Assembly: GCA_016765495.1 (NCBI GenBank)
Contig: JAESPV010000008.1
Location: forward strand, 5,497 to 69,496
Source: Desulfocapsa sp.
GTDB lineage: Bacteria > Desulfobacterota > Desulfobulbia > Desulfobulbales > Desulfocapsaceae
DNA length: 64,000 nt
Direction of reading: 5' to 3'
Shown here: positions 1 to 64,000 of the stretch, one piece after another
How the letters are laid out: each line of letters begins with the position of its first letter
Position numbering within the stretch: the first letter of the stretch is position 1
Position numbers and translations under genes: made by a program
The notes under the pieces: generated by a model
The model's database searches: none
Told to the model about the DNA's origin: nothing
Seen by the model: only the letters and a program-made list of their open reading frames with translations

Positions 1-103
1 ACAAGCTGACCTGAAATGAAGAAAACAAGCAAGCTCACTGAATCGCTAATAAATAGACCCAAACAGGAAAAGAGCTAAAACACTTTACGTAACAGGGTGA
101 CAC

Positions 104-1945
104 ATGAATATTGAACAACACCATAAGGTTTCAATCTGGTATGTTATTATCGGTATTTGGGTCGTTTTGATCCTTCAAAATTACCTTGCATCCACATATA
201 CCATAGAAACAATCCCTTACAGTCAGTTTGTCCAAAAATTAAAACAAGGAAAAATTATTGAGGTCTCCATCACCGAAAAGAAAATTCAGGGATTGATGAA
301 ATCGGAAACAGGCTCTGACCAGCCAACCGCTTTCCGTACGCTTCGGGTAGATCCGGAGACATCTGAACTCCTGGAAAAGCACAAAGTCAATTATGCTGCC
401 ACGATCGAGTCAACGTTTATCCGAGATCTTTTATCTTGGATATTACCAGTTTTTCTTTTTGTTGGAGTCTGGTTTTTTCTCATGAAACGCCTTAGCGCAC
501 AACAGCCAGGTTTTATGACTCTTGGTAAAAATAAGGCCAAAGTTCACAAACAAGAGGACATTAATGTCAACTTTGAAGATGTGGCAGGAGTGGATGAGGC
601 TGTCACTGAGCTTGTGGAAGTAATTGATTTCCTAAATAATCCTGATAAATATCTTGAGTTTGGCGGATCACTTCCCAAAGGGATCCTTCTCGTTGGCCCT
701 CCGGGCACCGGTAAAACACTTCTTGCACAGGCCGTTGCCGGCGAAAGCCATGTACCCTTTTTCAGCATCAGCGGTTCAGAATTTGTGGAACTCTTTGTCG
801 GTATGGGGGCAGCCCGGGTTCGCGATCTCTTTGACCAGGCAAATGCCAATGCACCCTGCATCGTTTTTATCGATGAACTGGACGCTCTAGGCAAGGCCCG
901 GGGATTTGGGGGGACTGGCGGCCATGATGAACGGGAGCAGACCTTAAATCAGCTCCTTGTTGAAATGGATGGCTTTGATCCGAATGTCGGTGTTATTCTG
1001 ATGGCCGCAACCAATCGTCCTGAAGTTCTTGACCCGGCACTCTTGAGGCCAGGCCGTTTTGACCGTCAGGTCCTTGTCGACCGGCCCGACAAACAGGGTC
1101 GTATTGCAATTCTGCAGGTACATCTCAAAAAAGTTCAAAAGCTTGGGGATATTGATGTAGAGGAACTTGCAAACATGACTCCGGGGATGGTGGGTGCTGA
1201 CTTGGCCAGTCTGGTCAATGAGGCAACTCTCCTGGCAGTGCGAAATCGCAAAAAATCTGTTGAAAAAGAACATTTTGAAGAGGCTGTTGAGCGGCTCGTT
1301 GCCGGACTTGAAAAAAAGAATCGACTGATCAATCCCAAGGAACGAAGAATTGTTGCATACCACGAGTTGGGCCACGCATTGGTTGCTCTCTCTATACCGG
1401 GTACGGATCCGGTAAAAAAAATCACCATTGTCCCCCGTGGAATTGCAGCTCTGGGGTACACTATGCAGTTTCCCATTGAAGATCGTTTTCTGATGACAAA
1501 AACTGAACTGCTTGGAAAAATTGCCACACTCCTTGGCGGCAGGGCTGCCGAAGAAATGATTTTTAAAGATATCTCCACCGGTGCCCACAATGACCTGGCC
1601 AAAGCAACAGACATTGCCCGCAGCATGGTTACGGAATATGGAATGAGCGACAAAGCGGGCCAAGTGTATTACAAGAATGAGCCGCAGGCCATATTCCTGC
1701 AGCAGGGGCTGAACAGAAATGCAATAGGCGAATATAGTAATGAAACAGCACGTATCATTGATCTTGAGGTACGTAGCATCATAGACCAACAGTATGTGGT
1801 AGCCATGAAGCTTTTGGACGAGAAACGAAAAATCCTTAAAGAAGCTGCCATGGAACTACTTGAAAAAGAAAAAATCGAAGGCAGTTATCTTGAGGAACTC
1901 ATCAGGAAAGAAAAAAATGCGCAGGAGTCTGAGGTGGGATCTTAA
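104..1945 (+). CDS. ftsH: ATP-dependent zinc metalloprotease FtsH
   Basis: Membrane-anchored AAA+ protease that extracts and degrades misfolded membrane proteins and some short-lived cytosolic regulators. The 613-residue product has two N-terminal membrane segments (about 11-30 and 107-127) around a short periplasmic part. The AAA module has Walker A GPPGTGKT at 198-205, Walker B with FIDE near 255-258 and the RPGRFDRQ second region of homology near 316-323. The zinc-binding HELGH is at 420-424, so the peptidase looks intact. Length is close to the usual 610-650. The ATG start is preceded by AGGGTGA. It ends 19 bp before a convergent transporter gene. The 103 bp before it hold no gene I can identify. 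Confidence 0.97.
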
Positions 1946-1964
1946 CGTAAGGGGAAGAATGAGT

Positions 1965-2885
1965 TTATTTTCTGTTCATGGCTGAGGCTAGAAATGAATC
2001 GAAGAAGAGTTGAAAAAAATGAAACATAAGGCAGACAATAATGGCATTGCCAGTATCAAATTGTATGTTTGCAAGTACTGCTAGAGCCAGAGCCATGGTT
2101 TTTTGTGATGTGACAAAAATCATAGCTTTATTGTCTACAGGAGAGAGTTGTAGAATCTTCCCAGCATATGTATTGATGGCCAGCAGTAGAATATGGACAG
2201 AAGTAACACCTGCAAGAATTAGCATGTAATCCTTTGGTTCCAACCGAAGTAAAGCATATTTCGAGGTGCTGATGGATGCGTAGACAATAAGAATTACACA
2301 GCTGGAGTTCAGGTAACTCCATAGAGACGAGACACGTATCTTGTTTCTCATGCTGCGTGTTGTTTTTCCTATAATAAAAGGAAGTAACACAAAAAAGAGC
2401 ATTGTATAAAACAGGGCTATTTGATCAATGTCAATGGGACCTGCAGCTTTGAGACAAAAATCAAGCATAAATGGCATTGTGAATATGCCGAGTAGATTTA
2501 ATGAAATGGTGAGAAACAGTGCCAGTGTCGTATTTCCCCGGCTCACTTCAGTGATAACAACACCTGACGAGATGGTGGGCGGGACTGTGCTGATAATGAT
2601 GAGTCCCATGGCCAGATGGAGTGGGAAGTTCAGGAGTTTACTAACCAGAAGGCCAAGAAACGGGGCAAGAAAAAGAGAAATGGTGGATGCAACAAGAAAT
2701 AGAGTAAGCAGCTTTCTGTCAATCGTAAGTTCTTTGGCGCCAGCTTGATAGCCGCTCACTAAGAATATACTAAAAAGAATAATTTTCAGAGCGTTGTTGT
2801 CTGTTAAAAAGATTCCTCCTGCAGGCAGGAAGAACCCGGTCGTGACAGCCAGAATAAGGCCGAGAGGAAGAAAAAGGTGTTTCAT
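1965..2885 (-). CDS. Bile acid:sodium symporter (BASS) family-like transporter
   Basis: A 306-residue, very hydrophobic protein with about nine or ten predicted membrane segments and the general pattern of the BASS family (Na+-coupled organic anion carriers such as PanS). The substrate cannot be read from sequence. It lies directly downstream of ilvC on the same strand. Since some BASS members carry pyruvate or ketopantoate, and KARI handles 2-oxo acids, a 2-oxo acid substrate is a reasonable but unproven inference. The ATG has no Shine-Dalgarno sequence in the usual place. Purine-rich GGAAAGAA and the whole leader lie within the ilvC terminator hairpin, so expression may depend on readthrough or on a start missed here. 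Confidence 0.75.
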   Translation of the reverse strand: MKHLFLPLGLILAVTTGFFLPAGGIFLTDNNALKIILFSIFLVSGYQAGAKELTIDRKLLTLFLVASTISLFLAPFLGLLVSKLLNFPLHLAMGLIIISTVPPTISSGVVITEVSRGNTTLALFLTISLNLLGIFTMPFMLDFCLKAAGPIDIDQIALFYTMLFFVLLPFIIGKTTRSMRNKIRVSSLWSYLNSSCVILIVYASISTSKYALLRLEPKDYMLILAGVTSVHILLLAINTYAGKILQLSPVDNKAMIFVTSQKTMALALAVLANIQFDTGNAIIVCLMFHFFQLFFDSFLASAMNRK

Positions 2886-2897
2886 GGAAAGTAAAAG

Positions 2898-2939
2898 CCA
2901 GTATTTGCTGGAAGGAGAATTCTTTCCAGCAAATACTGG
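2898..2939 (-). terminator. Strong intrinsic terminator of ilvC
   Basis: Perfect 16-bp inverted repeat (arms 2898-2913 and 2924-2939) that can extend by about three more pairs into the loop. Read on the minus strand it begins 11 bp after the ilvC stop codon and is followed by CTTTTACTTT, as expected of a rho-independent terminator. It also fills the space upstream of the next minus-strand gene. Confidence 0.85.
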
Positions 2940-2950
2940 GTATTCCCAGT

Positions 2951-4423
2951 TTAGATGATCTGTTTCATCGCACTCATATAAGAACGAAGTTCTTCACCGA
3001 TAGCTTCAACACCTGTGTAACGAATTGCTTCATTGGTTTCAATGAGCTCAACATTATTCACTCCATTATCTTTTACTTCCAGGGTTTTGCCGATAACATC
3101 GGTGTTCACTGTTTTCATGAAATCAGTCAGCAGCGGCAAACAGGCATGGTTGAAAAGGTAACAGCCATACTCAGCGGTATCTGAGATAACGACGTTCATC
3201 TCATAGAGCTTCTTTCGTGCAATAAGATTTGCAATAAGAGGTACCTCATGAAGAGACTCGTAGTAGGCAGACTCTTCTTTAATCCCGGCTGAAACCATGG
3301 TGTCAAAGGCAAGTTCAACGCCGGCCTTGATCATGGCGATCATCAGGATACCGTTGTCAAAAAATTCCTGCTCACTGATTTCAGTGTCGGCAGCGTCAGT
3401 TTTCTCAAAAGCGGTTTCACCGGTTTCTTTACGCCATTTCAGTAGATTTACGTCATCATTGCTCCAGTCTTCCATCATCGTTTGGGAAAACTGTCCGGAC
3501 ATGATGTTGTCCATGTGCGTGTGAAAGAGCGGTTCCATGATGTTTTTTAGTTCATCACAAAGCTCATTCGCCTTAATTTTCGCAGGATTGGAAAGACGAT
3601 CCATCATATTGGTGATACCGCCGTGTTTCAGTGCTTCGGTGATGGTTTCCCAACCAAACTGGATAAGTTTTACGGCATATCTGGCATCTATTCCCTGATC
3701 AGTCATTTTATCGTAGCAGAGAAGTGATCCGGTCTGGAGCATTCCGCAAAGAATGGTTTGTTCACCCATGAGATCCGATTTTACTTCTGCTACAAAGGAA
3801 GACTGCAGGCAACCTGCACGATGTCCTCCGGTTCCTGCTGCATAGGCCTTGGCAACGTCCCAGCCGATTCCCTGGGGATCGTTTTCACGATGAACAGCAA
3901 TAAGAGTCGGAACACCAAAGCCGCGTTTGTATTCTTCACGAACTTCAGTTCCAGGAGATTTTGGCGCAACCATAACAACGGTAATATCATCACGGATCTG
4001 CATCCCTTCTTCAACAATGTTGAATCCGTGGGAGTAAGATAAACATGCACCCTGTTTCATGAGCGGCATAACAGCTTCGATAACATTTGTGTGCTGTTTG
4101 TCCGGGGTCAGATTAATAACAAGATCAGCAGCGGGAAGCATTTCCTGATAGGTTCCAACTTTGAAATCGTTTTCAGTGGCATTTTTCCAGGATTGGCGTT
4201 GTTCCGAAATTGCCATATCACGAAGGGTGTAGGAGACATCAAGACCGGAATCACGAAGGTTTAAGCCCTGATTTAAGCCCTGAGCACCGCAACCAACGAT
4301 TACGATTTTCTTACCTTTTAGGGCGTCAACGCCATCAAATTCGGAAATATCCATAAAACGGCACTGGCCAAGTTCTTCGAGCTGCAGACGCAGGGGAAGA
4401 CTGTTAAAATAGTTATTTGACAT
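2951..4423 (-). CDS. ilvC: Ketol-acid reductoisomerase, class II
   Basis: NADPH- and Mg-dependent enzyme of branched-chain amino acid synthesis, converting acetolactate or acetohydroxybutyrate to the dihydroxy acid. The 490-residue length matches the long (class II, E. coli-type) form with duplicated C-terminal knotted domains. The Rossmann motif GCGAQG is at 44-49. The ATG at 4423 is chosen because AAGGAG lies 5-6 bases upstream on the minus strand and the product then begins MSNNYFNSL like other class II enzymes. Upstream in-frame codons would add 26 residues lacking homology. It is divergent from ilvY and ends just before a strong terminator. Confidence 0.96.
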
Positions 4424-4657
4424 GATAATACTCCTTGTTAAAAGAATGAACATCCAGCCCGGAGTAGATTCTAAAAAAAAAGGAATGCTGAGCACCGGCA
4501 CTAAATAAAAAAAATAAACGATGAAACAATGAATTATTGATTATTATAATAGTATGATTTTTTATTGCGTAAAGTGATTTGTTCGTAATATAGTGTTGCG
4601 TAAAACGAAACAAATGTTTTTTGTTTTTTAATTTCACACCCATCACCATACCGTAGC
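4424..4657. promoter_or_regulatory. ilvC-ilvY divergent control region with two IlvY-type boxes
   Basis: AT-rich 234-bp space between ilvC and ilvY. A nine-base direct repeat TTGCGTAAA occurs at 4565-4573 and 4596-4604, 31 bp apart (about three helical turns). On the ilvC strand a perfect -10 TATAAT sits at 4543-4548, so the boxes fall near -35 and -65, the classic layout for a LysR-type activator. The near box also overlaps the presumed ilvY promoter, consistent with autoregulation. The assignment to IlvY rests on position and family knowledge. Confidence 0.65.
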
Positions 4658-5533
4658 ATGAATATTCGAAATTTAAGACTCTTCAAACATTTATCCGGCA
4701 CACTGCATTTTGGGCAAAGCAGCCGTGCCTGCCATGTTACGCCATCGGCGCTGACCAGAATAATCCAGCGGCTTGAAGAAGAACTTGGTGAAACTCTTTT
4801 TCTTCGTGATAATCGATCCGTCACTCTCACAGCGGCAGGCAAGATTTTTCGGTCTTACGCAGACGATGTGATCCAGCGCTATGACGTGATGCAGGGAGAT
4901 CTTTCAAGGGAGAATGTGCTGGAAGGAGAGATTTCCCTGTATTGTTCTGTTACTGCGGCATATTCTATTCTGCCGGTAATATTTCAGAAATTTCGTACTA
5001 TACATCCCGATGTTCATATTACTCTCCAGACAGGTGATGCGGCCCTGGCACTCACAAAACTGCTAAATCGGGAAGTTGATATTACAGTGGCAGCACTTCC
5101 GGATAGCTTACCGGAAAGGGTGGAATTTCTGAAGATTCTGGAAACACCACTGGTCTTTATTGTACCGTCAGCATTTCCAGAAACAGTACGGTATCGGCAA
5201 AAGAAGGTCGATTGGTTTAAAACACCGGTCATTACGGCTAATTTTGGGCTGAGTCGTGAACGGACGGATCGCTGGTTTTACGAAAAAGATATTGTACCCA
5301 ATATTTATGCCCAGGTCGCCGGAAATGAGGCAATTATTGCAATGGTTGCATTGGGGTGCGGGGTAGGGGTGGTTCCGGGACTGGTGCTTGAAAAAAGTCC
5401 CTTAAAAGGACAGATTGATGTTCTTTCGGTCTCTCCTGAACTGGAATCCTTTTCCATCGGGATTTGCACAATGAAAAATAATATGCGTCTTCCGCAGGTG
5501 AATGCTTTTTGGGAGATTGCCAGCTCTGTGTGA
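4658..5533 (+). CDS. ilvY: LysR-type activator IlvY
   Basis: Transcriptional regulator that in enterobacteria activates ilvC when acetolactate or acetohydroxybutyrate accumulates. The 291-residue protein has a winged helix-turn-helix in residues 1-60 (FGQSSRACHVTPSALTRIIQ) followed by a two-lobed periplasmic-binding-like effector domain. Length is normal for the family. Its divergent position next to ilvC, with paired nine-base repeats between the two genes, makes the specific name more secure than the domain alone would. The start matches the usual N-terminus of IlvY proteins. Confidence 0.92.
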   Translation: MNIRNLRLFKHLSGTLHFGQSSRACHVTPSALTRIIQRLEEELGETLFLRDNRSVTLTAAGKIFRSYADDVIQRYDVMQGDLSRENVLEGEISLYCSVTAAYSILPVIFQKFRTIHPDVHITLQTGDAALALTKLLNREVDITVAALPDSLPERVEFLKILETPLVFIVPSAFPETVRYRQKKVDWFKTPVITANFGLSRERTDRWFYEKDIVPNIYAQVAGNEAIIAMVALGCGVGVVPGLVLEKSPLKGQIDVLSVSPELESFSIGICTMKNNMRLPQVNAFWEIASSV

Positions 5534-5666
5534 GTCTAAACTTGTCAGGAACGGGAATGATTTTTTTTGACCTGTCCAGTGAACATGAAAGTCCTTCTCT
5601 CTAATTTTATGTACTAAAGAATTTTGTTGCAGAAAAGAAGGAAAAACCTATGGAGGAACGGAAAAT

Positions 5667-6017
5667 ATGGAATTTATATTAACAAACCAGAAATGTGAGG
5701 CCTGTAACGCAAAAGCGCCTCTGGCAACAGAAGATCAAATTGTTTCTCTTAAACGCCAGATTCCTGAATGGGATATTGTTGAGAGCGATGGTGTGAAGCA
5801 GTTAAGACGTGGTTTTACTTTCAGAAATTTTAAACAGGCACTGGCTTTTACTCTTAAGGTTGGTGAAATGGCAGAGGTTGAGGGGCATCATCCGCTTCTA
5901 CTTACTGAGTGGGGGAAGGTTGAGGTTCTCTGGTGGTCTCATATCATCGGGGGGCTGCATGTAAATGACTTTGTTGCTGCTGCCAAGACCGATGCTCTTT
6001 TTATGGAAAAGAGTTGA
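5667..6017 (+). CDS. phhB: 4a-hydroxytetrahydrobiopterin dehydratase (pterin-4a-carbinolamine dehydratase)
   Basis: Small enzyme that dehydrates the carbinolamine formed by pterin-dependent hydroxylases. Homologues also occur in bacteria that use pterin cofactors for other purposes. The 116-residue protein contains the family signature EGHHP at residues 72-76, plus later WWSH and GLHVNDF stretches that contribute to the active site. An SD-like GGAGGAACGG precedes the ATG. No aromatic amino acid hydroxylase is seen in the window, so its physiological partner is unknown; a role linked to molybdopterin- or tungstopterin-type metabolism is only a guess. It is convergent with the helicase gene, 41 bp away. 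Confidence 0.93.
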
Positions 6018-6058
6018 GTGAATAGTTGCAAATTGTCATAGGCACTGCAGTGGGAAGA

Positions 6059-7363
6059 CTAGTCTCCCTTTTGGCCAAGGCCAAAGATATTGGAAGAACG
6101 TTTGGGGGTGGGGCTTTTCCTGGTATTGCCTGCCTGTTGTCTCTGTTGTTTTCCAGAGCGGTGCGAACCTGCCTTCTTCCGCTGGTTCCGGTTTTGCTTC
6201 CGTGGGTGTCCAGTTTGCTTTGTTTGTTGCTCCCCGGTCTCTTCCATGGCAAAACCGTCAATTGTAATCCGTTCAATGGTTTTTTTCTGAAGCCGTTCAA
6301 TGGCTTTAACCATTGCCTGATCATCATAGCACATAAAGCTGATGGCACGTCCGCTGCGTTTGGCGCGTCCGGTACGGCCAATCCGGTGGGTATAGGCCTC
6401 GGCTGTTGAGGGAAGATCAAAGTTTACAACCTGTGCCACTCTTGATATATCAATTCCGCGTGCGGCGATGTCTGTTGCCACAAGCATCTTGAATGTACCA
6501 TCTCGAAACCCGGTGAGTGCATTTTGACGCTGGTTTTGCGACATGTTCCCCTGTAGTGCAGAGGCTGAAAATCCGTTGCTCACCAATTTTTTAGCCAGGT
6601 TTTTTGCACCATATTTTGTGCGGGTAAAAATCAGGGTCGACCCTTCCGTTGGCTCTTCTTTGAGGAGATGGAGCAAGAGAGCTGATTTTTGTCTCTTTGA
6701 CACCGGATAGACTGCCTGAGTGATCAAGTCCAGAGGTTGCTCCAGCTTAATGCGAATTTCCTGTGGATTTGTGAGTGTTTCGTCGGCAAGTTTTCTGATG
6801 TCAGCTGGCATTGTAGCAGAAAAAAGCAGAGTCTGACGCTTTTGCGGCAAGTGTTTTAAAATGCGTCTGATGTCGGGGAAAAATCCCATGTCAAACATCT
6901 GATCTGCTTCATCAAGAACCAGAGTATCTACTTTATTCAGTTTAAGATCATGGTTATTCAGATGGTCAAGAAGACGGCCCGGACATGCTACAAGTATTTC
7001 TACTCCACGTCTGAACGCTTCCAGTTGTGGGTTCTTGCCAACGCCGCCATATACTGCAATACTTCGCAGTCCGGTACCGATAGCCAATTCTTTGAAACTG
7101 GTGTTAATCTGCTCAGCAAGTTCCCTGGTGGGAGCAACTATAAGAGCACGAACCTTGCCACGTGGTCCCTTGGACAACCGTTGGATGACGGGGAGGGCAA
7201 AGGCCGCAGTTTTTCCAGTTCCTGTCTGGGCAAGACCCAGGATATCTTTTCCACTCATTACTTCTGGTATCGCTTTTTCCTGAATGGGTGTCGGGTGTTC
7301 ATAGCCGCAATTACTGATGTTGGTGTTAATCTGTGCTATGAATTGAAACTGTTCGAAACTCAT
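6059..7363 (-). CDS. DEAD-box ATP-dependent RNA helicase, RhlE-like
   Basis: RNA helicase, probably in ribosome assembly or RNA decay. The 434-residue protein carries the full motif set: Q motif (HPTPIQEKAIP), Walker A AQTGTGKT, PTRELA, DEAD, SAT, then ARGIDI and HRIGRTGR in the second RecA domain. The last ~60 residues are rich in Arg, Lys, Gln and Gly, a typical RNA-binding tail of the RhlE group. The ATG at 7363 has AAGGAG six bases upstream. Family membership is certain; the exact subfamily (RhlE versus RhlB/SrmB) is inferred from overall appearance and is less sure. Confidence 0.93.
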   Translation of the reverse strand: MSFEQFQFIAQINTNISNCGYEHPTPIQEKAIPEVMSGKDILGLAQTGTGKTAAFALPVIQRLSKGPRGKVRALIVAPTRELAEQINTSFKELAIGTGLRSIAVYGGVGKNPQLEAFRRGVEILVACPGRLLDHLNNHDLKLNKVDTLVLDEADQMFDMGFFPDIRRILKHLPQKRQTLLFSATMPADIRKLADETLTNPQEIRIKLEQPLDLITQAVYPVSKRQKSALLLHLLKEEPTEGSTLIFTRTKYGAKNLAKKLVSNGFSASALQGNMSQNQRQNALTGFRDGTFKMLVATDIAARGIDISRVAQVVNFDLPSTAEAYTHRIGRTGRAKRSGRAISFMCYDDQAMVKAIERLQKKTIERITIDGFAMEETGEQQTKQTGHPRKQNRNQRKKAGSHRSGKQQRQQAGNTRKSPTPKRSSNIFGLGQKGD

Positions 7364-7505
7364 CTGAACTCCTTGTTTGCATCGTTTGTATATTTTGTAT
7401 TTAGTGGAAAATAGAAAGACACTATCAGGAAAAGCGATTAGCTACCACTCTTTTCTCTAAAGTAAGCTGGAATAAAACGGTTTCTCACAGCGGAGAAGAG
7501 GTGTG

Positions 7506-7555
7506 AGAAGGCAGGAAACTCATTTGGTTGAGCCGTCCTGCCTTCTATTTTTTTT
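7506..7555 (+). terminator. Hairpin with T run, pointing away from the flanking genes
   Basis: Perfect 11-bp inverted repeat (arms 7506-7516 and 7536-7546) with a small nested CTCA/TGAG stem in the loop, followed on the + strand by A then eight T (7548-7555). As a rho-independent terminator it would stop + strand transcription, yet both neighbouring genes are on the - strand. On that strand it has an A tract before the stem and no U tail. It may still protect the 3' end of the 7569-7784 transcript, or stop antisense reads. Confidence 0.5.
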
Positions 7556-7568
7556 GGGGGGGTTGCTT

Positions 7569-7784
7569 TTAGCAGCCTTCTATGGCAGCAGCAGCTTTGA
7601 CTTTTTTTACTTTTACTTTTACTTTTACACCGGCAGACAGAGTCTCCGCTTTGTCTCCACAATTCATGGTTACGATGTCTCCCTCAACTTTTTCAACTGT
7701 GCATCGAAGTGTAGCTGCCTGAGCACTGATGCTGATCATTGCGGTGAGGGCCAGGACTGTTATCAAAGTGGTGATTGTTTTCAT
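7569..7784 (-). CDS. Small secreted protein with VK repeat
   Basis: A 71-residue protein with a clear cleavable signal peptide (about residues 1-23, ending SAQA). The mature part is about 48 residues: a small beta-type segment with two cysteines (LRCTVEKVEGDIVTMNCG), a Val-Lys alternating stretch and a terminal EGC. The start at 7784 is preceded by GGAG at good spacing and avoids the 42 non-homologous residues of the longer frame. The VKVKVK stretch is encoded by four tandem copies of TTTTAC (+ strand 7605-7628). It weakly recalls small proteins found in selenite/tellurite-reduction operons (ExtJ-like), but that is memory, not demonstrated, and no such operon is visible here. Confidence 0.7.
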   Translation of the reverse strand: MKTITTLITVLALTAMISISAQAATLRCTVEKVEGDIVTMNCGDKAETLSAGVKVKVKVKKVKAAAAIEGC

Positions 7785-8100
7785 GTGTATTCTCCATTTA
7801 TGGGGTTTCTGTTGTGGGCACCATGCCCTTTCTTTGGTCTTTAATGTAAAGCCTTTTTCTCGGAGAAAAAACCCGATATCTGGCGATGTCGGGCTTTGTG
7901 GTGTGGGCAATAACCTTATATCAGTGTGTTAAGTGGGGCGCGTTTTCGCTGTTGTTCTCCTGTCAGATGCAAAAGAGAGTTGTAAAATATGGGAAAATGC
8001 GTAAATTAGGAGATTGTTGAAAAACACATTCAGAGATGTCAAATCAGGAACAGTCCAGGTTAATTCGTGTACGTTCCTTAATCAGTCAGGAAGCAAAGGG

Positions 8101-8994
8101 ATGAAATCAGGAATAGCCATGGTTCGTGTCAGCGGTGCCAGGATACGTTCTCTTCGTGAAGAACAGAGCCTGACACAGCTCTACCTGGCCACTGCAGTAG
8201 GTGTGACCACCGAGACTATTTCCCGTTGGGAACGGAAAGGGGCGCCGACCATAAAAGAAGAAAATGCTTTGAAACTGGCTGAGTCCTTAGCTGTTTCTTT
8301 GCAGGATATTCTTGCTCCAGATGATCAAGTTACAAAGAAAGAAGAGGCAGTTGTCGATCTTCTCCCTCAAAAGAACACTCTGAGAAATGTGATTATTGGT
8401 ATGCTGGTGGCCGGAGTTCTTCTGTTTTTTTATCTTTTTTTGCAAAAGAGTGCAGTTATAAATTTCTCAGCGAAAAGGCTAATGCCTGCTCATGGTACTG
8501 CCGGTCATCCTTTTCCAGTGGTTATCATTGTCGATTTTTTATCCGATAAAAGCTCATCACTGCTTTTAAAGGAGCAACTGCCAGCTGGATGTCAGGTTTT
8601 ACGAACCACACCCGTTGCCACAGTGGCTGACAGCGGATATGTTAAATGGATAGATAAAAAAGCATCGGGAAAAAGAACTTTTTCATATCTGGCAAGTTGT
8701 ATTGCCAAAGAGGAAGGGCAAGAGATCTTTTCTTTTGAGGGCACTCTGCTTGTTCGCCAGTCCAGTAGACAGGAATTCCTGGTGAATGGACGGAATCGTT
8801 ATAAACTATCGGTTTTTCATTGGGCCGACAGTAATAAAGATAGCAGTATTGATGACGAGGAATTGCTTGCTGTGTATGATGATTATGGCAATGTAGAAGG
8901 GCTTTTTGAGGATATGGAGGAAGTTGAATCTATCTGGATGGGTTCTGCTTATCGCTGGAATGAACAACGATCAGTTTTCGATGTTATTCCCTGA
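8101..8994 (+). CDS. Membrane-bound XRE-type regulator with extracytoplasmic EF-hand-like loop
   Basis: A one-component regulator in which a DNA-binding head, a membrane segment and an outer sensor lie in one chain. Residues about 7-70 form an XRE/HTH_3 domain (LREEQSLTQLYLATAVGV, then TETISRWERKG). A single hydrophobic segment follows near 95-118. The outer part of about 175 residues has a beta-sandwich-like stretch (PAGCQVL, VKWI, GKRTFSY) and a near-canonical EF-hand loop DSNKDSSIDDEE. The topology is ToxR-like. The start is uncertain: TTG 8014, ATG 8101 and ATG 8119 are all possible. AGGA lies 9 bases before 8101 and 7 before 8119. It is 25 bp upstream of a secreted protein with a related domain. 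Confidence 0.8.
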   Translation: MKSGIAMVRVSGARIRSLREEQSLTQLYLATAVGVTTETISRWERKGAPTIKEENALKLAESLAVSLQDILAPDDQVTKKEEAVVDLLPQKNTLRNVIIGMLVAGVLLFFYLFLQKSAVINFSAKRLMPAHGTAGHPFPVVIIVDFLSDKSSSLLLKEQLPAGCQVLRTTPVATVADSGYVKWIDKKASGKRTFSYLASCIAKEEGQEIFSFEGTLLVRQSSRQEFLVNGRNRYKLSVFHWADSNKDSSIDDEELLAVYDDYGNVEGLFEDMEEVESIWMGSAYRWNEQRSVFDVIP

Positions 8995-9019
8995 TTATGC
9001 TACAAACAGGAGTATACAT

Positions 9020-9424
9020 ATGAAAGGAATCATGAGTGATAATCGGAGTTACTGTTTTTTGTTCGGACTGTTTTGTTGTCTGCTTTTACCTGCCTTATCG
9101 AAGGCCGAAGCCTTAACTGCGAGATATCTGGAAAATAGTGAATTGGCCAGTGTCCTGGAGATCATCATCGAGAATCCTGCACCAAGTTCTGTCATTGTTA
9201 AACAACATATACCTCCTAAAACCCGTATTGCAAAAGCCATTCCTTCTGTTACGAAATTCTCCTCCGGAAAAGGAGAGGTGACGTGGTTGCTAAAGGCTCC
9301 ACGGCCAGGTGTGCAACGCATCTATCTCCAGTATGCAAAACCGCTTTCGGGCAGAAAGGCTACTGCTGTCATTCGTTGTAAAAGTCCCATTGATGGGAAA
9401 TTCATGACAATTCATGTTCGGTAG
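9020..9424 (+). CDS. Secreted small protein related to the sensor part of its neighbour
   Basis: A 134-residue protein with a signal peptide (roughly residues 1-30, LFCCLLLPALSKAEA) and a single ~95-residue domain. Its core (ENPAPSSVIVKQHIPP, GEVTWLLK, GVQRIYLQYA) aligns by eye with the extracytoplasmic region of the upstream regulator (SSSLLLKEQLPAG, GYVKWIDK, GKRTFSYLA), with a DUF11-like beta-sandwich pattern. The ATG at 9020 has AGGAG six to seven bases upstream and follows the regulator by 25 bp, so the two are surely co-transcribed. By analogy with ToxR/ToxS it could be a periplasmic partner; that is inference. Confidence 0.75.
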   Translation: MKGIMSDNRSYCFLFGLFCCLLLPALSKAEALTARYLENSELASVLEIIIENPAPSSVIVKQHIPPKTRIAKAIPSVTKFSSGKGEVTWLLKAPRPGVQRIYLQYAKPLSGRKATAVIRCKSPIDGKFMTIHVR

Positions 9425-9502
9425 AGTCTTGGAAAATGGGTAGTGGCTCACTTACTGTTCACCAGTGTTGGTTTAGAGATTAATTTGGAGAAAGAGCCAT
9501 AC

Positions 9503-10369
9503 ATGGATAGTAAATCTGCAAAACAAAATATTTTAATTGTTGATGACACACCAGTAAATATCAGTGTGTTAGGGGAGTCTCTTTCCCACGATTACCAGGT
9601 CTTTATTGCTACCAGTGGTAATGATGCCCTGAAACAAATAGAGAGGATTTCGCCTGATTTGATCCTGCTCGATATTGTGATGCCGAAGATGGATGGGTAT
9701 GAAGTTTGTCGAAGATTGAAGGAAAAAAAGAAAAGCAGCAAAATTCCAATAATATTTATTACTGCAAAATCAACTTTGGAGGATGAATCAAAAGGACTAG
9801 AGCTCGGAGCAGTTGACTATATAAGAAAACCTTTCAATTTAGCCATAGTCAAAAGCAGAATCCATACGCATCTTTCTCTGCAAAAGGCTCGATACAGTGC
9901 AGAAAAACTGGTCGCTGAGCGAACCGGTGAGCTGTTGAAGACACAGAGAAATCTGCAGGAGACAAATACAGCTCTGGAGGTTCTCTTGCGCCGGAGAGAT
10001 CGGGAAAAGCTTGAGTTTGAAAATGAGATTATGTCGAATGTTAACAAACTTGTTCGTCCTTATCTTGAAAAGCTTGAGTCCGTTATCAGCGCAGAAAAAT
10101 ATAAGGTTATTCTCCAAGCCGCTATTATGAATCTCAATGAAATAGTGGATCCTTTCTCCCGTGGCTACCTGGCAAGTCTTGCTCAATTGACACCGGCAGA
10201 AATGCAGGTGGCAAATTTTATTAAAATGGGAAAGACTTCAAAAGAAATTGCCTCTTTCCTGGATATCTCCCTTCGTACCGTAGAAGTTCATCGCAGCAGA
10301 ATCAGGAAAAAGTTAGGATTGACAAAAAGAACGGCTAGTCTTCGTGAACATCTGCTTTCATATTTGTAA
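9503..10369 (+). CDS. Response regulator, REC-coiled coil-LuxR HTH
   Basis: A 288-residue two-component response regulator. The receiver (residues ~8-125) has the acidic pair after ILIV, the phospho-acceptor D57 in LLDIVMPKMDG and the conserved KP loop (RKPFN). A predicted coiled coil (~130-185) follows. The C-terminus is a LuxR-type helix-turn-helix (LTPAEMQVANFIKMGKTSKE, then LRTVEVHRSRIRKKLG), so it should bind DNA. The ATG at 9503 is chosen because the product then starts a few residues before the receiver, like the two paralogous regulators at 13294 and 40826. It lies 78 bp after the secreted protein gene and is probably in the same transcript. The cognate kinase is not evident; the nearby hybrid kinases are candidates. 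Confidence 0.92.
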   Translation: MDSKSAKQNILIVDDTPVNISVLGESLSHDYQVFIATSGNDALKQIERISPDLILLDIVMPKMDGYEVCRRLKEKKKSSKIPIIFITAKSTLEDESKGLELGAVDYIRKPFNLAIVKSRIHTHLSLQKARYSAEKLVAERTGELLKTQRNLQETNTALEVLLRRRDREKLEFENEIMSNVNKLVRPYLEKLESVISAEKYKVILQAAIMNLNEIVDPFSRGYLASLAQLTPAEMQVANFIKMGKTSKEIASFLDISLRTVEVHRSRIRKKLGLTKRTASLREHLLSYL

Positions 10370-10416
10370 TTCGTCATCTGAACAACCAGTTTATTTCATA
10401 ACGTCCCCCCCCCTCA

Positions 10417-10425
10417 AGTGTTTCC
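10417..10425 (+). repeat. Left target-site duplication of the MITE-like element
   Basis: AGTGTTTCC, immediately outside the left inverted repeat, matching exactly the nine bases immediately outside the right inverted repeat at 10788-10796. A run of nine C lies just upstream (10405-10413). Confidence 0.85.
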
Positions 10426-10787
10426 GGGTGCAATACAAAAAAGTGATACGCTTTGCATGTTGTTAATTATGGCTATGATAGTGGTTTTGTTGATGACAAC
10501 AAGGCGATATTAGTCCTGAAGGGACGATGTTGGAGAAACAATCGGAATATGGAGCATTCACAAACGCCGTCCCTTCAGGACTATAATACGGTGACACCTT
10601 ATCCCGGTGGTTAAAACCGCCGGCTTTACGACATTACCCCTTCGGGGTATTGATAACATTCCACATTCCACATTCGATATTCAATTTACATCACGGCCTC
10701 TCACAGATAAGCGCAGATTTCGAGCTCGCTTACCTTAATCACAACAAAATACACATACGCTATTTGTCACTTTATTGTATTGCACCC
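10426..10787. mobile_element. 362-bp non-autonomous transposable element (MITE-like)
   Basis: Bounded by terminal inverted repeats of 21 bp (10426-10446 and 10767-10787) that match at 20 positions, starting GGGTGCAATAC at each outer end. A perfect 9-bp direct repeat flanks it. These are the direct marks of a transposition event. No transposase or other plausible coding sequence fits inside, so it must have been moved in trans. The middle holds three hairpins (10511-10583, 10604-10623, 10635-10649). A 9-bp duplication fits several DDE transposase families (IS4/IS5-type groups among them); I do not assign one. Confidence 0.85.
10511..10649. repeat. Three-hairpin core of the element (REP-like)
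   Basis: First, a perfect 16-bp inverted repeat, TAGTCCTGAAGGGACG at 10511-10526 and its complement at 10568-10583; each arm can also fold on itself. Second, a nine-pair stem with one G-T pair at 10604-10623 (CCGGTGGTT / AACCGCCGG). Third, TACCCC-TTC-GGGGTA at 10635-10649. The series resembles REP/BIME-type clusters of hairpins, but no REP-associated transposase is in the window. Confidence 0.7.
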
Positions 10788-10796
10788 AGTGTTTCC
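10788..10796 (+). repeat. Right target-site duplication of the MITE-like element
   Basis: AGTGTTTCC, directly after the right inverted repeat and identical to 10417-10425. Confidence 0.85.
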
Positions 10797-10882
10797 ATAT
10801 CAAAGAAAAATGTAAACCAAAGCTTACAGCTCAGAAGTTAGGATAACGTAATGCCATGATGAATAGTTACAAGCAAGGAATT

Positions 10883-10901
10883 GATAATCATTTTTATTAT
10901 C
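10883..10901. promoter_or_regulatory. Fur-box-like palindrome upstream of the chemoreceptor
   Basis: GATAATCATTTTTATTATC agrees with the classic 19-bp Fur consensus at 15 of 19 positions and has perfect GATAAT/ATTATC outer arms. It lies 236 bp before the chemoreceptor start, which is far for direct repression unless the promoter is also far upstream. Candidate only. Confidence 0.4.
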
Positions 10902-10974
10902 ATTCGTTTTCCTGTGCCTGAAACAGTGTAACTCGTTTTATTTGTAGGAATAATTATTGGGACAGCAGGGGAAC

Positions 10975-11001
10975 TACGTACTTGTAGTACGTATACTAGT
11001 A
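10975..11001. repeat. Adjacent palindromes in the chemoreceptor leader
   Basis: A seven-pair inverted repeat TACGTAC-TTGTA-GTACGTA (10975-10993) is followed immediately by the palindrome TACTAGTA (10994-11001). This GTAC-rich patch looks like an operator or an RNA hairpin in the 5' region of the gene at 11138. No binding protein can be named. Confidence 0.45.
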
Positions 11002-11137
11002 CGTGTCTGTTCGTTGACTTAGCTCCTAATTTTGTGTGATTCTTTTCTTATTCGAAGAAGTCAAAGTAAAAGAACGCTGAATCAAGGGGGCGTACCATAA
11101 GTATAATCTCCCAAAAGCAAAACAGGAGAAAAGAACA

Positions 11138-13216
11138 ATGTGGAAAAATTTATCAATTAGCAAAAAACTGGGCCTTAGTTTTGGACTGGTATTGGTTTTA
11201 CTCAGTGCAGCAGGAGCAATCAGTTTTTCAGGTATAGGAAATATTGTGTTTAACGCCAGGCAGGTCATTGCCGGGAATGAGCTTGGTGCTCTTCTATCTC
11301 AAAAAGAGGCTGAGCGTCTTAGTTTTGGGCATGAAGTCAGTAGATTGTTCACGGACTATCGGGTGACGGAGCTTACTGTGCAGACTGATGTACGTCAGTC
11401 TGCCTTGGGCCAGTGGTTGTACGGTGAAGGAAGGGACGAAGCTGAAAGGATCGTACCGTCTCTTGCCCCGTTCTTCAGGGAGTTGGAAAAATCTCATGCT
11501 GAGTTATATAAATCGGCTGCTGCAATAAAGAACAAATTCGTGCAGGCTGATCTTCATCTGGCAGAGTTTCTTCTTCAAAAGGAAATAGACCATCTGAAGT
11601 GGTTTAATCAAATCCAGGATTATTTTCTCCACAACCATTCCGAACTCGACATACAGACAGATCATCGCAAATGTAAGTTAGGTATGGTTCTCTATGGGGA
11701 AAAAGGAAAAGAGATTGCGGCTTACGATCCGGAACTGGCTCGCCTCATTGAAGAGTTAAAGGAGCCACATAAAAAACTGCACGCATCTGTTATTAACATC
11801 CAGCAAGCAGATAAGCAGGAGCAGTCCGGGCTGAGTGGTCTTGCACAAATAAATAAAAGGCTTTCTGGCAATGCCATGCATGTTTTACAATCTGAAATCG
11901 TTCCGGCACTGAGCGAGACACTTGCCATTCTAGATAAAATGAAGGAACGGTCAGGTTTGCTGGTAGACCGTATGGCCGAAGCCAAAGCTATCTATACAGA
12001 CAATTTCCTGCCAAGTTCGCAGCAGATTGAGGAAGATTTTGCTAAGTTACTTCAGGAGGCGAGGAAGAACAGTATGAGTGATGAGGCCATGCTGCAAGCA
12101 GCCCAGAGTACCCAAAGAATGGTCGCTATTATAGCTGTTATTGCTGTTATTGCTGGTGTGGGTATTGCTCTGTTCCTTGCTCGGGATATATCAAGGCCAC
12201 TTGCTAAAGGTGTTACATTTGCAAGATTAATTTCAGAAGGTGATTTGACCCAACAGTTGGATATTCAGCAAAAAGATGAAATTGGTGTACTTGCGCAGGC
12301 ATTAAATGAGATGGTTGCAAAGGTTCGCCTGATGTTTAAGGATATTACAACCGGTGTCCAGACATTATCGTCTGCATCCACTGAACTTTCAGCAATTTCC
12401 AACCAGATGTCTGCCAATGCTGAACAGACAACCGGGAAGGCAAATGGTGTTGCAGCCGCCGCCGAGGAGATGAGTGTAAATATGAACTCTGTTGCCGCAG
12501 CTTCTGAAGAAACCTCAGTGAATGTAAATATGGTTGCAGCGGCCGCGGAAGAGATGTCCACAACAATAACAGAAATTTCAGTTAATACTGAAAAAACACA
12601 CTCTATTACTGGAAATGCTGTCAGCCAGTCTCAGGATGCCTCCCGAAAGATCAATGAGCTGGGCATTGCAGCTCGGGAAATAGGGAAGGTAACAGAGGTA
12701 ATCACGGAAATTTCAGAACAGACAAACCTGCTTGCACTCAATGCGACCATTGAAGCAGCACGGGCTGGGGAGGCTGGCAAGGGCTTTGCTGTTGTGGCCA
12801 ATGAGATTAAAGATCTTGCCAAACAAACATCTGCCGCAACGGGCGAGATAAAAGAGAAGATTTTAACGGTTCAGAGTGTAACAAATGATTCGGTCGCAGA
12901 AATATCCAAAATTTCAGAAATTATAAGTGAAGTAAATAAAATGGTATCTTCTATTTCCGTAACCGTTGAAGAACAGGCTGAGGCCACCAGGGAAATATCC
13001 GGCAACATTGCCCAGGCTTCTCAAGGTATTCAGGAAGTGAATGAGAATGTGGCTCAGGCATCATCTGTAACAGGAGAAGTGGCCATGGATATTGCAGAAG
13101 TGGGACAGGCTTCAGCTGAAATGAGCAACAGCAGCAGCCAGGTGAATGTCAGCGCTGAAGAGTTGAGCAAACTGGCAGAACGATTAACCGGGATGGTGAA
13201 TCAATTTAAGGTCTGA
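11138..13216 (+). CDS. Methyl-accepting chemotaxis protein with two CZB-like sensor domains
   Basis: A 692-residue chemoreceptor that should pass a ligand signal to CheA. Membrane segments are at ~10-33 and ~329-349, with a HAMP domain (~350-402) and a full signalling domain with the hairpin tip [20 protein letters not shown]. The periplasmic part holds two similar stretches. The second (about 150-216) has the chemoreceptor zinc-binding (CZB) pattern H152, C179 in KCKLG, H211 and H215. The first (about 63-125) has the same frame, with H65 and H120, but Ser in place of Cys and Tyr in place of the last His. The ATG follows AGGAG. Six bases of the HD-GYP gene's longer possible frame touch its end. 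Confidence 0.93.
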
Positions 13217-13293
13217 TGCACAGCGATGGAGGGGGAGAGTGTACGTTTCCCACCCATCATCAATTATTCGTAACGTACATAGTGGAAACAGTT

Positions 13294-14391
13294 ATGGATC
13301 AACAAGAAGTACCATTCTCCCTGGACAAGCAGAAAATTCTGATTGTCGATGATACTCCCGGAAATATCATCCTGCTGGGGAAGGCATTGCAAAATCGGTA
13401 TAACATCATTGTGGCCACCAATGGGTATGATGCTCTGCGTGTGGCTCAGGAGTCACCGTGTCCGGATCTCATTCTTCTTGATATCGTGATGCATGGCCTG
13501 GACGGATTTGAAGTTTGCGAGCGCCTTAAAAACAATGCTGTCACCAGGAAAATTCCGGTTATCTTTGTGACCGCCAAGGGAGAAAATGAAAATGAGGCCA
13601 GAGGGTTTGAAGTTGGTGGTGTTGACTATATTACCAAGCCCATAAATCCGGTTCTTGTTCGAGCCAGGGTGCAGACGCACCTTGCTCTGTATGACCAGAA
13701 CCGGGTACTGGAAGAACGAGTCCGGGAACGTACCCTGGAAATTCTTCATATTCAGGATGTGACAATCTATAGCATGGCTGTTCTTGCCGAAACACGTGAT
13801 AATGAAACGGGGAAACATATTATGCGTACCCAGCACTACGTACGAGTACTGGCAGAACAATTGATAAAGGCAGGAAAATATCGTGATTATCTTGATGCTG
13901 CCAGAATTAATCTTCTTTTTAAATCTGCTCCGCTGCATGACATCGGCAAGGTCGGGATAGCAGACAGTATCCTTTTGAAACCTGGGAAACTGACAGAGGA
14001 GGAATTTGCCGTGATGAAAAAACATACCAGCTATGGTCGTGATGCCATAGTCAAGGCAGAGCAGGAGATTGGTGTGGGAAGCAGCACCACCTTTCTGACC
14101 ATGGCTCGTGAAATAGCCTATACCCACCATGAAAAATGGAATGGTCAGGGCTATCCGGAAGGGATTTGCGGTGATGCTATTCCATTGTCTGGCCGGCTTA
14201 TGGCTGTGGCTGATGTCTATGATGCTCTGATTAGCAAGCGAGTTTACAAAGAAGCTTTTTCCCATGAAAAGGCCGTGGCCATAATTATTGACGGAAGAGG
14301 AGAACATTTTGATCCAGAACTTGTGGATGCCTTTATTGAAGAGCAGGAGGTGTTCAGGGAAATTGCTCTGAAATATAGTGATGAGAAGTAA
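13294..14391 (+). CDS. Response regulator with HD-GYP domain (c-di-GMP phosphodiesterase type)
   Basis: A 365-residue regulator. The receiver (~15-130) has D63 as phospho-acceptor (LLDIVMHGLDG; the usual MPGMDG is altered). A linker helix leads to an HD-GYP domain with HDIGKVG and HHEKWNGQGYP, the metal- and substrate-binding motifs of active enzymes that hydrolyse c-di-GMP. It starts 78 bp after the chemoreceptor gene, so it is likely co-transcribed with it. An earlier ATG at 13216, coupled to the chemoreceptor stop, has an AAGG before it and cannot be ruled out; the 13294 start is favoured because it resembles the paralogous regulators. Confidence 0.93.
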   Translation: MDQQEVPFSLDKQKILIVDDTPGNIILLGKALQNRYNIIVATNGYDALRVAQESPCPDLILLDIVMHGLDGFEVCERLKNNAVTRKIPVIFVTAKGENENEARGFEVGGVDYITKPINPVLVRARVQTHLALYDQNRVLEERVRERTLEILHIQDVTIYSMAVLAETRDNETGKHIMRTQHYVRVLAEQLIKAGKYRDYLDAARINLLFKSAPLHDIGKVGIADSILLKPGKLTEEEFAVMKKHTSYGRDAIVKAEQEIGVGSSTTFLTMAREIAYTHHEKWNGQGYPEGICGDAIPLSGRLMAVADVYDALISKRVYKEAFSHEKAVAIIIDGRGEHFDPELVDAFIEEQEVFREIALKYSDEK

Positions 14392-14453
14392 CGTCGTCCG
14401 TAATATCCTTCTGCATACAAGTTGGAAAGTTTGTGTCTTCCGACAGGTCTGCT

Positions 14454-14483
14454 CCACTGAAACGTATTGTTAGCAGTGGTTTT
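14454..14483 (+). terminator. Possible weak terminator after the HD-GYP gene
   Basis: Six-pair stem CCACTG/CAGTGG (14454-14459 and 14474-14479) followed by TTTTCT, 63 bp past the stop codon. A TTGACA hexamer at about 14501 shortly after may start the next transcript, though no good -10 follows. Confidence 0.4.
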
Positions 14484-14531
14484 CTACAAAATGAAGTGTC
14501 TTGACATGCCAATATCCTACAAAAAAGAAGA

Positions 14532-17500
14532 ATGAGAATCGGGAATAAACTATTATTGACGTACGTTGTGGTTATTGCTCTGGTGGGAATTGCAGGTGTG
14601 CTGTTTTTCCATCAAACGGAAAAACTTCTGGTGACAGTGAGGGTTGAGCAGGCTCAGAGGGAGGCTGGAATAACACTGGAATTACTGGGTCTCCAGATGG
14701 GTCATTTGGTAACAAAAATGCAAGGATTAGGCTCGGGTGGATGGGTGTTCGGGGAAATAGTAAAATCCAATAAAAAATTTACAGAGCTGTTTTCCGGAAT
14801 GACTGAAACGGAGCAAACAGCTTACATTGACAAACAGGATGCACTCTGGAAAACTGCCACACTCAGCGGTATAGCAACGCCACTTATGGATCAGTTGCTG
14901 ACACATAAACTTTCTACTGTTTTAAGAAAAAAAAATTCTCTGTGGCAGGGTGATGCAGATACACCTCCCTTTAGTGAGATCTTTGTGACCAATAAATATG
15001 GTCTCATAACCGTTCTCACCAGTCCTACCTCAGACTACTCTCATGCAGATGAATATTGGTGGAAAAAGTCCGTCGAAACGGGAGCCTATATTTCTGCTCT
15101 CGAACATGATGAAAGCACAGGGGGCTATTCATTTAGTATCTGTATTCGCAGGGATGATGAAAATGGAAACCTATTGGGTGTTGTCAAAGGTGTCGTGAAC
15201 GTACAGGCGTTTTTCTCGCTTTTAGATAAAATGGGGACGAAGTTGAAAAAGTATGCTGGAGACACGGCGAACAGAAATGGCACTGCAGATCTTAAACTTC
15301 TGACCCATGACGGAAGGATTATTTACGCCTCAGAAAAAGAGTTTTCCATTGGGGATGATTTGAAAAGTACGCTGAATATACCCTGGCAGAAGGACCGTTT
15401 TACTCACTGGAATATCGCTAAAGGTGATACTGAAGGTGAGGGAGAGGAATTATTTATCTATCTATGCTCTGGAGATGATGCTGTTGAGGGTATGGATTGG
15501 ATCCTGGTTCTCGAATACGAAACAGAAGAGATTTTTGCTTATGTTAAAAAGCAGAAAAAAATTGCCATATTTATAGTTGTTTTCTTGCTTGTTGTAGTGT
15601 TCTCAGGTAGATGGCTTGTGACTCACTACTGGATTACCAGGCATTTGAATAGAATGATCCGGGCAGTAAAGAAAGTCGGTGCGGGTGAGTTTGATGCCAG
15701 AATCGAAATACGCTCGAATGATGAATTCGGCGTATTGGCACGAGCATTTAACACCATGGCCTCAAAGCTGAATTCTTTTAGCAGTGAGCTTGTTAAGGCT
15801 AGAGATTACACCAATAATATTATTTCCTCCATGGATGAGATTCTCATTGTCACGTCACAGGACGGTGTTATTGAAAAAGTAAATTATGCAGCCTGCAAAC
15901 TCCTTGACTACACAGAACGAGAGTTGTCAGGGAGGCAGGTCAAAGAACTCTTTGTAGAAGACAATGATGGGATTCTTAATGAAAAACTGATAAACCTTAG
16001 CAAAGGAGAGTCTTTCACGGAGTTGGAGGTGGATTGCCGATCTAGCTGTAACATGGAAATCCCTGTTTTTCTTTCCGGGTTAATTATGCGGAGTGAGGAC
16101 GGTGCTGTTCAGGGACTTCTTTTTATCGCAAGTGATATGCGGGACAGCAAGCTGATGCAGGAATTACAGGGAGTTACCGAACAACTTGGGCAGAAAATTA
16201 TTGAACAGCAAAAGACGGAGAAGGAACTGATTATAGCCAAAGAATTTGCTGAAAATGCAAACCGTGTCAAATCCGAATTTCTGGCCAATATGAGCCACGA
16301 GGTCAGGACTCCAATGAATGCGATCATCGGCCTCAGTGAACTGGCTTTGGACAGTAATCTGAGCCGGAAACACAGGGACTATCTGGAAAAAATCCATAGT
16401 TCTTCACGTTCTCTGCTTGGAATTATCAATGACATCCTTGATCTGTCAAGGATAGAGGCCGGTAAACTGACCATGGAGAAGAAGGACTTTTGCCTGCAGG
16501 AAGTCCTGGAAGGAATCGCCACTCTTTTCAGCCCAAGAATCCAGAAAAAAGATATTGAGTTTCTGGTTCATCATCATTCCGATGTCCCCGTATTCCTTGT
16601 GGGAGATGCTCTGCGGCTGCATCAAATTCTGGTTAATCTGGTTGGCAACAGCCTTAAATTTACTGAGAAAGGGGAAATATCTCTCCAGGTAACACTGGAA
16701 TCCCGGGAACAGGATGAAGTTATTCTCCAATTCACTGTGCGGGACAGCGGTATCGGTGTCGACCTGGAAAACCTAGATACTCTTTTTGATCATTTTACCC
16801 AGGCAGACAGTTCCACCACTCGTAAATATGGAGGCACGGGCTTGGGACTGGCCATTTGCAAACAACTGGTGGAAATGATGGGTGGGCATATTGATGTGAG
16901 CAGCCCTGAAGGGATGGGCGCCGTTTTCAGCTTTACCGCTCACTTTGGCCTGAGTGCAGATAAACCGGCAAACGTTCTCAAGGCGGCAGCCGGGAAAGTA
17001 CCGGAATTGCGTATTTTAGTGGTTGATGATAGTGACGCGAATTGTCAGCTTGTCAGTGCCATCTTGAGTTCTTTTTCTTTTGTACCCACGGTTGTATCAA
17101 GCGGTGAAGAGGCCCTTGCTTTATTGAATGAACCGGAAAATACCTTCGATCTTGCCATTATTGACTGGAAGATGCCAGGTATGGATGGAGTTGCTACCTG
17201 TGAGGCGATACGGCGGAATAAGACGATAAGCTCTCTGCCCATATTGCTGACAACCGGTTATAATCCGGAAGAGCTGGAAGGTGTCGCCGGTTCCCTGGCT
17301 CAGGGCTTTCTCGCTAAACCCATAACCGTCTCTCCTCTTTTTGACGCTGTCACGACAATCCTTGGCTACGAGTCTATAAGGGAGTATGGGCAGCCTGATG
17401 AATGGACGCATGAGCAAAGCAGTGCCATGACCAGAATTAAAGGAGCCCGTGTTCTTCTCGTTGAAGATAACAGTATTAATCGTCAGGTGATAGAAGAGAT

Positions 17501-18491
17501 GCTGGGCAAGGCAGAACTGTATATTGACGCTGCTGAAAATGGTCAGGCCGCCTTGAAAAAACTCAGTAGTACAGAGGAAGGGTATGATGTAATTCTTATG
17601 GATATTCAGATGCCGGTAATGGATGGATTTCAGACCACAGAGGAGATTCGAAAAAAAGAGATAACTCTTCCTGTTATTGCCATGACTGCCAATGCCATGG
17701 ATGGTGACAGAGATAAATGTCTGGCTGTTGGTATGGATGATTATATGGCGAAGCCAATTAGTCGCAAAGAACTCTTCGAGGTACTTTCCAGGTGGATACC
17801 AGAAAACATGAATGAGCGAAAGATGCAGAATAAACAGCCGGCGACTCATTTGAACGTCGATGCCAGGGAGTTACAAAACAGTTCTTCAGAAAACAGAAAC
17901 CCCACACTCCCGGAAAGTATTGCCGGAATAAATATTAAACAGGGGCTTGGCAGAGTCGATGGCGACCTTGCACTGTATCTGCGACTGGTAAAAGAATTTG
18001 TGGATAATTACAGGACAGTAGATCAGGAGATTCTTGCTGCCCTTGAGAGTGGAGATCAGGAAGGCGGTGACAGGCTTGTGCATACGATTAAAGGAGTGGC
18101 TGGGACCCTTGGCGCAGCAGATCTTGCGGCGGCTTCTCTTGCGCTTGAGCAGGCAGCTAAGACAAAGACAGGGAGAGCTGCGCCATTTTCTCACTTTCAA
18201 TCCGCACTACAGGTGGCTGTGACCTCTTTTTCTACTCTTTTGGCGGCAGGTGAAGAAGAGCAATCCGCAGTACAACAAAACATCCCCTATGACCGGGATA
18301 GGGTGGCTAAGGAATTGGCCCAATTGTCGGTCATGCTGAAAAACAATGATTTTGAGGCAGTGAATAAATGGCAGGATCTCAAAATGCAGTTGCAGGAACA
18401 GCCATCAGCAACTCTGGAGACAATAGAAAATTGCCTGAATAGGTTTGATTTTGAGGGGGCTCTTACGATTTTGCCCGAGATACATTGTTAA
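14532..18491 (+). CDS. Hybrid sensor histidine kinase: dCache-HAMP-PAS-HK-REC-REC-Hpt
   Basis: First of three tandem hybrid kinases, 1319 residues. It has a membrane segment (~6-27), a large periplasmic double-Cache-type sensor (~30-340), a second membrane segment (~347-366), HAMP (~367-420) and PAS (~430-545). The dimerisation domain has phospho-acceptor H589 (NMSHEVRTP), followed by a complete ATPase domain with N box and GTGLGLAI. Two receivers follow with acceptors D878 ([11 protein letters not shown]) and D1024 ([11 protein letters not shown]), and a C-terminal Hpt domain with H1184 (VHTIKGVAG). It contains all parts of a four-step phosphorelay in one chain, with an output left to a separate regulator. 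Confidence 0.94.
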
Positions 18492-18561
18492 GAGTGTGTC
18501 TCAGCCCCAAAAACCACTAACCATACATTTTAGCATCGCTGGAATGGAGTAACACACCCAA

Positions 18562-21500
18562 ATGAAAACAAAAGAAAAACGGTCTACTCCTCTGTGGCGA
18601 TATATCTGGAGTTCGTATATCCGCAGTGCTTTACTGCCATTGATTCTCATTGAAATAGTGCTCCTTGTCTTCTACCTGACAACCAACAGCTTTGTGGCTA
18701 GGGAGAATATGAAAGCTGTCCATGACCTTGTCCAGGACAAGCTGGGTTTGCTTGTTCAGCAGGAATCCAGACGAGTGGAGCAGGAACTTCATTCGGTTGA
18801 GCAGCTGACGGAGCTCTTTCGTCAGCAGACAGGACGTGCCTATCGCACACCTTTCATCCCGGAAGAAGGAGAGCTTGCACGCTATACCACAACCGCTAAG
18901 GGTACCTGGCTTACTGTTGTTGATAGCGGTGGGAGTGCCGCGTATTACAGCTCGCTTGGCAAAGTAGGTGAAAAGGAAAAACAGAAAGCATTGCAACTTT
19001 CTCAGCTTGACCCGCTTATGATGGATATCCATCAGTCCAATTCCCTGGTGGCACAGATTTATTTGAATACCCATGACTCCCTGAACCGGATTTATCCTTA
19101 TCTGGATCCGCGTACAACCTTTGGGGAAGGTATGAATATTCCTGAATATAATTTCTATTATGATGCAGACAGTACCCATAATCCTGAACGGAAAACGGTC
19201 TGGACAGCAGTGTATAAAGATCCCGCAGGACAGGGATGGATAACATCCTGTATTGCACCTGTTTATGTGGATGATGTCCTTGAGGCAGTGGTAGGGCTTG
19301 ATGTGACAGTGAAAACGATTATTGACCATATATTGGATATATCCATTCCCTGGGGTGGTTCCGTCTTCCTCCTTGATCAGAATGGAAATATTATGGCCAT
19401 GTCCACCGAGGGTGAACAACTCCTTGGTCTTAAGGCGCTGACAGATAAGCATTATGATGAAAAAATTAAACAGGATACGTTTAAACCTGAACGGTACAAT
19501 ATTCATAATCAGAGTGTTTTTGAGAATATTTCCCCGCGACTATTTGCAACAGCACATGGTGTCATCCCGTTCCTGTCTTCGGATGAAGCACAAATATCAG
19601 GATGGGGAACCATTGAACAAACTGGCTGGAAACTCCTTGTCATGGTTCCCGAGAAGAATATTTTAGCAGTCGCTGACAAGTTGGAAGATCGTATTCAAAA
19701 AATAAGCTGGATGTTGATTGTCGGGGTTGCGATTTTCACCCTGCTTTTTCTGCTTTCCCTTTATTATCGCACCAGAAAAACCAGTTTTGCCATAGCTAAA
19801 CACATCGATGGTATGGATGCTTTTCAGGTCTTATTTCAGAAATCATCCGATGGAATTCTACTGATAGAAGGGGCACAAATTGTTGACTGTAATGAGGCGG
19901 TAGTCTCAATGCTCAAGTATTCAAGTAAAGATGAAGTATTACAGGCATACCCGTCTGATATTTCACCAGAATTGCAACCGGATGGTCAAAGTTCTTATGT
20001 AAAAGCTGAAGAGCTGCTGAAGCTCTGTCTGGAAAACGGCTCCAACCGTTTTGAATGGATGCATCAAAAAGCCGATGGTGATAATTTCTGGGTTGAAGTT
20101 GTATTAACCCGCCTGGAGATGAAAGGGAAAACAGTCATTCATGCAGCCTGGCGGGATACCAGTGAGAAAAAGAAATATGAAAAACAGTTGGAGGGAAAAA
20201 ATATTGAACTAGCCGTGATGTTGACGAAGGTACGTATCTCTCAGCAGGAGTCAGAGCATGCAATGCAGGCACGCAGTACTTTTCTTGCCAATATGAGCCA
20301 CGAGATCAGGACACCGATGAATGCCATCATGGGGATGACCTCTCTCGCTCTTGACACGAAGCTTGATCTCGAACAGCAGAAATATTTGCATATTGTAAAT
20401 GATTCGGCAAGCAGCCTCCTGGGACTGCTCAATGACATTCTGGACTTTTCAAAGATAGATGCAGGTCAGCTGGCGCTGGAGGAGAGTACTTTTGATTTGC
20501 GTGAGGTTGTGGAAAATGCAGCCCAGACCATGGCCCTCAAGGCCCATGAAAAGGGCATTGAAATTTTTTGTCACGTTGAGGATGAGATTGATACCGGCTT
20601 TGTTGGTGATCAGATGCGCCTGCGTCAGATCCTTTTAAATCTTATTGGCAATGCTGTGAAGTTTACAGTTGTTGGCGAAGTGGTGATTCGTGCTGGTATT
20701 ACCGGGGGAAAAATGAATGCACAGCATGGGCAAACGTTCCTCTATTTCAGTGTCAGTGATACCGGTCCTGGAATTGTGAAAGAAAAACAGAAAGAAATTT
20801 TTACTATCTTTAGTCAGTCAGACAGTTCTGTGAGCAGGCTGCACGGTGGTACTGGTCTTGGGCTTACCATATCTAAGCGGCTTGTTGAGCTTATGGGTGG
20901 TGAAATAGGGGTTGAAAGTGAGATCGGCTCAGGAGCAGTTTTCCACTTTACGGTATGTTGTAAACAGGCTGAATTGAAAAAACAGAAACTGCAATTTCCT
21001 CTGGAGCCAGCGGAAAACAAGGTACTGATCGTTGATGATAAGGAGACCAACCGGTATATTGTTAAAGAGATGCTGCGGTCATGGAATTTTCCTGTCTCCG
21101 AAGCTGCTTCTGGTGAGGAAGGATTGCGTGAGATATTACGGGCGCACAAATACGGAACCCCATATAGTCTTCTGATTCTTGACCAGAAAATGCACTCCAT
21201 GACAGGGATTGAACTTGTAGACAAGTTGACTGCTGAGCTTGATTCTGCTCTTGCACCTTTCTTGTTACTGTCCTCTTCCGCAGACCATGACGTCGCTAAA
21301 CGGTGCCACGAAATAGAAGCGTGTACACTTTTGTTAAAACCTGTCCTCCGTTTGGAGCTGTTTACGGCCATCTCTTCTTTGTTCGCAGCCCTTGTTCCTT
21401 CCGGCGTACCGGAAGGAACAGGACTGGAAATAATCCCGGGTAAACAATCCGGGAAGAATCTGGAAATATTACTGGCAGAGGATAACGAAGCAAACCGGGA

Positions 21501-21879
21501 ACTGGCTACAATCCTCCTGGAACGTGGCGGCGATAAGGTTACGGCCGCTGCGAATGGTGTTGAGGCATTAGAACTCTTGAGTAAATTGCATTTTGATATT
21601 ATATTTATGGATGTGCAGATGCCCGAAATGGATGGTTTGACCACCACCCGTTTTATTCGCAAATGCGAGAATGGGAGAGCGCCGCTGCACCCTGAATATG
21701 GGGCGTTACTGTCAGTCCTTGCAACGCGTCTACAAGGACAACATATTCCCATTATAACTATTACGGCCCATGCCATGGTTGGTGATCGTCAGGAATGTTT
21801 TAATGCCGGAGCAGATGATTATCTTACGAAACCATTTCTGCCGAATGCCATTGAGGCTGTGTTGCTAAAATATAAATAA
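18562..21879 (+). CDS. Hybrid sensor histidine kinase: dCache-PAS-HK-REC-REC
   Basis: Second tandem kinase, 1105 residues, 70 bp after the first. Membrane segments at ~20-39 and ~377-397 enclose a periplasmic double-Cache-like sensor of about 330 residues; a HAMP domain is not obvious. A PAS domain (~412-535) leads to the kinase core with H580 (NMSHEIRTP) and an ATPase domain with GTGLGLTI. The two receivers have intact acceptors, D874 ([12 protein letters not shown]) and D1017 ([11 protein letters not shown]). No Hpt domain is present, so phosphotransfer must use an Hpt elsewhere, possibly in one of its neighbours. Confidence 0.94.
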
Positions 21880-21919
21880 TGGAGAAAGGTAAGCAGCATT
21901 TTGCTACTGGAGAGAATGT

Positions 21920-24900
21920 ATGTTGAAACGATTTCAGTCATTCAGCCTGTATGCTAAATTTTTGATTGTGAATGGTACTATATTGTCAGTTGTCACTATT
22001 ATTTTTGTTTGTATCAGTGTGTGCCAACAAGCGCAAAAAAAAGAGCAGAATTTAATAGATAACGTACAGGAAATCTGTCAATTAAAGGCCGACAGTATTG
22101 CTTCCCACCTGTGGGAGAAGAAACATGAAAATGTTCAGCGTGTTCTGACAGATCTAACTCATAGACAGGGTTTTATCTCCGCCGTTGTTGAAGATACGCA
22201 AGGGCAGACTGTGGCCACCGTGTCCAGGCCTTTTTCCCAGGGAGGGCAGTTTGTTAAACAACAAGTGTGGCCGGTCGAAATGAAACTGGATGGGGAGATT
22301 GAGCCTCTTGGTCAGTTAACCTTGAAGTTTTCCACTTTTCAATTGCAGAGAGATCGGCAGGAAGCTTTGATGTCGGCACTATTGGTCTGGATTCCACAAC
22401 TTATTGCCATACTCCTTGTCAGTGCCTGGGGGATCAAAGCCATAATCCGTCCCATTGAGAAGATTACCCGCTCCGTGTTGTCGCTGGCTGAAGGGGATCT
22501 GTCGGTGGAAATTCCGGAGGTGCAGCGCAGCGATCAATTGGGAGAAGTGGCTCGTGCTGTTGCAGGTTTCAAGGAGAATTTGCTGGAAAAACAGCGAATG
22601 GAAGATGATTATCAGCTTCAAAATTCCATTCTCTCTGCGCAGCAGGAGTCCTCCTTTGACGGAATGCTATTTGTGGATAGCAAAAAGAAAATTGTTTCCT
22701 CTAATAAGCGCTTCATTGAAATGTGGGGGATACCTTCTGATGTTCTTGCCTTGCAGTCCCATGCGAAAACATTGCAGTTTGTCTTGAGTAAGGTAAAAGA
22801 TCAGGATCATTTTATAAAAAAAGTGCAATACCTGTATCAGAGTACAGAGGAAGAAAGTCTGGATGAAATCGAGCTTGTGGATGGGCGAGTTTTTGAGCGA
22901 TATTCTGCCCCTGTTATAGGAAAGCAAGGAAATTATTATGGTCGGATCTGGTACTTTCGGAATATTTCGGAGCAGAGGCAAATAGAGAGGATTCTGGACG
23001 AAGCCAGAAGACAGGCTGAAGCTGCTAATCAGGCAAAATCGACTTTCCTTGCCAATATGAGTCATGAAATACGTACACCCATGAATACGATTATAGGGAT
23101 GACGGATCTGGCACTTCAGGCCGGTGTATCTCATGCTGTGAAAAAACACCTTTCCATTGTTAAGAGCTCTTCCCATATTCTTCTTGGGGTGATCAATGAT
23201 ATTCTGGATTTTTCAAGAATTGAATCGGGTAAGTTGAACATCGAAACACGACCATTCAGCCTTCATACTATTCTCGCAAATACTTGGGATATTTTCAATA
23301 AACAAGCCGTGGATAAAGGGATAGAACTTCATCTTAAAATAGAAGATGTATTGATGGATAACCTGGTAGGTGACCCGCTTCGTCTGGAGCAGGTTCTGGT
23401 AAATCTGCTGGCCAATGCTGTTAAATTTACTCACAGGGGAAAGGTGGTATTGAGGGTTGCGAGTGAAGCTATTTCGGACAAACAGGTACAGATTGTTTTT
23501 TCTGTGTGTGACAGTGGGATCGGCATCAGCACTGAAAAAGCAAAACAAATATTTAAGCCATTTACCCAGGCCGACAACACAACCAGCAGGTATTTCGGAG
23601 GTACCGGACTTGGCTTGACCATCTGTAGACAACTTGTGGAGTTAATGGGAGGAGAGATTTCTCTGTCCAGTATTCCTGGAGAAGGTTCCACATTTTCATT
23701 CTCGGTTCCCTGTGAAATACAGACCTGTGAAGCGCAAAACCTTGTGCAGGAATATATTGGTAGGCGGATTCTTATTGTCAATGATGAATCCGTCACTTTG
23801 TCAATGATGAAAAAATCACTTAACGAGGCTGGATTTGATGTTGAAACATGGTCTCAACCAAATGGAATTTCAGAAAAATTGCGCGCAAATAACAGCCGGG
23901 GAATTCCCTTTGATCTGATTGTCATTGCTAACATGATAAGGGAGGAAGGTGATATTTCCGACTTGAAGATGCTCGGCAATGAGCCCTTACTTGCAGCTAC
24001 TCCTGTAGTTATACTGACAGACTTCTTCAGCAATGACCTCTTAAGAAAAGTGGTAATGGGAGAAGGTAGGCATAGTATCCTTTTTAAACCTGTGGGAACG
24101 GATCTTCTTTTGCAAACGATCAGAACTTTATTACAACTTGATGCTGGTGACGTGAATGCTCCAGTAACGTCAGGATGTGACAAGTACACGGAATTGCAGG
24201 GGGTGACCGTACTTCTTGCAGAAGATAACAGCTTCAATCAGATACTGGCCAGGGACGTGTTGGCCAGTGTTGGGGTAACTGTGCGAATTGCAAATAACGG
24301 ACGGGAGGCTGTTGATATGCTGGATAAAGACATTGACGCCATTCTGATGGATATCCAGATGCCGGAGATGGATGGATTTGAAGCAACGGCAATAATCCGC
24401 AGTCAGCACGAGTTTGCTGCTGTTCCGATAATAGCAATGACTGCCCATGCGATGAGTGGGTATAAGAAAAAGTGTATTCAGGCTGGAATGGATGATTATG
24501 TATCAAAGCCTTTTCTGCCCCAAAATGTGTTTACTGTGCTTGCAAGAAATATCACATCTTCATTTAAAGCGGAACGGCGTGAGCTTCAAGAGCAGAATCA
24601 ACATTCAGTAGACTCTCTAAACCTTGACATGGATGCTGTTCGTCACAACCTTCAGAAACGCTATAAAATTAGTGGAGAACAGCTTGAAAAAATGCTGCAG
24701 TCCTCCCAGAGGACACTGGCAACGGATCTTGCCAGTGCTGAAGAGAATTTGACCCACGGAGATCTGAATGCTTTAAGCAAATCGGCTCATAGTATAAAAG
24801 GCTTGCTCCTGAATTTAGGTTGCAGCCATTTGGCCACATTGGCGGAAAGGCTTGAAAGGCAACAAATCAGGGAAGGTGATGAAAAAGAATCTGCTTTGCA

Positions 24901-24955
24901 ACAGCAGCTATCAGTATTAAAAAACAGACTTTCTGTATTCCTTGGTTTATCCTAG
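21920..24955 (+). CDS. Hybrid sensor histidine kinase: HAMP-PAS-HK-pseudoREC-REC-Hpt
   Basis: Third tandem kinase, 1011 residues, 40 bp after the second. It has a short periplasmic sensor (about 35-150) between two membrane segments, then HAMP (~172-222), a PAS-like domain (~235-355), kinase core with H382 (NMSHEIRTP) and an ATPase domain with GTGLGLTI. The first receiver (~614-735) is degenerate: the acceptor Asp is missing (DLIVIANMI) and the acidic pair is ND, while the Thr and Lys switch residues remain. The second receiver is intact, D811 ([11 protein letters not shown]). A C-terminal Hpt domain has H957 (SAHSIKG). The ATG has GGAGA upstream. Confidence 0.94.
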
Positions 24956-25130
24956 GCACTAGGAACATTTGAGTACCATACAGAAGCCTTTTTTTTGGGA
25001 TGGATTACGTTTTTCCAAATTCCTAACTGATAAATCAGACAGGAGCTTGTCCAACTTTTGTTTATCATGTTGCAATGGCAGTAATCCGATCCTGCTTGAA
25101 GGATAAGGATATTCTTAAAAGACAATATGT

Positions 25131-25871
25131 GTGAATGCGATGCACGAAATAGAAGCTAACAGAAGTAACGAAAATGTACGTAAAGTTGGGTGTTTGCATG
25201 TTCTGGGGATTGTTCTGGTGACTGTCGTTGTGACTGCAGGCATTACGCTTTGGGTTGCGAAAACCTATATTTTCCCTTCACAGTTTGAGCCTGTTGTTTT
25301 GAGTGTTCAGGAAGAACAACAATTATCCGCCAAGCTTGAGAGTTTTGGATTTTCACAGGAAGCAGAATCTCCCAAAAAAGTTGCTGGAGGAAAAGCAGCA
25401 AGTCATGAGGCAGGGGATGATGTAAAAGAAGATCTTAACTCGACTCTTAAACCTCAATCCTATACGGAACAGGGCGTCAGCAGGGACATTTTGTTCACAG
25501 AACGTGAACTGAATGCGATGATAGCAAAAAATACCGATTTGGCAACAAAGGTGGCCGTTGATCTGGCCGATGATCTTGTCAGTGCCAGGCTCCGAATACC
25601 CATGGACCAGGATTTCCCCATGTTTGGTGGTAAGACTCTGCGGGCAGCTGCCGGTTTAGAGCTTGCTTACCGGAATGGACAGCCAGTGGTGATCCTAAAG
25701 GGGGTTAAGCTCATGGGGGTCCCCATCCCAAATGCCTGGCTTGGAGGATTGAAAAATATTGATCTTGTCCGGGAATTTGGTGGAGACGAAGGTTTTTGGC
25801 AGCTGTTTGCAGATGGTGTGGAGTCCATTGAAACTCAGGACGGGCAATTAAAGATTACGCTCAAGGAATGA
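25131..25871 (+). CDS. Membrane-anchored protein of unknown function
   Basis: A 246-residue protein I do not recognise. A short cytoplasmic N-terminus is followed by one strong membrane segment (~23-45), a low-complexity, Lys/Glu/Ala-rich linker (~65-115) and a C-terminal domain of about 120 residues outside the membrane (FTERELNAMIAKN, FGGKTLRAAAGLEL, GVPIPNAWLGGLKNIDL). This pattern, an anchored domain with an 'ELNA' helix followed by beta strands, loosely recalls YpmS/DUF2140-type proteins; that is a weak resemblance. Start may be GTG 25131 or ATG 25140; neither has a strong Shine-Dalgarno. It sits 175 bp after the third hybrid kinase and is convergent with the PilZ gene. Confidence 0.65.
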   Translation: MNAMHEIEANRSNENVRKVGCLHVLGIVLVTVVVTAGITLWVAKTYIFPSQFEPVVLSVQEEQQLSAKLESFGFSQEAESPKKVAGGKAASHEAGDDVKEDLNSTLKPQSYTEQGVSRDILFTERELNAMIAKNTDLATKVAVDLADDLVSARLRIPMDQDFPMFGGKTLRAAAGLELAYRNGQPVVILKGVKLMGVPIPNAWLGGLKNIDLVREFGGDEGFWQLFADGVESIETQDGQLKITLKE

Positions 25872-25926
25872 TGTGCAAGAGACATTTCTTAAATTGTTTG
25901 ATAAGACCCAACATTCACATGGTTTT

Positions 25927-26277
25927 TTATTTTAGCAACTGCTTCAGACAGTCTTCAAAATTACGATCTTTAAGCCCGGAGAATTCAAAAAATTCCAGTC
26001 CCATACCCTTTGGTTTACGAAAACGTTGTGTCCATCGAACAATGGCCTGAGCCTGGATGGCTACTTCTTCTCCTTCCTGATCAATAAACTGAAACCTGAG
26101 TGAAACAACACTTCCCTTCGGCATCAGGTGTTCAGTGGCAAGAAACATTCCACTGAGTCCACAATCTTCGGCTACTCCATGGAAATATTCTTCTGTTTCT
26201 TTATCTACTTGCTGCTTGTTGAATCCCACACGAACATTACTTGCAACACGTTTGAATTTGCGTTTTTCCTCAAACAT
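25927..26277 (-). CDS. PilZ-domain protein (c-di-GMP receptor type)
   Basis: A 116-residue stand-alone PilZ protein. The N-terminal RKFKRV supplies the RxxxR motif, and DCGLSGMFL matches the D/NxSxxG motif that together clamp c-di-GMP. The rest has the expected beta-barrel pattern and a WTQRF strand. It should act as a cytoplasmic effector through protein contacts. The ATG has CAGGAG upstream. It follows the AsmA gene by 21 bp on the same strand and probably shares its transcript. Two HD-GYP regulators elsewhere in the window make c-di-GMP control plausible. Confidence 0.9.
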   Translation of the reverse strand: MFEEKRKFKRVASNVRVGFNKQQVDKETEEYFHGVAEDCGLSGMFLATEHLMPKGSVVSLRFQFIDQEGEEVAIQAQAIVRWTQRFRKPKGMGLEFFEFSGLKDRNFEDCLKQLLK

Positions 26278-26298
26278 TGTTTCTCCTGGCAGTTTTAT

Positions 26299-28473
26299 TT
26301 AATTTCCAAAGAGTCCCTTCAGGCCTTCATTGATTAGTGAGTTTACATCGTTATCCGATTTCGATTTTTCCTTGCCATCCTTGCTCTTGTTAAATTGTTT
26401 GTCTAGAGCATCAAATAAAACCTCTTTTGCCTTAGCTTTGACCAATTCTTCAATGGCGGCGGATTGTTGGAGTTCGTTGAAGTTCCCTTTGACTCGATAG
26501 GAAATAGGGGTGTTTCCAAGATCAACAAGTCCTGTGTCCTTTTTTCGTTCGATACGATCGGTCAGATTGATGGTCAGCAGGTAGTCAATGTGTTCCTGCA
26601 CCAGATCCACTGTTCCTTTGCCTGTAACCTTCATCAAATCGGATGCGGCGAGCAAATCATTGTTTATAAAAACTCCGTTTGTTAATTTACCACTGGCTGT
26701 TAATGTCGCAAAACCGGTTGGCTGCGATGCCGCATTGTCTGTAAGAGATTCCTTGTCTAGTAGTGATTTTGCCAGGCGGATGGTTTGGAGAATTTGTAAT
26801 TTAGCAATTTTTCCGTCGGCAAGAGAGAGCTTCACCGTACCATTTGCGTTTTTAGTCAGTTCAGCTTTGTCAATTCCTTTGGTGATAAAGTCTGCATGAA
26901 TATCTGCCTTGCCGCTAAGCTCTTCTTTTCCGACCATATCGATAAACATTGGGCCAAGTTGCACACCCTGCAAACTTTTCTTCAGTTGCATTTGTGGAAT
27001 ATCCGAGCGGGCATCAACCTGTCCTGTCACAGTAAGACTTCCTTCATATAATTTTGCTGCCAAAGCTTGCAGTTGAATAAGGCCATCCTTTCCATCTGCT
27101 TTTAAGGTTACTTCTGTGAGGGTAAGTTTAGCAGCTTTAAGGGTATCTATTTTGATGTCAGCATTAAAAGTAAGACCTCTTAACAGCAGCACAGGGATGA
27201 TTGTTTGCTGTTTTTCAGTTGTTTTCTGTGGTGTCTCTTTCTTTATGAGGGGGGCTGTTTTGTCTTTTTGCATCGCATATCGGTCAAGGTCGAGCTGGTT
27301 GATATGAAGATTCAACGCATAAGCTGGCTCTTGAAGGTTCTTCACAGATGCATTGGCTTGAACCGTTGTGTCATCAAGTTGCAGTTGGAGTTCTTTTATT
27401 TCGAGCTGGTCACTGGTCAGGCTGAAGCCAAGGGTTGCAGAGAGGCGATCCAGTACATTTTGATCTGTGAATTGCGGCAGAGGAATTCCCAGTTGGCTAA
27501 GATGTTTTTTGGGAGAGTATTCGGCGATCGTAACTGTTCCCTCAATGGCAGGTGTTTTGAAACCGGTGAGAGAGAGTGTGGCCTCGGCTGTCAGCTCATT
27601 CTGCTTAATAATAATTTTTTGGAACGTTACTGTTTCATCGGGAAGACTGATTTCAGCATCGGCCATAAGACTGATGGCAAGCCTGGATGTTGGCAGCATT
27701 GCTCCCTGAAAGAGACCGTCCAGCTTAAAACCATTTACACTGAAGTATTGTTTGGAGAGATCCAAGGTTAATTCAAACCCGGTTTTAATACTTGCTGTGA
27801 CAGGTTTTTTGTTGTCATCCAGACTGAAATTAAAGTTAGCTGCAACAGGGAAGGGAGCGTTCTCCTGAATATGGCCGATAGTAAGATTGAAGTTGTTTAG
27901 GGCGATGGTCTTTTTTGCCTGTTTGTCGTCGTATTGGACGTTTATATCTTTTATTTCTATGCCCCCGATATCAATCGTCGGCAAAGCTTTTTTTGTAGAT
28001 TGCTTCGGTTGATCCTGCTCTGGTTTCCGGGTTGTTTCAGTATCACCCTTAGCTGTTGTTCTCCCGGCAAGATCTTCCCAATTTGTTTTTCCTTCTCTAT
28101 TACGGATAAGGTTGAGCTGTACTCCACTGAGAACAATCTTGTTTATCTGCAACTGGTTTTTTGTCAGCAGAGGCCAGATGGCGAGTTTGATTTCGGCAAG
28201 CGTGCTCGATGCAAAAGAAGTATCCGGAAAATCTTTGCCTGAAGCAAGCTGAATCTCACCAAGTGAAAAAGCGACATCCAGCTTTGGTGAAATCTGCAGC
28301 TTGATGTCGCCTGGAATGGAAAGAACGCGCCCGGTCTGCTCATAGACTATTGTATTAATCTGTTCTTTATAATCGTTTGGATCAATAATAAAGGGAAGGA
28401 TGAGAAGAATGACGCCAAACAGGACTCCAGTACCGGCGATGATGATCAACAGCCATTTTATTGCTTTGTTCAT
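26299..28473 (-). CDS. AsmA-family protein
   Basis: A 724-residue envelope protein anchored by one N-terminal membrane segment (MNKAIKWLLIIIAGTGVLFG) with a long periplasmic region. The N-terminal AsmA domain (NDYKEQINTIVYEQTGRVLS) and the C-terminal region (MKVTGKGTVDL, then DYLLTINL) are typical. Members of this family belong to the wider group of long, groove-shaped lipid-transfer-like proteins and affect outer-membrane composition. A poly-Lys/Thr linker is near residues 140-170. The ATG at 28473 has GGAG six bases before it; an upstream ATG would add four residues. A conserved-looking sequence motif lies about 34 bp upstream (28507-28523). Confidence 0.9.
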   Translation of the reverse strand: MNKAIKWLLIIIAGTGVLFGVILLILPFIIDPNDYKEQINTIVYEQTGRVLSIPGDIKLQISPKLDVAFSLGEIQLASGKDFPDTSFASSTLAEIKLAIWPLLTKNQLQINKIVLSGVQLNLIRNREGKTNWEDLAGRTTAKGDTETTRKPEQDQPKQSTKKALPTIDIGGIEIKDINVQYDDKQAKKTIALNNFNLTIGHIQENAPFPVAANFNFSLDDNKKPVTASIKTGFELTLDLSKQYFSVNGFKLDGLFQGAMLPTSRLAISLMADAEISLPDETVTFQKIIIKQNELTAEATLSLTGFKTPAIEGTVTIAEYSPKKHLSQLGIPLPQFTDQNVLDRLSATLGFSLTSDQLEIKELQLQLDDTTVQANASVKNLQEPAYALNLHINQLDLDRYAMQKDKTAPLIKKETPQKTTEKQQTIIPVLLLRGLTFNADIKIDTLKAAKLTLTEVTLKADGKDGLIQLQALAAKLYEGSLTVTGQVDARSDIPQMQLKKSLQGVQLGPMFIDMVGKEELSGKADIHADFITKGIDKAELTKNANGTVKLSLADGKIAKLQILQTIRLAKSLLDKESLTDNAASQPTGFATLTASGKLTNGVFINNDLLAASDLMKVTGKGTVDLVQEHIDYLLTINLTDRIERKKDTGLVDLGNTPISYRVKGNFNELQQSAAIEELVKAKAKEVLFDALDKQFNKSKDGKEKSKSDNDVNSLINEGLKGLFGN

Positions 28474-28506
28474 TGGGGACTCCATCGGGGAAGGGAATAA
28501 TCATAA

Positions 28507-28526
28507 TGTAACTGCTTACAGGGCGC
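28507..28526. repeat. Copy 1 of a motif shared with 48853-48872
   Basis: TGTAACTGCTTACAGGG (17 bases) followed by one differing base and GCC. It is identical to the sequence at 48853-48869. Both copies sit upstream of minus-strand genes in the same orientation, about 34 and 45 bases before the start codons. TGTAA-CTGC-TTACA is itself a small hairpin. Confidence 0.55.
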
Positions 28527-28648
28527 CGGATCTTTTCACCGCCTGATTGGTTTGTGGCTCCTAATAACAAATATAGCATAGGAGCAATTGGGTGTGGAAG
28601 TCAAGCTTGCTGTTGAGTTTTCGTTTCGAAGTTATTTCTGTTTTGACT

Positions 28649-31336
28649 TTAGAGGGGAAATTGCTTTAGCACAAATGCTTCTTCATCCTCCCTGCTTTTC
28701 ACTGCATTGTCCAGTTGAGCATCTCTTAAAGCAGAAAATATTTTTCTGAAAGTTTCGCCGGGTGTGTATCCTAACTGTTTCAGATCTTCACCGTTTAACA
28801 ACGGTTTTATGTTACGCAACGACGTAACATAAAGCGATACAAGCTGTTTGATCTCTTTTTTCCTGGCAATGGCCATCAGATAAAGCAAACCATCATTGGA
28901 AAGAGGGGCCAGCATGCGGCGGAGTTCGCTGTTCTTTTCTGGCACATGATGATAAAAACGATTTCCCAGATCATCAGCTGTCAGTTTCTGGGTGGTCAGT
29001 TCCTGACAGGTTCTTTGGCGGATCTGAAAGCGTTCACAGAATGTTTCAAGTTGTTTAGGACGTGATCTTGCCATAATGGCAAGAAGGTAGATACGCCACG
29101 GTTCGATTGTTTCCTCAAGATAGAGAAGATGAAACCAGGAGATACCACTCTGGGCCTGCCTCAGGATGTGCAGGAAACGTCGGTCGATTTTCAGGTTGGG
29201 TAAGAGATCCGGCCAGAGAAATTGAAATAGATTGAAATCTGCAATTCTTTTAATAGCAAGTACTGGGTTTTCTTCAGCAAAGATATGTTGGAGCTCGGTA
29301 AACAGGCGGGGATTTGTGGCTTTGCCAAAGAGATCCATTTTGACAGCTCCGCGGATTAATCGGTCTGCGTGTCTGGAAATTCTGAAGTCCAATCGTTTTT
29401 CAAAACGAATGGCACGTAAAATTCTGCTGGGATCTTCCACAAAACTTAAGTTATGTAACACTTTGATCAGTCTGTCTTTAAGATCGTTCTGACAGTTGAA
29501 AAAATCAATAAGCGTTCCAAACTGTCCAGGATTGAGCTGCAGTGCCATGGCGTTAATGGAGAAATCCCTGCGGTACAGGTCAAGTTTGATGGAGGAAAGT
29601 TCCACAGTGGGTAAGGCTGCCGGGTACTCATAATATTCAAGCCTGGCAGTGGCGATATCAAGTTTGAAACCAGAAGGAAGGATTACATTGGCGGTGATAA
29701 AACGTTTATGGGTTTTCATTCTGCCGCCCAGTTTTTTAATCAGTTGTTTAGCAAAAACTATTCCATCACCTTCCACCACAATATCAAGATCCAGATTCTT
29801 GAGTTTCATAAGCAGATCCCGAACAAATCCACCAACGGCATAGGCTTTAAAGCCTTCTGTTTCAGCAACTTCTCCTACTGTTCTAAGGAGAATAATAAGG
29901 TCACGGTCAAGGGTTTCACTCATCAGCTGCAGGACATTTTTACTCTGTTCCCGGATGCCCTGGTTGGGCTCACGATCCAGGTTGTGTGGCAGATGGGAGG
30001 GGTCGTTAACCAACATATTGAGAAGATCTGTTCGGGTTATGACCCCTTCCAACTGTTGCTCATGAATAATAGGGATTAATCGTTGTCTGTTTTCAATGAT
30101 CAATTCCTCAATGTCAGCAAGTGTGGCATGTAAGGGGAGCACTTTAATGTCTGTTGTCATGTAGTCGCTGACAGGACAGAAACCCAGGTTGTGATGGATT
30201 GCTTTTTCTGTCACCCTTCTGGATATACTGCCAAGAACTACGGTCGGATGTTTTGACGTGGTCTTGGTCGCGGCCTTTGGGAGTACAGGCAGGACTGTTA
30301 CGTTATAACGAGTGAGTAGGTCATTTGCCTCACGGATGGTGGTGTTTTCGGGAATGGAAATTACAGGACTGGAGAGCATCTCTTGCGCAATTGCCTGTGG
30401 TTTGACATGTCTGTGGAAACTGCGAATAAGTTTTTCCTGGGCTTCTATCAATGTCATGCCACGTACCGTGGCCGAAGAGGCTGTTGCGTGACCACCACCA
30501 TTGAAGTCTCTGGCTATTTTTCCAGCATTGACTTCCGGAATGCGGGATCGCGCAATGAGGTAAAGTCGACCTTCCATGGAGACGAGAGCAAAGAGTGCAT
30601 TCAGGTTTTCCATGACCATAAATCTGCTTACAATAAGTGAAAAATCGTCTTCGTATTTTTGTAAGGTAAGATGAATCACAACAATTTTGATGCCGGAAAT
30701 CATATAACTCCTGGCACTTTTGCTAAGTTTGTGGAGCAGGGTGACCTGCCGGGCCGTGAGTTCATGGGATATAAACTGGGAGATGATATCCAGCTGGGCA
30801 CCTTTCTCAAGCAGCCAGGCAACGGCAATCAGGTCATCGGGAGTGGTTGTTAAATGGGTGAGAGAGCCGGTATCTTCGTAAATTCCAATCCCAAAAATTG
30901 TGGCTTCTTCCTGACTGATTGGGATATCTTTTTTTTGTAAAATCTGGCAGAGAAGCGTGGTTGTTGCACCCACCAGTGCTATGTGTTCAACTTCTCCTTT
31001 CATGGTATCAGGATTGTTGGGATGATGGTCGTAAAGATGGAGTGAGATCCCAGGGTTGTCGAGGCATTTTGCAAAATCACCAATGCGTGTTTTCTGCCGG
31101 GTATCAACCACAATCAAAGTGTCAACACGGTGGAGCTCGATATGTTTTAACTTTTCAAATGTATAACGATATTGCAAGGTTTCGTTAATAAATCTCCTGA
31201 CAGTTTTTTCCTGGGAACCGGAGAACACCATCACTGCATCCGGGTAGAGCTTTTGGACTGCTATCATGGATGCCAGGCCGTCAAAATCAGCATTTAAATG
31301 GGTGGTAATAATTTTCATAGTACTGTTATCCACCAT
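28649..31336 (-). CDS. DHH-CBS-tRNA nucleotidyltransferase fusion (A-adding/poly(A) polymerase type)
   Basis: An 895-residue fusion. Residues 1-~310 are a DHH/DHHA1 phosphoesterase-like part (NADFDGLAS; DHHPNN; GGGHATASSATV). Two CBS domains follow (~315-460), which usually bind adenine nucleotides. From ~500 there is a class II nucleotidyltransferase head (GGFVRDLLM, then LDLDIVVEGDG with the catalytic carboxylates) and its C-terminal RNA-binding region. Such fusions occur in Aquifex and deltaproteobacteria, where CCA addition is split between CC-adding and A-adding enzymes; this is probably the A-adding member. Start may be 31336 or the ATG at 31318. It begins 14 bp after the Xer recombinase gene and is likely co-transcribed. 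Confidence 0.9.
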   Translation of the reverse strand: MVDNSTMKIITTHLNADFDGLASMIAVQKLYPDAVMVFSGSQEKTVRRFINETLQYRYTFEKLKHIELHRVDTLIVVDTRQKTRIGDFAKCLDNPGISLHLYDHHPNNPDTMKGEVEHIALVGATTTLLCQILQKKDIPISQEEATIFGIGIYEDTGSLTHLTTTPDDLIAVAWLLEKGAQLDIISQFISHELTARQVTLLHKLSKSARSYMISGIKIVVIHLTLQKYEDDFSLIVSRFMVMENLNALFALVSMEGRLYLIARSRIPEVNAGKIARDFNGGGHATASSATVRGMTLIEAQEKLIRSFHRHVKPQAIAQEMLSSPVISIPENTTIREANDLLTRYNVTVLPVLPKAATKTTSKHPTVVLGSISRRVTEKAIHHNLGFCPVSDYMTTDIKVLPLHATLADIEELIIENRQRLIPIIHEQQLEGVITRTDLLNMLVNDPSHLPHNLDREPNQGIREQSKNVLQLMSETLDRDLIILLRTVGEVAETEGFKAYAVGGFVRDLLMKLKNLDLDIVVEGDGIVFAKQLIKKLGGRMKTHKRFITANVILPSGFKLDIATARLEYYEYPAALPTVELSSIKLDLYRRDFSINAMALQLNPGQFGTLIDFFNCQNDLKDRLIKVLHNLSFVEDPSRILRAIRFEKRLDFRISRHADRLIRGAVKMDLFGKATNPRLFTELQHIFAEENPVLAIKRIADFNLFQFLWPDLLPNLKIDRRFLHILRQAQSGISWFHLLYLEETIEPWRIYLLAIMARSRPKQLETFCERFQIRQRTCQELTTQKLTADDLGNRFYHHVPEKNSELRRMLAPLSNDGLLYLMAIARKKEIKQLVSLYVTSLRNIKPLLNGEDLKQLGYTPGETFRKIFSALRDAQLDNAVKSREDEEAFVLKQFPL

Positions 31337-31349
31337 CCATTATTTGCTG

Positions 31350-32327
31350 TCAACCACGGGGATGAAACTTCTTGTGGATGGCTTTTAGCTTTCCTTCGTC
31401 AACATGGGTGTAAATCTGGGTGGTGGTGATATCCGAATGGCCAAGCATAATCTGTACTGAACGGAGATCTGCGCCATGTGTGAGAAGGTGGGTTGCAAAT
31501 GAGTGGCGAAGGCTGTGAGGTGAAATTGCCTCGGTGATTCCAGCCGCGCGGGCTGTTTCTGTTATGATTTGCCAGAACCGCAGTCGTGTCATTCCCCGGC
31601 CTCTGTTGGTGACAAAGAGAGTGTTGCTGCGACGGCCTTTGAGGATTAATGGACGACTGGATTCAAGGTAGGATTCAATAGCGTCTTTTGCCGGAATCCC
31701 AAAAGGGACAAGCCTTTCTTTTTCACCTTTACCAATAACCCGGATAAAAGATGCACTAAGGTTGCATCCTGTAACGGGTAAAGTAACCAGTTCAGTAACT
31801 CGTAATCCTGTGGAATACAGAAGTTGCAGCATAGCGTAGTTACGTTGCAGCAGTGGTGTCGATACGGGAGGCGGCTGCAGGAGCGTGTTTACTTGCTGGG
31901 TTGATAATCCCTTGGGGAGGTTTGTGTCACCTTTAGGGGAACTGATAGTGGAGAAGGGGTTTTCCGAAACAAGGTTTTGTTTGTACAAGTAAGAAAAAAA
32001 ACGTTTAAGAGCTGAAATCCTTCGTGCATTACTGCGATGCGAAATGTGTCTGCTGCGGCACTGCTCAAGAAAACTGTGGATGACCTTGCTGTTTACCTGC
32101 TGCAGAGATTTGTTTTTCCGTAAGAGAAAAAAAAGAAAGATGTCAATGTCTGCGTCGTAGGCTTTGACAGTATTATCTGCGAAGCGTTTCTCCGTGATCA
32201 GATAATGGAGAAAAAACTCTTTTGCAGCAACAAATTCTTGTGGAATTGGTTTGCGGATAATGGTGAATTGAGGTGAAAAAAAGATAGCGTCTGCTGCATT
32301 AACATGCAGCAGACGCTGGGAAAACAA
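31350..32327 (-). CDS. Tyrosine recombinase XerC/XerD-like
   Basis: Site-specific recombinase of the Xer type, presumably for resolving chromosome dimers. The N-terminal SAM-like domain (VAAKEFFLHYLITEKRFADN) and catalytic domain are complete, with Arg in TGLRVTEL, Lys in GKGEKERLVP, HxxR in SPHSLRHSFATH, His in LGHSDITTT and Tyr in QIYTHV. The start is a puzzle. The only standard in-frame start before the conserved part is a TTG at 32327, with AGG only one base before it. That codon lies upstream of a perfect 14-bp hairpin with a T run that looks like the rpsU terminator. The true start may be non-standard (for example ATT near 32261). Whether it is XerC or XerD cannot be settled by eye. Confidence 0.9.
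   Translation of the reverse strand: MFSQRLLHVNAADAIFFSPQFTIIRKPIPQEFVAAKEFFLHYLITEKRFADNTVKAYDADIDIFLFFLLRKNKSLQQVNSKVIHSFLEQCRSRHISHRSNARRISALKRFFSYLYKQNLVSENPFSTISSPKGDTNLPKGLSTQQVNTLLQPPPVSTPLLQRNYAMLQLLYSTGLRVTELVTLPVTGCNLSASFIRVIGKGEKERLVPFGIPAKDAIESYLESSRPLILKGRRSNTLFVTNRGRGMTRLRFWQIITETARAAGITEAISPHSLRHSFATHLLTHGADLRSVQIMLGHSDITTTQIYTHVDEGKLKAIHKKFHPRG
32276..32317 (-). terminator. Intrinsic terminator of rpsU, inside the 5' part of the xer frame
   Basis: Perfect 14-bp inverted repeat with a four-base loop (arms 32286-32299 and 32304-32317), followed on the - strand by ATC and seven T (complement of 32276-32282). It begins 24 bp after the rpsU stop codon. It overlaps the first codons of the recombinase reading frame. 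Confidence 0.85.
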
Positions 32328-32340
32328 TCCTTAACTGGTA

Positions 32341-32532
32341 TCAGCCGCGTCTAATGCGGTTAAACTTACGGAGTTTACGACGAGCTTCAGCTTGTTTACG
32401 ACGTTTTTTTACACTGGGTTTTTCATAACACTCACGACGTTTGAGTTCTCGTTTGATGCCATCAATCTGCAATTTCTTTTTCAGCTGCCTGATGGCATAC
32501 TCAAGATCTCCACGAACTTCAACTTCTATCAT
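32341..32532 (-). CDS. rpsU: Small ribosomal subunit protein bS21
   Basis: A 63-residue, strongly basic protein (MIEVEVRGDLEYAIRQLKKK at the start, then ELKRRECYEKPSVKKRRKQA and a basic tail) matching bS21 over its whole length. bS21 sits near the 3' end of 16S rRNA and supports initiation. The ATG at 32532 is chosen because homologues begin here and GGAG lies nine bases upstream; the longer frame would add 23 unrelated residues. It is followed by a strong terminator. Confidence 0.95.
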   Translation of the reverse strand: MIEVEVRGDLEYAIRQLKKKLQIDGIKRELKRRECYEKPSVKKRRKQAEARRKLRKFNRIRRG

Positions 32533-32710
32533 TTTAAGGGGCTCCGTTAAATCAATAATATTTGAGAAATTCAGTGTAAATAAAGATATTACCCCGAACA
32601 TTCATTGCATTTATAAAAAATCACGACAGTAATCCTGCTTATATAAGAAAAACTTCTATGTATGTCAATGGATTTTTCGCAGGATTCCTTAGTTGTCGTT
32701 CAAGATATGG

Positions 32711-34084
32711 TTATGGGAAAATTTTTCCGGGGTTGAGGATGTTGTCTGGGTCAAAGAGTTGTTTAAGCTGGCGCATAACCGTGATGCTGGTTTTACTCAG
32801 TTCCAGATCGATAAAGGGGGATTTGGTAATGCCCACGCCATGTTCTCCCGACAAAGAACCATCCATGCTGATTACTTTTTTAAAGAGCGCTGTTTTGGCC
32901 TCTATCGCTTTTTTTGTCTCCTGGGGGGAGGGGTCTGCAGCCATAATGTTTACATGGATATTTCCGTCACCGGCATGCCCGAATGTGAGGATTCTGATAT
33001 CAAGATCTTTACTGAGTTCTTCGCAAAAATGAACTAATTCCGGAATAAGGCTTCTTGGAACCACAATGTCTTCGCTTGTTTTATTGGGGCTGATTTTGTA
33101 GCTGGCCTGTGAGATGGAGCGTCTGGCCAGCCAGATATCCTTAATATCTTTTGCTGAACTGGCTTGCTGCAAATTACAGTGGTTTTGCTCTGCTGCAAGC
33201 GTTTTGAGGCGTGTGCTTTGCTCTATTACCTGTTCTTTCTTCCCATCAATTTCGATGATAAGCATGGCGCGGGTGTCACTCGCCGGAGGGTTGGGCAAAA
33301 GCTCTGAGACAACTTCCAGGGCAGTTTTATCCATATATTCAAGGGTGCAGGGAAGAATGTTTTGCTGCAGAATAATTGCAACCAGTTCCGTGGCTTTTGA
33401 GAGAGATGAAGAGACAAGAAGGAATGTCTCTTTGTATTCCGGCAGGGGCAGAAGTCTGGTGATGATTTTAGTTATAATGCCAAGGGTTCCTTCGGATCCA
33501 ATAAAGAGCCGGGTGAGGTCATAACCAACAACCCCTTTCTCGGTTCTGGTGCCGGTGGTAAGTATTTCACCATTTGCCAGCACCACTTCAAGGCCGATAA
33601 TGGAGTCTTTGGTGACTCCGTATTTAATGGCAGATGGGCCTCCTGCACATTCTGCCACATTGCCGCCAATTGTACAGAATTTGAGGCTTGCAGGATCTGG
33701 GGCGTACATGAGTTTATGCTTTTTTACGTGTTGCTGGAATTCGCCTGTGATCACTCCCGGCTCAACAATGCCTATCTGGTTGTCGGTATCAATTTCAAGG
33801 ATCCGGTTTAGGCGTGCACAGCTGAGCACCAAGCCCCCCTGGACAGGAAGTGCTCCTCCGGTGGTGCCGCTCCCGGCACCTCTGGCAATAATTGGAAATT
33901 GATGGGTGCCGGCAAGCCGTATAAGGGCTGCAACCTGGTCTGTGCTGTCTGGAAGCGCCACTGCATCGGGGAGGAATGTCTGTTTGCTGCTATCGTAGGA
34001 ATAGCAATGCAATTCTTCGAGATCCCTGCTGCAGTGTTCCTGACCAACGATGTTGATTATTTCTTGAAAAAGAGTTGTATTCAT
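32711..34084 (-). CDS. FAD-binding oxidase, GlcD-like (glycolate/D-lactate dehydrogenase type)
   Basis: A 457-residue flavoprotein that oxidises a 2-hydroxy acid. The FAD-binding PCMH fold is seen in residues ~40-215 (PIIARGAGSGTTGGALPVQG; TIGGNVAECAGGPSAIKYG), and the C-terminal substrate domain ends in SGEHGVGITK and FDPDNILNPGKIF, the family's closing motif. The start gives a normal N-terminus (FQEIINIVG). Without GlcE/GlcF or an iron-sulfur partner next to it, the substrate and electron acceptor cannot be stated; glycolate and D-lactate are the usual ones. It is divergent from ddl. Confidence 0.92.
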   Translation of the reverse strand: MNTTLFQEIINIVGQEHCSRDLEELHCYSYDSSKQTFLPDAVALPDSTDQVAALIRLAGTHQFPIIARGAGSGTTGGALPVQGGLVLSCARLNRILEIDTDNQIGIVEPGVITGEFQQHVKKHKLMYAPDPASLKFCTIGGNVAECAGGPSAIKYGVTKDSIIGLEVVLANGEILTTGTRTEKGVVGYDLTRLFIGSEGTLGIITKIITRLLPLPEYKETFLLVSSSLSKATELVAIILQQNILPCTLEYMDKTALEVVSELLPNPPASDTRAMLIIEIDGKKEQVIEQSTRLKTLAAEQNHCNLQQASSAKDIKDIWLARRSISQASYKISPNKTSEDIVVPRSLIPELVHFCEELSKDLDIRILTFGHAGDGNIHVNIMAADPSPQETKKAIEAKTALFKKVISMDGSLSGEHGVGITKSPFIDLELSKTSITVMRQLKQLFDPDNILNPGKIFP

Positions 34085-34222
34085 TTATATATACTACCCT
34101 GCAGGAGTAAAAAAAACAGTAAGGATTTGATCCTGGTGATGGATGTTGCTGTATCCATGATGTAGAATAACAGAAGGCCTGGGGGCTGCAACAGTGATGA
34201 GAGTAATAAGGAAACAATTGTT

Positions 34223-35152
34223 ATGACAAAAATTCGAGTGGCCCTACTCGCAGGTGGTGCATCGGGAGAGCGTGAAGTCTCTCTGGCAGGTGCTGCCTGC
34301 TTTGAAGAGGCAATTGATCGTGAAAAGTATGCACTCTCCCGCTACGATCCGCAAACTGATCTGGCTTTACTCGCACAGGATGCTGATTCCATAGATGTTG
34401 CTTTTATCCTTTTGCATGGCACATATGGTGAAGATGGTACGGTGCAAGGGTATCTTGATCTGCTCGGTATTCCTTACCAGGGAACGGGCGTTCTTGGCAG
34501 TGCCCTGGCAATGGATAAGAATATGGCCAAGATCCTCTATCGTTTAAATGATTTGCCCGTTGCTGGTTGGGAAATGGCCGGGTTTGCAGATAAGGAAAAC
34601 CCTGAACGACTTCTCGAAACCCTGCATTTTCCATTGGTCATAAAACCGATTCGTGAGGGATCAAGTCTTGGCATGAGTATTGCGGGGAATCTTGAAGAAC
34701 TTCGGAAGGGAATCAGCCTGGCCTATGAGTACGATTCTCAGGTCATGGTCGAGCAATTCGTGGAAGGAAGGGAACTTACAGTGGGAGTGCTGGGCAATAA
34801 TGAGTTAACCGCACTTCCTCTGATAGAAGTAATTCCCGGTGATGAGTATGCTTTTTTTGATTATACTGCCAAATATAAGATAGGCGCTACACGGGAAATC
34901 TGTCCAGCTCAGGTTGATAGGTCGATTGCTGCAAAAGCACAAAAACTTGCGCTGGCAGCTCACAAGGTTCTGCAGTTACGGGGATACTCTCGAACTGATA
35001 TGATGCTGTCCCCCGATGGTGCTTTATATCTCTTGGAGACGAACACCATCCCTGGTATGACTCCCACAAGTCTTTTGCCTCATGCCGCAAAGGTGTTTGG
35101 CATCAATTTTACAGGGCTTATTGATAGGCTTCTGCAGCTTGCGATGGAATGA
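34223..35152 (+). CDS. ddl: D-alanine--D-alanine ligase
   Basis: ATP-grasp ligase that forms the D-Ala-D-Ala dipeptide for peptidoglycan. The 309-residue protein shows LLAGGASGEREVSL at its N-terminus, the ATP-binding KPIREGSSLGMS loop, EQFVEGRELTVGV, and the C-terminal metal-binding YSRTDMML and LLETNTIPGMTPTSLLPHAA motifs. Length is normal. AAGGAA precedes the ATG. It stands alone rather than in a mur cluster, and ends 38 bp before the convergent sigma factor gene. Confidence 0.95.
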   Translation: MTKIRVALLAGGASGEREVSLAGAACFEEAIDREKYALSRYDPQTDLALLAQDADSIDVAFILLHGTYGEDGTVQGYLDLLGIPYQGTGVLGSALAMDKNMAKILYRLNDLPVAGWEMAGFADKENPERLLETLHFPLVIKPIREGSSLGMSIAGNLEELRKGISLAYEYDSQVMVEQFVEGRELTVGVLGNNELTALPLIEVIPGDEYAFFDYTAKYKIGATREICPAQVDRSIAAKAQKLALAAHKVLQLRGYSRTDMMLSPDGALYLLETNTIPGMTPTSLLPHAAKVFGINFTGLIDRLLQLAME

Positions 35153-35190
35153 AAAAGAGTTTTTACGAATTTGTCAAAACTGAAAACGTT

Positions 35191-36297
35191 CTAGTTTGTC
35201 TCCAAAAAACAGCGCATATGGTCACTGCGTGCAGGATGTCTCAATCGCTGCAGGGCTTCCTGCTCGATCTGACGAATGCGTTCGCGTGAAACTTTGAACT
35301 GTTTTCCAACCTCATCAAGTGTGCGTTCGCATTTGCCGCCAAGCCCAAAACGAAGGCGAAGAACCGTCGCCTCTCTTTCCGTTAATGTTCCAAGAATGTT
35401 ATCTATCTGTTTATGAAGGTCGGTTGTTATGGCAAACTCATCGGGGAGAGTTGCTTTCTCGTTTCGAATAAGTCCCATCAGGTTTTGGTTGTTTTCTCCA
35501 ATGGGCTCTTCCAAAGATGCTGGTTCCATGCTGGTTTCAATGATGGAGAGCATTTTGTTATGATCCATATAGGTGTCTTTGGCAAGCTCACTCATTGTCG
35601 GATTTCTGCCAAGTTGTTTGCGCAAACCGCTATATGTTTTATTGAAATGGTTACGAGAAACAAGAAAATGAGCTGGAAGCTTGATGGTTCTGGTTTTTTC
35701 CGGAATTGATCTTGTGATGGCTTGTCGGATCCACCAGGAGGCATAAGTTGAAAAACGTTTTCCGGTATTATGGTCAAAACGAAAAACTGCTCTCATTAGT
35801 CCGAGGCATCCTTCCTGGGTGAGATCGGCAAGGCTGAGCCCTCTGTCAGTGTATCGTTTGGCAATGGAAGAGACCAGTCGCAGATTCGCACTGATAAGTG
35901 TGTCTTTAGCTTCTTCGATTTCCCTGGCGAGTACTTCAAACTGTGAGCAGAGAAGGTGGGTCTCTTTGTCGTCGGGTTGTTTGCAGCAAACTGCTCTCAG
36001 GGTTTTCAGCATGAGAGCAAGTCTACGCTTGCCTGGTTTTATGGGGGTATCTTTTTTCTCCCACTCCGTTATGGCTTTTTGCAGGATAGCCACTTTGGGT
36101 GAAGGCGACTCTATGGTTTTAACGCTCTGAATAATCATGCAAAAATTATCTCGAATTATTCTTGCATATTTCATCTCATCGTCATGGCTGAGGAGTTTTT
36201 CAGCTTGCAGTTGTTGGTTTATCAAGGAGGGGGGCTGACGGTCCCAGTTAGTGCTGCGGAATGTTTTGGTATCTCCTACTGTGGCTGATTCTTGCAT
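35191..36297 (-). CDS. Sigma-70 family sigma factor, group 2 (RpoS/SigA-like)
   Basis: A 368-residue sigma factor without region 1.1. Region 1.2 lies around residues 25-50, the core region 2 is [16 protein letters not shown] through [20 protein letters not shown], region 3 starts with [14 protein letters not shown], and region 4 ends with [20 protein letters not shown]. The -10 and -35 recognition helices are present, so it should recognise RpoD-like promoters. An unusual extra ~60-residue insertion between regions 1.2 and 2 (about 55-130) is seen. The position next to a sigma54 activator and the absence of region 1.1 suggest a stationary-phase or stress role; that is inference. AGAGGAAAAG precedes the ATG. 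Confidence 0.9.
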
Positions 36298-36683
36298 TGC
36301 TTTTCCTCTTATCTGAATGGCGTAAAAGTGATAGTTGTTTGGTTTCTTGCAATAATCTTACCAGTGGGGATTGTCTTGGGGCTTTTCTTTTAAAATCAAA
36401 GTACTATGTGTGATGTAGTCTTTTGGGGGGAGTATCTGAAGACAGGGGCAGCAGTATACGTGACAAGTTTGTTTACGGTGGATGGTTTGAGTTGATCTCC
36501 TGACTCACTGTGACCGTAATTAAAAGGGGAAGCAGGTTGATTTATGACGAAAACCAACGGCTAGAGGAGTGGAAAAGGAAAATAAACAACCGCCACACGG
36601 GGCAATAGGAACCATATTTGTCGCAAGGAAACAATGTTCCGGAGTTTTCCCGCTTTTTTTGATGTAGAAGGATCAGTTCAAAT
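36298..36683. other. Gene-free stretch with possible small RNA or leader ending in a terminator
   Basis: No convincing coding sequence. It must hold the promoter of the sigma factor gene on the - strand. On the + strand the last 60 bases hold overlapping hairpins and a T run (see 36608-36660), so a short + strand transcript may end here. No tRNA, SRP RNA or c-di-GMP riboswitch core was recognised. Confidence 0.4.
36608..36660 (+). terminator. Two alternative hairpins before a T7 run
   Basis: GGAAC (36608-36612) can pair with GTTCC (36636-36640). Alternatively GGAAAC (36627-36632) can pair with GTTTTCC (36644-36650, one bulged T), directly before CGC and seven T (36654-36660). The two pairings cross, so they exclude each other or form a pseudoknot. 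There is no + strand gene upstream for it to terminate. Confidence 0.45.
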
Positions 36684-36712
36684 TTGAGCATTTTATTGTT
36701 TTCCTGTATGAT
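36684..36712 (+). promoter_or_regulatory. Sigma-70-type promoter of the sigma54 activator gene
   Basis: TTGAGC (36684-36689), a 17-bp spacer, and TATGAT (36707-36712), about 40-50 bp before the start codon of the activator gene. Hexamers and spacing are close to the consensus. Confidence 0.6.
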
Positions 36713-36761
36713 GATAATATAATGTTGGAAAGAAGTTTACTTATCGGAGCTTGTGATACAT

Positions 36762-38297
36762 ATGACATCGGTGAAAAACATCCACTCTCTGAGACAGCGT
36801 CTTGCTCATTTGAGGGCGAGCTGGTCAGTGAGTGGATTTCAGTCATTGCTAACATTCTATGTTGAAGTGTTGCCAAAACTTATGCAGGTGGAGCGTTGTT
36901 CTATTTTTCTGAAAGAGCGTGGTGGTGATTTGCTTTTGTCCCGATACGGAACTGAAATTGAGCAAAATGTCATAGAGGCACCTCTTGAGGGAAGCGTTGT
37001 TGGTCGGGTAATGGCCACGGGTGCAAGTGTAATTGAAAATGATCTGCACTCTAAAAGTGGGTACCATCTTGAAGCTGATGAGCAGACAGGCTTTGATAGT
37101 GTCAACACACTCTGTATCCCCATCACAAAAACAGCTAATGAAGAAATTCTTGGTGTTATCCAGTTATTAAATACTCTCGATAAAAAACCGTTTAATGATG
37201 ATCACAAAAAAGAACTGCAGGAAATAGCAGAATACTTATCAATCTCTCTTGAATCAATTATTCTAAATGAGCAGATTCTGGATTTAGCGAAAGACTTAGA
37301 TGGTGAAGTGGCTCGTCTGGAATTTGATTCTGTTCGCAAGGGGGATTTTATTGCAGAAAGCCCTGCCATGCGGGAAGTTCTTGATCTCGTAATAATTTTA
37401 CGTGATACACCCGTAAATGTTTTGATTCATGGAGAAAACGGAACAGGTAAGGAGCTTGTTGCAAAAATGATCCATGAAAATGCAGGTAAGGAAGGTCGTC
37501 CCTTTGTTCCTGTGAATTGTGCCTGTTTACCTGAAGCACTGGTGGAAAGTGAGTTTTTTGGTCACGAAAAAGGTGCATTTACAGGAGCTGATAAACGGAG
37601 GAAGGGGCGCTTTGAAGAAGCTAGCGGGGGAACGCTGTTTCTCGATGAAATAGGGGAGATGCCATTGCTTGTTCAACCAAAGTTTCTTCGTGCCATTCAG
37701 GAACAGGAAGGCACCAGGCTTGGCAGCAGCGAGATAATTCCCTATGACGTTCGTATTATTTCAGCAACAAACCGTAACCTTGCTGAAAATGTTGAGAAAG
37801 GTGATTTTCGTGAAGATCTCTTTTTCAGGCTTTTTTCCGTAGACATCGAAATGCCTCCATTGCGAAAGAGACGGGAAGATATTCTCCCCCTTGCGCTCTC
37901 TTTTCTGAAAAAAACAAATCAGAAATTCAAGAAAAATATATCCGGATTCAGCCCTGATTTACTGGCTCTTCTTGAAGAATATCCCTGGCCAGGCAATGTC
38001 CGTCAGCTGTTAAAAGAAGTGGAACGACTGGTTGCACTCACCAAAGATGATCTTCTTATGCAGATTGAAACCTGTTCCCGTGAGTTACGTGCCTTTGCCG
38101 ATTCAAATTATGTAGGGGAAAAACGTGCGCGGAATGACGATTACTCTCTTCCTGATCAGGTAAAATCTCTTGAAAAACGTCTCATTCATAAGGCAATGAA
38201 ACAAGCCGGCGGTAACAAAACACAGGCCGCCAAACTTCTGGATATTACCCGACAGGGCTTGTTGAAAAAAATCAAACGCTATCAGCTTGCACTTTAA
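36762..38297 (+). CDS. Sigma54-dependent activator: GAF-AAA+-Fis HTH
   Basis: A 511-residue enhancer-binding protein. A GAF sensor domain spans ~30-180. The AAA+ ATPase has Walker A GENGTGKE, the sigma54-contacting loop GAFTGA, Walker [11 protein letters not shown] and later ATNRNL and PWPGNVRQL motifs. The C-terminus is a Fis-type helix-turn-helix ([19 protein letters not shown]). It lacks a receiver domain, so the signal presumably binds the GAF domain (NtrC/NifA-like logic). Start may be ATG 36762 or the GTG at 36753; GGAG lies 12 and 3 bases upstream respectively. The gene lies 117 bp before a hybrid kinase; no clear -24/-12 promoter was found in the window. Confidence 0.93.
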
Positions 38298-38414
38298 CGC
38301 CCTTCACTTTTTTTACTTCCCACCCTTGTTTTTTTGTTCATCAAATGAGAGGATAAAATCAGATTTACGCCTTTGTGGCTGTTTTGAGTCGAGGCAAGGG
38401 CATTTCCTCCCGGT

Positions 38415-40817
38415 ATGGACGATAATAAAATGAAAATTCGTTACCTGAAAGAGCCGATTGTTCGGCAAGTGTTACTTCTTCTAGTGGTTTCCAGTCTATC
38501 CATTATATCGTTACTGATGACTCATCGGTATATGCAAAGCCGTATGGCTTTTATTCGTTCACTTGTGGACAATGAGCAGGTAAGAGTTGAATTGAGCAAC
38601 CTTGTTCATACAGAACTTCATGCCGTACAGTCCTCTTTCCAGAAAATGTCAATGGCCAGCACTGAAAATGAACTGCAATCGCTTACCGTGGGCATTAATA
38701 ATACACTGAAGAAATTGGATGAAATTCTTTTTGTCATGGAGAATGGTGGTGTGCTACGCCATGTCTATAAGGCACATTCTCTTGATAAGGAGGAACTCGT
38801 ACGAAGGTTTATTTATGGGCATGATAACGAAAGACGCATTGACACTGAAGTGATACAAATTCGGAACAATTTGCCTGAAATGCAACATTTTATCGCTGAT
38901 TTCTGGGAAATACTGGCAGGTATAATGCAGCAGGAGATGTCTGTTAGAGAACGGAGGCTTCAGGACGGAGAAGGCTATTATGCCCAATTGCTTGGTGCCT
39001 ACGCAAGACTTGATCCTTTTTTTGATCGGCTTATGGATAATTCATTCCAAATATATTTTGATGCTGATACGGAAAAGCGCAAGCTGGAACAGAAAACACG
39101 GGAAGTGGAACGTACCTTCCAAAAGCGTTTAGTATGGATTTTTATGGCAGCTGGAGGAGTTATTCTCCTTTTGGGTTGGCTTGTTCTTCGTAATGTGGGA
39201 AAGATTCTTTTTGATCGTAGGGTTATTCAGGACGCTCTTCAGGTCTCCAATAAAAACCGCGAAGAAATGGTTCGCTCATATACCATCAGTCTTGAGAAGG
39301 AAGCTCAACAACGTGAAAAACTCCAACTGGTTGTGGAGCAGAATCCAAGTAGTATTGTTATTACAGATCTGGATGGCAATATAGAATATGTGAATAAACA
39401 GTTCGAAACAATAACTGGTTATACCAGGGAAGAAGCTTTAGGACAGAATCCGAGGATATTGAACAGTGGCTTAACTCCTCCTGAAACCTTTGAGAATATG
39501 TGGAAAACTCTTCAAAAAGGGGAGATGTGGACCGGCGAACTTGTCAACAGAGCGAAAAACGGAGAAATATATCACGAAAACGTTCTGTTGGCACCGCTGA
39601 AAAATGATAAAGGGGAGTTGACTAATTATGTGGCCATTAAGGAAAACATCACAGAGCTGAAAAAGGCCAGGGAGGCTGCTGAGGCTTCAAATAATGCCAA
39701 ATCCCAGTTCTTGTCACGAATGAGTCATGAATTACGAACACCTCTACATGCAATTAATGGCTTTTCTCAACTTCTTTTAAAGAAAAACAAAAATCATACA
39801 CTCGATGAACGGCAAAGCGATCAAGTACTCCAGATAAATACTGCAGGGAATCATTTACTTGAGCTTATTAATGAAATTCTTGACTTATCTCGTATCGAAT
39901 CTGGTGGCATAACCTTATCTCTTGAGTCAATCAGTGTGGCAGAGACTGTGAGAGAGTGTATCGCTCTTGTTGCATCTCTTGCAAATGAATCCGGAATCAC
40001 CATAGATGTGGATCAGAGCATAAGGGGGGTGCCTCATATACGGGCTGACCTCACCAGGTTTAAACAGGTTATGCTTAATCTGCTTTCCAATGCCATTAAG
40101 TATAGCCACCCTGGTGGGTCTGTGTCGCTTAGTGGAGAGCAAAGAGGAGATACTGTACATATTGAAGTTTCTGATAATGGCATCGGTATCTCAGAAGAAC
40201 AGATGAAAAATCTGTTTGTTCCCTTTGCTCGTCTCGGGCAGGATGATTCGGGCATTGAGGGTACTGGAATTGGGATGACGATCAGTAAACAACTTGTTGA
40301 ACTCATGAATGGAACTCTGGAAGCAACAAGTGATCCTGGTGTCGGTACTGTTTTTTGTGTGAGACTCCCGACTGCAGAAGAAGGTAAAGAACATAGTACG
40401 TTGGATCCAATTGTTGCTGAAGGTGACAATGAAGTAGTCACTGAGCGTACGGCTACCTTTTTGTACATAGAGGATAATCCCTGCAATATTCGATTAATGA
40501 AATTTATTATTGAGCAATGGCCGACCTATTCACTGGTTGTCAGAAAGAATGCAGAAAAGGGCATTAAGGCAGCAGCCATGTTGAATCCTGATATCATATT
40601 TATGGACCTGCATCTTCCTGGAATGACGGGGCAGGAAGCTTTTGTAGAGTTACAGAAGAATCAGAAAACAAAAGATATTCCGGTGATTGCGCTAAGTGCT
40701 GATGCCCTGCCAACCACAGTTGAAGAATGTCTTCAACTCGGTTTTGTGTCATATTTAACAAAGCCGATAATAATTGAAAGTTTGCGCGAGGAAATAGAGA
40801 AGTGTCTGCAACGCTAA
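38415..40817 (+). CDS. Hybrid sensor histidine kinase: sensor-PAS-HK-REC
   Basis: An 800-residue hybrid kinase. Two membrane segments (~16-37 and ~232-253) enclose a mostly helical periplasmic sensor of about 190 residues. A PAS domain (~303-418, ITDLDGNIEYVNKQFE, GQNPRILNSG) precedes the kinase core with H438 (RMSHELRTP) and an ATPase domain with GTGIGMTI. A C-terminal receiver has D731 (FMDLHLPGMTG) and TKP. It ends 9 bp before the following response regulator, so the two are a likely partner pair. Confidence 0.94.
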   Translation: MDDNKMKIRYLKEPIVRQVLLLLVVSSLSIISLLMTHRYMQSRMAFIRSLVDNEQVRVELSNLVHTELHAVQSSFQKMSMASTENELQSLTVGINNTLKKLDEILFVMENGGVLRHVYKAHSLDKEELVRRFIYGHDNERRIDTEVIQIRNNLPEMQHFIADFWEILAGIMQQEMSVRERRLQDGEGYYAQLLGAYARLDPFFDRLMDNSFQIYFDADTEKRKLEQKTREVERTFQKRLVWIFMAAGGVILLLGWLVLRNVGKILFDRRVIQDALQVSNKNREEMVRSYTISLEKEAQQREKLQLVVEQNPSSIVITDLDGNIEYVNKQFETITGYTREEALGQNPRILNSGLTPPETFENMWKTLQKGEMWTGELVNRAKNGEIYHENVLLAPLKNDKGELTNYVAIKENITELKKAREAAEASNNAKSQFLSRMSHELRTPLHAINGFSQLLLKKNKNHTLDERQSDQVLQINTAGNHLLELINEILDLSRIESGGITLSLESISVAETVRECIALVASLANESGITIDVDQSIRGVPHIRADLTRFKQVMLNLLSNAIKYSHPGGSVSLSGEQRGDTVHIEVSDNGIGISEEQMKNLFVPFARLGQDDSGIEGTGIGMTISKQLVELMNGTLEATSDPGVGTVFCVRLPTAEEGKEHSTLDPIVAEGDNEVVTERTATFLYIEDNPCNIRLMKFIIEQWPTYSLVVRKNAEKGIKAAAMLNPDIIFMDLHLPGMTGQEAFVELQKNQKTKDIPVIALSADALPTTVEECLQLGFVSYLTKPIIIESLREEIEKCLQR

Positions 40818-40825
40818 GGGAAAAG

Positions 40826-41881
40826 ATGGATGATGAGATAAAGCAGTCTAACATTCTAATTGTTGATGATAATGTTGCGAATATTGCTTTGTTGGAGAAT
40901 CTTCTGGAAGATGAGGGCTATGATGAGTTTACATCCACAGCAGATCCACGGACAGTGATTTCCCTTTGTCGGGAAGAGGAATTCGACCTTATTTTACTCG
41001 ATATTCGTATGCCTCATATGTCCGGTTTCGAGGTGATGACGGCATTGGAAAACTTTTTTCCCGCAGGATATTACCTGCCCATCATTGTTTTGACAGCCCA
41101 GCTTGATCAAGAGACCAGGCAGAAAGCCTTATCACTTGGCGCAAAGGACTTTTTAACCAAACCATTTATGCACTGGGAAGCCCTGCTTCGCATCCGAAAT
41201 CAGCTTGAAACCCGATATTTTTATAAGAAGCAGATACTCCGTGGCGATCTTTTAGAGACGGAAGTCAACAAACGAACACAGGAAATTCGTTCGGTACAAC
41301 TCGAGATTGTTCGTCGTCTGGGAATGGCTGGCGAGTTTCGGGATAATGAAACCGGAGCGCATGTTATTCGAATGAGTCGGATATCAGAAATCATTGCCCG
41401 GGGTGCCGGACTCGATGAAAAAACATGTGAACTGATTTTGCATTCAAGCACCATGCACGACGTCGGGAAGATCGGCATCCCTGACAGGGTTCTCCTGAAA
41501 GAAGGAAAGCTCAATAAGGAAGAGTGGGAAATAATGAAAAGTCATGTGGATATTGGTACCAGGATTATTGGTGAGTATCCTGCAGATATTTTCTGGATGG
41601 CAGGCGCTATTGCAGGGGGGCACCATGAAAAATGGAATGGAAGTGGATATCCAAAAGGCCTGCAGGGTGAAGAGATTCCTGTAGCTGCAAGGATTGCAGC
41701 CATAAGTGATGTGTTTGATGCACTGCTTTCAGCACGTCCCTATAAAGAACCGTGGCCGCTTGCGAAAGCCCTTGCCTTGATGAAGGAGGAGTCCGGCAGC
41801 CATTTTGACCCCGTACTTATTGATGTCTTTTTTGATTGTCTCGATGAAATTATTGATATTCGTGAGAAGTATCCTGATTGA
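40826..41881 (+). CDS. Response regulator with HD-GYP domain
   Basis: A 351-residue regulator with a receiver (~8-125; D59 in LLDIRMPHMSG; KPF) and an HD-GYP domain carrying HDVGKIGIPD and HHEKWNGSGYPKG, the motifs of active c-di-GMP phosphodiesterases. The ATG at 40826 has AAGGG upstream and starts 9 bp after the kinase gene. Its N-terminus (MDDEIKQSNILIVDDN) parallels the other two stand-alone regulators in the window. The upstream hybrid kinase is its likely phosphodonor. A GATT tandem stretch follows the stop codon. Confidence 0.93.
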   Translation: MDDEIKQSNILIVDDNVANIALLENLLEDEGYDEFTSTADPRTVISLCREEEFDLILLDIRMPHMSGFEVMTALENFFPAGYYLPIIVLTAQLDQETRQKALSLGAKDFLTKPFMHWEALLRIRNQLETRYFYKKQILRGDLLETEVNKRTQEIRSVQLEIVRRLGMAGEFRDNETGAHVIRMSRISEIIARGAGLDEKTCELILHSSTMHDVGKIGIPDRVLLKEGKLNKEEWEIMKSHVDIGTRIIGEYPADIFWMAGAIAGGHHEKWNGSGYPKGLQGEEIPVAARIAAISDVFDALLSARPYKEPWPLAKALALMKEESGSHFDPVLIDVFFDCLDEIIDIREKYPD

Positions 41882-42147
41882 TTGATTGATTTTTCTTTCT
41901 TTCTTTTTATCCCCTTTTCCCTCCAAGTTAATTTGAATTCCTGAGTATCGTCGAAAACCCGTCAGTCCCTTGTCGTTTTTCAAGTACCCAATAGACTCTT
42001 GTTTTGTTCCATTGTGGACAGTTCCATGTCTGTGCTGGTTATTCTTTGTCAGTTATGGTCGATTTGTGATATTGTATGGTTTTATTTTCCCCTGTGGGGT
42101 AATCACTGACTGGTTTTGGCTATGGCTGAGTGCAGTGGAGAAAGAGA
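41882..42147 (+). promoter_or_regulatory. Upstream region of the tungstate regulator operon
   Basis: A 266-bp space without a credible gene. It has a pyrimidine-rich start, a short CCCC-TGT-GGGG hairpin near 42099, and AT-rich sequence that could hold a promoter. I did not find a molybdenum/tungsten cofactor riboswitch core. Confidence 0.35.
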
Positions 42148-43086
42148 ATGATAACAGGATCGCATAATAAATTTTTAACAACAAAAAACGTTGCAGAGTT
42201 ACTGAATGTGAACGAGAAAATGATCTACTCTCTCGTGAACGATAAGGGCTTACCTGCAACTAAGGTCACAGGAAAATGGCTTTTCCCACACAGGTTGGTG
42301 GAAGAGTGGCTTGAAGCGCATATTCTTAATTACACGTCGAATACGTGTGATTTTTCCTCCGACAATGGTTTGTTGCTACTTGCAGGTAGTGACGACCCTC
42401 TGTTCCAGAAAACGCTGTCGCTTTTTCATGCTAAAATAAAGGATACGGTGGCTTTTTTTGCCAATCAGGGAAGTATGGGCGGCTTGACAAGTATGAGACG
42501 GGGGCTGTGTCATATCGGAGTGTGTCATCTGCTGCAGGATGATGACAGCGGATATAATTTTAGCATTGCCGAGCAGGAGCTCGATAAACCACCGGTATTT
42601 GTCAATTTCAGCAAACGGGAACAGGGGCTACTTATTCAAAAGGGGAATCCTGAAAACATCAGATCAATCAATGATCTTGCAAGAGATGATATCAGGATAG
42701 TGAACCGTCCACTGGGTACAGGAACACGGCTCTTGCTTGATTATGAAATAGCAAGATCCAAAATTGCAACAGAACAAATTGGTGGATACGACATTGAAGT
42801 ATCACGCCATCTGGATGCGGGGCTGGAAGTATTGGCAGGGCGTGCTGATGCCGCGCCGGGCATCCGCACCGTAGCAGGGATGCTGGGCATTGATTTTATT
42901 CCCCTGCGCTGGGAGCGTTTTGATCTGCTGATCAGCAGGGAACGATTTTTTGAGAAAGGTGTGCAAAGTTTTATAAGCCTGCTCCATGAAGAGGAATTCA
43001 GGAAGCTGGCAGAATCGTTTGTCGGTTATGATGTATCAATGTGTGGGAAAATGTTATTTCCCGATAATTTTATTACGGAGGAGTGA
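42148..43086 (+). CDS. HTH-PBP-like regulator of tungstate/molybdate uptake
   Basis: A 312-residue protein with an excisionase/MerR-like winged helix at the N-terminus (LTTKNVAELLNVNEKMIYSL, then KWLFPHRLVEEWL) fused to a PBP-like domain (~75-300) of the kind annotated as a periplasmic molybdate-binding domain, here without a signal peptide and therefore cytoplasmic. It most likely binds tungstate or molybdate inside the cell and controls the tup genes that start 3 bp later. The ATG at 42148 is chosen because GGAGAAAGAG precedes it and the helix-turn-helix starts soon after. Confidence 0.88.
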   Translation: MITGSHNKFLTTKNVAELLNVNEKMIYSLVNDKGLPATKVTGKWLFPHRLVEEWLEAHILNYTSNTCDFSSDNGLLLLAGSDDPLFQKTLSLFHAKIKDTVAFFANQGSMGGLTSMRRGLCHIGVCHLLQDDDSGYNFSIAEQELDKPPVFVNFSKREQGLLIQKGNPENIRSINDLARDDIRIVNRPLGTGTRLLLDYEIARSKIATEQIGGYDIEVSRHLDAGLEVLAGRADAAPGIRTVAGMLGIDFIPLRWERFDLLISRERFFEKGVQSFISLLHEEEFRKLAESFVGYDVSMCGKMLFPDNFITEE

Positions 43087-43089
43087 GAA

Positions 43090-43989
43090 ATGAAGGTTTG
43101 TATGAATGCACTACTTGGAGCAGTTTTGCTGGTGCTATTCTTTGCCGGGTATGGATGGAGTGAAGACAGGGTTTTAAAAATGTCCACAACCACAAGCACA
43201 CAGTCTTCCGGTCTGTTAGATATTCTTTTACCCGAGTTTAAGAAAGATAGTGGAATCAAAATAAAGGTAATTGCCAAAGGTACAGGGGCTGCTATACGAG
43301 ATGGCAAGGATGGCAATGTTGATGTCATTTTTGTTCATGCTAAAGATCGTGAAACTGCTTTTGTGGCAGATGGATTTGGAACTGCACGTTTTCCGGTGAT
43401 GTATAATGATTTTGTTTTGCTGGGACCTGCAGAAGATCCGGCCGGTATCAAAGGAATAAAGGATGTGGCCATGGCTCTTGGTAAAATTGCAAAGGCAAAA
43501 GAGATGTTTGTTTCCCGGGGGGATGACAGTGGTACGCATACAAAAGAGCAGGCACTGTGGGCTGCCAGTGGCGTTGATCTTATGGAAGTGAGCCAGACAA
43601 TTATAAAAAAAGGCAAAGAGAGTAAGGTCAGCTTGAAGCGTCCTGCTAATTCGGACACCTGGTATGTTTCCATTGGGCAGGGTATGGGCAAGGTCATTAC
43701 CTATGCTGATGAAAAACAGGCGTATACTCTTGCTGATCGCGGAACCTATATCAAATATAAATTCGGCAGGAACCCTGCCATTGCACTTGATGTTTTAAAT
43801 GAAGGAGATGCAAATCTTGCAAATCCGTACGGTATTATCCCTGTAAACCCCAAAAAACATCCACATGTCCAGTATGAAATGGCCATGGAGTTTGTTGACT
43901 GGATTACCGGCGAGCGTGGCCAGAAATTGATTGCTGACTACAGGCTTGAAGGAAAGCAGCTTTTTTATCCACAATCCAACAGGAGGTAG
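43090..43989 (+). CDS. tupA: Tungstate ABC transporter substrate-binding protein TupA
   Basis: Periplasmic protein that captures tungstate. The 299-residue product has a signal peptide (about 1-23, ending AGYGWSED) and the family hallmark TTTSTQSSGL near the mature N-terminus, where the Thr and Ser residues contact the oxyanion. VIAKGTGAAIRDGKDGNVD and SRGDDSGTHTKE loops complete the site. GGAGGAG precedes the ATG. It is the first of three genes with tight spacing (tupB starts inside its stop codon). Tungstate specificity over molybdate is by family resemblance (TupA, not ModA). Confidence 0.93.
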   Translation: MKVCMNALLGAVLLVLFFAGYGWSEDRVLKMSTTTSTQSSGLLDILLPEFKKDSGIKIKVIAKGTGAAIRDGKDGNVDVIFVHAKDRETAFVADGFGTARFPVMYNDFVLLGPAEDPAGIKGIKDVAMALGKIAKAKEMFVSRGDDSGTHTKEQALWAASGVDLMEVSQTIIKKGKESKVSLKRPANSDTWYVSIGQGMGKVITYADEKQAYTLADRGTYIKYKFGRNPAIALDVLNEGDANLANPYGIIPVNPKKHPHVQYEMAMEFVDWITGERGQKLIADYRLEGKQLFYPQSNRR

Positions 43990-44693
43990 TGGATATTTTT
44001 CTGGATAGTTTGGAATCTGCTTTTTTATTGTTGCTTGCCCGTGACCCCGAGCTACTGGATATCGTAGCAGTATCACTCAAAGTCAGCACCATCTCCACAC
44101 TGGTTGCATCACTGGTCGGGATTCCCTGCGGATTTTTGATTGCTTATTCCAGCTTTTATGGAAAACGACTGCTTCTGACATGTCTGAATACCTTGCTGGC
44201 ACTGCCCACGGTTGTTATTGGTCTGCTGGTCTATTCTTTTATCTCCAGACAGGGGTTATTGGGATCAATGGAATTGCTGTATACCCAGAAGGCTATTATT
44301 ATCGGTCAGGTGATTCTGATTATTCCTCTTGTCACATCGTTGACCATTGCCGCAGTCAGCAGAATTGACAAGCGCTATCGGAACACGGCTCTAACTCTTG
44401 GAGCAACCCAGCTACAGATGGCGTGGGTGATAATTAAGGAAGCTCGATATGGAATTGGAGCAGCCGTAATTGCCTCTTTTGGCAGGGTCATTGCCGAGGT
44501 GGGGATCAGTATGATGCTTGGTGGCAATGCCAGGGGATTCACCCGTACCATGACAACAGCCATGGCTCTTGAGTATGATAAGGGGGAGTTTGTTTTAGCT
44601 GTTGCTCTAGGACTCACTTTGATGACAATCGCATTTGGCATAAATATGCTGTTTCATTTCTTCCAGGGAAGGGCCGGGATAGATGCTCTATAA
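43989..44693 (+). CDS. tupB: Tungstate ABC transporter permease TupB
   Basis: Inner-membrane permease, 234 residues, with five or six predicted membrane segments and the permease-ATPase contact loop around the EAA-like motif (NTALTLGATQLQMAWVIIKE). It starts with GTG, whose G is shared with the last base of the tupA stop codon, and AGGAGG lies four bases upstream, so translation is coupled. It overlaps tupC by 11 bp. Confidence 0.93.
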   Translation: MDIFLDSLESAFLLLLARDPELLDIVAVSLKVSTISTLVASLVGIPCGFLIAYSSFYGKRLLLTCLNTLLALPTVVIGLLVYSFISRQGLLGSMELLYTQKAIIIGQVILIIPLVTSLTIAAVSRIDKRYRNTALTLGATQLQMAWVIIKEARYGIGAAVIASFGRVIAEVGISMMLGGNARGFTRTMTTAMALEYDKGEFVLAVALGLTLMTIAFGINMLFHFFQGRAGIDAL

Positions 44694-45378
44694 GGCAGAC
44701 ACTCTGATAAAGGAATTCAAGGGGCGCAAGGTTCTGAATCTTACTGACTTTGAAATTGAGAGGCAGCAAATTTATGCGCTTATTGGAGCCAATGGTGCCG
44801 GGAAAACAACGCTTTTGAACATTCTGGCATTTCTTGTTCAACCCGTATCCGGGAACCTGAAATTTTGCGGCAGAAATGTCTCATATCGCAGGAAGCATCT
44901 TCTGGATTTACGGCGGCGGGTGGTGCTTGTTGATCAATATCCCATTCTTTTCACAGGTTCTGTCGGGAAGAATGTTGAGTTTGGTCTGAAAGTTCGGGGA
45001 ATGTCAAAAAAGCAACGTGAGAGGCGGGCGGATGAGGTTCTGGAGCTTGTGGGCATGCAGGAATTCCGGTCGGCTGATGCCCATAAATTGTCCGGCGGGG
45101 AAAGTAAGCGTGTTGCAATGGCCAGGGCTCTGGCCATTGCTCCCGAAGTTTTACTCTGTGATGAACCCACCGCAAATGTTGATGAGGAAAATCAGAAGAT
45201 TATCCTGGATATTCTGGAGAGAATCAACAGAGAAAACCAAACGTCAATAGTCATGGCAACCCATTATCTTTCACAAATCAGACGATTGGCGCATCATACC
45301 CTGATGCTTGAGCACGGGATGCTGGTAAATCCTTTTAAAAGCGTTTCTCGAAATAGGGTTTCAAGATATCTGGGATGA
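44683..45378 (+). CDS. tupC: Tungstate ABC transporter ATP-binding protein TupC
   Basis: ATPase of the tungstate importer, 231 residues. Walker A is GANGAGKTT, the signature [15 protein letters not shown], Walker [13 protein letters not shown] and the H-loop ATH. It completes the tupABC set with the upstream regulator. Its 3' end overlaps the convergent serS gene by 44 bp (45335-45378), so its last residues share DNA with the end of the seryl-tRNA synthetase. Confidence 0.93.
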
Positions 45379-46612
45379 TAATAGTTCCATCTTCCTGCTG
45401 ATAGTTTTCAAGGATTGCCAACAGCGTTCTGCCCACAGCCATCCCTGATCCGTTCAGTGTGTGAACCAGTTTGCTTTTTTTCTGACCATTTGGGCGATAG
45501 CGGATTCCACCACGCCTTGCCTGGAAATCACGAAAGTTGGAGCAGGAGGATATCTCACGATATTCATTCTGTCCCGGCAGCCACACTTCAATGTCATAGG
45601 TCTTTGTTGAAGAGAAACCAAGATCGCCGCTGCAGAGGGTGACCACCCGATAATGCAGTCCCAGTAATTGTAAAACTTCTTCAGCATCAGCCAGCAGACT
45701 GTCCAATTCCTGGTTAGACGTTTCAGGAGTTGTGAATTTGACGAGTTCCACCTTGTCAAACTGATGCTGCCTCATGAGCCCTTTGGTGTCTCTGCCATAG
45801 GATCCGGCTTCGGATCGAAAACAGGGGGTGTGGGCTGTATATTTTATGGGAAGATCATTCTCGTCCAGAGTTTCATCCCGATGAATATTAGTAACAGGTA
45901 CTTCAGCGGTGGGGATGAGGTAAAGATCCCAGTCTTTTATGGCAAAAAGATCTTCTGCAAATTTAGGTAATTGTCCGGTGGCTGTCATGGATGCGCTGTT
46001 GACTAAAAATGGCGGCAAAACTTCATAGTATCCATGTTTTTGGGTATGCAGATCAAGCATAAAATTGGCGAGTGCTCTTTCCATCTTTGCTGCAAGACCT
46101 TTTAAGAGTGCAAAACGGGCTCCAGAGAGTTTGGCCGCACACTCAAAATCCAGAATACCCAAATCTTCGCCCACTTCCCAGTGAGGTTTGGGAGTAAAAG
46201 AAAATTCAGGTTTAGTACCCCATTTTCTGATCTCCACATTGTCGGCATCGTCCGTACCTTTTGGTACGTCATCGTTGCAAAGATTTGGAATGGAGAGAAC
46301 CAGATCCTGTAGTTGGTTTTGGATTTCACCAAGTTCTTTGTCGAGCTTTTTTATGGTGTCCGAAGTTTTGCGCAGTTGAGGGATCAGTGTATCAGCCTGG
46401 TTTTTTTCTTCAGTACTGCCCTGTTTGAGTTTGGCAATATCCTTGGAGGCTATGTTGCGCTGATTTTTCAGCTGTTCAACTTTTCCCAGCAGTTTTAGAC
46501 GTTTTTGGTCAACGAGTGCAAATTCATCTACTATGTCTGTGGCTAAGCCTCTGTGGGCTGTTTTTTTACGAACAAGATCAATGTTTTCTCTAATAAAACG
46601 GAGCTCTAGCAT
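45335..46612 (-). CDS. serS: Serine--tRNA ligase
   Basis: Class II aminoacyl-tRNA synthetase, 425 residues, also able to charge tRNA-Sec in organisms that have it. It has the N-terminal coiled-coil arm (~30-100), motif 2 ([20 protein letters not shown]) and motif 3 ([20 protein letters not shown]). Length is normal. The Shine-Dalgarno is weak. No T-box leader was found upstream. Its 3' end overlaps tupC on the opposite strand. Confidence 0.96.
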
Positions 46613-47013
46613 GGCGGATTGGTTCTCAATATATATGAGGGGAGAAGCCCCCTTCAGTCTTTAGTCTTCATCCTGTCTTTTTGACCATCTTTTCTAGCAT
46701 GGCTGAAAGTCGAAATCAACCTCTATCAAATTGCTTTTCGAAAAGGCATCTGCTATCTTAGCGAATACTGGTGAACTGTAAGTAGGCCAGTGTTAGGTAA
46801 AGGAACGTACACGAAATAACTTGAACATCTTAGTTGCCCTTTATTCCGCAACCGGTACTTTTAAAAACATTATATACCAGTAGTATACAATTTTTCTTAA
46901 AGTACAGGTGACGAAAAAAAATTGCGCGTACTATTTCCAGGTTGTGTAGTTCTCGTCCCTAAAGATTTTTTTATAACAAGCGTATATGTGAATATTAATA
47001 ATGGGAGTACACC
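46613..47013. other. 401-bp gene-free region between serS and tatC
   Basis: Divergent promoter region with no coding sequence that I can support. The serS leader side has a small GAGGGG/CCCCTTC hairpin (near 46637-46654). An ATG at 47001 opens an 11-codon frame that ends inside the tatC coding region and shares its GGGAG neighbourhood; it is probably chance, but a leader peptide is possible. Confidence 0.4.
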
Positions 47014-47718
47014 CTGGAAGCATTAAGTCGTCATAATAAACTGATTATCTTTATTACTGAGTTGAGAAGGTCTGTTCGCACTCTTGGTATTACTGTTTTA
47101 CTGGCCACTGTTGTGATCTTTTTTTTATCTCCTGAATTGTTACGTTTTGTTCAGGGGCATCTGGCGGATCAACTGTACTTTTTCTCAGTGGCAGGCCCTT
47201 TTCTCGCGCATGTCAAACTCGCCCTGTTTGCTGCATTGTATCTGATTATGCCATGGGTTATGGCGGTGCTCTGGCGTGCCGTAGGAAAGCCTTTCGGGGT
47301 GGGGGGGAAGCAGCTTTTTTCCTTTATTCTTTTCACTTGCCTGCTTTTTTACGCAGGAACTCTGTTTTGTTATTTTATAACTCTTCCACTGGGTATCAAA
47401 TTTCTTCTTGGCTTTGGCTCAGTAGATCTTCAGCCGGTGATTTCCGTTGGCCGGTTTGTGAATTTCACAACTCTTTTTATTCTGGCTTTTGGAGTGATTT
47501 TTGAGCTTCCAGTGTTTATGGTTTTTATGGCTAAAGTTGGCGTGCTGAGCAGAGGTTTTTATGAGCAAAACAGGCGATATGCACTTTTAGTGATAGCAAT
47601 CATTGCAGCTTTATTGACTCCAACTCCCGATGTCGTGAATATGTTGCTTATGGGTGGGCCGTTGTATCTTTTATACGAGGCCGGGATTATTATCCTTCGT
47701 ATGATGCGGATTAAATAG
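47014..47718 (+). CDS. tatC: Twin-arginine translocase subunit TatC, apparent CTG start
   Basis: Core membrane protein of the Tat system, which exports folded proteins. Six membrane segments are predicted, and family motifs are present: ITELRRS near the N-terminus (ELR motif), FAFGVIFELPV-type FGVIFELP, and LLTPTPDVVNMLLMGGPLYL, LYE near the C-terminus. The conserved N-terminal ELR lies before the first ordinary start codon (TTG at 47062, which replaces the L of ELR). Reading back in frame reaches a stop at 46999, with only CTG at 47014 as a plausible start; it has GGGAG six bases upstream. This yields 234 residues (MEALSRHNKLIIF...). No tatA or tatB lies nearby. Confidence 0.9.
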   Translation: MEALSRHNKLIIFITELRRSVRTLGITVLLATVVIFFLSPELLRFVQGHLADQLYFFSVAGPFLAHVKLALFAALYLIMPWVMAVLWRAVGKPFGVGGKQLFSFILFTCLLFYAGTLFCYFITLPLGIKFLLGFGSVDLQPVISVGRFVNFTTLFILAFGVIFELPVFMVFMAKVGVLSRGFYEQNRRYALLVIAIIAALLTPTPDVVNMLLMGGPLYLLYEAGIIILRMMRIK

Positions 47719-47724
47719 GACGAA

Positions 47725-48147
47725 TCAGAATTCGTAAAGTTTGAAACCGTTTTGTTTGAGCAAGGCTGCCGTAACACCTGTTACTCCCGAAACTGCACAG
47801 GATGGGCTTCGGGCTTTTAAGCAGGCACCTGTGATACTTTGGCTCCGGGCAATTTTTAAAACTTCCTGGGCACCCTTGATAAAAGAGGCACTGACATCAT
47901 CGCCTGCTTTGGTACAAACTTGAGCCCTGCCCTGTAAGACATCCAGGCCTGTACCATTTGTAATGTCTGCTGCAGGGCGTGGTGTTGGCATACCGCCAAG
48001 CTGTTCGGGGCAGACAGGAATCCAAATATGGTTTTTAAGGAATTTACTGCACGATGCATCAGGTTTTATGGCAGCATCATAACGGGTGCAGAGTCCTATG
48101 AGACAGGCACTGACAAGAAAGACTGATTTTGGTGTTGAGTTGTTCAT
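47725..48147 (-). CDS. DUF523 family protein (YbbK-like)
   Basis: A 140-residue cytoplasmic protein with the DUF523 pattern: SACLIGLCTRYDA at the start, PVCPEQLGGMPTPRPAADI in the middle, and GACLKARSPSCAVSGV with clustered cysteines near the C-terminus. Biochemical function is unknown; the conserved Cys residues suggest metal or nucleotide chemistry. It is convergent with tatC (6 bp between stop codons) and divergent from the ftsB-like gene. Confidence 0.88.
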   Translation of the reverse strand: MNNSTPKSVFLVSACLIGLCTRYDAAIKPDASCSKFLKNHIWIPVCPEQLGGMPTPRPAADITNGTGLDVLQGRAQVCTKAGDDVSASFIKGAQEVLKIARSQSITGACLKARSPSCAVSGVTGVTAALLKQNGFKLYEF

Positions 48148-48195
48148 AGGGTAGTATGAAAGTATAAGTGAGTTGTGCAGTAATAAGAGAATAAC

Positions 48196-48531
48196 ATGGT
48201 AACAAAACAGAAAAAATTTAGAACACCACCTCTGTCAGGATTGCAACGAAACCAGCTGCTTCGCTTATCCCTTGTCATTGCTATTCTATCATTGGTATGG
48301 CTTGTCTTTGCTCCGGGAAGCGGTCTGTATCATCTTCGTCAGCAGAACAAACATCTTGCAGCACTCGTTGCGGAACAAGAGACATTGCAGCAGCAGAACA
48401 GAGAGATGAAACAGGATATAGAACGTCTGCAAAATGACAAAGAGTATCTTGAACAGGTGGCCAGAGAGAAGCACGGTATGTTGAAAGAAAATGAAATGGT
48501 CTTTGATTTTGCGAAGAAAAACAAAAAATAA
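48196..48531 (+). CDS. ftsB: Septum formation initiator FtsB/DivIC-like
   Basis: A small (111-residue) bitopic division protein. A basic N-terminus is followed by one membrane segment (~24-42), then a coiled coil (~48-85; HLAALVAEQETLQQQNREMK) and a YLEQVAREKHGMLKENE motif, typical of FtsB, which links FtsL and FtsQ at the septum. Length and order match. It stands alone, followed by a terminator. Confidence 0.85.
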   Translation: MVTKQKKFRTPPLSGLQRNQLLRLSLVIAILSLVWLVFAPGSGLYHLRQQNKHLAALVAEQETLQQQNREMKQDIERLQNDKEYLEQVAREKHGMLKENEMVFDFAKKNKK

Positions 48532-48533
48532 CC

Positions 48534-48568
48534 GGGGGTACGGAAAGAACCCCCAGTTTGTTTTGAGA
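48534..48568 (+). terminator. Intrinsic terminator after ftsB
   Basis: GGGGGT (48534-48539) pairs perfectly with ACCCCC (48549-48554) across a nine-base loop, followed by AGTTTGTTTT. It begins just after the ftsB stop codon. Confidence 0.75.
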
Positions 48569-48595
48569 ACCACACGGGCTCCCATGGCTCTATGC

Positions 48596-48808
48596 TCAGG
48601 AAAATCCTGAGCGGGATGAACAACCAGAAAGAGCACCAGCCGGAATAGTATTGCCCGATACAGGTTGACTACTTGTTGCAGACATCATTTTTTTAATGTT
48701 TGAACTCTTGCAGTGCTTACAGGTAATATTGTCAAGTGCGGAGGCTATCAGAACAAGACTCTCAGAGTTCTTACCACAGTCCTCACAATGGAATTCATAA
48801 ATTGGCAT
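48596..48808 (-). CDS. FmdB-family zinc-ribbon protein
   Basis: A 70-residue protein with an N-terminal zinc ribbon (MPIYEFHCEDCGKNSESL, then CKHCKSSNIKK), four cysteines in two CxxC pairs, and a disordered Ser/Gly-rich tail. Such proteins were first named for a putative regulator of formamidase genes, but the general function is unknown. AGGAG sits seven bases before the ATG. A palindrome shared with another site lies about 45 bases upstream. Confidence 0.85.
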   Translation of the reverse strand: MPIYEFHCEDCGKNSESLVLIASALDNITCKHCKSSNIKKMMSATSSQPVSGNTIPAGALSGCSSRSGFS

Positions 48809-48852
48809 GTTTGTACTCCTGAAAAGAAAAATGTATAAAAATGAAAAAGGTG

Positions 48853-48888
48853 TGTAACTGCTTACAGGGTGCCCTGTGACTAGTTACG
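48853..48888. repeat. Imperfect palindrome, copy 2 of the motif at 28507
   Basis: The arms 48854-48869 and 48872-48887 are complementary at 13 of 16 positions with one further G-T pair (GTAACTGCTTACAGGG and CCCTGTGACTAGTTAC). The left arm plus the preceding T is identical to 28507-28523. It lies between two divergent genes, the FmdB-type protein and the uracil-DNA glycosylase. Confidence 0.6.
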
Positions 48889-48943
48889 ATTTGTCTTTTG
48901 TTGATTTTGTCAAGAGCTGCTCTGGAAAAGGAAGAAGAATACA

Positions 48944-49741
48944 GTGATCCGGGATACGAAAAAAGAAGAAGATATTACAGAGTTGCTTGTTGATATTCGT
49001 GGCGTTGTGGAAGCTCACCAGGCAAGCTCAATTACTCATTATCCTGCCAGCGATGAACTGAAAACTTTTTTTAATCTCCGAAGGCCCCTACCGACGCCTG
49101 CTTCAGCAGATATTCCCATAAAAGCAAAAGAGTCTGAACCTGACAAGCCCATATTGAAAGTAAAGCATAGTGATCATGCCAGGCTTGCTGAAATTGCAAC
49201 TGAAGTGGGACAGTGCAGGAGCTGTACACTCAGTGTGAATCGAAAGACAGTTATAGCAGGCAAAGGCGGTGGAAACAAGATTCGTCTCTTTATTATTGGT
49301 CACTGGCTATCTGTCCTGGAAAATTACAATACAGAGCTTGTTTTCGGACTTGAAGAAGATCAGATGCTGGTGCGCATGCTCGCTGCGATTAATCTTCCAA
49401 TGGAAGAAGTCTTTGTAAGCAATGTGATCAAGTGTGGTCTCAGGCCGGATATTCGGCCTCAGGCGGAACATATTGCTACCTGTGCATCCTATTTGCAACG
49501 CCAAATCAATGCCGCTTCCCCTGAATGTATCTGTACCATGGGGATGGTGGCCACCAGAACCATGCTTCGCAGGTCTCAGCCCCTTTCACAGCTTCGTGGA
49601 CGTTTTCACCCATATAAGGCTGCTAATGGAGTTGAAATTCCGTTACTTCCCACCTATCATCCTGGATATCTGCTTCAGAATCCTGAAATGAAGAATGCCA
49701 CCTGGCAGGATTTGCAACTGCTGCAAAAACGATTACTTTAA
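48944..49741 (+). CDS. Uracil-DNA glycosylase family 4, divergent active site
   Basis: A 265-residue protein of the family 4 type, iron-sulfur uracil-DNA glycosylases. The presumed [4Fe-4S] ligands are intact: CRSC (C-x2-C) and KCGLR...ATC (C-x15-C). NVIKC and the C-terminal THPGYLL-type YHPGYLL motif are present. The first active-site motif, normally GEAPG followed by E, reads GHWLSVLE, so the usual Glu is missing. An ~85-residue, weakly conserved N-terminal extension is present. It begins with GTG after GGAAGAAG. Activity is doubtful without testing, or the substrate differs. It overlaps the convergent PqqD-like gene by 9 bp. Confidence 0.8.
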   Translation: MIRDTKKEEDITELLVDIRGVVEAHQASSITHYPASDELKTFFNLRRPLPTPASADIPIKAKESEPDKPILKVKHSDHARLAEIATEVGQCRSCTLSVNRKTVIAGKGGGNKIRLFIIGHWLSVLENYNTELVFGLEEDQMLVRMLAAINLPMEEVFVSNVIKCGLRPDIRPQAEHIATCASYLQRQINAASPECICTMGMVATRTMLRRSQPLSQLRGRFHPYKAANGVEIPLLPTYHPGYLLQNPEMKNATWQDLQLLQKRLL

Positions 49742-50140
49742 AACTTGTGCCTCCCGCGGATCATATAAGGCAATAAATCCCCGCTGCCCCAATGTCTTTA
49801 AAAAAGCAGCCACAGCAGTCTCAGCTTCCTGGCTTGTCACCCTGTAGTCATGAGCAAAAATCCTGATAATGTCTTTTACCGTGTTTTTTCCATCAATAAG
49901 ATTCCAGACGAAGCTACCCATCTGGTCAAGTTGTAATTTTTTGGTCGGCATTTCATCCTGCTTTCTCCTGAATTTCTGGTGCAGAGCTATGAAAAAACGA
50001 CTTAACGGAATGGCGTAAGTGAAAATGATCTCACCATTGTCCAACTTCTGCCAGTTGATTTCGTCATTTTTCAGGGGGATACAAGCAAGAGACTCTGTTC
50101 GGCTGAGAGTCTCCTGGATGCTAGAGCGAGAAGATTTCAT
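49733..50140 (-). CDS. PqqD-like protein (RiPP recognition element type)
   Basis: A 135-residue protein whose C-terminal ~85 residues match the PqqD fold: LDQMGSFVWNLIDGKNTVKD, then IIRIFAHDYRVTSQEAETAV and a final strand-helix (LGQRGFIAL). In PQQ and many peptide-modification pathways this domain binds the precursor leader peptide. Here an N-terminal extension of ~50 residues precedes it. No radical SAM enzyme or precursor peptide is in view, so the partner is unknown. Start may be ATG 50140 or TTG 50149. It overlaps the end of the upstream gene by 20 bp and is thus translated with it. Confidence 0.8.
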   Translation of the reverse strand: MKSSRSSIQETLSRTESLACIPLKNDEINWQKLDNGEIIFTYAIPLSRFFIALHQKFRRKQDEMPTKKLQLDQMGSFVWNLIDGKNTVKDIIRIFAHDYRVTSQEAETAVAAFLKTLGQRGFIALYDPREAQVLK

Positions 50141-50996
50141 AACTGTCAACGATACTTGTAATCAATTCTTCGGGAATGGGTTTTTTATCAAAGAAGAAGA
50201 TCCCGCTTATGCGGTCATGTTCAGGGTGATGGCGCAGGATAACCGAATGGAAGGGCGGTTTTCGCTTGAGCCTGCTGCGTATTTGCTGGAAAATGGATGG
50301 AAAGGAACGGTGGCTGATGGAGTTTTCCAGATGTGTCATTTCATCTTCTTTGATATCTAAGTCACCTAGAAGGTTTATGAGAGTGGTCATGGATGATGTC
50401 TTTAAACGATGTTCTGCTCCCGCAATCCTGCAGAGATGCATGGTGAGACCGGAATCTACAAAAGAAATTCTGGTGAGTCCTGCACCAAAGTTATGTCCGG
50501 TCATCCTAAATCTTTTTGGCAGGAGGATCCTGAAATCCTGAATAGCCCAAAGGCGTGTTTCGCTATTCTTGTCAGTATGGCAACTGATGGAAGAAATAAT
50601 TTGTGTTACGTCCCGGTGATGTTTTGTGGCAAGATCGTAAAAGAAGTAGAGCAGGAGAGTGGTTCTGCACTCTTTGCAGATAAGGATTGCAGCTGTAAGC
50701 TCTCGTGTCTCCTTGTTAACAAGAAGCTTTAGGGCATACTGCTCCTGTAGCTTTTCCCAGTATGGTGGCAGGGAATCCTGCACAAGTAGGCCGGTTTCTT
50801 TAGCGATTTTACGCAGAGTCGTATCGATGGATTTCTTGCCATGTCTTTTTTCTTCTTGCCAGCGCAGTTCAAAAAGAGGTTGAAAATCCTTTTCAAACAG
50901 AAGAAGGGTCGCGCCGGAAACAATAGTTTCCCACTCCGCGGGGCAGGAAATACGAATGCTGTTCCAGCTAATATGCTGCCAGGAATTCATTACCAC
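50121..50996 (-). CDS. Internally duplicated soluble protein of unknown function
   Basis: A 291-residue protein I do not recognise, without signal peptide or membrane segment. Its two halves resemble each other: IRISCPAEWETIV...LLFEKDFQPLFELRW near the N-terminus aligns with FRILLPKRFRMTG...ISFVDSGLTMHLCRI from ~152, and the ends of both halves (RTTLLLYFFYD / RISGIFFFDKK, then IISSISC / ITSIVDSY) also match, indicating an ancient duplication. Start is GTG 50996 or ATG 50990. It lies 4 bp after the secreted protein gene and overlaps the PqqD-like gene, so the three form one operon. Confidence 0.75.
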   Translation of the reverse strand: MVMNSWQHISWNSIRISCPAEWETIVSGATLLLFEKDFQPLFELRWQEEKRHGKKSIDTTLRKIAKETGLLVQDSLPPYWEKLQEQYALKLLVNKETRELTAAILICKECRTTLLLYFFYDLATKHHRDVTQIISSISCHTDKNSETRLWAIQDFRILLPKRFRMTGHNFGAGLTRISFVDSGLTMHLCRIAGAEHRLKTSSMTTLINLLGDLDIKEDEMTHLENSISHRSFPSIFQQIRSRLKRKPPFHSVILRHHPEHDRISGIFFFDKKPIPEELITSIVDSYEIFSL

Positions 50997-51000
50997 GACA

Positions 51001-51600
51001 TTAATTGGGGATCAGATATTTCCAGCCTGTTTTCTTGCGTTGCAGCAGTCGCTCCTTGTCATCGCTACTGATGTTCATGGTGCATTGTCTCGTAAAACAG
51101 GCCTGTTCCCGTGCGATATTGTCAGGATAGAAAAGCTTGACCATGTTGCCGATATTTTCATTAGGGTTTTTTGTGTTGTGCTGCAGGATCAGATGAACCC
51201 GATTCTTGTTTTCATCAACAAATTTCCATTTCCAGATGTGGAGGATACCAAAGGAATCGCCTTTCCATTCCGCAGGTTTTCCGAATTTCTTTTTAAACTT
51301 TTTAAGCAGCAGTTTAAAATATTTTTTACTGGGGTCTGCATATTTGAATTTTATTTTGACGATTTCTCCGGGGTTTTCACAAACGCCATAAGAGATGATT
51401 CCTTTGTCAAATCCATACCAGTCGTAGATTACGACTTCTTTTAAAAAATTAGAGTGTTCGATGTCGGGGTAATCCGTGACATTACTACCAAGAACAAAAC
51501 CACCTACCTCATGCGGCACATTTGTTGCTGAGCCAGTGACCGGAAGAAGGAAAAGAAGGTGTAAAAAAATGATACCACTGGTTAAAAGATGCCTGTTCAC
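51001..51600 (-). CDS. Secreted protein of unknown function
   Basis: A 199-residue protein with a signal peptide (about 1-25, LLFLLPVTGSA). The mature part is rich in Lys and aromatic residues (IKFKYADPSKKYFKLLLKKF; IWKWKFVDENKNRV) and looks like a single alpha/beta domain; two cysteines occur near the end (ACFTRQC). No family was recognised. It begins with GTG, supported by GGAG six bases upstream. It is the first gene of the operon that runs to the PqqD-like protein and is divergent from the ABC exporter (176 bp between). Confidence 0.75.
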   Translation of the reverse strand: MNRHLLTSGIIFLHLLFLLPVTGSATNVPHEVGGFVLGSNVTDYPDIEHSNFLKEVVIYDWYGFDKGIISYGVCENPGEIVKIKFKYADPSKKYFKLLLKKFKKKFGKPAEWKGDSFGILHIWKWKFVDENKNRVHLILQHNTKNPNENIGNMVKLFYPDNIAREQACFTRQCTMNISSDDKERLLQRKKTGWKYLIPN

Positions 51601-51776
51601 AATGGACTCCTGTTAGTGCTGAATAAAATAATTTGTAGCTCTCATCTATATTACTCTGTATCATGGAATTACGCTTTATTCCAGTCTTCCGGTGAGAATT
51701 CATTTTTATGTGTGTTGGATACGAGCCTTATTCGAACTGATTCAATCAGCCAATTCGTTCACTCTCTTTGTCGGGT
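51601..51776. promoter_or_regulatory. Divergent promoter region of the PqqD and ABC operons
   Basis: An AT-rich 176-bp spacer between the GTG of the secreted protein and the ATG of the ABC exporter; both transcripts must begin here. No clear shared operator stood out. The exporter start has only a weak GGG as ribosome site. Confidence 0.45.
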
Positions 51777-54347
51777 ATGAAAAAAACAGCAATAGATTCC
51801 AGTGTTCGTATTACGCAACGGTCTCTTTTTTACTGGATACTCAGACGGCATCGCCTTATGCAGCTATTTTTGCTGTTGATTATTGTCGTCAGTCTCTTTT
51901 TTAAAGTCTTTCCCCTTGAGATGCAGAAACGCATCATTAATGAAGCCATTTATCTAAAAGATGTTCACCTGCTGTATTTGTATTGCGGTTTGTACATTGG
52001 CGCGGTGACCATCGCTGGCTTGCTGAAATATGGTATCAATGTGCTGCAGGTATATATTGGTCAGAAAATTCTGATAGAGATGAGAGAGGAACTCTACCAG
52101 CATGTTTTGCAGTTACCGCTGCAGTTTTACAGGAAGATGCAGGCGGGTACTGTTATTTCTGCGATGACGGCAGAGTTGAATGCCATTGGGTTTTTCCTCG
52201 GCGGCGCAATTGCCATTCCCATTACCAGTATTCTAACATTTGCTGTTTTTGTAGGTTTTATGTTTAATCTAAACCCCTTACTGGCTTTTCTCAGCATGGG
52301 GATTTATCCTTTTGAGCTTGTGGTTATTCCTTTTCTTCAGAAAAAATACAATAAACTCAATAGCAAACGTGTGAAAACTACACGTTCCATGGCTAATGTG
52401 GTGAATGAATCCATCTCAGGGATTCATGAAATTCACGGAAACACCAGTTACGGGCTGGAGGAGAAAAAACTTAGCTCCTATATCAGGCAATTATACGCTT
52501 TGATGAAAAAACTGTTTATTGTTAAGTACGGTATTAAGTTTGTGAATAACTTTTTTCAGTCATTGGGGCCATTTATCCTTTTTCTTGTGGGTGGCTATAT
52601 GGCTATCAATGGCCAGTTTACACTCGGTGCACTGGTTGCTTTTCTGTCTGCCTATGAAAAGGTTTATGATCCCTGGAAGGAGCTTATAGAGTATTATCAG
52701 AGTTATCAGGATGCCCAGATTCGCTATCGTCAGATAATGCAGATTTTCGATATGGATCCTCCTCATCTGCTTTTACCTCCAGGGCGTGAACCCCTTACCC
52801 TGCAGGGTGATATCAGCTTAAAGAATGTTACATTTACGGTTTCAAGTGGAGTCAGGCTGCTTGAAGACATAAATTTTGATATTAAATCCAATGAGCAGAT
52901 AGCACTTGTTGGGTACTCCGGGTCGGGTAAGTCTACCCTGGCACTTCTCATTGCCCAACTCTATGACTCCAGTCAGGGAAGTATTGATATTGGTGGATCT
53001 TCAATTGAGGATCTTTGCAAGATGGATATTGGAAAGAATGTTGCCATGATCTCCCAGCATCCTTTTATCTTTTCAGGAACTATTTCAGATAACCTGCTTT
53101 ATGGTATTCAGGCTATTGCAAATGATTGTGATAAAAAAATCCCTGATCGTGCAAAGATCCTTTCGGTAATCCGTGATGTCGGGCTTCAAGATGATATTAT
53201 CCGCTTTGGTTTACAAGCAGTTCTTTCTCCTGAAGAGTGCCGTCCGTTTAGAGATAAGTTTCTGCGTATGCGGGAGATTGTCCAGACTGCGTTACGGGAT
53301 GAGTTTGCGTCTGCCATTGAATTTTATGACGCTACTAAATACCTCCATTATTCCAATATTCGTGATAATATTGTTTTTGGTGATAGTTTAAACGGTGAAT
53401 TTATTATTGAGCGTTTGCCGGATCATCCCCGCTTTATACAGTTGCTTTGTGAAGTGAAGCTTGAGAAACCCCTTGTGACCCTGGGTTTTACCATTGCCAC
53501 TCAGACAGTCAATCTACTCGCTGATTTTCAGGAAGATGAGTTTTTCTTCCGTGATAACCCAATGGAGTCAAAGGAGTTTGGGGCATACAGTGAATTGCTT
53601 GCTCGTCTAAGCAGCCCACAACCAAATGACGAAGAAGCACGGAGGTTGTTGCTTATTCTTGCGCTTCGCTTTATCCCCGGGAAGCATTCTATTGTCTCTT
53701 TGCCTTCTGCCATTGAGCGAAAGATTCTTGCTGCGCGGCATCGTTTTCAAGAGACAATTCTTCATATTGATATGGCTCATTGTAAGAAATATGGTAGTAG
53801 TATACCATGTAGAAAACTTCCAAGGTGTGGTGATGAGAGCGACTTTGTTCCTTTCTGCCCAAACGAATATTTATATACTCGCACTTTGCTTGATAACATT
53901 TTATTTGGTGCTGTAAAATCGGAACAGTTTCTTGGTGACCATCTTCGTATATTGGCCACTCAAGCATTCCAGGATGAAAAACTTCTCGATGAGGTAATGG
54001 ATATTGGTCTTAGTTTCGAAGTGGGAAGTAAAGGTGACAGGCTTTCTGGTGGCCAGAAACAGAAACTTGCCATTGCCAGAGCATTTTTAAAAGATGCACC
54101 AATTCTTATTATGGATGAGGCCACGGCCAGCCTCGACAATACTTCTCAGGCTCGTATTCAGAGCCTGCTCGAAAATGAATTTAAGGGCAAAAAAACTATT
54201 ATTGCTGTTATCCATCGCCTGGATCTCACCCCGGCGTATGATCGTATAATTGTGCTGAAGGCTGGAAGGATTGTTGAACAGGGGACGTATGACCAACTCA
54301 TGGAACGGAAAGGAGATTTCTATGAACTCGCCCGAGCAGAATTCTGA
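51777..54347 (+). CDS. ABC exporter (permease-ATPase) with ~270-residue insertion in the NBD
   Basis: An 856-residue half-transporter. Six membrane segments fill ~25-330 (type I exporter fold). The ATPase has Walker A GYSGSGKST at ~379-387, a Q-loop (MISQHPF), signature LSGGQKQKLAIARAF at ~756, Walker B LIMDEATASLD and H-loop VIHRLD. The distance from Walker A to signature is ~377 residues instead of ~105. The insertion contains two further copies of the segment that normally follows the Q-loop: IRDNIVFG (~528) and LLDNILFG (~704), besides the normal ISDNLLYG (~437), plus a four-Cys cluster (~662-690). The reading frame is uninterrupted, so this is real architecture, not a frameshift. It overlaps the cyclic-nucleotide-binding gene by 26 bp. 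Confidence 0.92.
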   Translation: MKKTAIDSSVRITQRSLFYWILRRHRLMQLFLLLIIVVSLFFKVFPLEMQKRIINEAIYLKDVHLLYLYCGLYIGAVTIAGLLKYGINVLQVYIGQKILIEMREELYQHVLQLPLQFYRKMQAGTVISAMTAELNAIGFFLGGAIAIPITSILTFAVFVGFMFNLNPLLAFLSMGIYPFELVVIPFLQKKYNKLNSKRVKTTRSMANVVNESISGIHEIHGNTSYGLEEKKLSSYIRQLYALMKKLFIVKYGIKFVNNFFQSLGPFILFLVGGYMAINGQFTLGALVAFLSAYEKVYDPWKELIEYYQSYQDAQIRYRQIMQIFDMDPPHLLLPPGREPLTLQGDISLKNVTFTVSSGVRLLEDINFDIKSNEQIALVGYSGSGKSTLALLIAQLYDSSQGSIDIGGSSIEDLCKMDIGKNVAMISQHPFIFSGTISDNLLYGIQAIANDCDKKIPDRAKILSVIRDVGLQDDIIRFGLQAVLSPEECRPFRDKFLRMREIVQTALRDEFASAIEFYDATKYLHYSNIRDNIVFGDSLNGEFIIERLPDHPRFIQLLCEVKLEKPLVTLGFTIATQTVNLLADFQEDEFFFRDNPMESKEFGAYSELLARLSSPQPNDEEARRLLLILALRFIPGKHSIVSLPSAIERKILAARHRFQETILHIDMAHCKKYGSSIPCRKLPRCGDESDFVPFCPNEYLYTRTLLDNILFGAVKSEQFLGDHLRILATQAFQDEKLLDEVMDIGLSFEVGSKGDRLSGGQKQKLAIARAFLKDAPILIMDEATASLDNTSQARIQSLLENEFKGKKTIIAVIHRLDLTPAYDRIIVLKAGRIVEQGTYDQLMERKGDFYELARAEF

Positions 54348-54855
54348 TCCCGAAGCTATGACTCACCTGACCGTTACTCAGGAGTTTCTGAATAGATTCC
54401 ATATATTCACTGGTGCGCCCGGAGCTGTGGTGAGTCTTTTTGCTTATCTTGCTAAAAAGGAGGATTTTGCAAAAGGTCAAACGATTCTGAGTCAGGGAAA
54501 TCGCTGTGACCGTATTTTTCTGATAGTGTCAGGGAAAGTGGATATTTTTCAAAATTTTAATGGGCGGCGGTTCCACTTGCAACTGCTCAGTAGCGATACT
54601 TTTAATTACTTTGGTGAGCTGGCTCTTCTTGCTGAATTCGATTGGTTTTTTTCGGCACGAGCATGGACAGATGTACGTTTGCTCAGCATTAGTCGTGAAG
54701 CATTCACTAAAGTAATGGAGCGCTATCCCGAGTCGTATCAGAGTATGGTTCAAAAAATAATTAATTCGCGGATTCATCGCTTTGTTGATCAACAAAAGTA
54801 TTTGATGCATCACATTTCACCAGAGGCCTGGCGGGAAGAGCCGGGTGAAGAATAA
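54322..54855 (+). CDS. Cyclic-nucleotide-binding domain protein without HTH
   Basis: A 177-residue protein made of one CRP-type cNMP-binding barrel (KGQTILSQGNRCDRIFLIVS, then the FGELALLAE phosphate-binding cassette) and a C-terminal helix (MVQKIINSRIHRFVDQQKYL). There is no DNA-binding domain, so it is not a CRP-type regulator by itself. The ATG at 54322 has perfect AAGGAG before it and lies inside the end of the exporter gene, implying translational coupling. It may therefore gate or recruit the exporter in response to a nucleotide. Ligand identity is unknown: the Arg that contacts the phosphate in CRP is not seen after FGELALL. Confidence 0.85.
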   Translation: MNSPEQNSDPEAMTHLTVTQEFLNRFHIFTGAPGAVVSLFAYLAKKEDFAKGQTILSQGNRCDRIFLIVSGKVDIFQNFNGRRFHLQLLSSDTFNYFGELALLAEFDWFFSARAWTDVRLLSISREAFTKVMERYPESYQSMVQKIINSRIHRFVDQQKYLMHHISPEAWREEPGEE

Positions 54856-54878
54856 AATTTTTCAAAAGAGAGAGTATT

Positions 54879-55370
54879 ATGTCCGGTAAAATATTTCCAT
54901 TATATTATATAATCGTTATTTTTTTTCTTCTATTTTCATATGGTTGTGCGGCATTATCTGCTCCAACGGGTGGCCTCCGAAAACGTATGGAGGTTGAACA
55001 ACTTTTCGAATCCGCAACCCTTTTGCCTGATCATACATACTATATCTACGGTTCAGATGTTGAACCTGAAGCAATAATAGCTATTTCCAATGAATTTCGC
55101 CTTCAGACAAAACTTTGGTCGCAAAGAGATTGGACAGCTGAGGAATTAAAAAAAGCCGTATTCTGGGTGGAGTTTGTTGAATCTGACTTTTGTGAAGCTA
55201 AGGGGGGGGTATTACTTGCGCCGGATGGACAGGAAATAGGTGCTTGGTATTCCAAGAGGGATATTGCCAGTGTGCGTCAGCCGTCCCCTGGGGTTGTTGA
55301 GGTCTTTCCTTTTCGTTATCGATGGGGATCTCCATGTGAGCGGATTGAGCGGATTGATTGGAGGGATTAG
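54879..55370 (+). CDS. Lipoprotein of unknown function
   Basis: A 163-residue predicted lipoprotein: a hydrophobic signal segment ends in a lipobox-like FSYGC, so Cys23 would be lipidated. The mature domain (YYIYGSDVEPEAIIAISNEF; LWSQRDWTAEEL; FVESDF) matches no family I can name. It follows the cyclic-nucleotide-binding gene by 23 bp and likely closes that operon. Its stop codon overlaps that of the convergent polytopic protein gene. Confidence 0.75.
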   Translation: MSGKIFPLYYIIVIFFLLFSYGCAALSAPTGGLRKRMEVEQLFESATLLPDHTYYIYGSDVEPEAIIAISNEFRLQTKLWSQRDWTAEELKKAVFWVEFVESDFCEAKGGVLLAPDGQEIGAWYSKRDIASVRQPSPGVVEVFPFRYRWGSPCERIERIDWRD

Positions 55371-57325
55371 TAAGCCAGGTGTCCCAGTGATTTCATGATA
55401 AGCGCCAGTCCCATGGCAAACATTCCTGTAAGTCCCATGCCGCAGGAAAATCCGGCAAGCAACACCGGAGCATACTGTCGCCACATGGGACCGTAGCGTT
55501 TATAAAAGAAATAGCGTCCAAGAAATGCGCCAAGCACTTCCAAAATCAGGCCGTGAGGTGTTGATTGGCCAAGACCGCGCACGACTCCATAGATGAGAAG
55601 AATAGGCAAGCCAAAGAGGCTGAGTATAAAATACATAAGCAGTCCAAAGCCCAGGCCTGAAAATACGGTGGTACTGTTGAGAGCCTGATAGAACATGGAA
55701 TTCCCTTCCATGGTAGATGTCTGCATAAGCAGAGTGTTTAAGGCCTGGAGGTGCCAGAGCTCTTGGGCGAATGGGTAGTGGCTTGATGGTATGGGAGCGA
55801 GTCTCCAGATAAACTGGGAGAAAAGTAAACTTGCCACCATCACAATGGGAAAGACCACAATCTCTGCTTTTATAATCCCCCGGATGGACGTTCCGGTGAG
55901 TTCAATCTGCCTGAACTGTACCGTAGCCTCCCCATAGTTATGTATGGGAATCGGGGCATACCAGATTTCGATTCCCTGATAGCCAAAAAAACGTGCTCCT
56001 GCGATAAAACTTGCTTCCCTCACCAGTGGCAGGCTTACAAATTGCCCGGCAATTCCCTCCATTCGTGCGCTGATGTAAGAGATGATGGGAGTGTAGATGA
56101 ATCCATACCCGAGGAAAAATATCCATGGGAAATTTGGCACTAACCAGACACAGAGGCCGACATAGGCAAGGGTTGAGAAAAAATAGATTGCAATTGATAT
56201 CCAAAAATTAAAATCTCCTCGTCCAGCAGGTGGATGGAAAAGATCATGCAGAGTTCCCATATTCCCTTTTGTGGATCGGTATGATCTTGCAACGGACCAG
56301 ATGCCAATTACCCCGATAGCAAGGCCCAGGCCAATACCAAAGCTCATATAAAAATCAAAGTTGTTGGCAAAGACTGTGTCCACGGTGGCCATACCGGGAT
56401 GCCAGCGTTGCAGAATACCCTGGGCATACAAAAAGGGGTTTAAAATAATAGTGATGATCAGCCCGATCAGCCCGCCAATTACTGCCCAGAATGGAAGAAC
56501 CATTCCAATGAAAACCAGACCCAGATCAAGTTGAATGCCCGTAGCCACTGCTGGAAGTATATCTTCTGTATGGCTGGTCAGCTCAATCCAGGGAATGGGG
56601 ATAAGACGGATCGGTTCGTTGAAAATGAGTCCTGATGCAATGGGGAGCAGAACATAAAAAGCTCCAAAGACAAGACCGATTACCCCGCCAATGGAGAAGA
56701 CCCGCCATTTCCAGCTTTTCTTTTTCTCTTCAGTGGATTCGGCAAGTGCCATGGTACCCAAAGCAGCTACGGGAGCCATGGGGAAGGGTAGTTTCTCCAC
56801 GTCTGAGGTGATACGGTACAGGGCATAGCCAAGACCAAAGTGATCGATACGCTGAATAATTTGCGAGCCGACGAGCAGGAGAATGGGAATCATCCAGTCC
56901 CGATGAAAAAAAGTTCGTTCCACCAAGGATAGGGAATCTGCTCCCGGAGCTACCCAGGTTGGGATAAATTCGGTAAGCCCAAGCATTTGTGCGGCATCGG
57001 ACTGGACAAGATATTGGTTCCACAACAGCCCGGAAAAGGGTGAAGCGAGAGCAGCTCCCGCCATATAATAAAGAAGAAAAATCTCCTGCTGTTTAAGTTC
57101 AGAATGTGCTCTTTTCGCCACTTCTGCAAAAAGAATGATGGTTACCCAGCGCGCAGCGGGGCCAATGCCCTGGCCAATAACCAACTGCAGATACATGGAC
57201 CCCGGCATCATGAGAAAACCGATGAATACCGCACCTATTATGGTCTTCCAGTCAAATCCTTCTTCGAAATGATCAGGAGGTTTGAGAAGGTCTCTATATT
57301 CTTTTAGTTCTTTGTCGTCATACAT
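55367..57325 (-). CDS. Large polytopic membrane protein (DUF6785-like)
   Basis: A 652-residue protein with about 13-15 predicted membrane segments and no enzyme motif. Sequence style (WTIILFAEVAKRAHSEL, QEIFLLYYMAGAALASPF, AQGILQRWHPGMATVDTVF) matches a family of OPT-like transporters annotated as DUF6784/DUF6785. Function is unknown; a transport role is inferred. It shares its operon with the next two genes upstream and starts 28 bp after the preceding gene. The ribosome-binding region is made of three tandem GGGAAC hexamers (57335-57352). Confidence 0.7.
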   Translation of the reverse strand: MYDDKELKEYRDLLKPPDHFEEGFDWKTIIGAVFIGFLMMPGSMYLQLVIGQGIGPAARWVTIILFAEVAKRAHSELKQQEIFLLYYMAGAALASPFSGLLWNQYLVQSDAAQMLGLTEFIPTWVAPGADSLSLVERTFFHRDWMIPILLLVGSQIIQRIDHFGLGYALYRITSDVEKLPFPMAPVAALGTMALAESTEEKKKSWKWRVFSIGGVIGLVFGAFYVLLPIASGLIFNEPIRLIPIPWIELTSHTEDILPAVATGIQLDLGLVFIGMVLPFWAVIGGLIGLIITIILNPFLYAQGILQRWHPGMATVDTVFANNFDFYMSFGIGLGLAIGVIGIWSVARSYRSTKGNMGTLHDLFHPPAGRGDFNFWISIAIYFFSTLAYVGLCVWLVPNFPWIFFLGYGFIYTPIISYISARMEGIAGQFVSLPLVREASFIAGARFFGYQGIEIWYAPIPIHNYGEATVQFRQIELTGTSIRGIIKAEIVVFPIVMVASLLFSQFIWRLAPIPSSHYPFAQELWHLQALNTLLMQTSTMEGNSMFYQALNSTTVFSGLGFGLLMYFILSLFGLPILLIYGVVRGLGQSTPHGLILEVLGAFLGRYFFYKRYGPMWRQYAPVLLAGFSCGMGLTGMFAMGLALIMKSLGHLAY

Positions 57326-57334
57326 AGTTTATTT

Positions 57335-57352
57335 CGTTCCCGTTCCCGTTCC
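57335..57352 (-). repeat. Triple hexamer repeat in the ribosome-binding region
   Basis: Three tandem copies of a six-base unit, GTTCCC phase on the + strand and GGGAAC on the - strand, fill the gap between two genes, 9 bp before the ATG at 57325. The repeat supplies the only Shine-Dalgarno-like purines. Confidence 0.7.
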
Positions 57353-59350
57353 TTAGTCAGGTAGTACCTGATAACCAGAATCAGTAAACATTCCCACAAT
57401 TGCCCAGCCTCCTCCCATAAGGAAGTCTCCAATAATGAGGCCAATAAAGAAAAATTGAACCTTTTTAAACAGTGAGACACCTCCATAGCGCATACATATA
57501 GCGTTGCAGGCCCAACCGATAAAGAAACTGACCCAGAGAATACGCATGGCCGAACTGTATGCGGTAAGATAGCCAAGAGGATGAATTGGCCACCAGTAAA
57601 ATCGATGGTAGCAGACCACCAGAATCAGCATAACGATGGCCCCCGCAATGGCAAAAAGGGTGATCCAGCTACCTGTTTCCACGGGGGTGGTAACCAGACG
57701 GTGCACATTTTCAAAGACGGTAACAGTGGTTCTGCTCGCCCACTCCATCTGGAGTTCCCGTGTTCCATAGCGATAATAAAGGGTCATCATGGCCAGAATA
57801 CTGGCCACAAGACTTGCAAGAATGGTGAAAAAAAGTCCTGAGAAGATGAGTAATCCTGGACGTCTCCCATGGCTCAGGTTTCGTGCATGGAGCAGAGATG
57901 GCATAAGGGATTCGCGCAGGTCAACAAAAAGTGCTTTTTGTGTCATGCCGGCAAGTAATCCATTTATTCCACTGAAAAGTTTTGTTCCACCAATTGCAAG
58001 TAATCCATCCATCGGGGCGGCTGTGAGGGTGAAATAGGCAAGCCCGCCCTGGCAGATAATTCTTGTGGCAACCAGCATGATCATAAATGATGCACTGAAA
58101 AAGAGCATGGCATTTATAAGGCTCATGCCAAGTGAAACCGCCCAGAATAAAAGGGCACAAAAACAGAAAACAGCTCCCCAGAAGGAAACGCGTACATCAA
58201 ACCATTCGGTTCGTGCCTGCCTTGGTTTGGTAAGAAAGAGGGATTCTTTGGTGACTTCAATGAGATGGGAACGAGCCAGCCACATAATAAAGACAAAAAA
58301 GACCCCGTATGCCCCTATCATCTGCGTTTCCTCTGGCCTTGCCAGTGTCGGGCCAAAGGTTATACCGAGCTCTGATGCCGGGATGGTATAACCAAGAACT
58401 CCAAGAATGCCAAAAAGAAGCCCGCCCATGATGAAGAAAAACCAGAAACTGAAAGAGATTTGTCTGGAGGCGAGAAAAGCAAAGCCGATAAATGCAGGAT
58501 AGATATAGATTTTCAGTTTATGAAAACCTGAGAAGATACCTTCTTTGGGGAAATAAGGACCTGCGAGAATAAGTGTCGAGAGTTGTGGAACAGATGGATA
58601 ATAATAATGCAATCCATTTAAGAGATGAAGAAATACAGGGATCATAAGGCCTGCCAGGAGAAAGCGGTTAGCAAAAAAACTTCCAACCTTTCCTTCGTCC
58701 AGTGATTTGCTTAACATTTGAGGAACGCGGAGCAGTGGAAAATTTAGCCGTTCATTATGGATCCACTGACGGGAAAGAATGTTGATGATAAAAAGCATAA
58801 AACCATAGGCTAAAAGAATAAAAGTACCCCAGAGCAGCAGGGGGGAAATCCATGCACTCCACGGAATTTCACGGGCTACCTCAAACCAGGTCATGCCGCG
58901 TCCACCGGGAATTCCTGTGTAGAGCAGTTCAATGGCGTGGGGATTAGTGGGAGTGATGCCCTGGGGTAAAGTGGAGAGAATACTCTCCTGCCATTGATTG
59001 CTGACAGTTGCGTAATGAACAGGAGTGGTGAGATTGAGCAGCAGGGTGCGAGCCATTCCGGTGTAGGCAATTCCTGAGCCAATAACCATCTCAATCCAGA
59101 CTATCAAGAGTTCACTTCCTGTGAAAAACAGCGATCTTCCGGGGAAAACCTTTGCTGAAATTGCAGTAAGGATGGTGAGAATCAGAAAGATAAAGAATGG
59201 TGCCAGGGGAAAATGACCACCGCCAAGAGGTGTTGCCTGCAGATAGATATTGTTGAACGGGGTAAGGAGGCAAATCCCTACGGCTAACACCATACCCAGC
59301 ACGATTCCACGCAGGCGAATAGGAGTAGCCGTGTGCAGTGAATCAGGCAT
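57353..59350 (-). CDS. Large polytopic membrane protein, paralogue of its neighbour
   Basis: A 665-residue protein with about 14 predicted membrane segments, opening MPDSLHTATPIRLRG, with loops TPLGGGHFPLAPFF, GRGMTWFEVAREIPWSAW and RIICQGGLAYFTLTAAPMDG. It belongs to the same DUF6785/DUF6784-type group as the following gene. ATG 59350 is supported by GGAG seven bases upstream and by overlap with the stop of the permease gene (8 bp). Function is unknown; co-transcription with an FtsX-type permease suggests an envelope transport complex. Confidence 0.75.
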   Translation of the reverse strand: MPDSLHTATPIRLRGIVLGMVLAVGICLLTPFNNIYLQATPLGGGHFPLAPFFIFLILTILTAISAKVFPGRSLFFTGSELLIVWIEMVIGSGIAYTGMARTLLLNLTTPVHYATVSNQWQESILSTLPQGITPTNPHAIELLYTGIPGGRGMTWFEVAREIPWSAWISPLLLWGTFILLAYGFMLFIINILSRQWIHNERLNFPLLRVPQMLSKSLDEGKVGSFFANRFLLAGLMIPVFLHLLNGLHYYYPSVPQLSTLILAGPYFPKEGIFSGFHKLKIYIYPAFIGFAFLASRQISFSFWFFFIMGGLLFGILGVLGYTIPASELGITFGPTLARPEETQMIGAYGVFFVFIMWLARSHLIEVTKESLFLTKPRQARTEWFDVRVSFWGAVFCFCALLFWAVSLGMSLINAMLFFSASFMIMLVATRIICQGGLAYFTLTAAPMDGLLAIGGTKLFSGINGLLAGMTQKALFVDLRESLMPSLLHARNLSHGRRPGLLIFSGLFFTILASLVASILAMMTLYYRYGTRELQMEWASRTTVTVFENVHRLVTTPVETGSWITLFAIAGAIVMLILVVCYHRFYWWPIHPLGYLTAYSSAMRILWVSFFIGWACNAICMRYGGVSLFKKVQFFFIGLIIGDFLMGGGWAIVGMFTDSGYQVLPD

Positions 59351-62300
59351 TACTTGTCTCCATGGTGGTTTTTGTGTCCTGGTTTTCAGTGTCAATTGCT
59401 TGGAATTGTTTTGCAAAATAAGTGTGGCTGGCGTCGTCAATGGATCGCCATACCAGCAGTTGTTTACGAAGGTCATGAAGAAAGGAAATATTAATCCGTT
59501 GCCAGAGTTGTTCTTCACCTGATCTTCTTTCCAGGGTTACCTTGATTTCCAGGTACTTGGTGTCCCCGTCAACAGGACAGAATTGAATATCAACCCACTG
59601 CATGATACCAAAGTCAAATGGGGCAAGCCACACCTTTGATCGAATATGGGTACAGTGCATCCCATGAGGACACGCTGCATTGTTTACCATTGTACGTATT
59701 TCGTCGATATTGTAACAGCTGGAAACACGTTCAACTGAGCCCGTTGAAAAAAGTCCATGGGAGACGTCCTGGTGGGATTTGAAGTAACTGAAGATAAAAC
59801 CGCCAATGGAGTCAATTTCTTCATATTTCATAAAGAAGGGAAGGGTTATGGTGATACGATTTCCCACAGCCTTAGGCAGATTGAAGTTGGCATTCACATC
59901 AGGAATGGCTATACGTGCTGCCACTCGTGAGGGGTATATGACCGAAAGAAGCACCACACCAATAACCAGTACCATGGCTGCAACGCCTGCCATGGAGGAA
60001 TAATTGACGGTGAGCCCTGCCCACAGGCTTGTGTCGGCAAAAAGAGCTGCTGAAACCTGGGCGAGAAGGTATCCAAGTACCACGGAAATAACAGCCAAAG
60101 CCAGTGCCTCGGCAATAAAAAGAAAAGAAACATGAGACGGAGCCAGGCCCACAGATGTGTAAATTGCAATCTCGTTTTTACGCTCATATACGGAGCTGAT
60201 CATGGTATTCAAAACGATGAAAATTGAAATAAGAAGCGGGATGAGAATATTGGGCACACCACTGTACTTGATGGAATCACTTTGGTTATAGAGCCAGACA
60301 CCATCTTCCTGTCCTGCAAAAATAGACATGGAAAAGCGATCAACAAGTGCCTCGGCCGTCTCATTGATGGATTCGCCAGCCTCTGGTAGAGCAGCAAGGT
60401 TTTTCAGCTTCCCGCCCATGGTGAGCAGCGTTTTGGCAGGAATGATTGCAACCTGTGAGGCAGGGATATGGTGATAGCGGCTCTGGAATGAGCGAATATC
60501 GTCACCTGATTCCATGGCATCCTGTTCAACTTCTGTGATTTCAGCCCCTGATTCTGCAGGAAAGATGACAGGCGTTAATGGCTCACCGTCAAGATCCAGT
60601 GTCTGATCGAAGGCAGCCCCGTCAAAACTGCCAATTACTGTAAAGTCATAGCCCCATACCTTAATGGCTTCAGTGCCATCGGTTTTGACGTGAAGATTCT
60701 GTGCCATATTATGATCGAGAATGATAGCCCGGATATCATTGCTTACAAACCATCTGCCCGTTGTCAGAATTGCATCAAGCCCAGTGATATTGGCCTCGGC
60801 AGGAGAAAGGCCAATCAGCCCTTCAAGTTCGGCGTTGTACTTACCGTTTTGCAGAGGGACATGTACGGCCTGTGTGGCATCACGGGATTCAAGCCAGATG
60901 CGTGGTGCCGCACCTTTTGTACCCTGAACTCCACCCATAAGATTATCAACTGCTTCCACCGGTAGACTTTTCCAGTCCGTACGTTTTAAGAGTAATCCCT
61001 GATAGGGAGCATCTTCCTGGAAAAAGAGTCTGGATAGTCTTTGTCCGGACTTTACCGTGGTAAAACTCATGATGGTAAAGGTGAGAATAATTAAGGTGAG
61101 GCAGGTCAATATGGTGCGTATCCGTCTGCGTCTGAGGTTGGAAACCCCTAAGAAAAATGCGGCAGTAAATGCTTTCCAGTGGCTGATCTCGGCGGGTCGT
61201 TTATGGCTGGCACGTCGCTGCAGGAGGATCATCTCTTCTTCAAATCGGAAAAAGATGATTAGGCTTACCATCAGTGAAAGACCAAGGATAAAAAAGGCCA
61301 GGATCACAACGGTTGGGCTGTATGCCAGTTGAAAGGCGGGATGCACATTATAAATAATTGCTATGAGAACAAAGAGAATCCCGCAAAAAGCAAGGATTCG
61401 TTTATAAATATTTGCAAAATTAAAGAGAAAACGCTCCATGCAAAAGGCAAAGGGAACAAACAGAGCTATATAAAAGAGCACGCCTAACAGGACATCTTTC
61501 TGAGTTCTTTCAACTTGTACATAGACACGATTGGCCAGGGCGAGAGCCTCAGCCGATGCACTGCTGAAGGTTTTATAGTCATGTTCGAGGAGACTTTTTT
61601 CTGCTCGCATGAGTGAGCTAAGGCCCCGCTCTTCCAGCAGACTTATTTTGTTGTCATAGATACCATGATTTTCGAGATTCTTGATTCTCGGAGAAAGAAC
61701 TGTCCAGACATCGCGTGCCGCCCGATACACGGTATTATGTATGGCATTGTATTGATCCACAGGATAGCCAAAACCCATGGAATTATCTTCTGTTCCATTG
61801 GTGAGAATCATTTTATGAGTGAGCACATTGTCGGACAGGGTGACCTTGAGCCATGTTCCCGGTTCTGTGTAGATGGTGGCCATGGTCGAGTTGCGGGTGT
61901 CAATCCGGCTGTACCAGTAGTGAGCAGGAGGGGCATCTCTTCGCCCATCGAGGAGTTGTATTTTTGTAAGGTAATTAAAGTTACGTGGCTCCAATAGGCC
62001 AAAGATGGTGGTTTCTTTGCAACTGAAAAGAATGAGGTCTGTTTTCATGTCACGTCTGAGAATTTTAAGACGGTAATTATTCTTTCCCGTATTCTTTTTA
62101 TCAATAGCCCAGAGCACCTGACCTGTATCCGCATCAAAACGATAGCCTTCGATAATCAGTTTGTCGAGCTGGTGTTTTTTGTCGGCAATGCCTTTTACCC
62201 GGAAGGTTCCTGAAGAATCCACGGCAGCATAGTGTTTTTGAGATCCCTGATAGGCCAGAAGGATGGTCTTTGCTGCCGGGTAATTAGCAAAAAGTTCACC

Positions 62301-64000
62301 CTGAAGAAGAAGATTTGCACGTCCTGTGACCGTTGCAAAACCATCACGCGGAAGTCTTCCTGATTGGAGTCCCGCCGTTCCTGCCATGGCAACAGCCATA
62401 TCAGCAACCAGTAGTGCCTGATTTTCAAGTTTGTCCCAGTTAATATATTCAGTGGTATCCCAAGGTGTTCCCCATAATGCTCTGGCATCTCCAGTGCTTG
62501 CCAGAGTGATGCCAAGCATTCCTGCAAGGGATGCAACTTCTCCGCCAAGTGGAGGTTTATCGAGAAACCAGGAATCCCAGGAACGAAGGCGACTGGGACG
62601 CAGGGTGTTTATATAAGGAGTACTGCTCATACTTGTTTTGGCACTGGCATCGAGCAGATCTGCAATAACTGAAAAAATACCTGTTCGGTTCACTCTTTTT
62701 TTCAGGGTGTAGAGAAATCCCTGATGAAAGGCACCCAGACCATTGCCATGGCTTGAGAGGTGCAGGGAGACAAAGGCTGCTATGGTATAGTCCCCCAGTA
62801 AATTCCTGAATGCATAGGCACTTTTTAAGCAGCTGGAGTGAACTTTGAGTTCTGTTACTCGGTTCTTAAGCATTTGGATTGATGCGGGGATCGCCTTCCG
62901 AAATAATTCTTCTTCTCCTGCACTTAGATCGTGAAAGCTGTTACGCCAGCCTATACGTCGATGGAGGAGACGGGTTTTTGAGAGTTCTTTAATCGCTGCG
63001 TATGCCTCAGGAGTTGCAAGCTTTTGGAGACGGCGTGTGTTGAGTTCTCTGGAAATAGAATCCACTGACAGTTTCAGGTGATCTGAAATGGCAAGGCTGA
63101 TGATTTTATCTCGTTCCGGGTCGGGTAGCAGGGGCCAGCTGATATCTTTAAGGAGTGCCAGTTGTTTTTTTGATTCTTTAATACCTGATTTGAGTTGTTT
63201 TTTCTGTTTTCGTAAATGCTTTGATTTACTGTTGATACTCCAGATCAGATCACGAACACCAGCCAGTGCTTCATTGTGCCCACTGCTGGCAATAATCAGC
63301 ACTGATTTGGCTGGGCGGCTGTTTTGCAGTCTTTTGGCTGTTTGGAGAAGTGTGGCAATGGAACTTGCTTCATCGGCACCTGGTGCTCTTCCTGCAACAT
63401 ATCCTGAACTATCGTAGAAAGCATCGAGTATAAGAAGTTCTTTTTTTAACTCCGGATCCGTTCCCGGAATTAGACCGTAGATTGTCTCTGATATAATTTC
63501 TTTCCAGTGAACCGTGGCTTTAAGATTTGCTGTGGATGCTATTAATTCAGGAGTAGTAAAAGAAACCTGCTTGAAGATTTGTTTAATTTCCTGTTCTTCA
63601 ATCCAGAAGCAGGGAAGTTGTATGGGCGTAAGTTCTTCTTTTTCTACGAAAATATACCTTGATGCATTGCGGGACTTGTTGAGGTAAATGATTGCTTTTG
63701 CCCCAAGAGATGCCAATTGCTGCCAGTTTTGGCCGGAATCTGCGTCGAGTACCAGAATAGCATCTTTAATCTGCATACTCTTGATATCAGCCCAGCTTCC
63801 CGCTCCTACGTAGTAAAGTGGGCCAGTTAATGTGCCATTGGTGGTTTGCGGGGTAATGGCATTATAGCGAAGAGCTTTGAGTTGAATATTTTTTTCACCG
63901 ACTTGTAGATTTGCACCTTTGATAATACGAATAGGGATCGGGAAACGATATATTTCAGGTTTTATACCAATGGCCTCAAACTGTTTCTGTATGAAAATGC
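59343..64000 (-). CDS. PA/M28-peptidase-like/FtsX permease fusion, 5' end beyond window
   Basis: A very long protein: the frame is open to the right edge, so more than 1550 residues. In order from the edge come a PA-like region (GPLYYVGAGSWADIKSMQIK), an M28-type peptidase-like domain (ILDAFYDSSGYVAGRAPGAD; LIIASSGHNEALAGVRDL), Lys-rich coiled coils, a long extracytoplasmic part, membrane segments, and an FtsX/MacB permease module (RRIRTILTCLTLIILTF; SSVYERKNEIAIYTSVGLAP; PSRVAARIAIPDVN). A C-terminal soluble domain with Cys/His (ACPHGMHC) ends it. The peptidase site looks dead: the zinc His is Phe-Tyr, and the general-base Glu is missing. Two polytopic proteins follow in the same operon. Its ATPase partner must lie outside the window. 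Confidence 0.85.
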   Translation of the reverse strand, partial: IFIQKQFEAIGIKPEIYRFPIPIRIIKGANLQVGEKNIQLKALRYNAITPQTTNGTLTGPLYYVGAGSWADIKSMQIKDAILVLDADSGQNWQQLASLGAKAIIYLNKSRNASRYIFVEKEELTPIQLPCFWIEEQEIKQIFKQVSFTTPELIASTANLKATVHWKEIISETIYGLIPGTDPELKKELLILDAFYDSSGYVAGRAPGADEASSIATLLQTAKRLQNSRPAKSVLIIASSGHNEALAGVRDLIWSINSKSKHLRKQKKQLKSGIKESKKQLALLKDISWPLLPDPERDKIISLAISDHLKLSVDSISRELNTRRLQKLATPEAYAAIKELSKTRLLHRRIGWRNSFHDLSAGEEELFRKAIPASIQMLKNRVTELKVHSSCLKSAYAFRNLLGDYTIAAFVSLHLSSHGNGLGAFHQGFLYTLKKRVNRTGIFSVIADLLDASAKTSMSSTPYINTLRPSRLRSWDSWFLDKPPLGGEVASLAGMLGITLASTGDARALWGTPWDTTEYINWDKLENQALLVADMAVAMAGTAGLQSGRLPRDGFATVTGRANLLLQGELFANYPAAKTILLAYQGSQKHYAAVDSSGTFRVKGIADKKHQLDKLIIEGYRFDADTGQVLWAIDKKNTGKNNYRLKILRRDMKTDLILFSCKETTIFGLLEPRNFNYLTKIQLLDGRRDAPPAHYWYSRIDTRNSTMATIYTEPGTWLKVTLSDNVLTHKMILTNGTEDNSMGFGYPVDQYNAIHNTVYRAARDVWTVLSPRIKNLENHGIYDNKISLLEERGLSSLMRAEKSLLEHDYKTFSSASAEALALANRVYVQVERTQKDVLLGVLFYIALFVPFAFCMERFLFNFANIYKRILAFCGILFVLIAIIYNVHPAFQLAYSPTVVILAFFILGLSLMVSLIIFFRFEEEMILLQRRASHKRPAEISHWKAFTAAFFLGVSNLRRRRIRTILTCLTLIILTFTIMSFTTVKSGQRLSRLFFQEDAPYQGLLLKRTDWKSLPVEAVDNLMGGVQGTKGAAPRIWLESRDATQAVHVPLQNGKYNAELEGLIGLSPAEANITGLDAILTTGRWFVSNDIRAIILDHNMAQNLHVKTDGTEAIKVWGYDFTVIGSFDGAAFDQTLDLDGEPLTPVIFPAESGAEITEVEQDAMESGDDIRSFQSRYHHIPASQVAIIPAKTLLTMGGKLKNLAALPEAGESINETAEALVDRFSMSIFAGQEDGVWLYNQSDSIKYSGVPNILIPLLISIFIVLNTMISSVYERKNEIAIYTSVGLAPSHVSFLFIAEALALAVISVVLGYLLAQVSAALFADTSLWAGLTVNYSSMAGVAAMVLVIGVVLLSVIYPSRVAARIAIPDVNANFNLPKAVGNRITITLPFFMKYEEIDSIGGFIFSYFKSHQDVSHGLFSTGSVERVSSCYNIDEIRTMVNNAACPHGMHCTHIRSKVWLAPFDFGIMQWVDIQFCPVDGDTKYLEIKVTLERRSGEEQLWQRINISFLHDLRKQLLVWRSIDDASHTYFAKQFQAIDTENQDTKTTMETSNA

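Follow-up and report, generated by a model that had tools for sequence, protein, structure and literature searches.

The window analysed here, a 64,000-nucleotide stretch of Desulfocapsa sp. DNA, contains six genes in two divergent operons, an arrangement that a first-pass annotation had described and that our ORF check of the window bore out for all six coordinates and strands (Table 1). That annotation ended the cluster with these six genes, but the conserved unit runs on through 55367-64000 and past the window end, as part of a minus-strand run that reads HEX-GTa-GT4-GT4'-HPHOS-GT28-PDA-FtsX-LolD-P21-O9-O8 in this genome. Among the genes, A-B-D and T-C form two recurring units. By comparison with the nearest homologue, T and D likely start at ATG 51777 and ATG 50140, respectively; C likely starts at ATG 54322, which is preceded by AAGGAG and falls at an alignment column holding Met in 30/30 sequences. 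At the seven loci with T on the minus and A on the plus strand, the divergent gap is 89-214 bases. The source genome is rated 7.28% contaminated, but the T-C/A-B-D block is also present in a second genome of the genus (G339), with the O8 run on another contig there.

Table 1. Features of the locus. "Secreted" and "lipoprotein" rest on N-terminal hydrophobic stretches judged by eye, and "LolD" is a label given in this analysis.
Feature	Position	Strand	Description
D	ORF 49733-50149, gene 49733..50140	-	PqqD-like winged-helix protein
B	ORF 50121-50996, gene 50121..50990	-	291 residues, without signal sequence
A	51001-51600	-	putative secreted protein, 199 residues
A/T divergent intergenic region	51601..51776		read from the sequence
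T	ORF 51768-54347, gene 51777..54347	+	MsbA-like ABC exporter
T expansion, first N-L-L-Y-G motif to LSGGQ	53106..54041	+	312 residues
C	ORF 54271-54855, gene 54322..54855	+	cyclic-nucleotide-binding-fold protein, overlaps T end
L	54879-55370	+	putative lipoprotein, narrow distribution
O8	55367..57325	-	multi-pass permease without Pfam family
O9	57353..59518	-	DUF6785/DUF6784 permease; true start probably further inside, around 59330
P21	59343..64000	-	M28-peptidase plus FtsX permease, 1608 residues, cut by window end
Past the window, upstream of P21 (L034)			LolD-like, FtsX, deacetylase-like, GT28-type, histidine phosphatase, GT4-type, GT4, GTa, hexapeptide-transferase-like

T carries the Pfam domains ABC_membrane and ABC_tran, with intact Walker A, Q-loop, LSGGQ, Walker B and H-loop. 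MsbA is its top NCBIfam model, although at 315.9 bits the score stays below the cut-off of 602 and T does not qualify as an equivalog. T is like the MsbA-type lipid and glycolipid exporters (TIGR02203) in its transmembrane domain and in an ATPase with the catalytic motifs; unlike them, it has some 310 extra residues, partly degenerate repeats, between the Q-loop segment and LSGGQ. The expanded ATPase domain reported in the first-pass annotation is clear from a comparison within the genome: the stretch from the end of N-L-L-Y-G to LSGGQ is 312 residues in T and 293-336 in 60 aligned homologues, compared with 39 in L005, L006 and the truncated L008, the three further exporter ORFs of this genome that could be measured by script. 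The added residues contain degenerate copies of the helical-subdomain segment, which is present in three copies (repeat motifs at 53088-53105, 53364-53381 and 53892-53909), with LSGGQ in the last copy only; hhalign gave probabilities of 97.0 for s2/s3, 92.6 for s1/s3 and 92.9 for s1/s2. All five catalytic motifs examined are kept in 58/60 aligned sequences; the remaining two are rhizobial, and a third homologue, in L091, is likewise without the full set. Rhizobial homologues have lost the ATPase motifs and kept the triplicated region and, in the annotated cases, C.

The assignment of C to the cyclic-nucleotide-binding fold holds (cNMP_binding, PF00027, 64.9 bits, cut-off 27.5). The canonical pocket is marked by a Glu and an Arg of the phosphate-binding cassette. 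In C of the window the Glu is kept and the Arg is replaced by Trp, and gating of the exporter by a cyclic nucleotide is therefore doubtful. The Glu/Arg pair is missing in 55/58 C homologues (59 alignment rows minus one wrong-frame row from L091), both residues being found in 3/58. The "bacteriocin-type transport-associated" cyclic-nucleotide proteins of TIGR03896 stand beside NHLM exporters, and T-C shares with them the pairing of a cNMP-fold protein with an ABC exporter; however, C of the window scores only 13.2 bits against TIGR03896 (cut-off 161), and no precursor was found near T-C.

A further departure from MsbA-type exporters is that C adjoins T in 32/36 places; 3/36 read SpoIIE-T-RsbW-STAS and 1/36 stops at a contig end. 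STAS and RsbW genes are each present in 19/51 loci fetched by A. STAS, HATPase_c_2 kinase and SpoIIE phosphatase genes were not found beside T of the window, whereas STAS/RsbW/SpoIIE-type genes do lie beside its own-genome paralogue (L032). In Vibrio fischeri, partner switching by SypA/SypE is reported to put an envelope polysaccharide locus under the control of a STAS-type protein (PMC4517449); the STAS-type genes at T loci are similar, with the difference that they adjoin an ABC exporter. Partner-switching genes beside T in part of the loci, and rhizobial homologues that keep the insertion without the ATPase motifs, would suit a T that is mainly a regulator or receptor, reporting envelope or ATP state to C and to the STAS/RsbW switch. 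We consider this very unlikely, since nearly all aligned sequences retain the five catalytic motifs and the transporter domain is present.

Neither A, B nor L reaches the cut-off of any Pfam family. A has an invariant Cys74, a near-invariant Cys168, and GDxF and WKW motifs in an alignment of 40 sequences; its predicted structure (pLDDT 83.6) gave no PDB match at E<=0.001 in Foldseek, where the best E, 0.034, was of no use. Sequence searches of the PDB with A, B, O8 and O9 returned nothing convincing. B has near-invariant Cys107 and Cys110. Its internal duplication, claimed in the first-pass annotation, is borne out by the AlphaFold2 model (pLDDT 92.5), in which both halves have five strands first and a helix last, but not at the level of sequence, where hhalign between the halves was not significant (probability 0.3, E 0.17). 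Foldseek matched B to PsbP (2vu4; probability 1.00, TMt 0.61, E 0.0035) and also to Mog1 (1jhs), while the leading E-values belonged to MucB/RseB rather than PsbP. B is taken here as a predicted tandem of two PsbP/Mog1-like halves. Homologues of L outside its own genome were found in three genomes when ORFs of 152 fetched loci were searched with phmmer, and copies lie beside C (L038), beside O8 in G339 (L160/L185) and beside a T paralogue in G088 (L141).

D belongs to the PqqD family by score (PF05402, 49.4 bits, cut-off 23.4, residues 72-126), as the first-pass annotation had it, and so passes the cut-off that defines PqqD domains and RiPP recognition elements. It differs from them in an N-terminal region of about 60 extra residues and in that no precursor or modifying enzyme was found near it. 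Its top NCBIfam models are those for lasso, SCM and PQQ PqqD, none of which reaches its cut-off. The RRE-Finder authors regard it as strongly indicative of a RiPP cluster when a PqqD-like protein has regulators, enzymes and transporters in its vicinity (PMC7470986), and by that token D might be the leader-peptide binder, with B and A as modifiers or chaperones of the peptide and T as its exporter. We find this most improbable. Among the 15 widest clusters of short ORFs inspected, none lies in the core gaps; the nearest radical SAM gene on the contig (C8:92174) is over 30 kb from the six genes, some 14 kb past the glycosyltransferase run upstream; and no RiPP tailoring family, whether radical SAM, cyclase or other, is among the annotated cluster genes. 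Furthermore, in three genomes belonging to a single genus (L027, L029, L030), B-D is found with no A and at a distance from T. The precursor scan proposed earlier, run over the named loci that hold three or more core genes, yielded 1427 short intergenic ORFs. Of the 15 widest clusters, most are in or against O9, which was unmasked, and the others fall in genes next to D, an FmdB-like ORF for example; all were rejected as precursors. The first-pass annotation had itself remarked on the absence of a radical SAM enzyme and a precursor, and its peptide-maturation role is unsupported because neither a RiPP precursor nor a tailoring enzyme was found near.

The recurrence of A, B, D, T and C in other genomes is more than chance. 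Among the 51 loci fetched by A, many of them on short contigs, B is present in 38, D in 37 and T in 30, and C accompanies T in 30/30; A stands without the other genes in 6/51, including two (L084, L087) with 10 kb on each side. In a survey of 395 genomes of the phylum, B was found in 13, all 13 of which also carry T; the co-occurrence of the two operons, which the first-pass annotation had set as its own test, is therefore seen at both levels. B is missing from 15/28 T genomes, and A-B-D often directly follows O8 instead of T, as would be expected if A-B-D and T-C were separate units sharing one conserved gene island by chance. We judge that decidedly unlikely, because no B genome (0/13) lacks T, and the linkage of A-B-D to T-C takes several forms (downstream, divergent and convergent) and is seen in two separate T lineages. 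The latter result comes from a quick tree from which paralogue L032 was left out and in which L150 is a long branch of unsure placement; by ABD the tree denotes T from any of the loci retrieved with A, a few of which lack B or D, and its group SPO is a loose label, as L123 reaches a contig end without a SpoIIE gene.

With score lines chosen at 1e-110 for T, 1e-60 for O8 and 297 bits for GTa, each of the three is found in 28/395 genomes and the three genome sets are identical (hypergeometric 10^-42.8 per pair, assuming independent genomes, which these are not). The exact match of T and GTa results from drawing the line, read from the list, between 297 and 259 bits; at E<=1e-20 GTa-like proteins reach 41 genomes, and 13 of these lack T. 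T and O8 lie on one contig within 25 kb in 4/28 genomes and at least 87 kb apart in another 4/28 (G277, G316, G371, G391), and in 20/28 they are on different contigs at an unknown distance. Simple linkage does not explain their co-occurrence, as they are usually not neighbours. Families f1 and f2 each include carriers of T and O8 as well as genomes with neither. At least one gene of the glycosyltransferase cluster lies upstream of the FtsX..O8 run in 16/23 genomes for which this stretch was fetched, and none was seen there in 7/23.

O8 is 70-96% identical over its length in 27 other carrier genomes, and O9 adjoins it in 19/20 fetched O8 loci. O9 matches DUF6785 and DUF6784 only (556 and 123 bits), domains for which we found no paper in the open-licence literature. 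Both permeases may resemble OPT transporters. A search for O8 among plasmid sequences gave no match. FtsX-like permeases with an ABC ATPase are shared with LolCDE/MacB-type machines, and the lolCE and MacB models score below cut-off on the small FtsX-like permease; unlike in those machines, one permease here is fused to an M28 peptidase domain and adjoins O9 and O8. That peptidase domain in P21, and an Opp-family oligopeptide/nickel-type importer near the rhizobial T-C pair, raise the prospect of a cycle in which a small peptide or a metal chelate would enter through O8/O9 and be trimmed by P21, with T exporting the carrier molecule. This appears unlikely to us: no chelator-synthesis gene was recognised, the glycosyltransferases are left unexplained, and O8 and O9 match neither a solved structure by sequence nor each other by profile comparison.

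We tentatively suggest, with somewhat less than even confidence, that the six genes belong to a wider, so far unrecognised set, inherited together, which makes and exports an envelope glycoconjugate. In the best reading of the sequences, T would serve this system as a regulated exporter, with A-B-D as an accessory module. Gene content, co-occurrence, the T/C overlap, the triplication, the intact ATPase motifs and the degenerate pocket were observed directly. Glycosyltransferases with a dedicated exporter, as expected of an envelope glycoconjugate export locus, are found here in the glycosyltransferase run and in the same 28 genomes; the T-C pair also lies near relatives of the same three glycosyltransferases in Rhizobium and Phyllobacterium. 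No lipid-carrier enzyme or ligase was identified for this reading. With the substrate, the direction of transport, all protein-protein contacts and the roles of A, B, D, P21 and O8/O9 as we infer them, glycosyltransferases (GTa, GT4, GT28) and modifying enzymes would assemble a carrier-linked glycan intracellularly, and T, as an MsbA-type exporter driven by ATP, would carry it over the inner membrane. C, translated from a start within the end of T, would gate T by binding to it, with the triplicated helical subdomain as the most likely site, a role that STAS/RsbW/SpoIIE-type partner-switching genes may take beside T elsewhere. Periplasmic steps acting on the product, or on some peptide portion of it, could fall to the LolD-FtsX-P21 machine and the O8/O9 permeases, while D and B might recognise or stage the substrate in the cytosol and A would act in the periplasm. 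A simple ATP-driven exporter fits poorly in rhizobia, because the T homologues there have lost their ATPase motifs. Anti-phage defence was rejected, as PADLOC matches were generic: ATPase stretches for T (best mad3, 105.7 bits), the cNMP part of TIR effectors for C (best 36.1 bits) and nothing for the other six proteins.

A bolder proposal, which we hold to be rather unlikely, is an unrecognised envelope machine of about 15-20 genes around T, in which the triplicated subdomain would dock a switching partner of the cyclic-nucleotide fold or of the STAS/RsbW type. The Rhizobiales would then have an ATPase-dead T with the triplicated region and the partner kept, and A-B-D, with a PqqD fold outside RiPP chemistry, would be a substrate-recognition module.

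We found no paper on this gene set in the open-licence literature, and "possibly a new export system", as the first-pass annotation put it, is a fair description. Certain sulfur bacteria seem to carry or lack together a large gene set for sugar handling and membrane transport that centres on T and apparently has no name, and the six genes stand at its edge; cultured carriers include Desulfopila aestuarii (L048) and Desulfatibacillum alkenivorans (L071). An exporter, a permease and a glycosyltransferase that occur in the same 28/395 genomes, usually without being adjacent, point to an unnamed whole pathway. Its characterisation would assign functions to the families of A, B, O8 and DUF6785, and would show the PqqD fold at work outside peptide natural products. 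As an ABC transporter with copied and specialised versions of its signature-bearing subdomain, T would offer a direct route into the gating of ABC exporters.

The conserved unit is larger than the six genes that the first-pass annotation described as two divergent operons. Those six reading frames and their layout were borne out on an ORF check. On the minus strand A (secreted, 199 aa), B (a tandem PsbP/Mog1-like protein, 291 aa) and D (PqqD-like, 138 aa) are consecutive, with 4-10 bases between A and B and an overlap between B and D, and on the plus strand the MsbA-like ABC exporter T (859 aa), its cyclic-nucleotide-binding-fold partner C and the putative lipoprotein L follow one another. The conserved start of C lies 26 bases within T and is preceded by AAGGAG; as called, the two ORFs share bases in each of the 30 neighbouring pairs measured at named loci (8 plus-strand, 22 minus-strand). 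Pfam searches of the six proteins gave matches over the cut-off for D, T and C, and none for A, B and L.

Upstream of the permease gene O8 stand, in order, a second permease gene O9 (DUF6785), P21 (M28 peptidase plus FtsX, 1608 aa), LolD (our own label for an ABC ATPase) and an FtsX permease. Beyond the window end lies the GT cluster, with its GTa, GT4 and GT28 glycosyltransferases: a DUF2334 deacetylase-like gene, a GT28-type transferase, a histidine phosphatase, two GT4-type transferases, GTa and a hexapeptide-transferase-like gene. GTa has a GT28 C-terminal domain, and its top NCBIfam score, to MJ1255, is below the cut-off. Of 20 O8 loci taken from other genomes, 19 have O9 adjoining O8 and 17 have P21 in the stretch; L182 has O8 without O9, and L169 and L181 show only O9, the P21 and LolD genes of L181 being in the next stretch, L204. 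The stretch upstream of the O8 run holds at least one GT-cluster gene in 16 of the 23 genomes for which it was available (G000, the genome under study, G105, G339, G088, G036, G389, G037, G233, G316, G187, G211, G296, G276, G162, G334 and G161, where GTa alone is present, on the opposite strand). None was found upstream in G371, G277, G254, G106, G073, G295 and G026, where some stretches end soon past FtsX.

Coordinates of features in the window and at fetched loci
Feature	Source	Position	Strand
Tungstate-type ABC transporter look, by eye: three genes (substrate-binding protein, permease, ATPase)	window	43090-45378	
C, conserved ATG start	window	54322	plus
O8, permease	window	55367-57325	minus
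T paralogue	own genome, contig C21, with flanking genes	L032:7727-12866	
Second PqqD gene with its neighbours	own genome, G000:C21	L033:4650-8441	
T homologue	Rhizobium plasmid	L089:8773-11487	
T homologue	Phyllobacterium plasmid	L090:8782-11505	
T homologue	Ensifer plasmid	L091:8725-11415	

Among the 395 genomes searched across the phylum, 28 carry T (profile A2, E<=1e-110), 28 carry O8 (E<=1e-60) and 28 carry GTa (297 bits or more); the three sets are identical. At a looser E<=1e-20, GTa-like proteins occur in 41 genomes, the 13 extra ones scoring 259 bits or less. An independence model gives 10^-42.8 per pair of sets, a figure that assumes unrelated genomes and is not a true probability because the genomes are related. 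Carriers are spread over 12 families, two of which (f1 and f2) hold both carriers and genomes that lack T as well as O8, and O8 is 70-96% identical over its full length across the 27 other genomes. T and O8 lie less than 25 kb apart on one contig in four genomes (G000, G105, G026, G161), at least 87 kb apart on the same contig in four (G277, G316, G371, G391) and on separate contigs, with no measurable distance, in 20. The proposed co-occurrence of the two operons held as well: B, found in 12 genomes by single-sequence search and 13 by profile, falls within the 28 T genomes in 13 of 13.

From the first N-L-L-Y-G motif of T to the signature there are 293-336 residues in 60 aligned homologues; the other exporters measured in the own genome have 39. 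A three-segment profile comparison resolved one unit repeated three times (Y-L-Y-x-x-T/S-I-x-x-N-I-L-F-G, helix, G-L), with probabilities of 97.0 for segments 2 and 3 (E 1e-10), 92.6 for 1 and 3 (E 4e-7) and 92.9 for 1 and 2 (E 4e-7); stronger matches of segments 1 and 2 from a common stretch were left out because the segments were cut overlapping. LSGGQ is in the last copy only. All five catalytic motifs examined are retained in 58 of the 60 homologues. The other two, encoded on plasmids of Rhizobium and Phyllobacterium, still have the insertion, with Walker A changed to GSGAEA or GSGGEA, the signature to LTMVQ or LTNVQ and Walker B to FNRP; an Ensifer homologue is likewise degenerate. Judged by their motifs, these are apparent pseudo-ATPase ABC proteins in which the triplicated region survives but Walker A, the signature and Walker B do not. 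The cNMP partner is kept next to them where annotated (L089, L090), and relatives of the same three glycosyltransferases lie near the Rhizobium and Phyllobacterium T-C pairs (some 30-44% identical in the comparisons made; in the Rhizobium record three genes lie in between), as does an Opp-family importer.

C had been suggested to gate the exporter by binding a cyclic nucleotide. The canonical Glu and Arg of the phosphate-binding cassette occur in 3 of 58 C proteins (59 rows minus one in the wrong frame), one from G026 and two rhizobial, and the window's C has Glu and Trp; cyclic-nucleotide sensing by this protein, and with it gating by such a nucleotide, is therefore doubtful. From its sequence, protein docking seems likelier. 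The 28 genomes hold 36 T places: C adjoins T in 32, three have the order SpoIIE-T-RsbW-STAS instead and one is at a contig end. One of these three is the own-genome T paralogue, 42% identical, where SpoIIE-, RsbW- and STAS-type flanks replace C. A Fur/PerR-like regulator gene, its family named by eye from sequence, lies near T-C in 10 loci (L125, L134-L137, L139, L146-L149).

An alignment of A, run against named genomes, picked out 51 loci, whose record titles are Desulfobacterota or deltaproteobacterial but for one Pseudomonadota. Many contigs are short, and among the 51 we counted B in 38, D in 37, T and C in 30 each, O8 in 28, and STAS and RsbW in 19 each. Where flanks reach at least 6 kb and at least 6.5 kb (19 loci), T is present in 15, O8 in 13 and either or both in 17. 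The most frequent order is O8-A-B-D with T-C-RsbW-STAS convergent (11 loci); others run T-C-A-B-D on the same strand, or have T-C and A-B-D divergent as in the window. A stands alone in six loci, two of them with 10 kb either side, and in a single genus three genomes (G213, G277, G391) have B-D without A, distant from T, which is elsewhere in the genome. In a quick T tree, A-linked T genes fall in two well supported lineages; the linkage label needs at least three changes, and as few were seen in 11 of 500 shuffles. The model of B, with two alike halves, is of high confidence (pLDDT 92.5, pTM 0.87) and resembles PsbP (2vu4, Foldseek probability 1.00, TMt 0.61) and Mog1 (1jhs, 1.00, 0.46); the lowest E-values (from 8e-5) were for MucB/RseB, with TM-scores near 0.2. 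The A model (pLDDT 83.6) had no usable match in the PDB.

D is over the PF05402 threshold, and its presence had prompted a peptide-maturation, RiPP-like reading of A-B-D and T. This was not borne out by the tests made: of the 15 widest short-ORF clusters inspected for a precursor none lay between the core genes, and the 30 kb around the six genes hold no radical SAM gene. According to the RRE-Finder authors, false positives outside RiPP clusters were for the most part helix-turn-helix domains and proteins related to known RRE proteins, and some of the false positives might be RREs from classes not yet characterised (PMC7470986). The second PqqD gene of the genome has HPr-kinase-like, asparagine-synthase and transglutaminase-like neighbours (Pfam), a neighbourhood resembling a lasso-peptide cluster, as we infer it.

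Each component falls either in a known family or in one of unknown function. No literature on this gene set was found among open-licence papers, and the assembly and the T architecture appear undescribed in that searchable literature. Building on gene content, co-inheritance, the T/C overlap, the triplication and the motif states, all directly observed, we suggest as the best reading that the whole set serves envelope glycoconjugate synthesis and export, with substrate, direction and contacts inferred. The GT cluster would make the glycoconjugate, T would move it, and C or the partner-switching set would control T, while the LolD-FtsX-P21 and O8/O9 proteins would act on the periplasmic side and A-B-D may be accessory. 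The SypA/SypE system offers a precedent for STAS-type control at a polysaccharide locus (PMC4517449).
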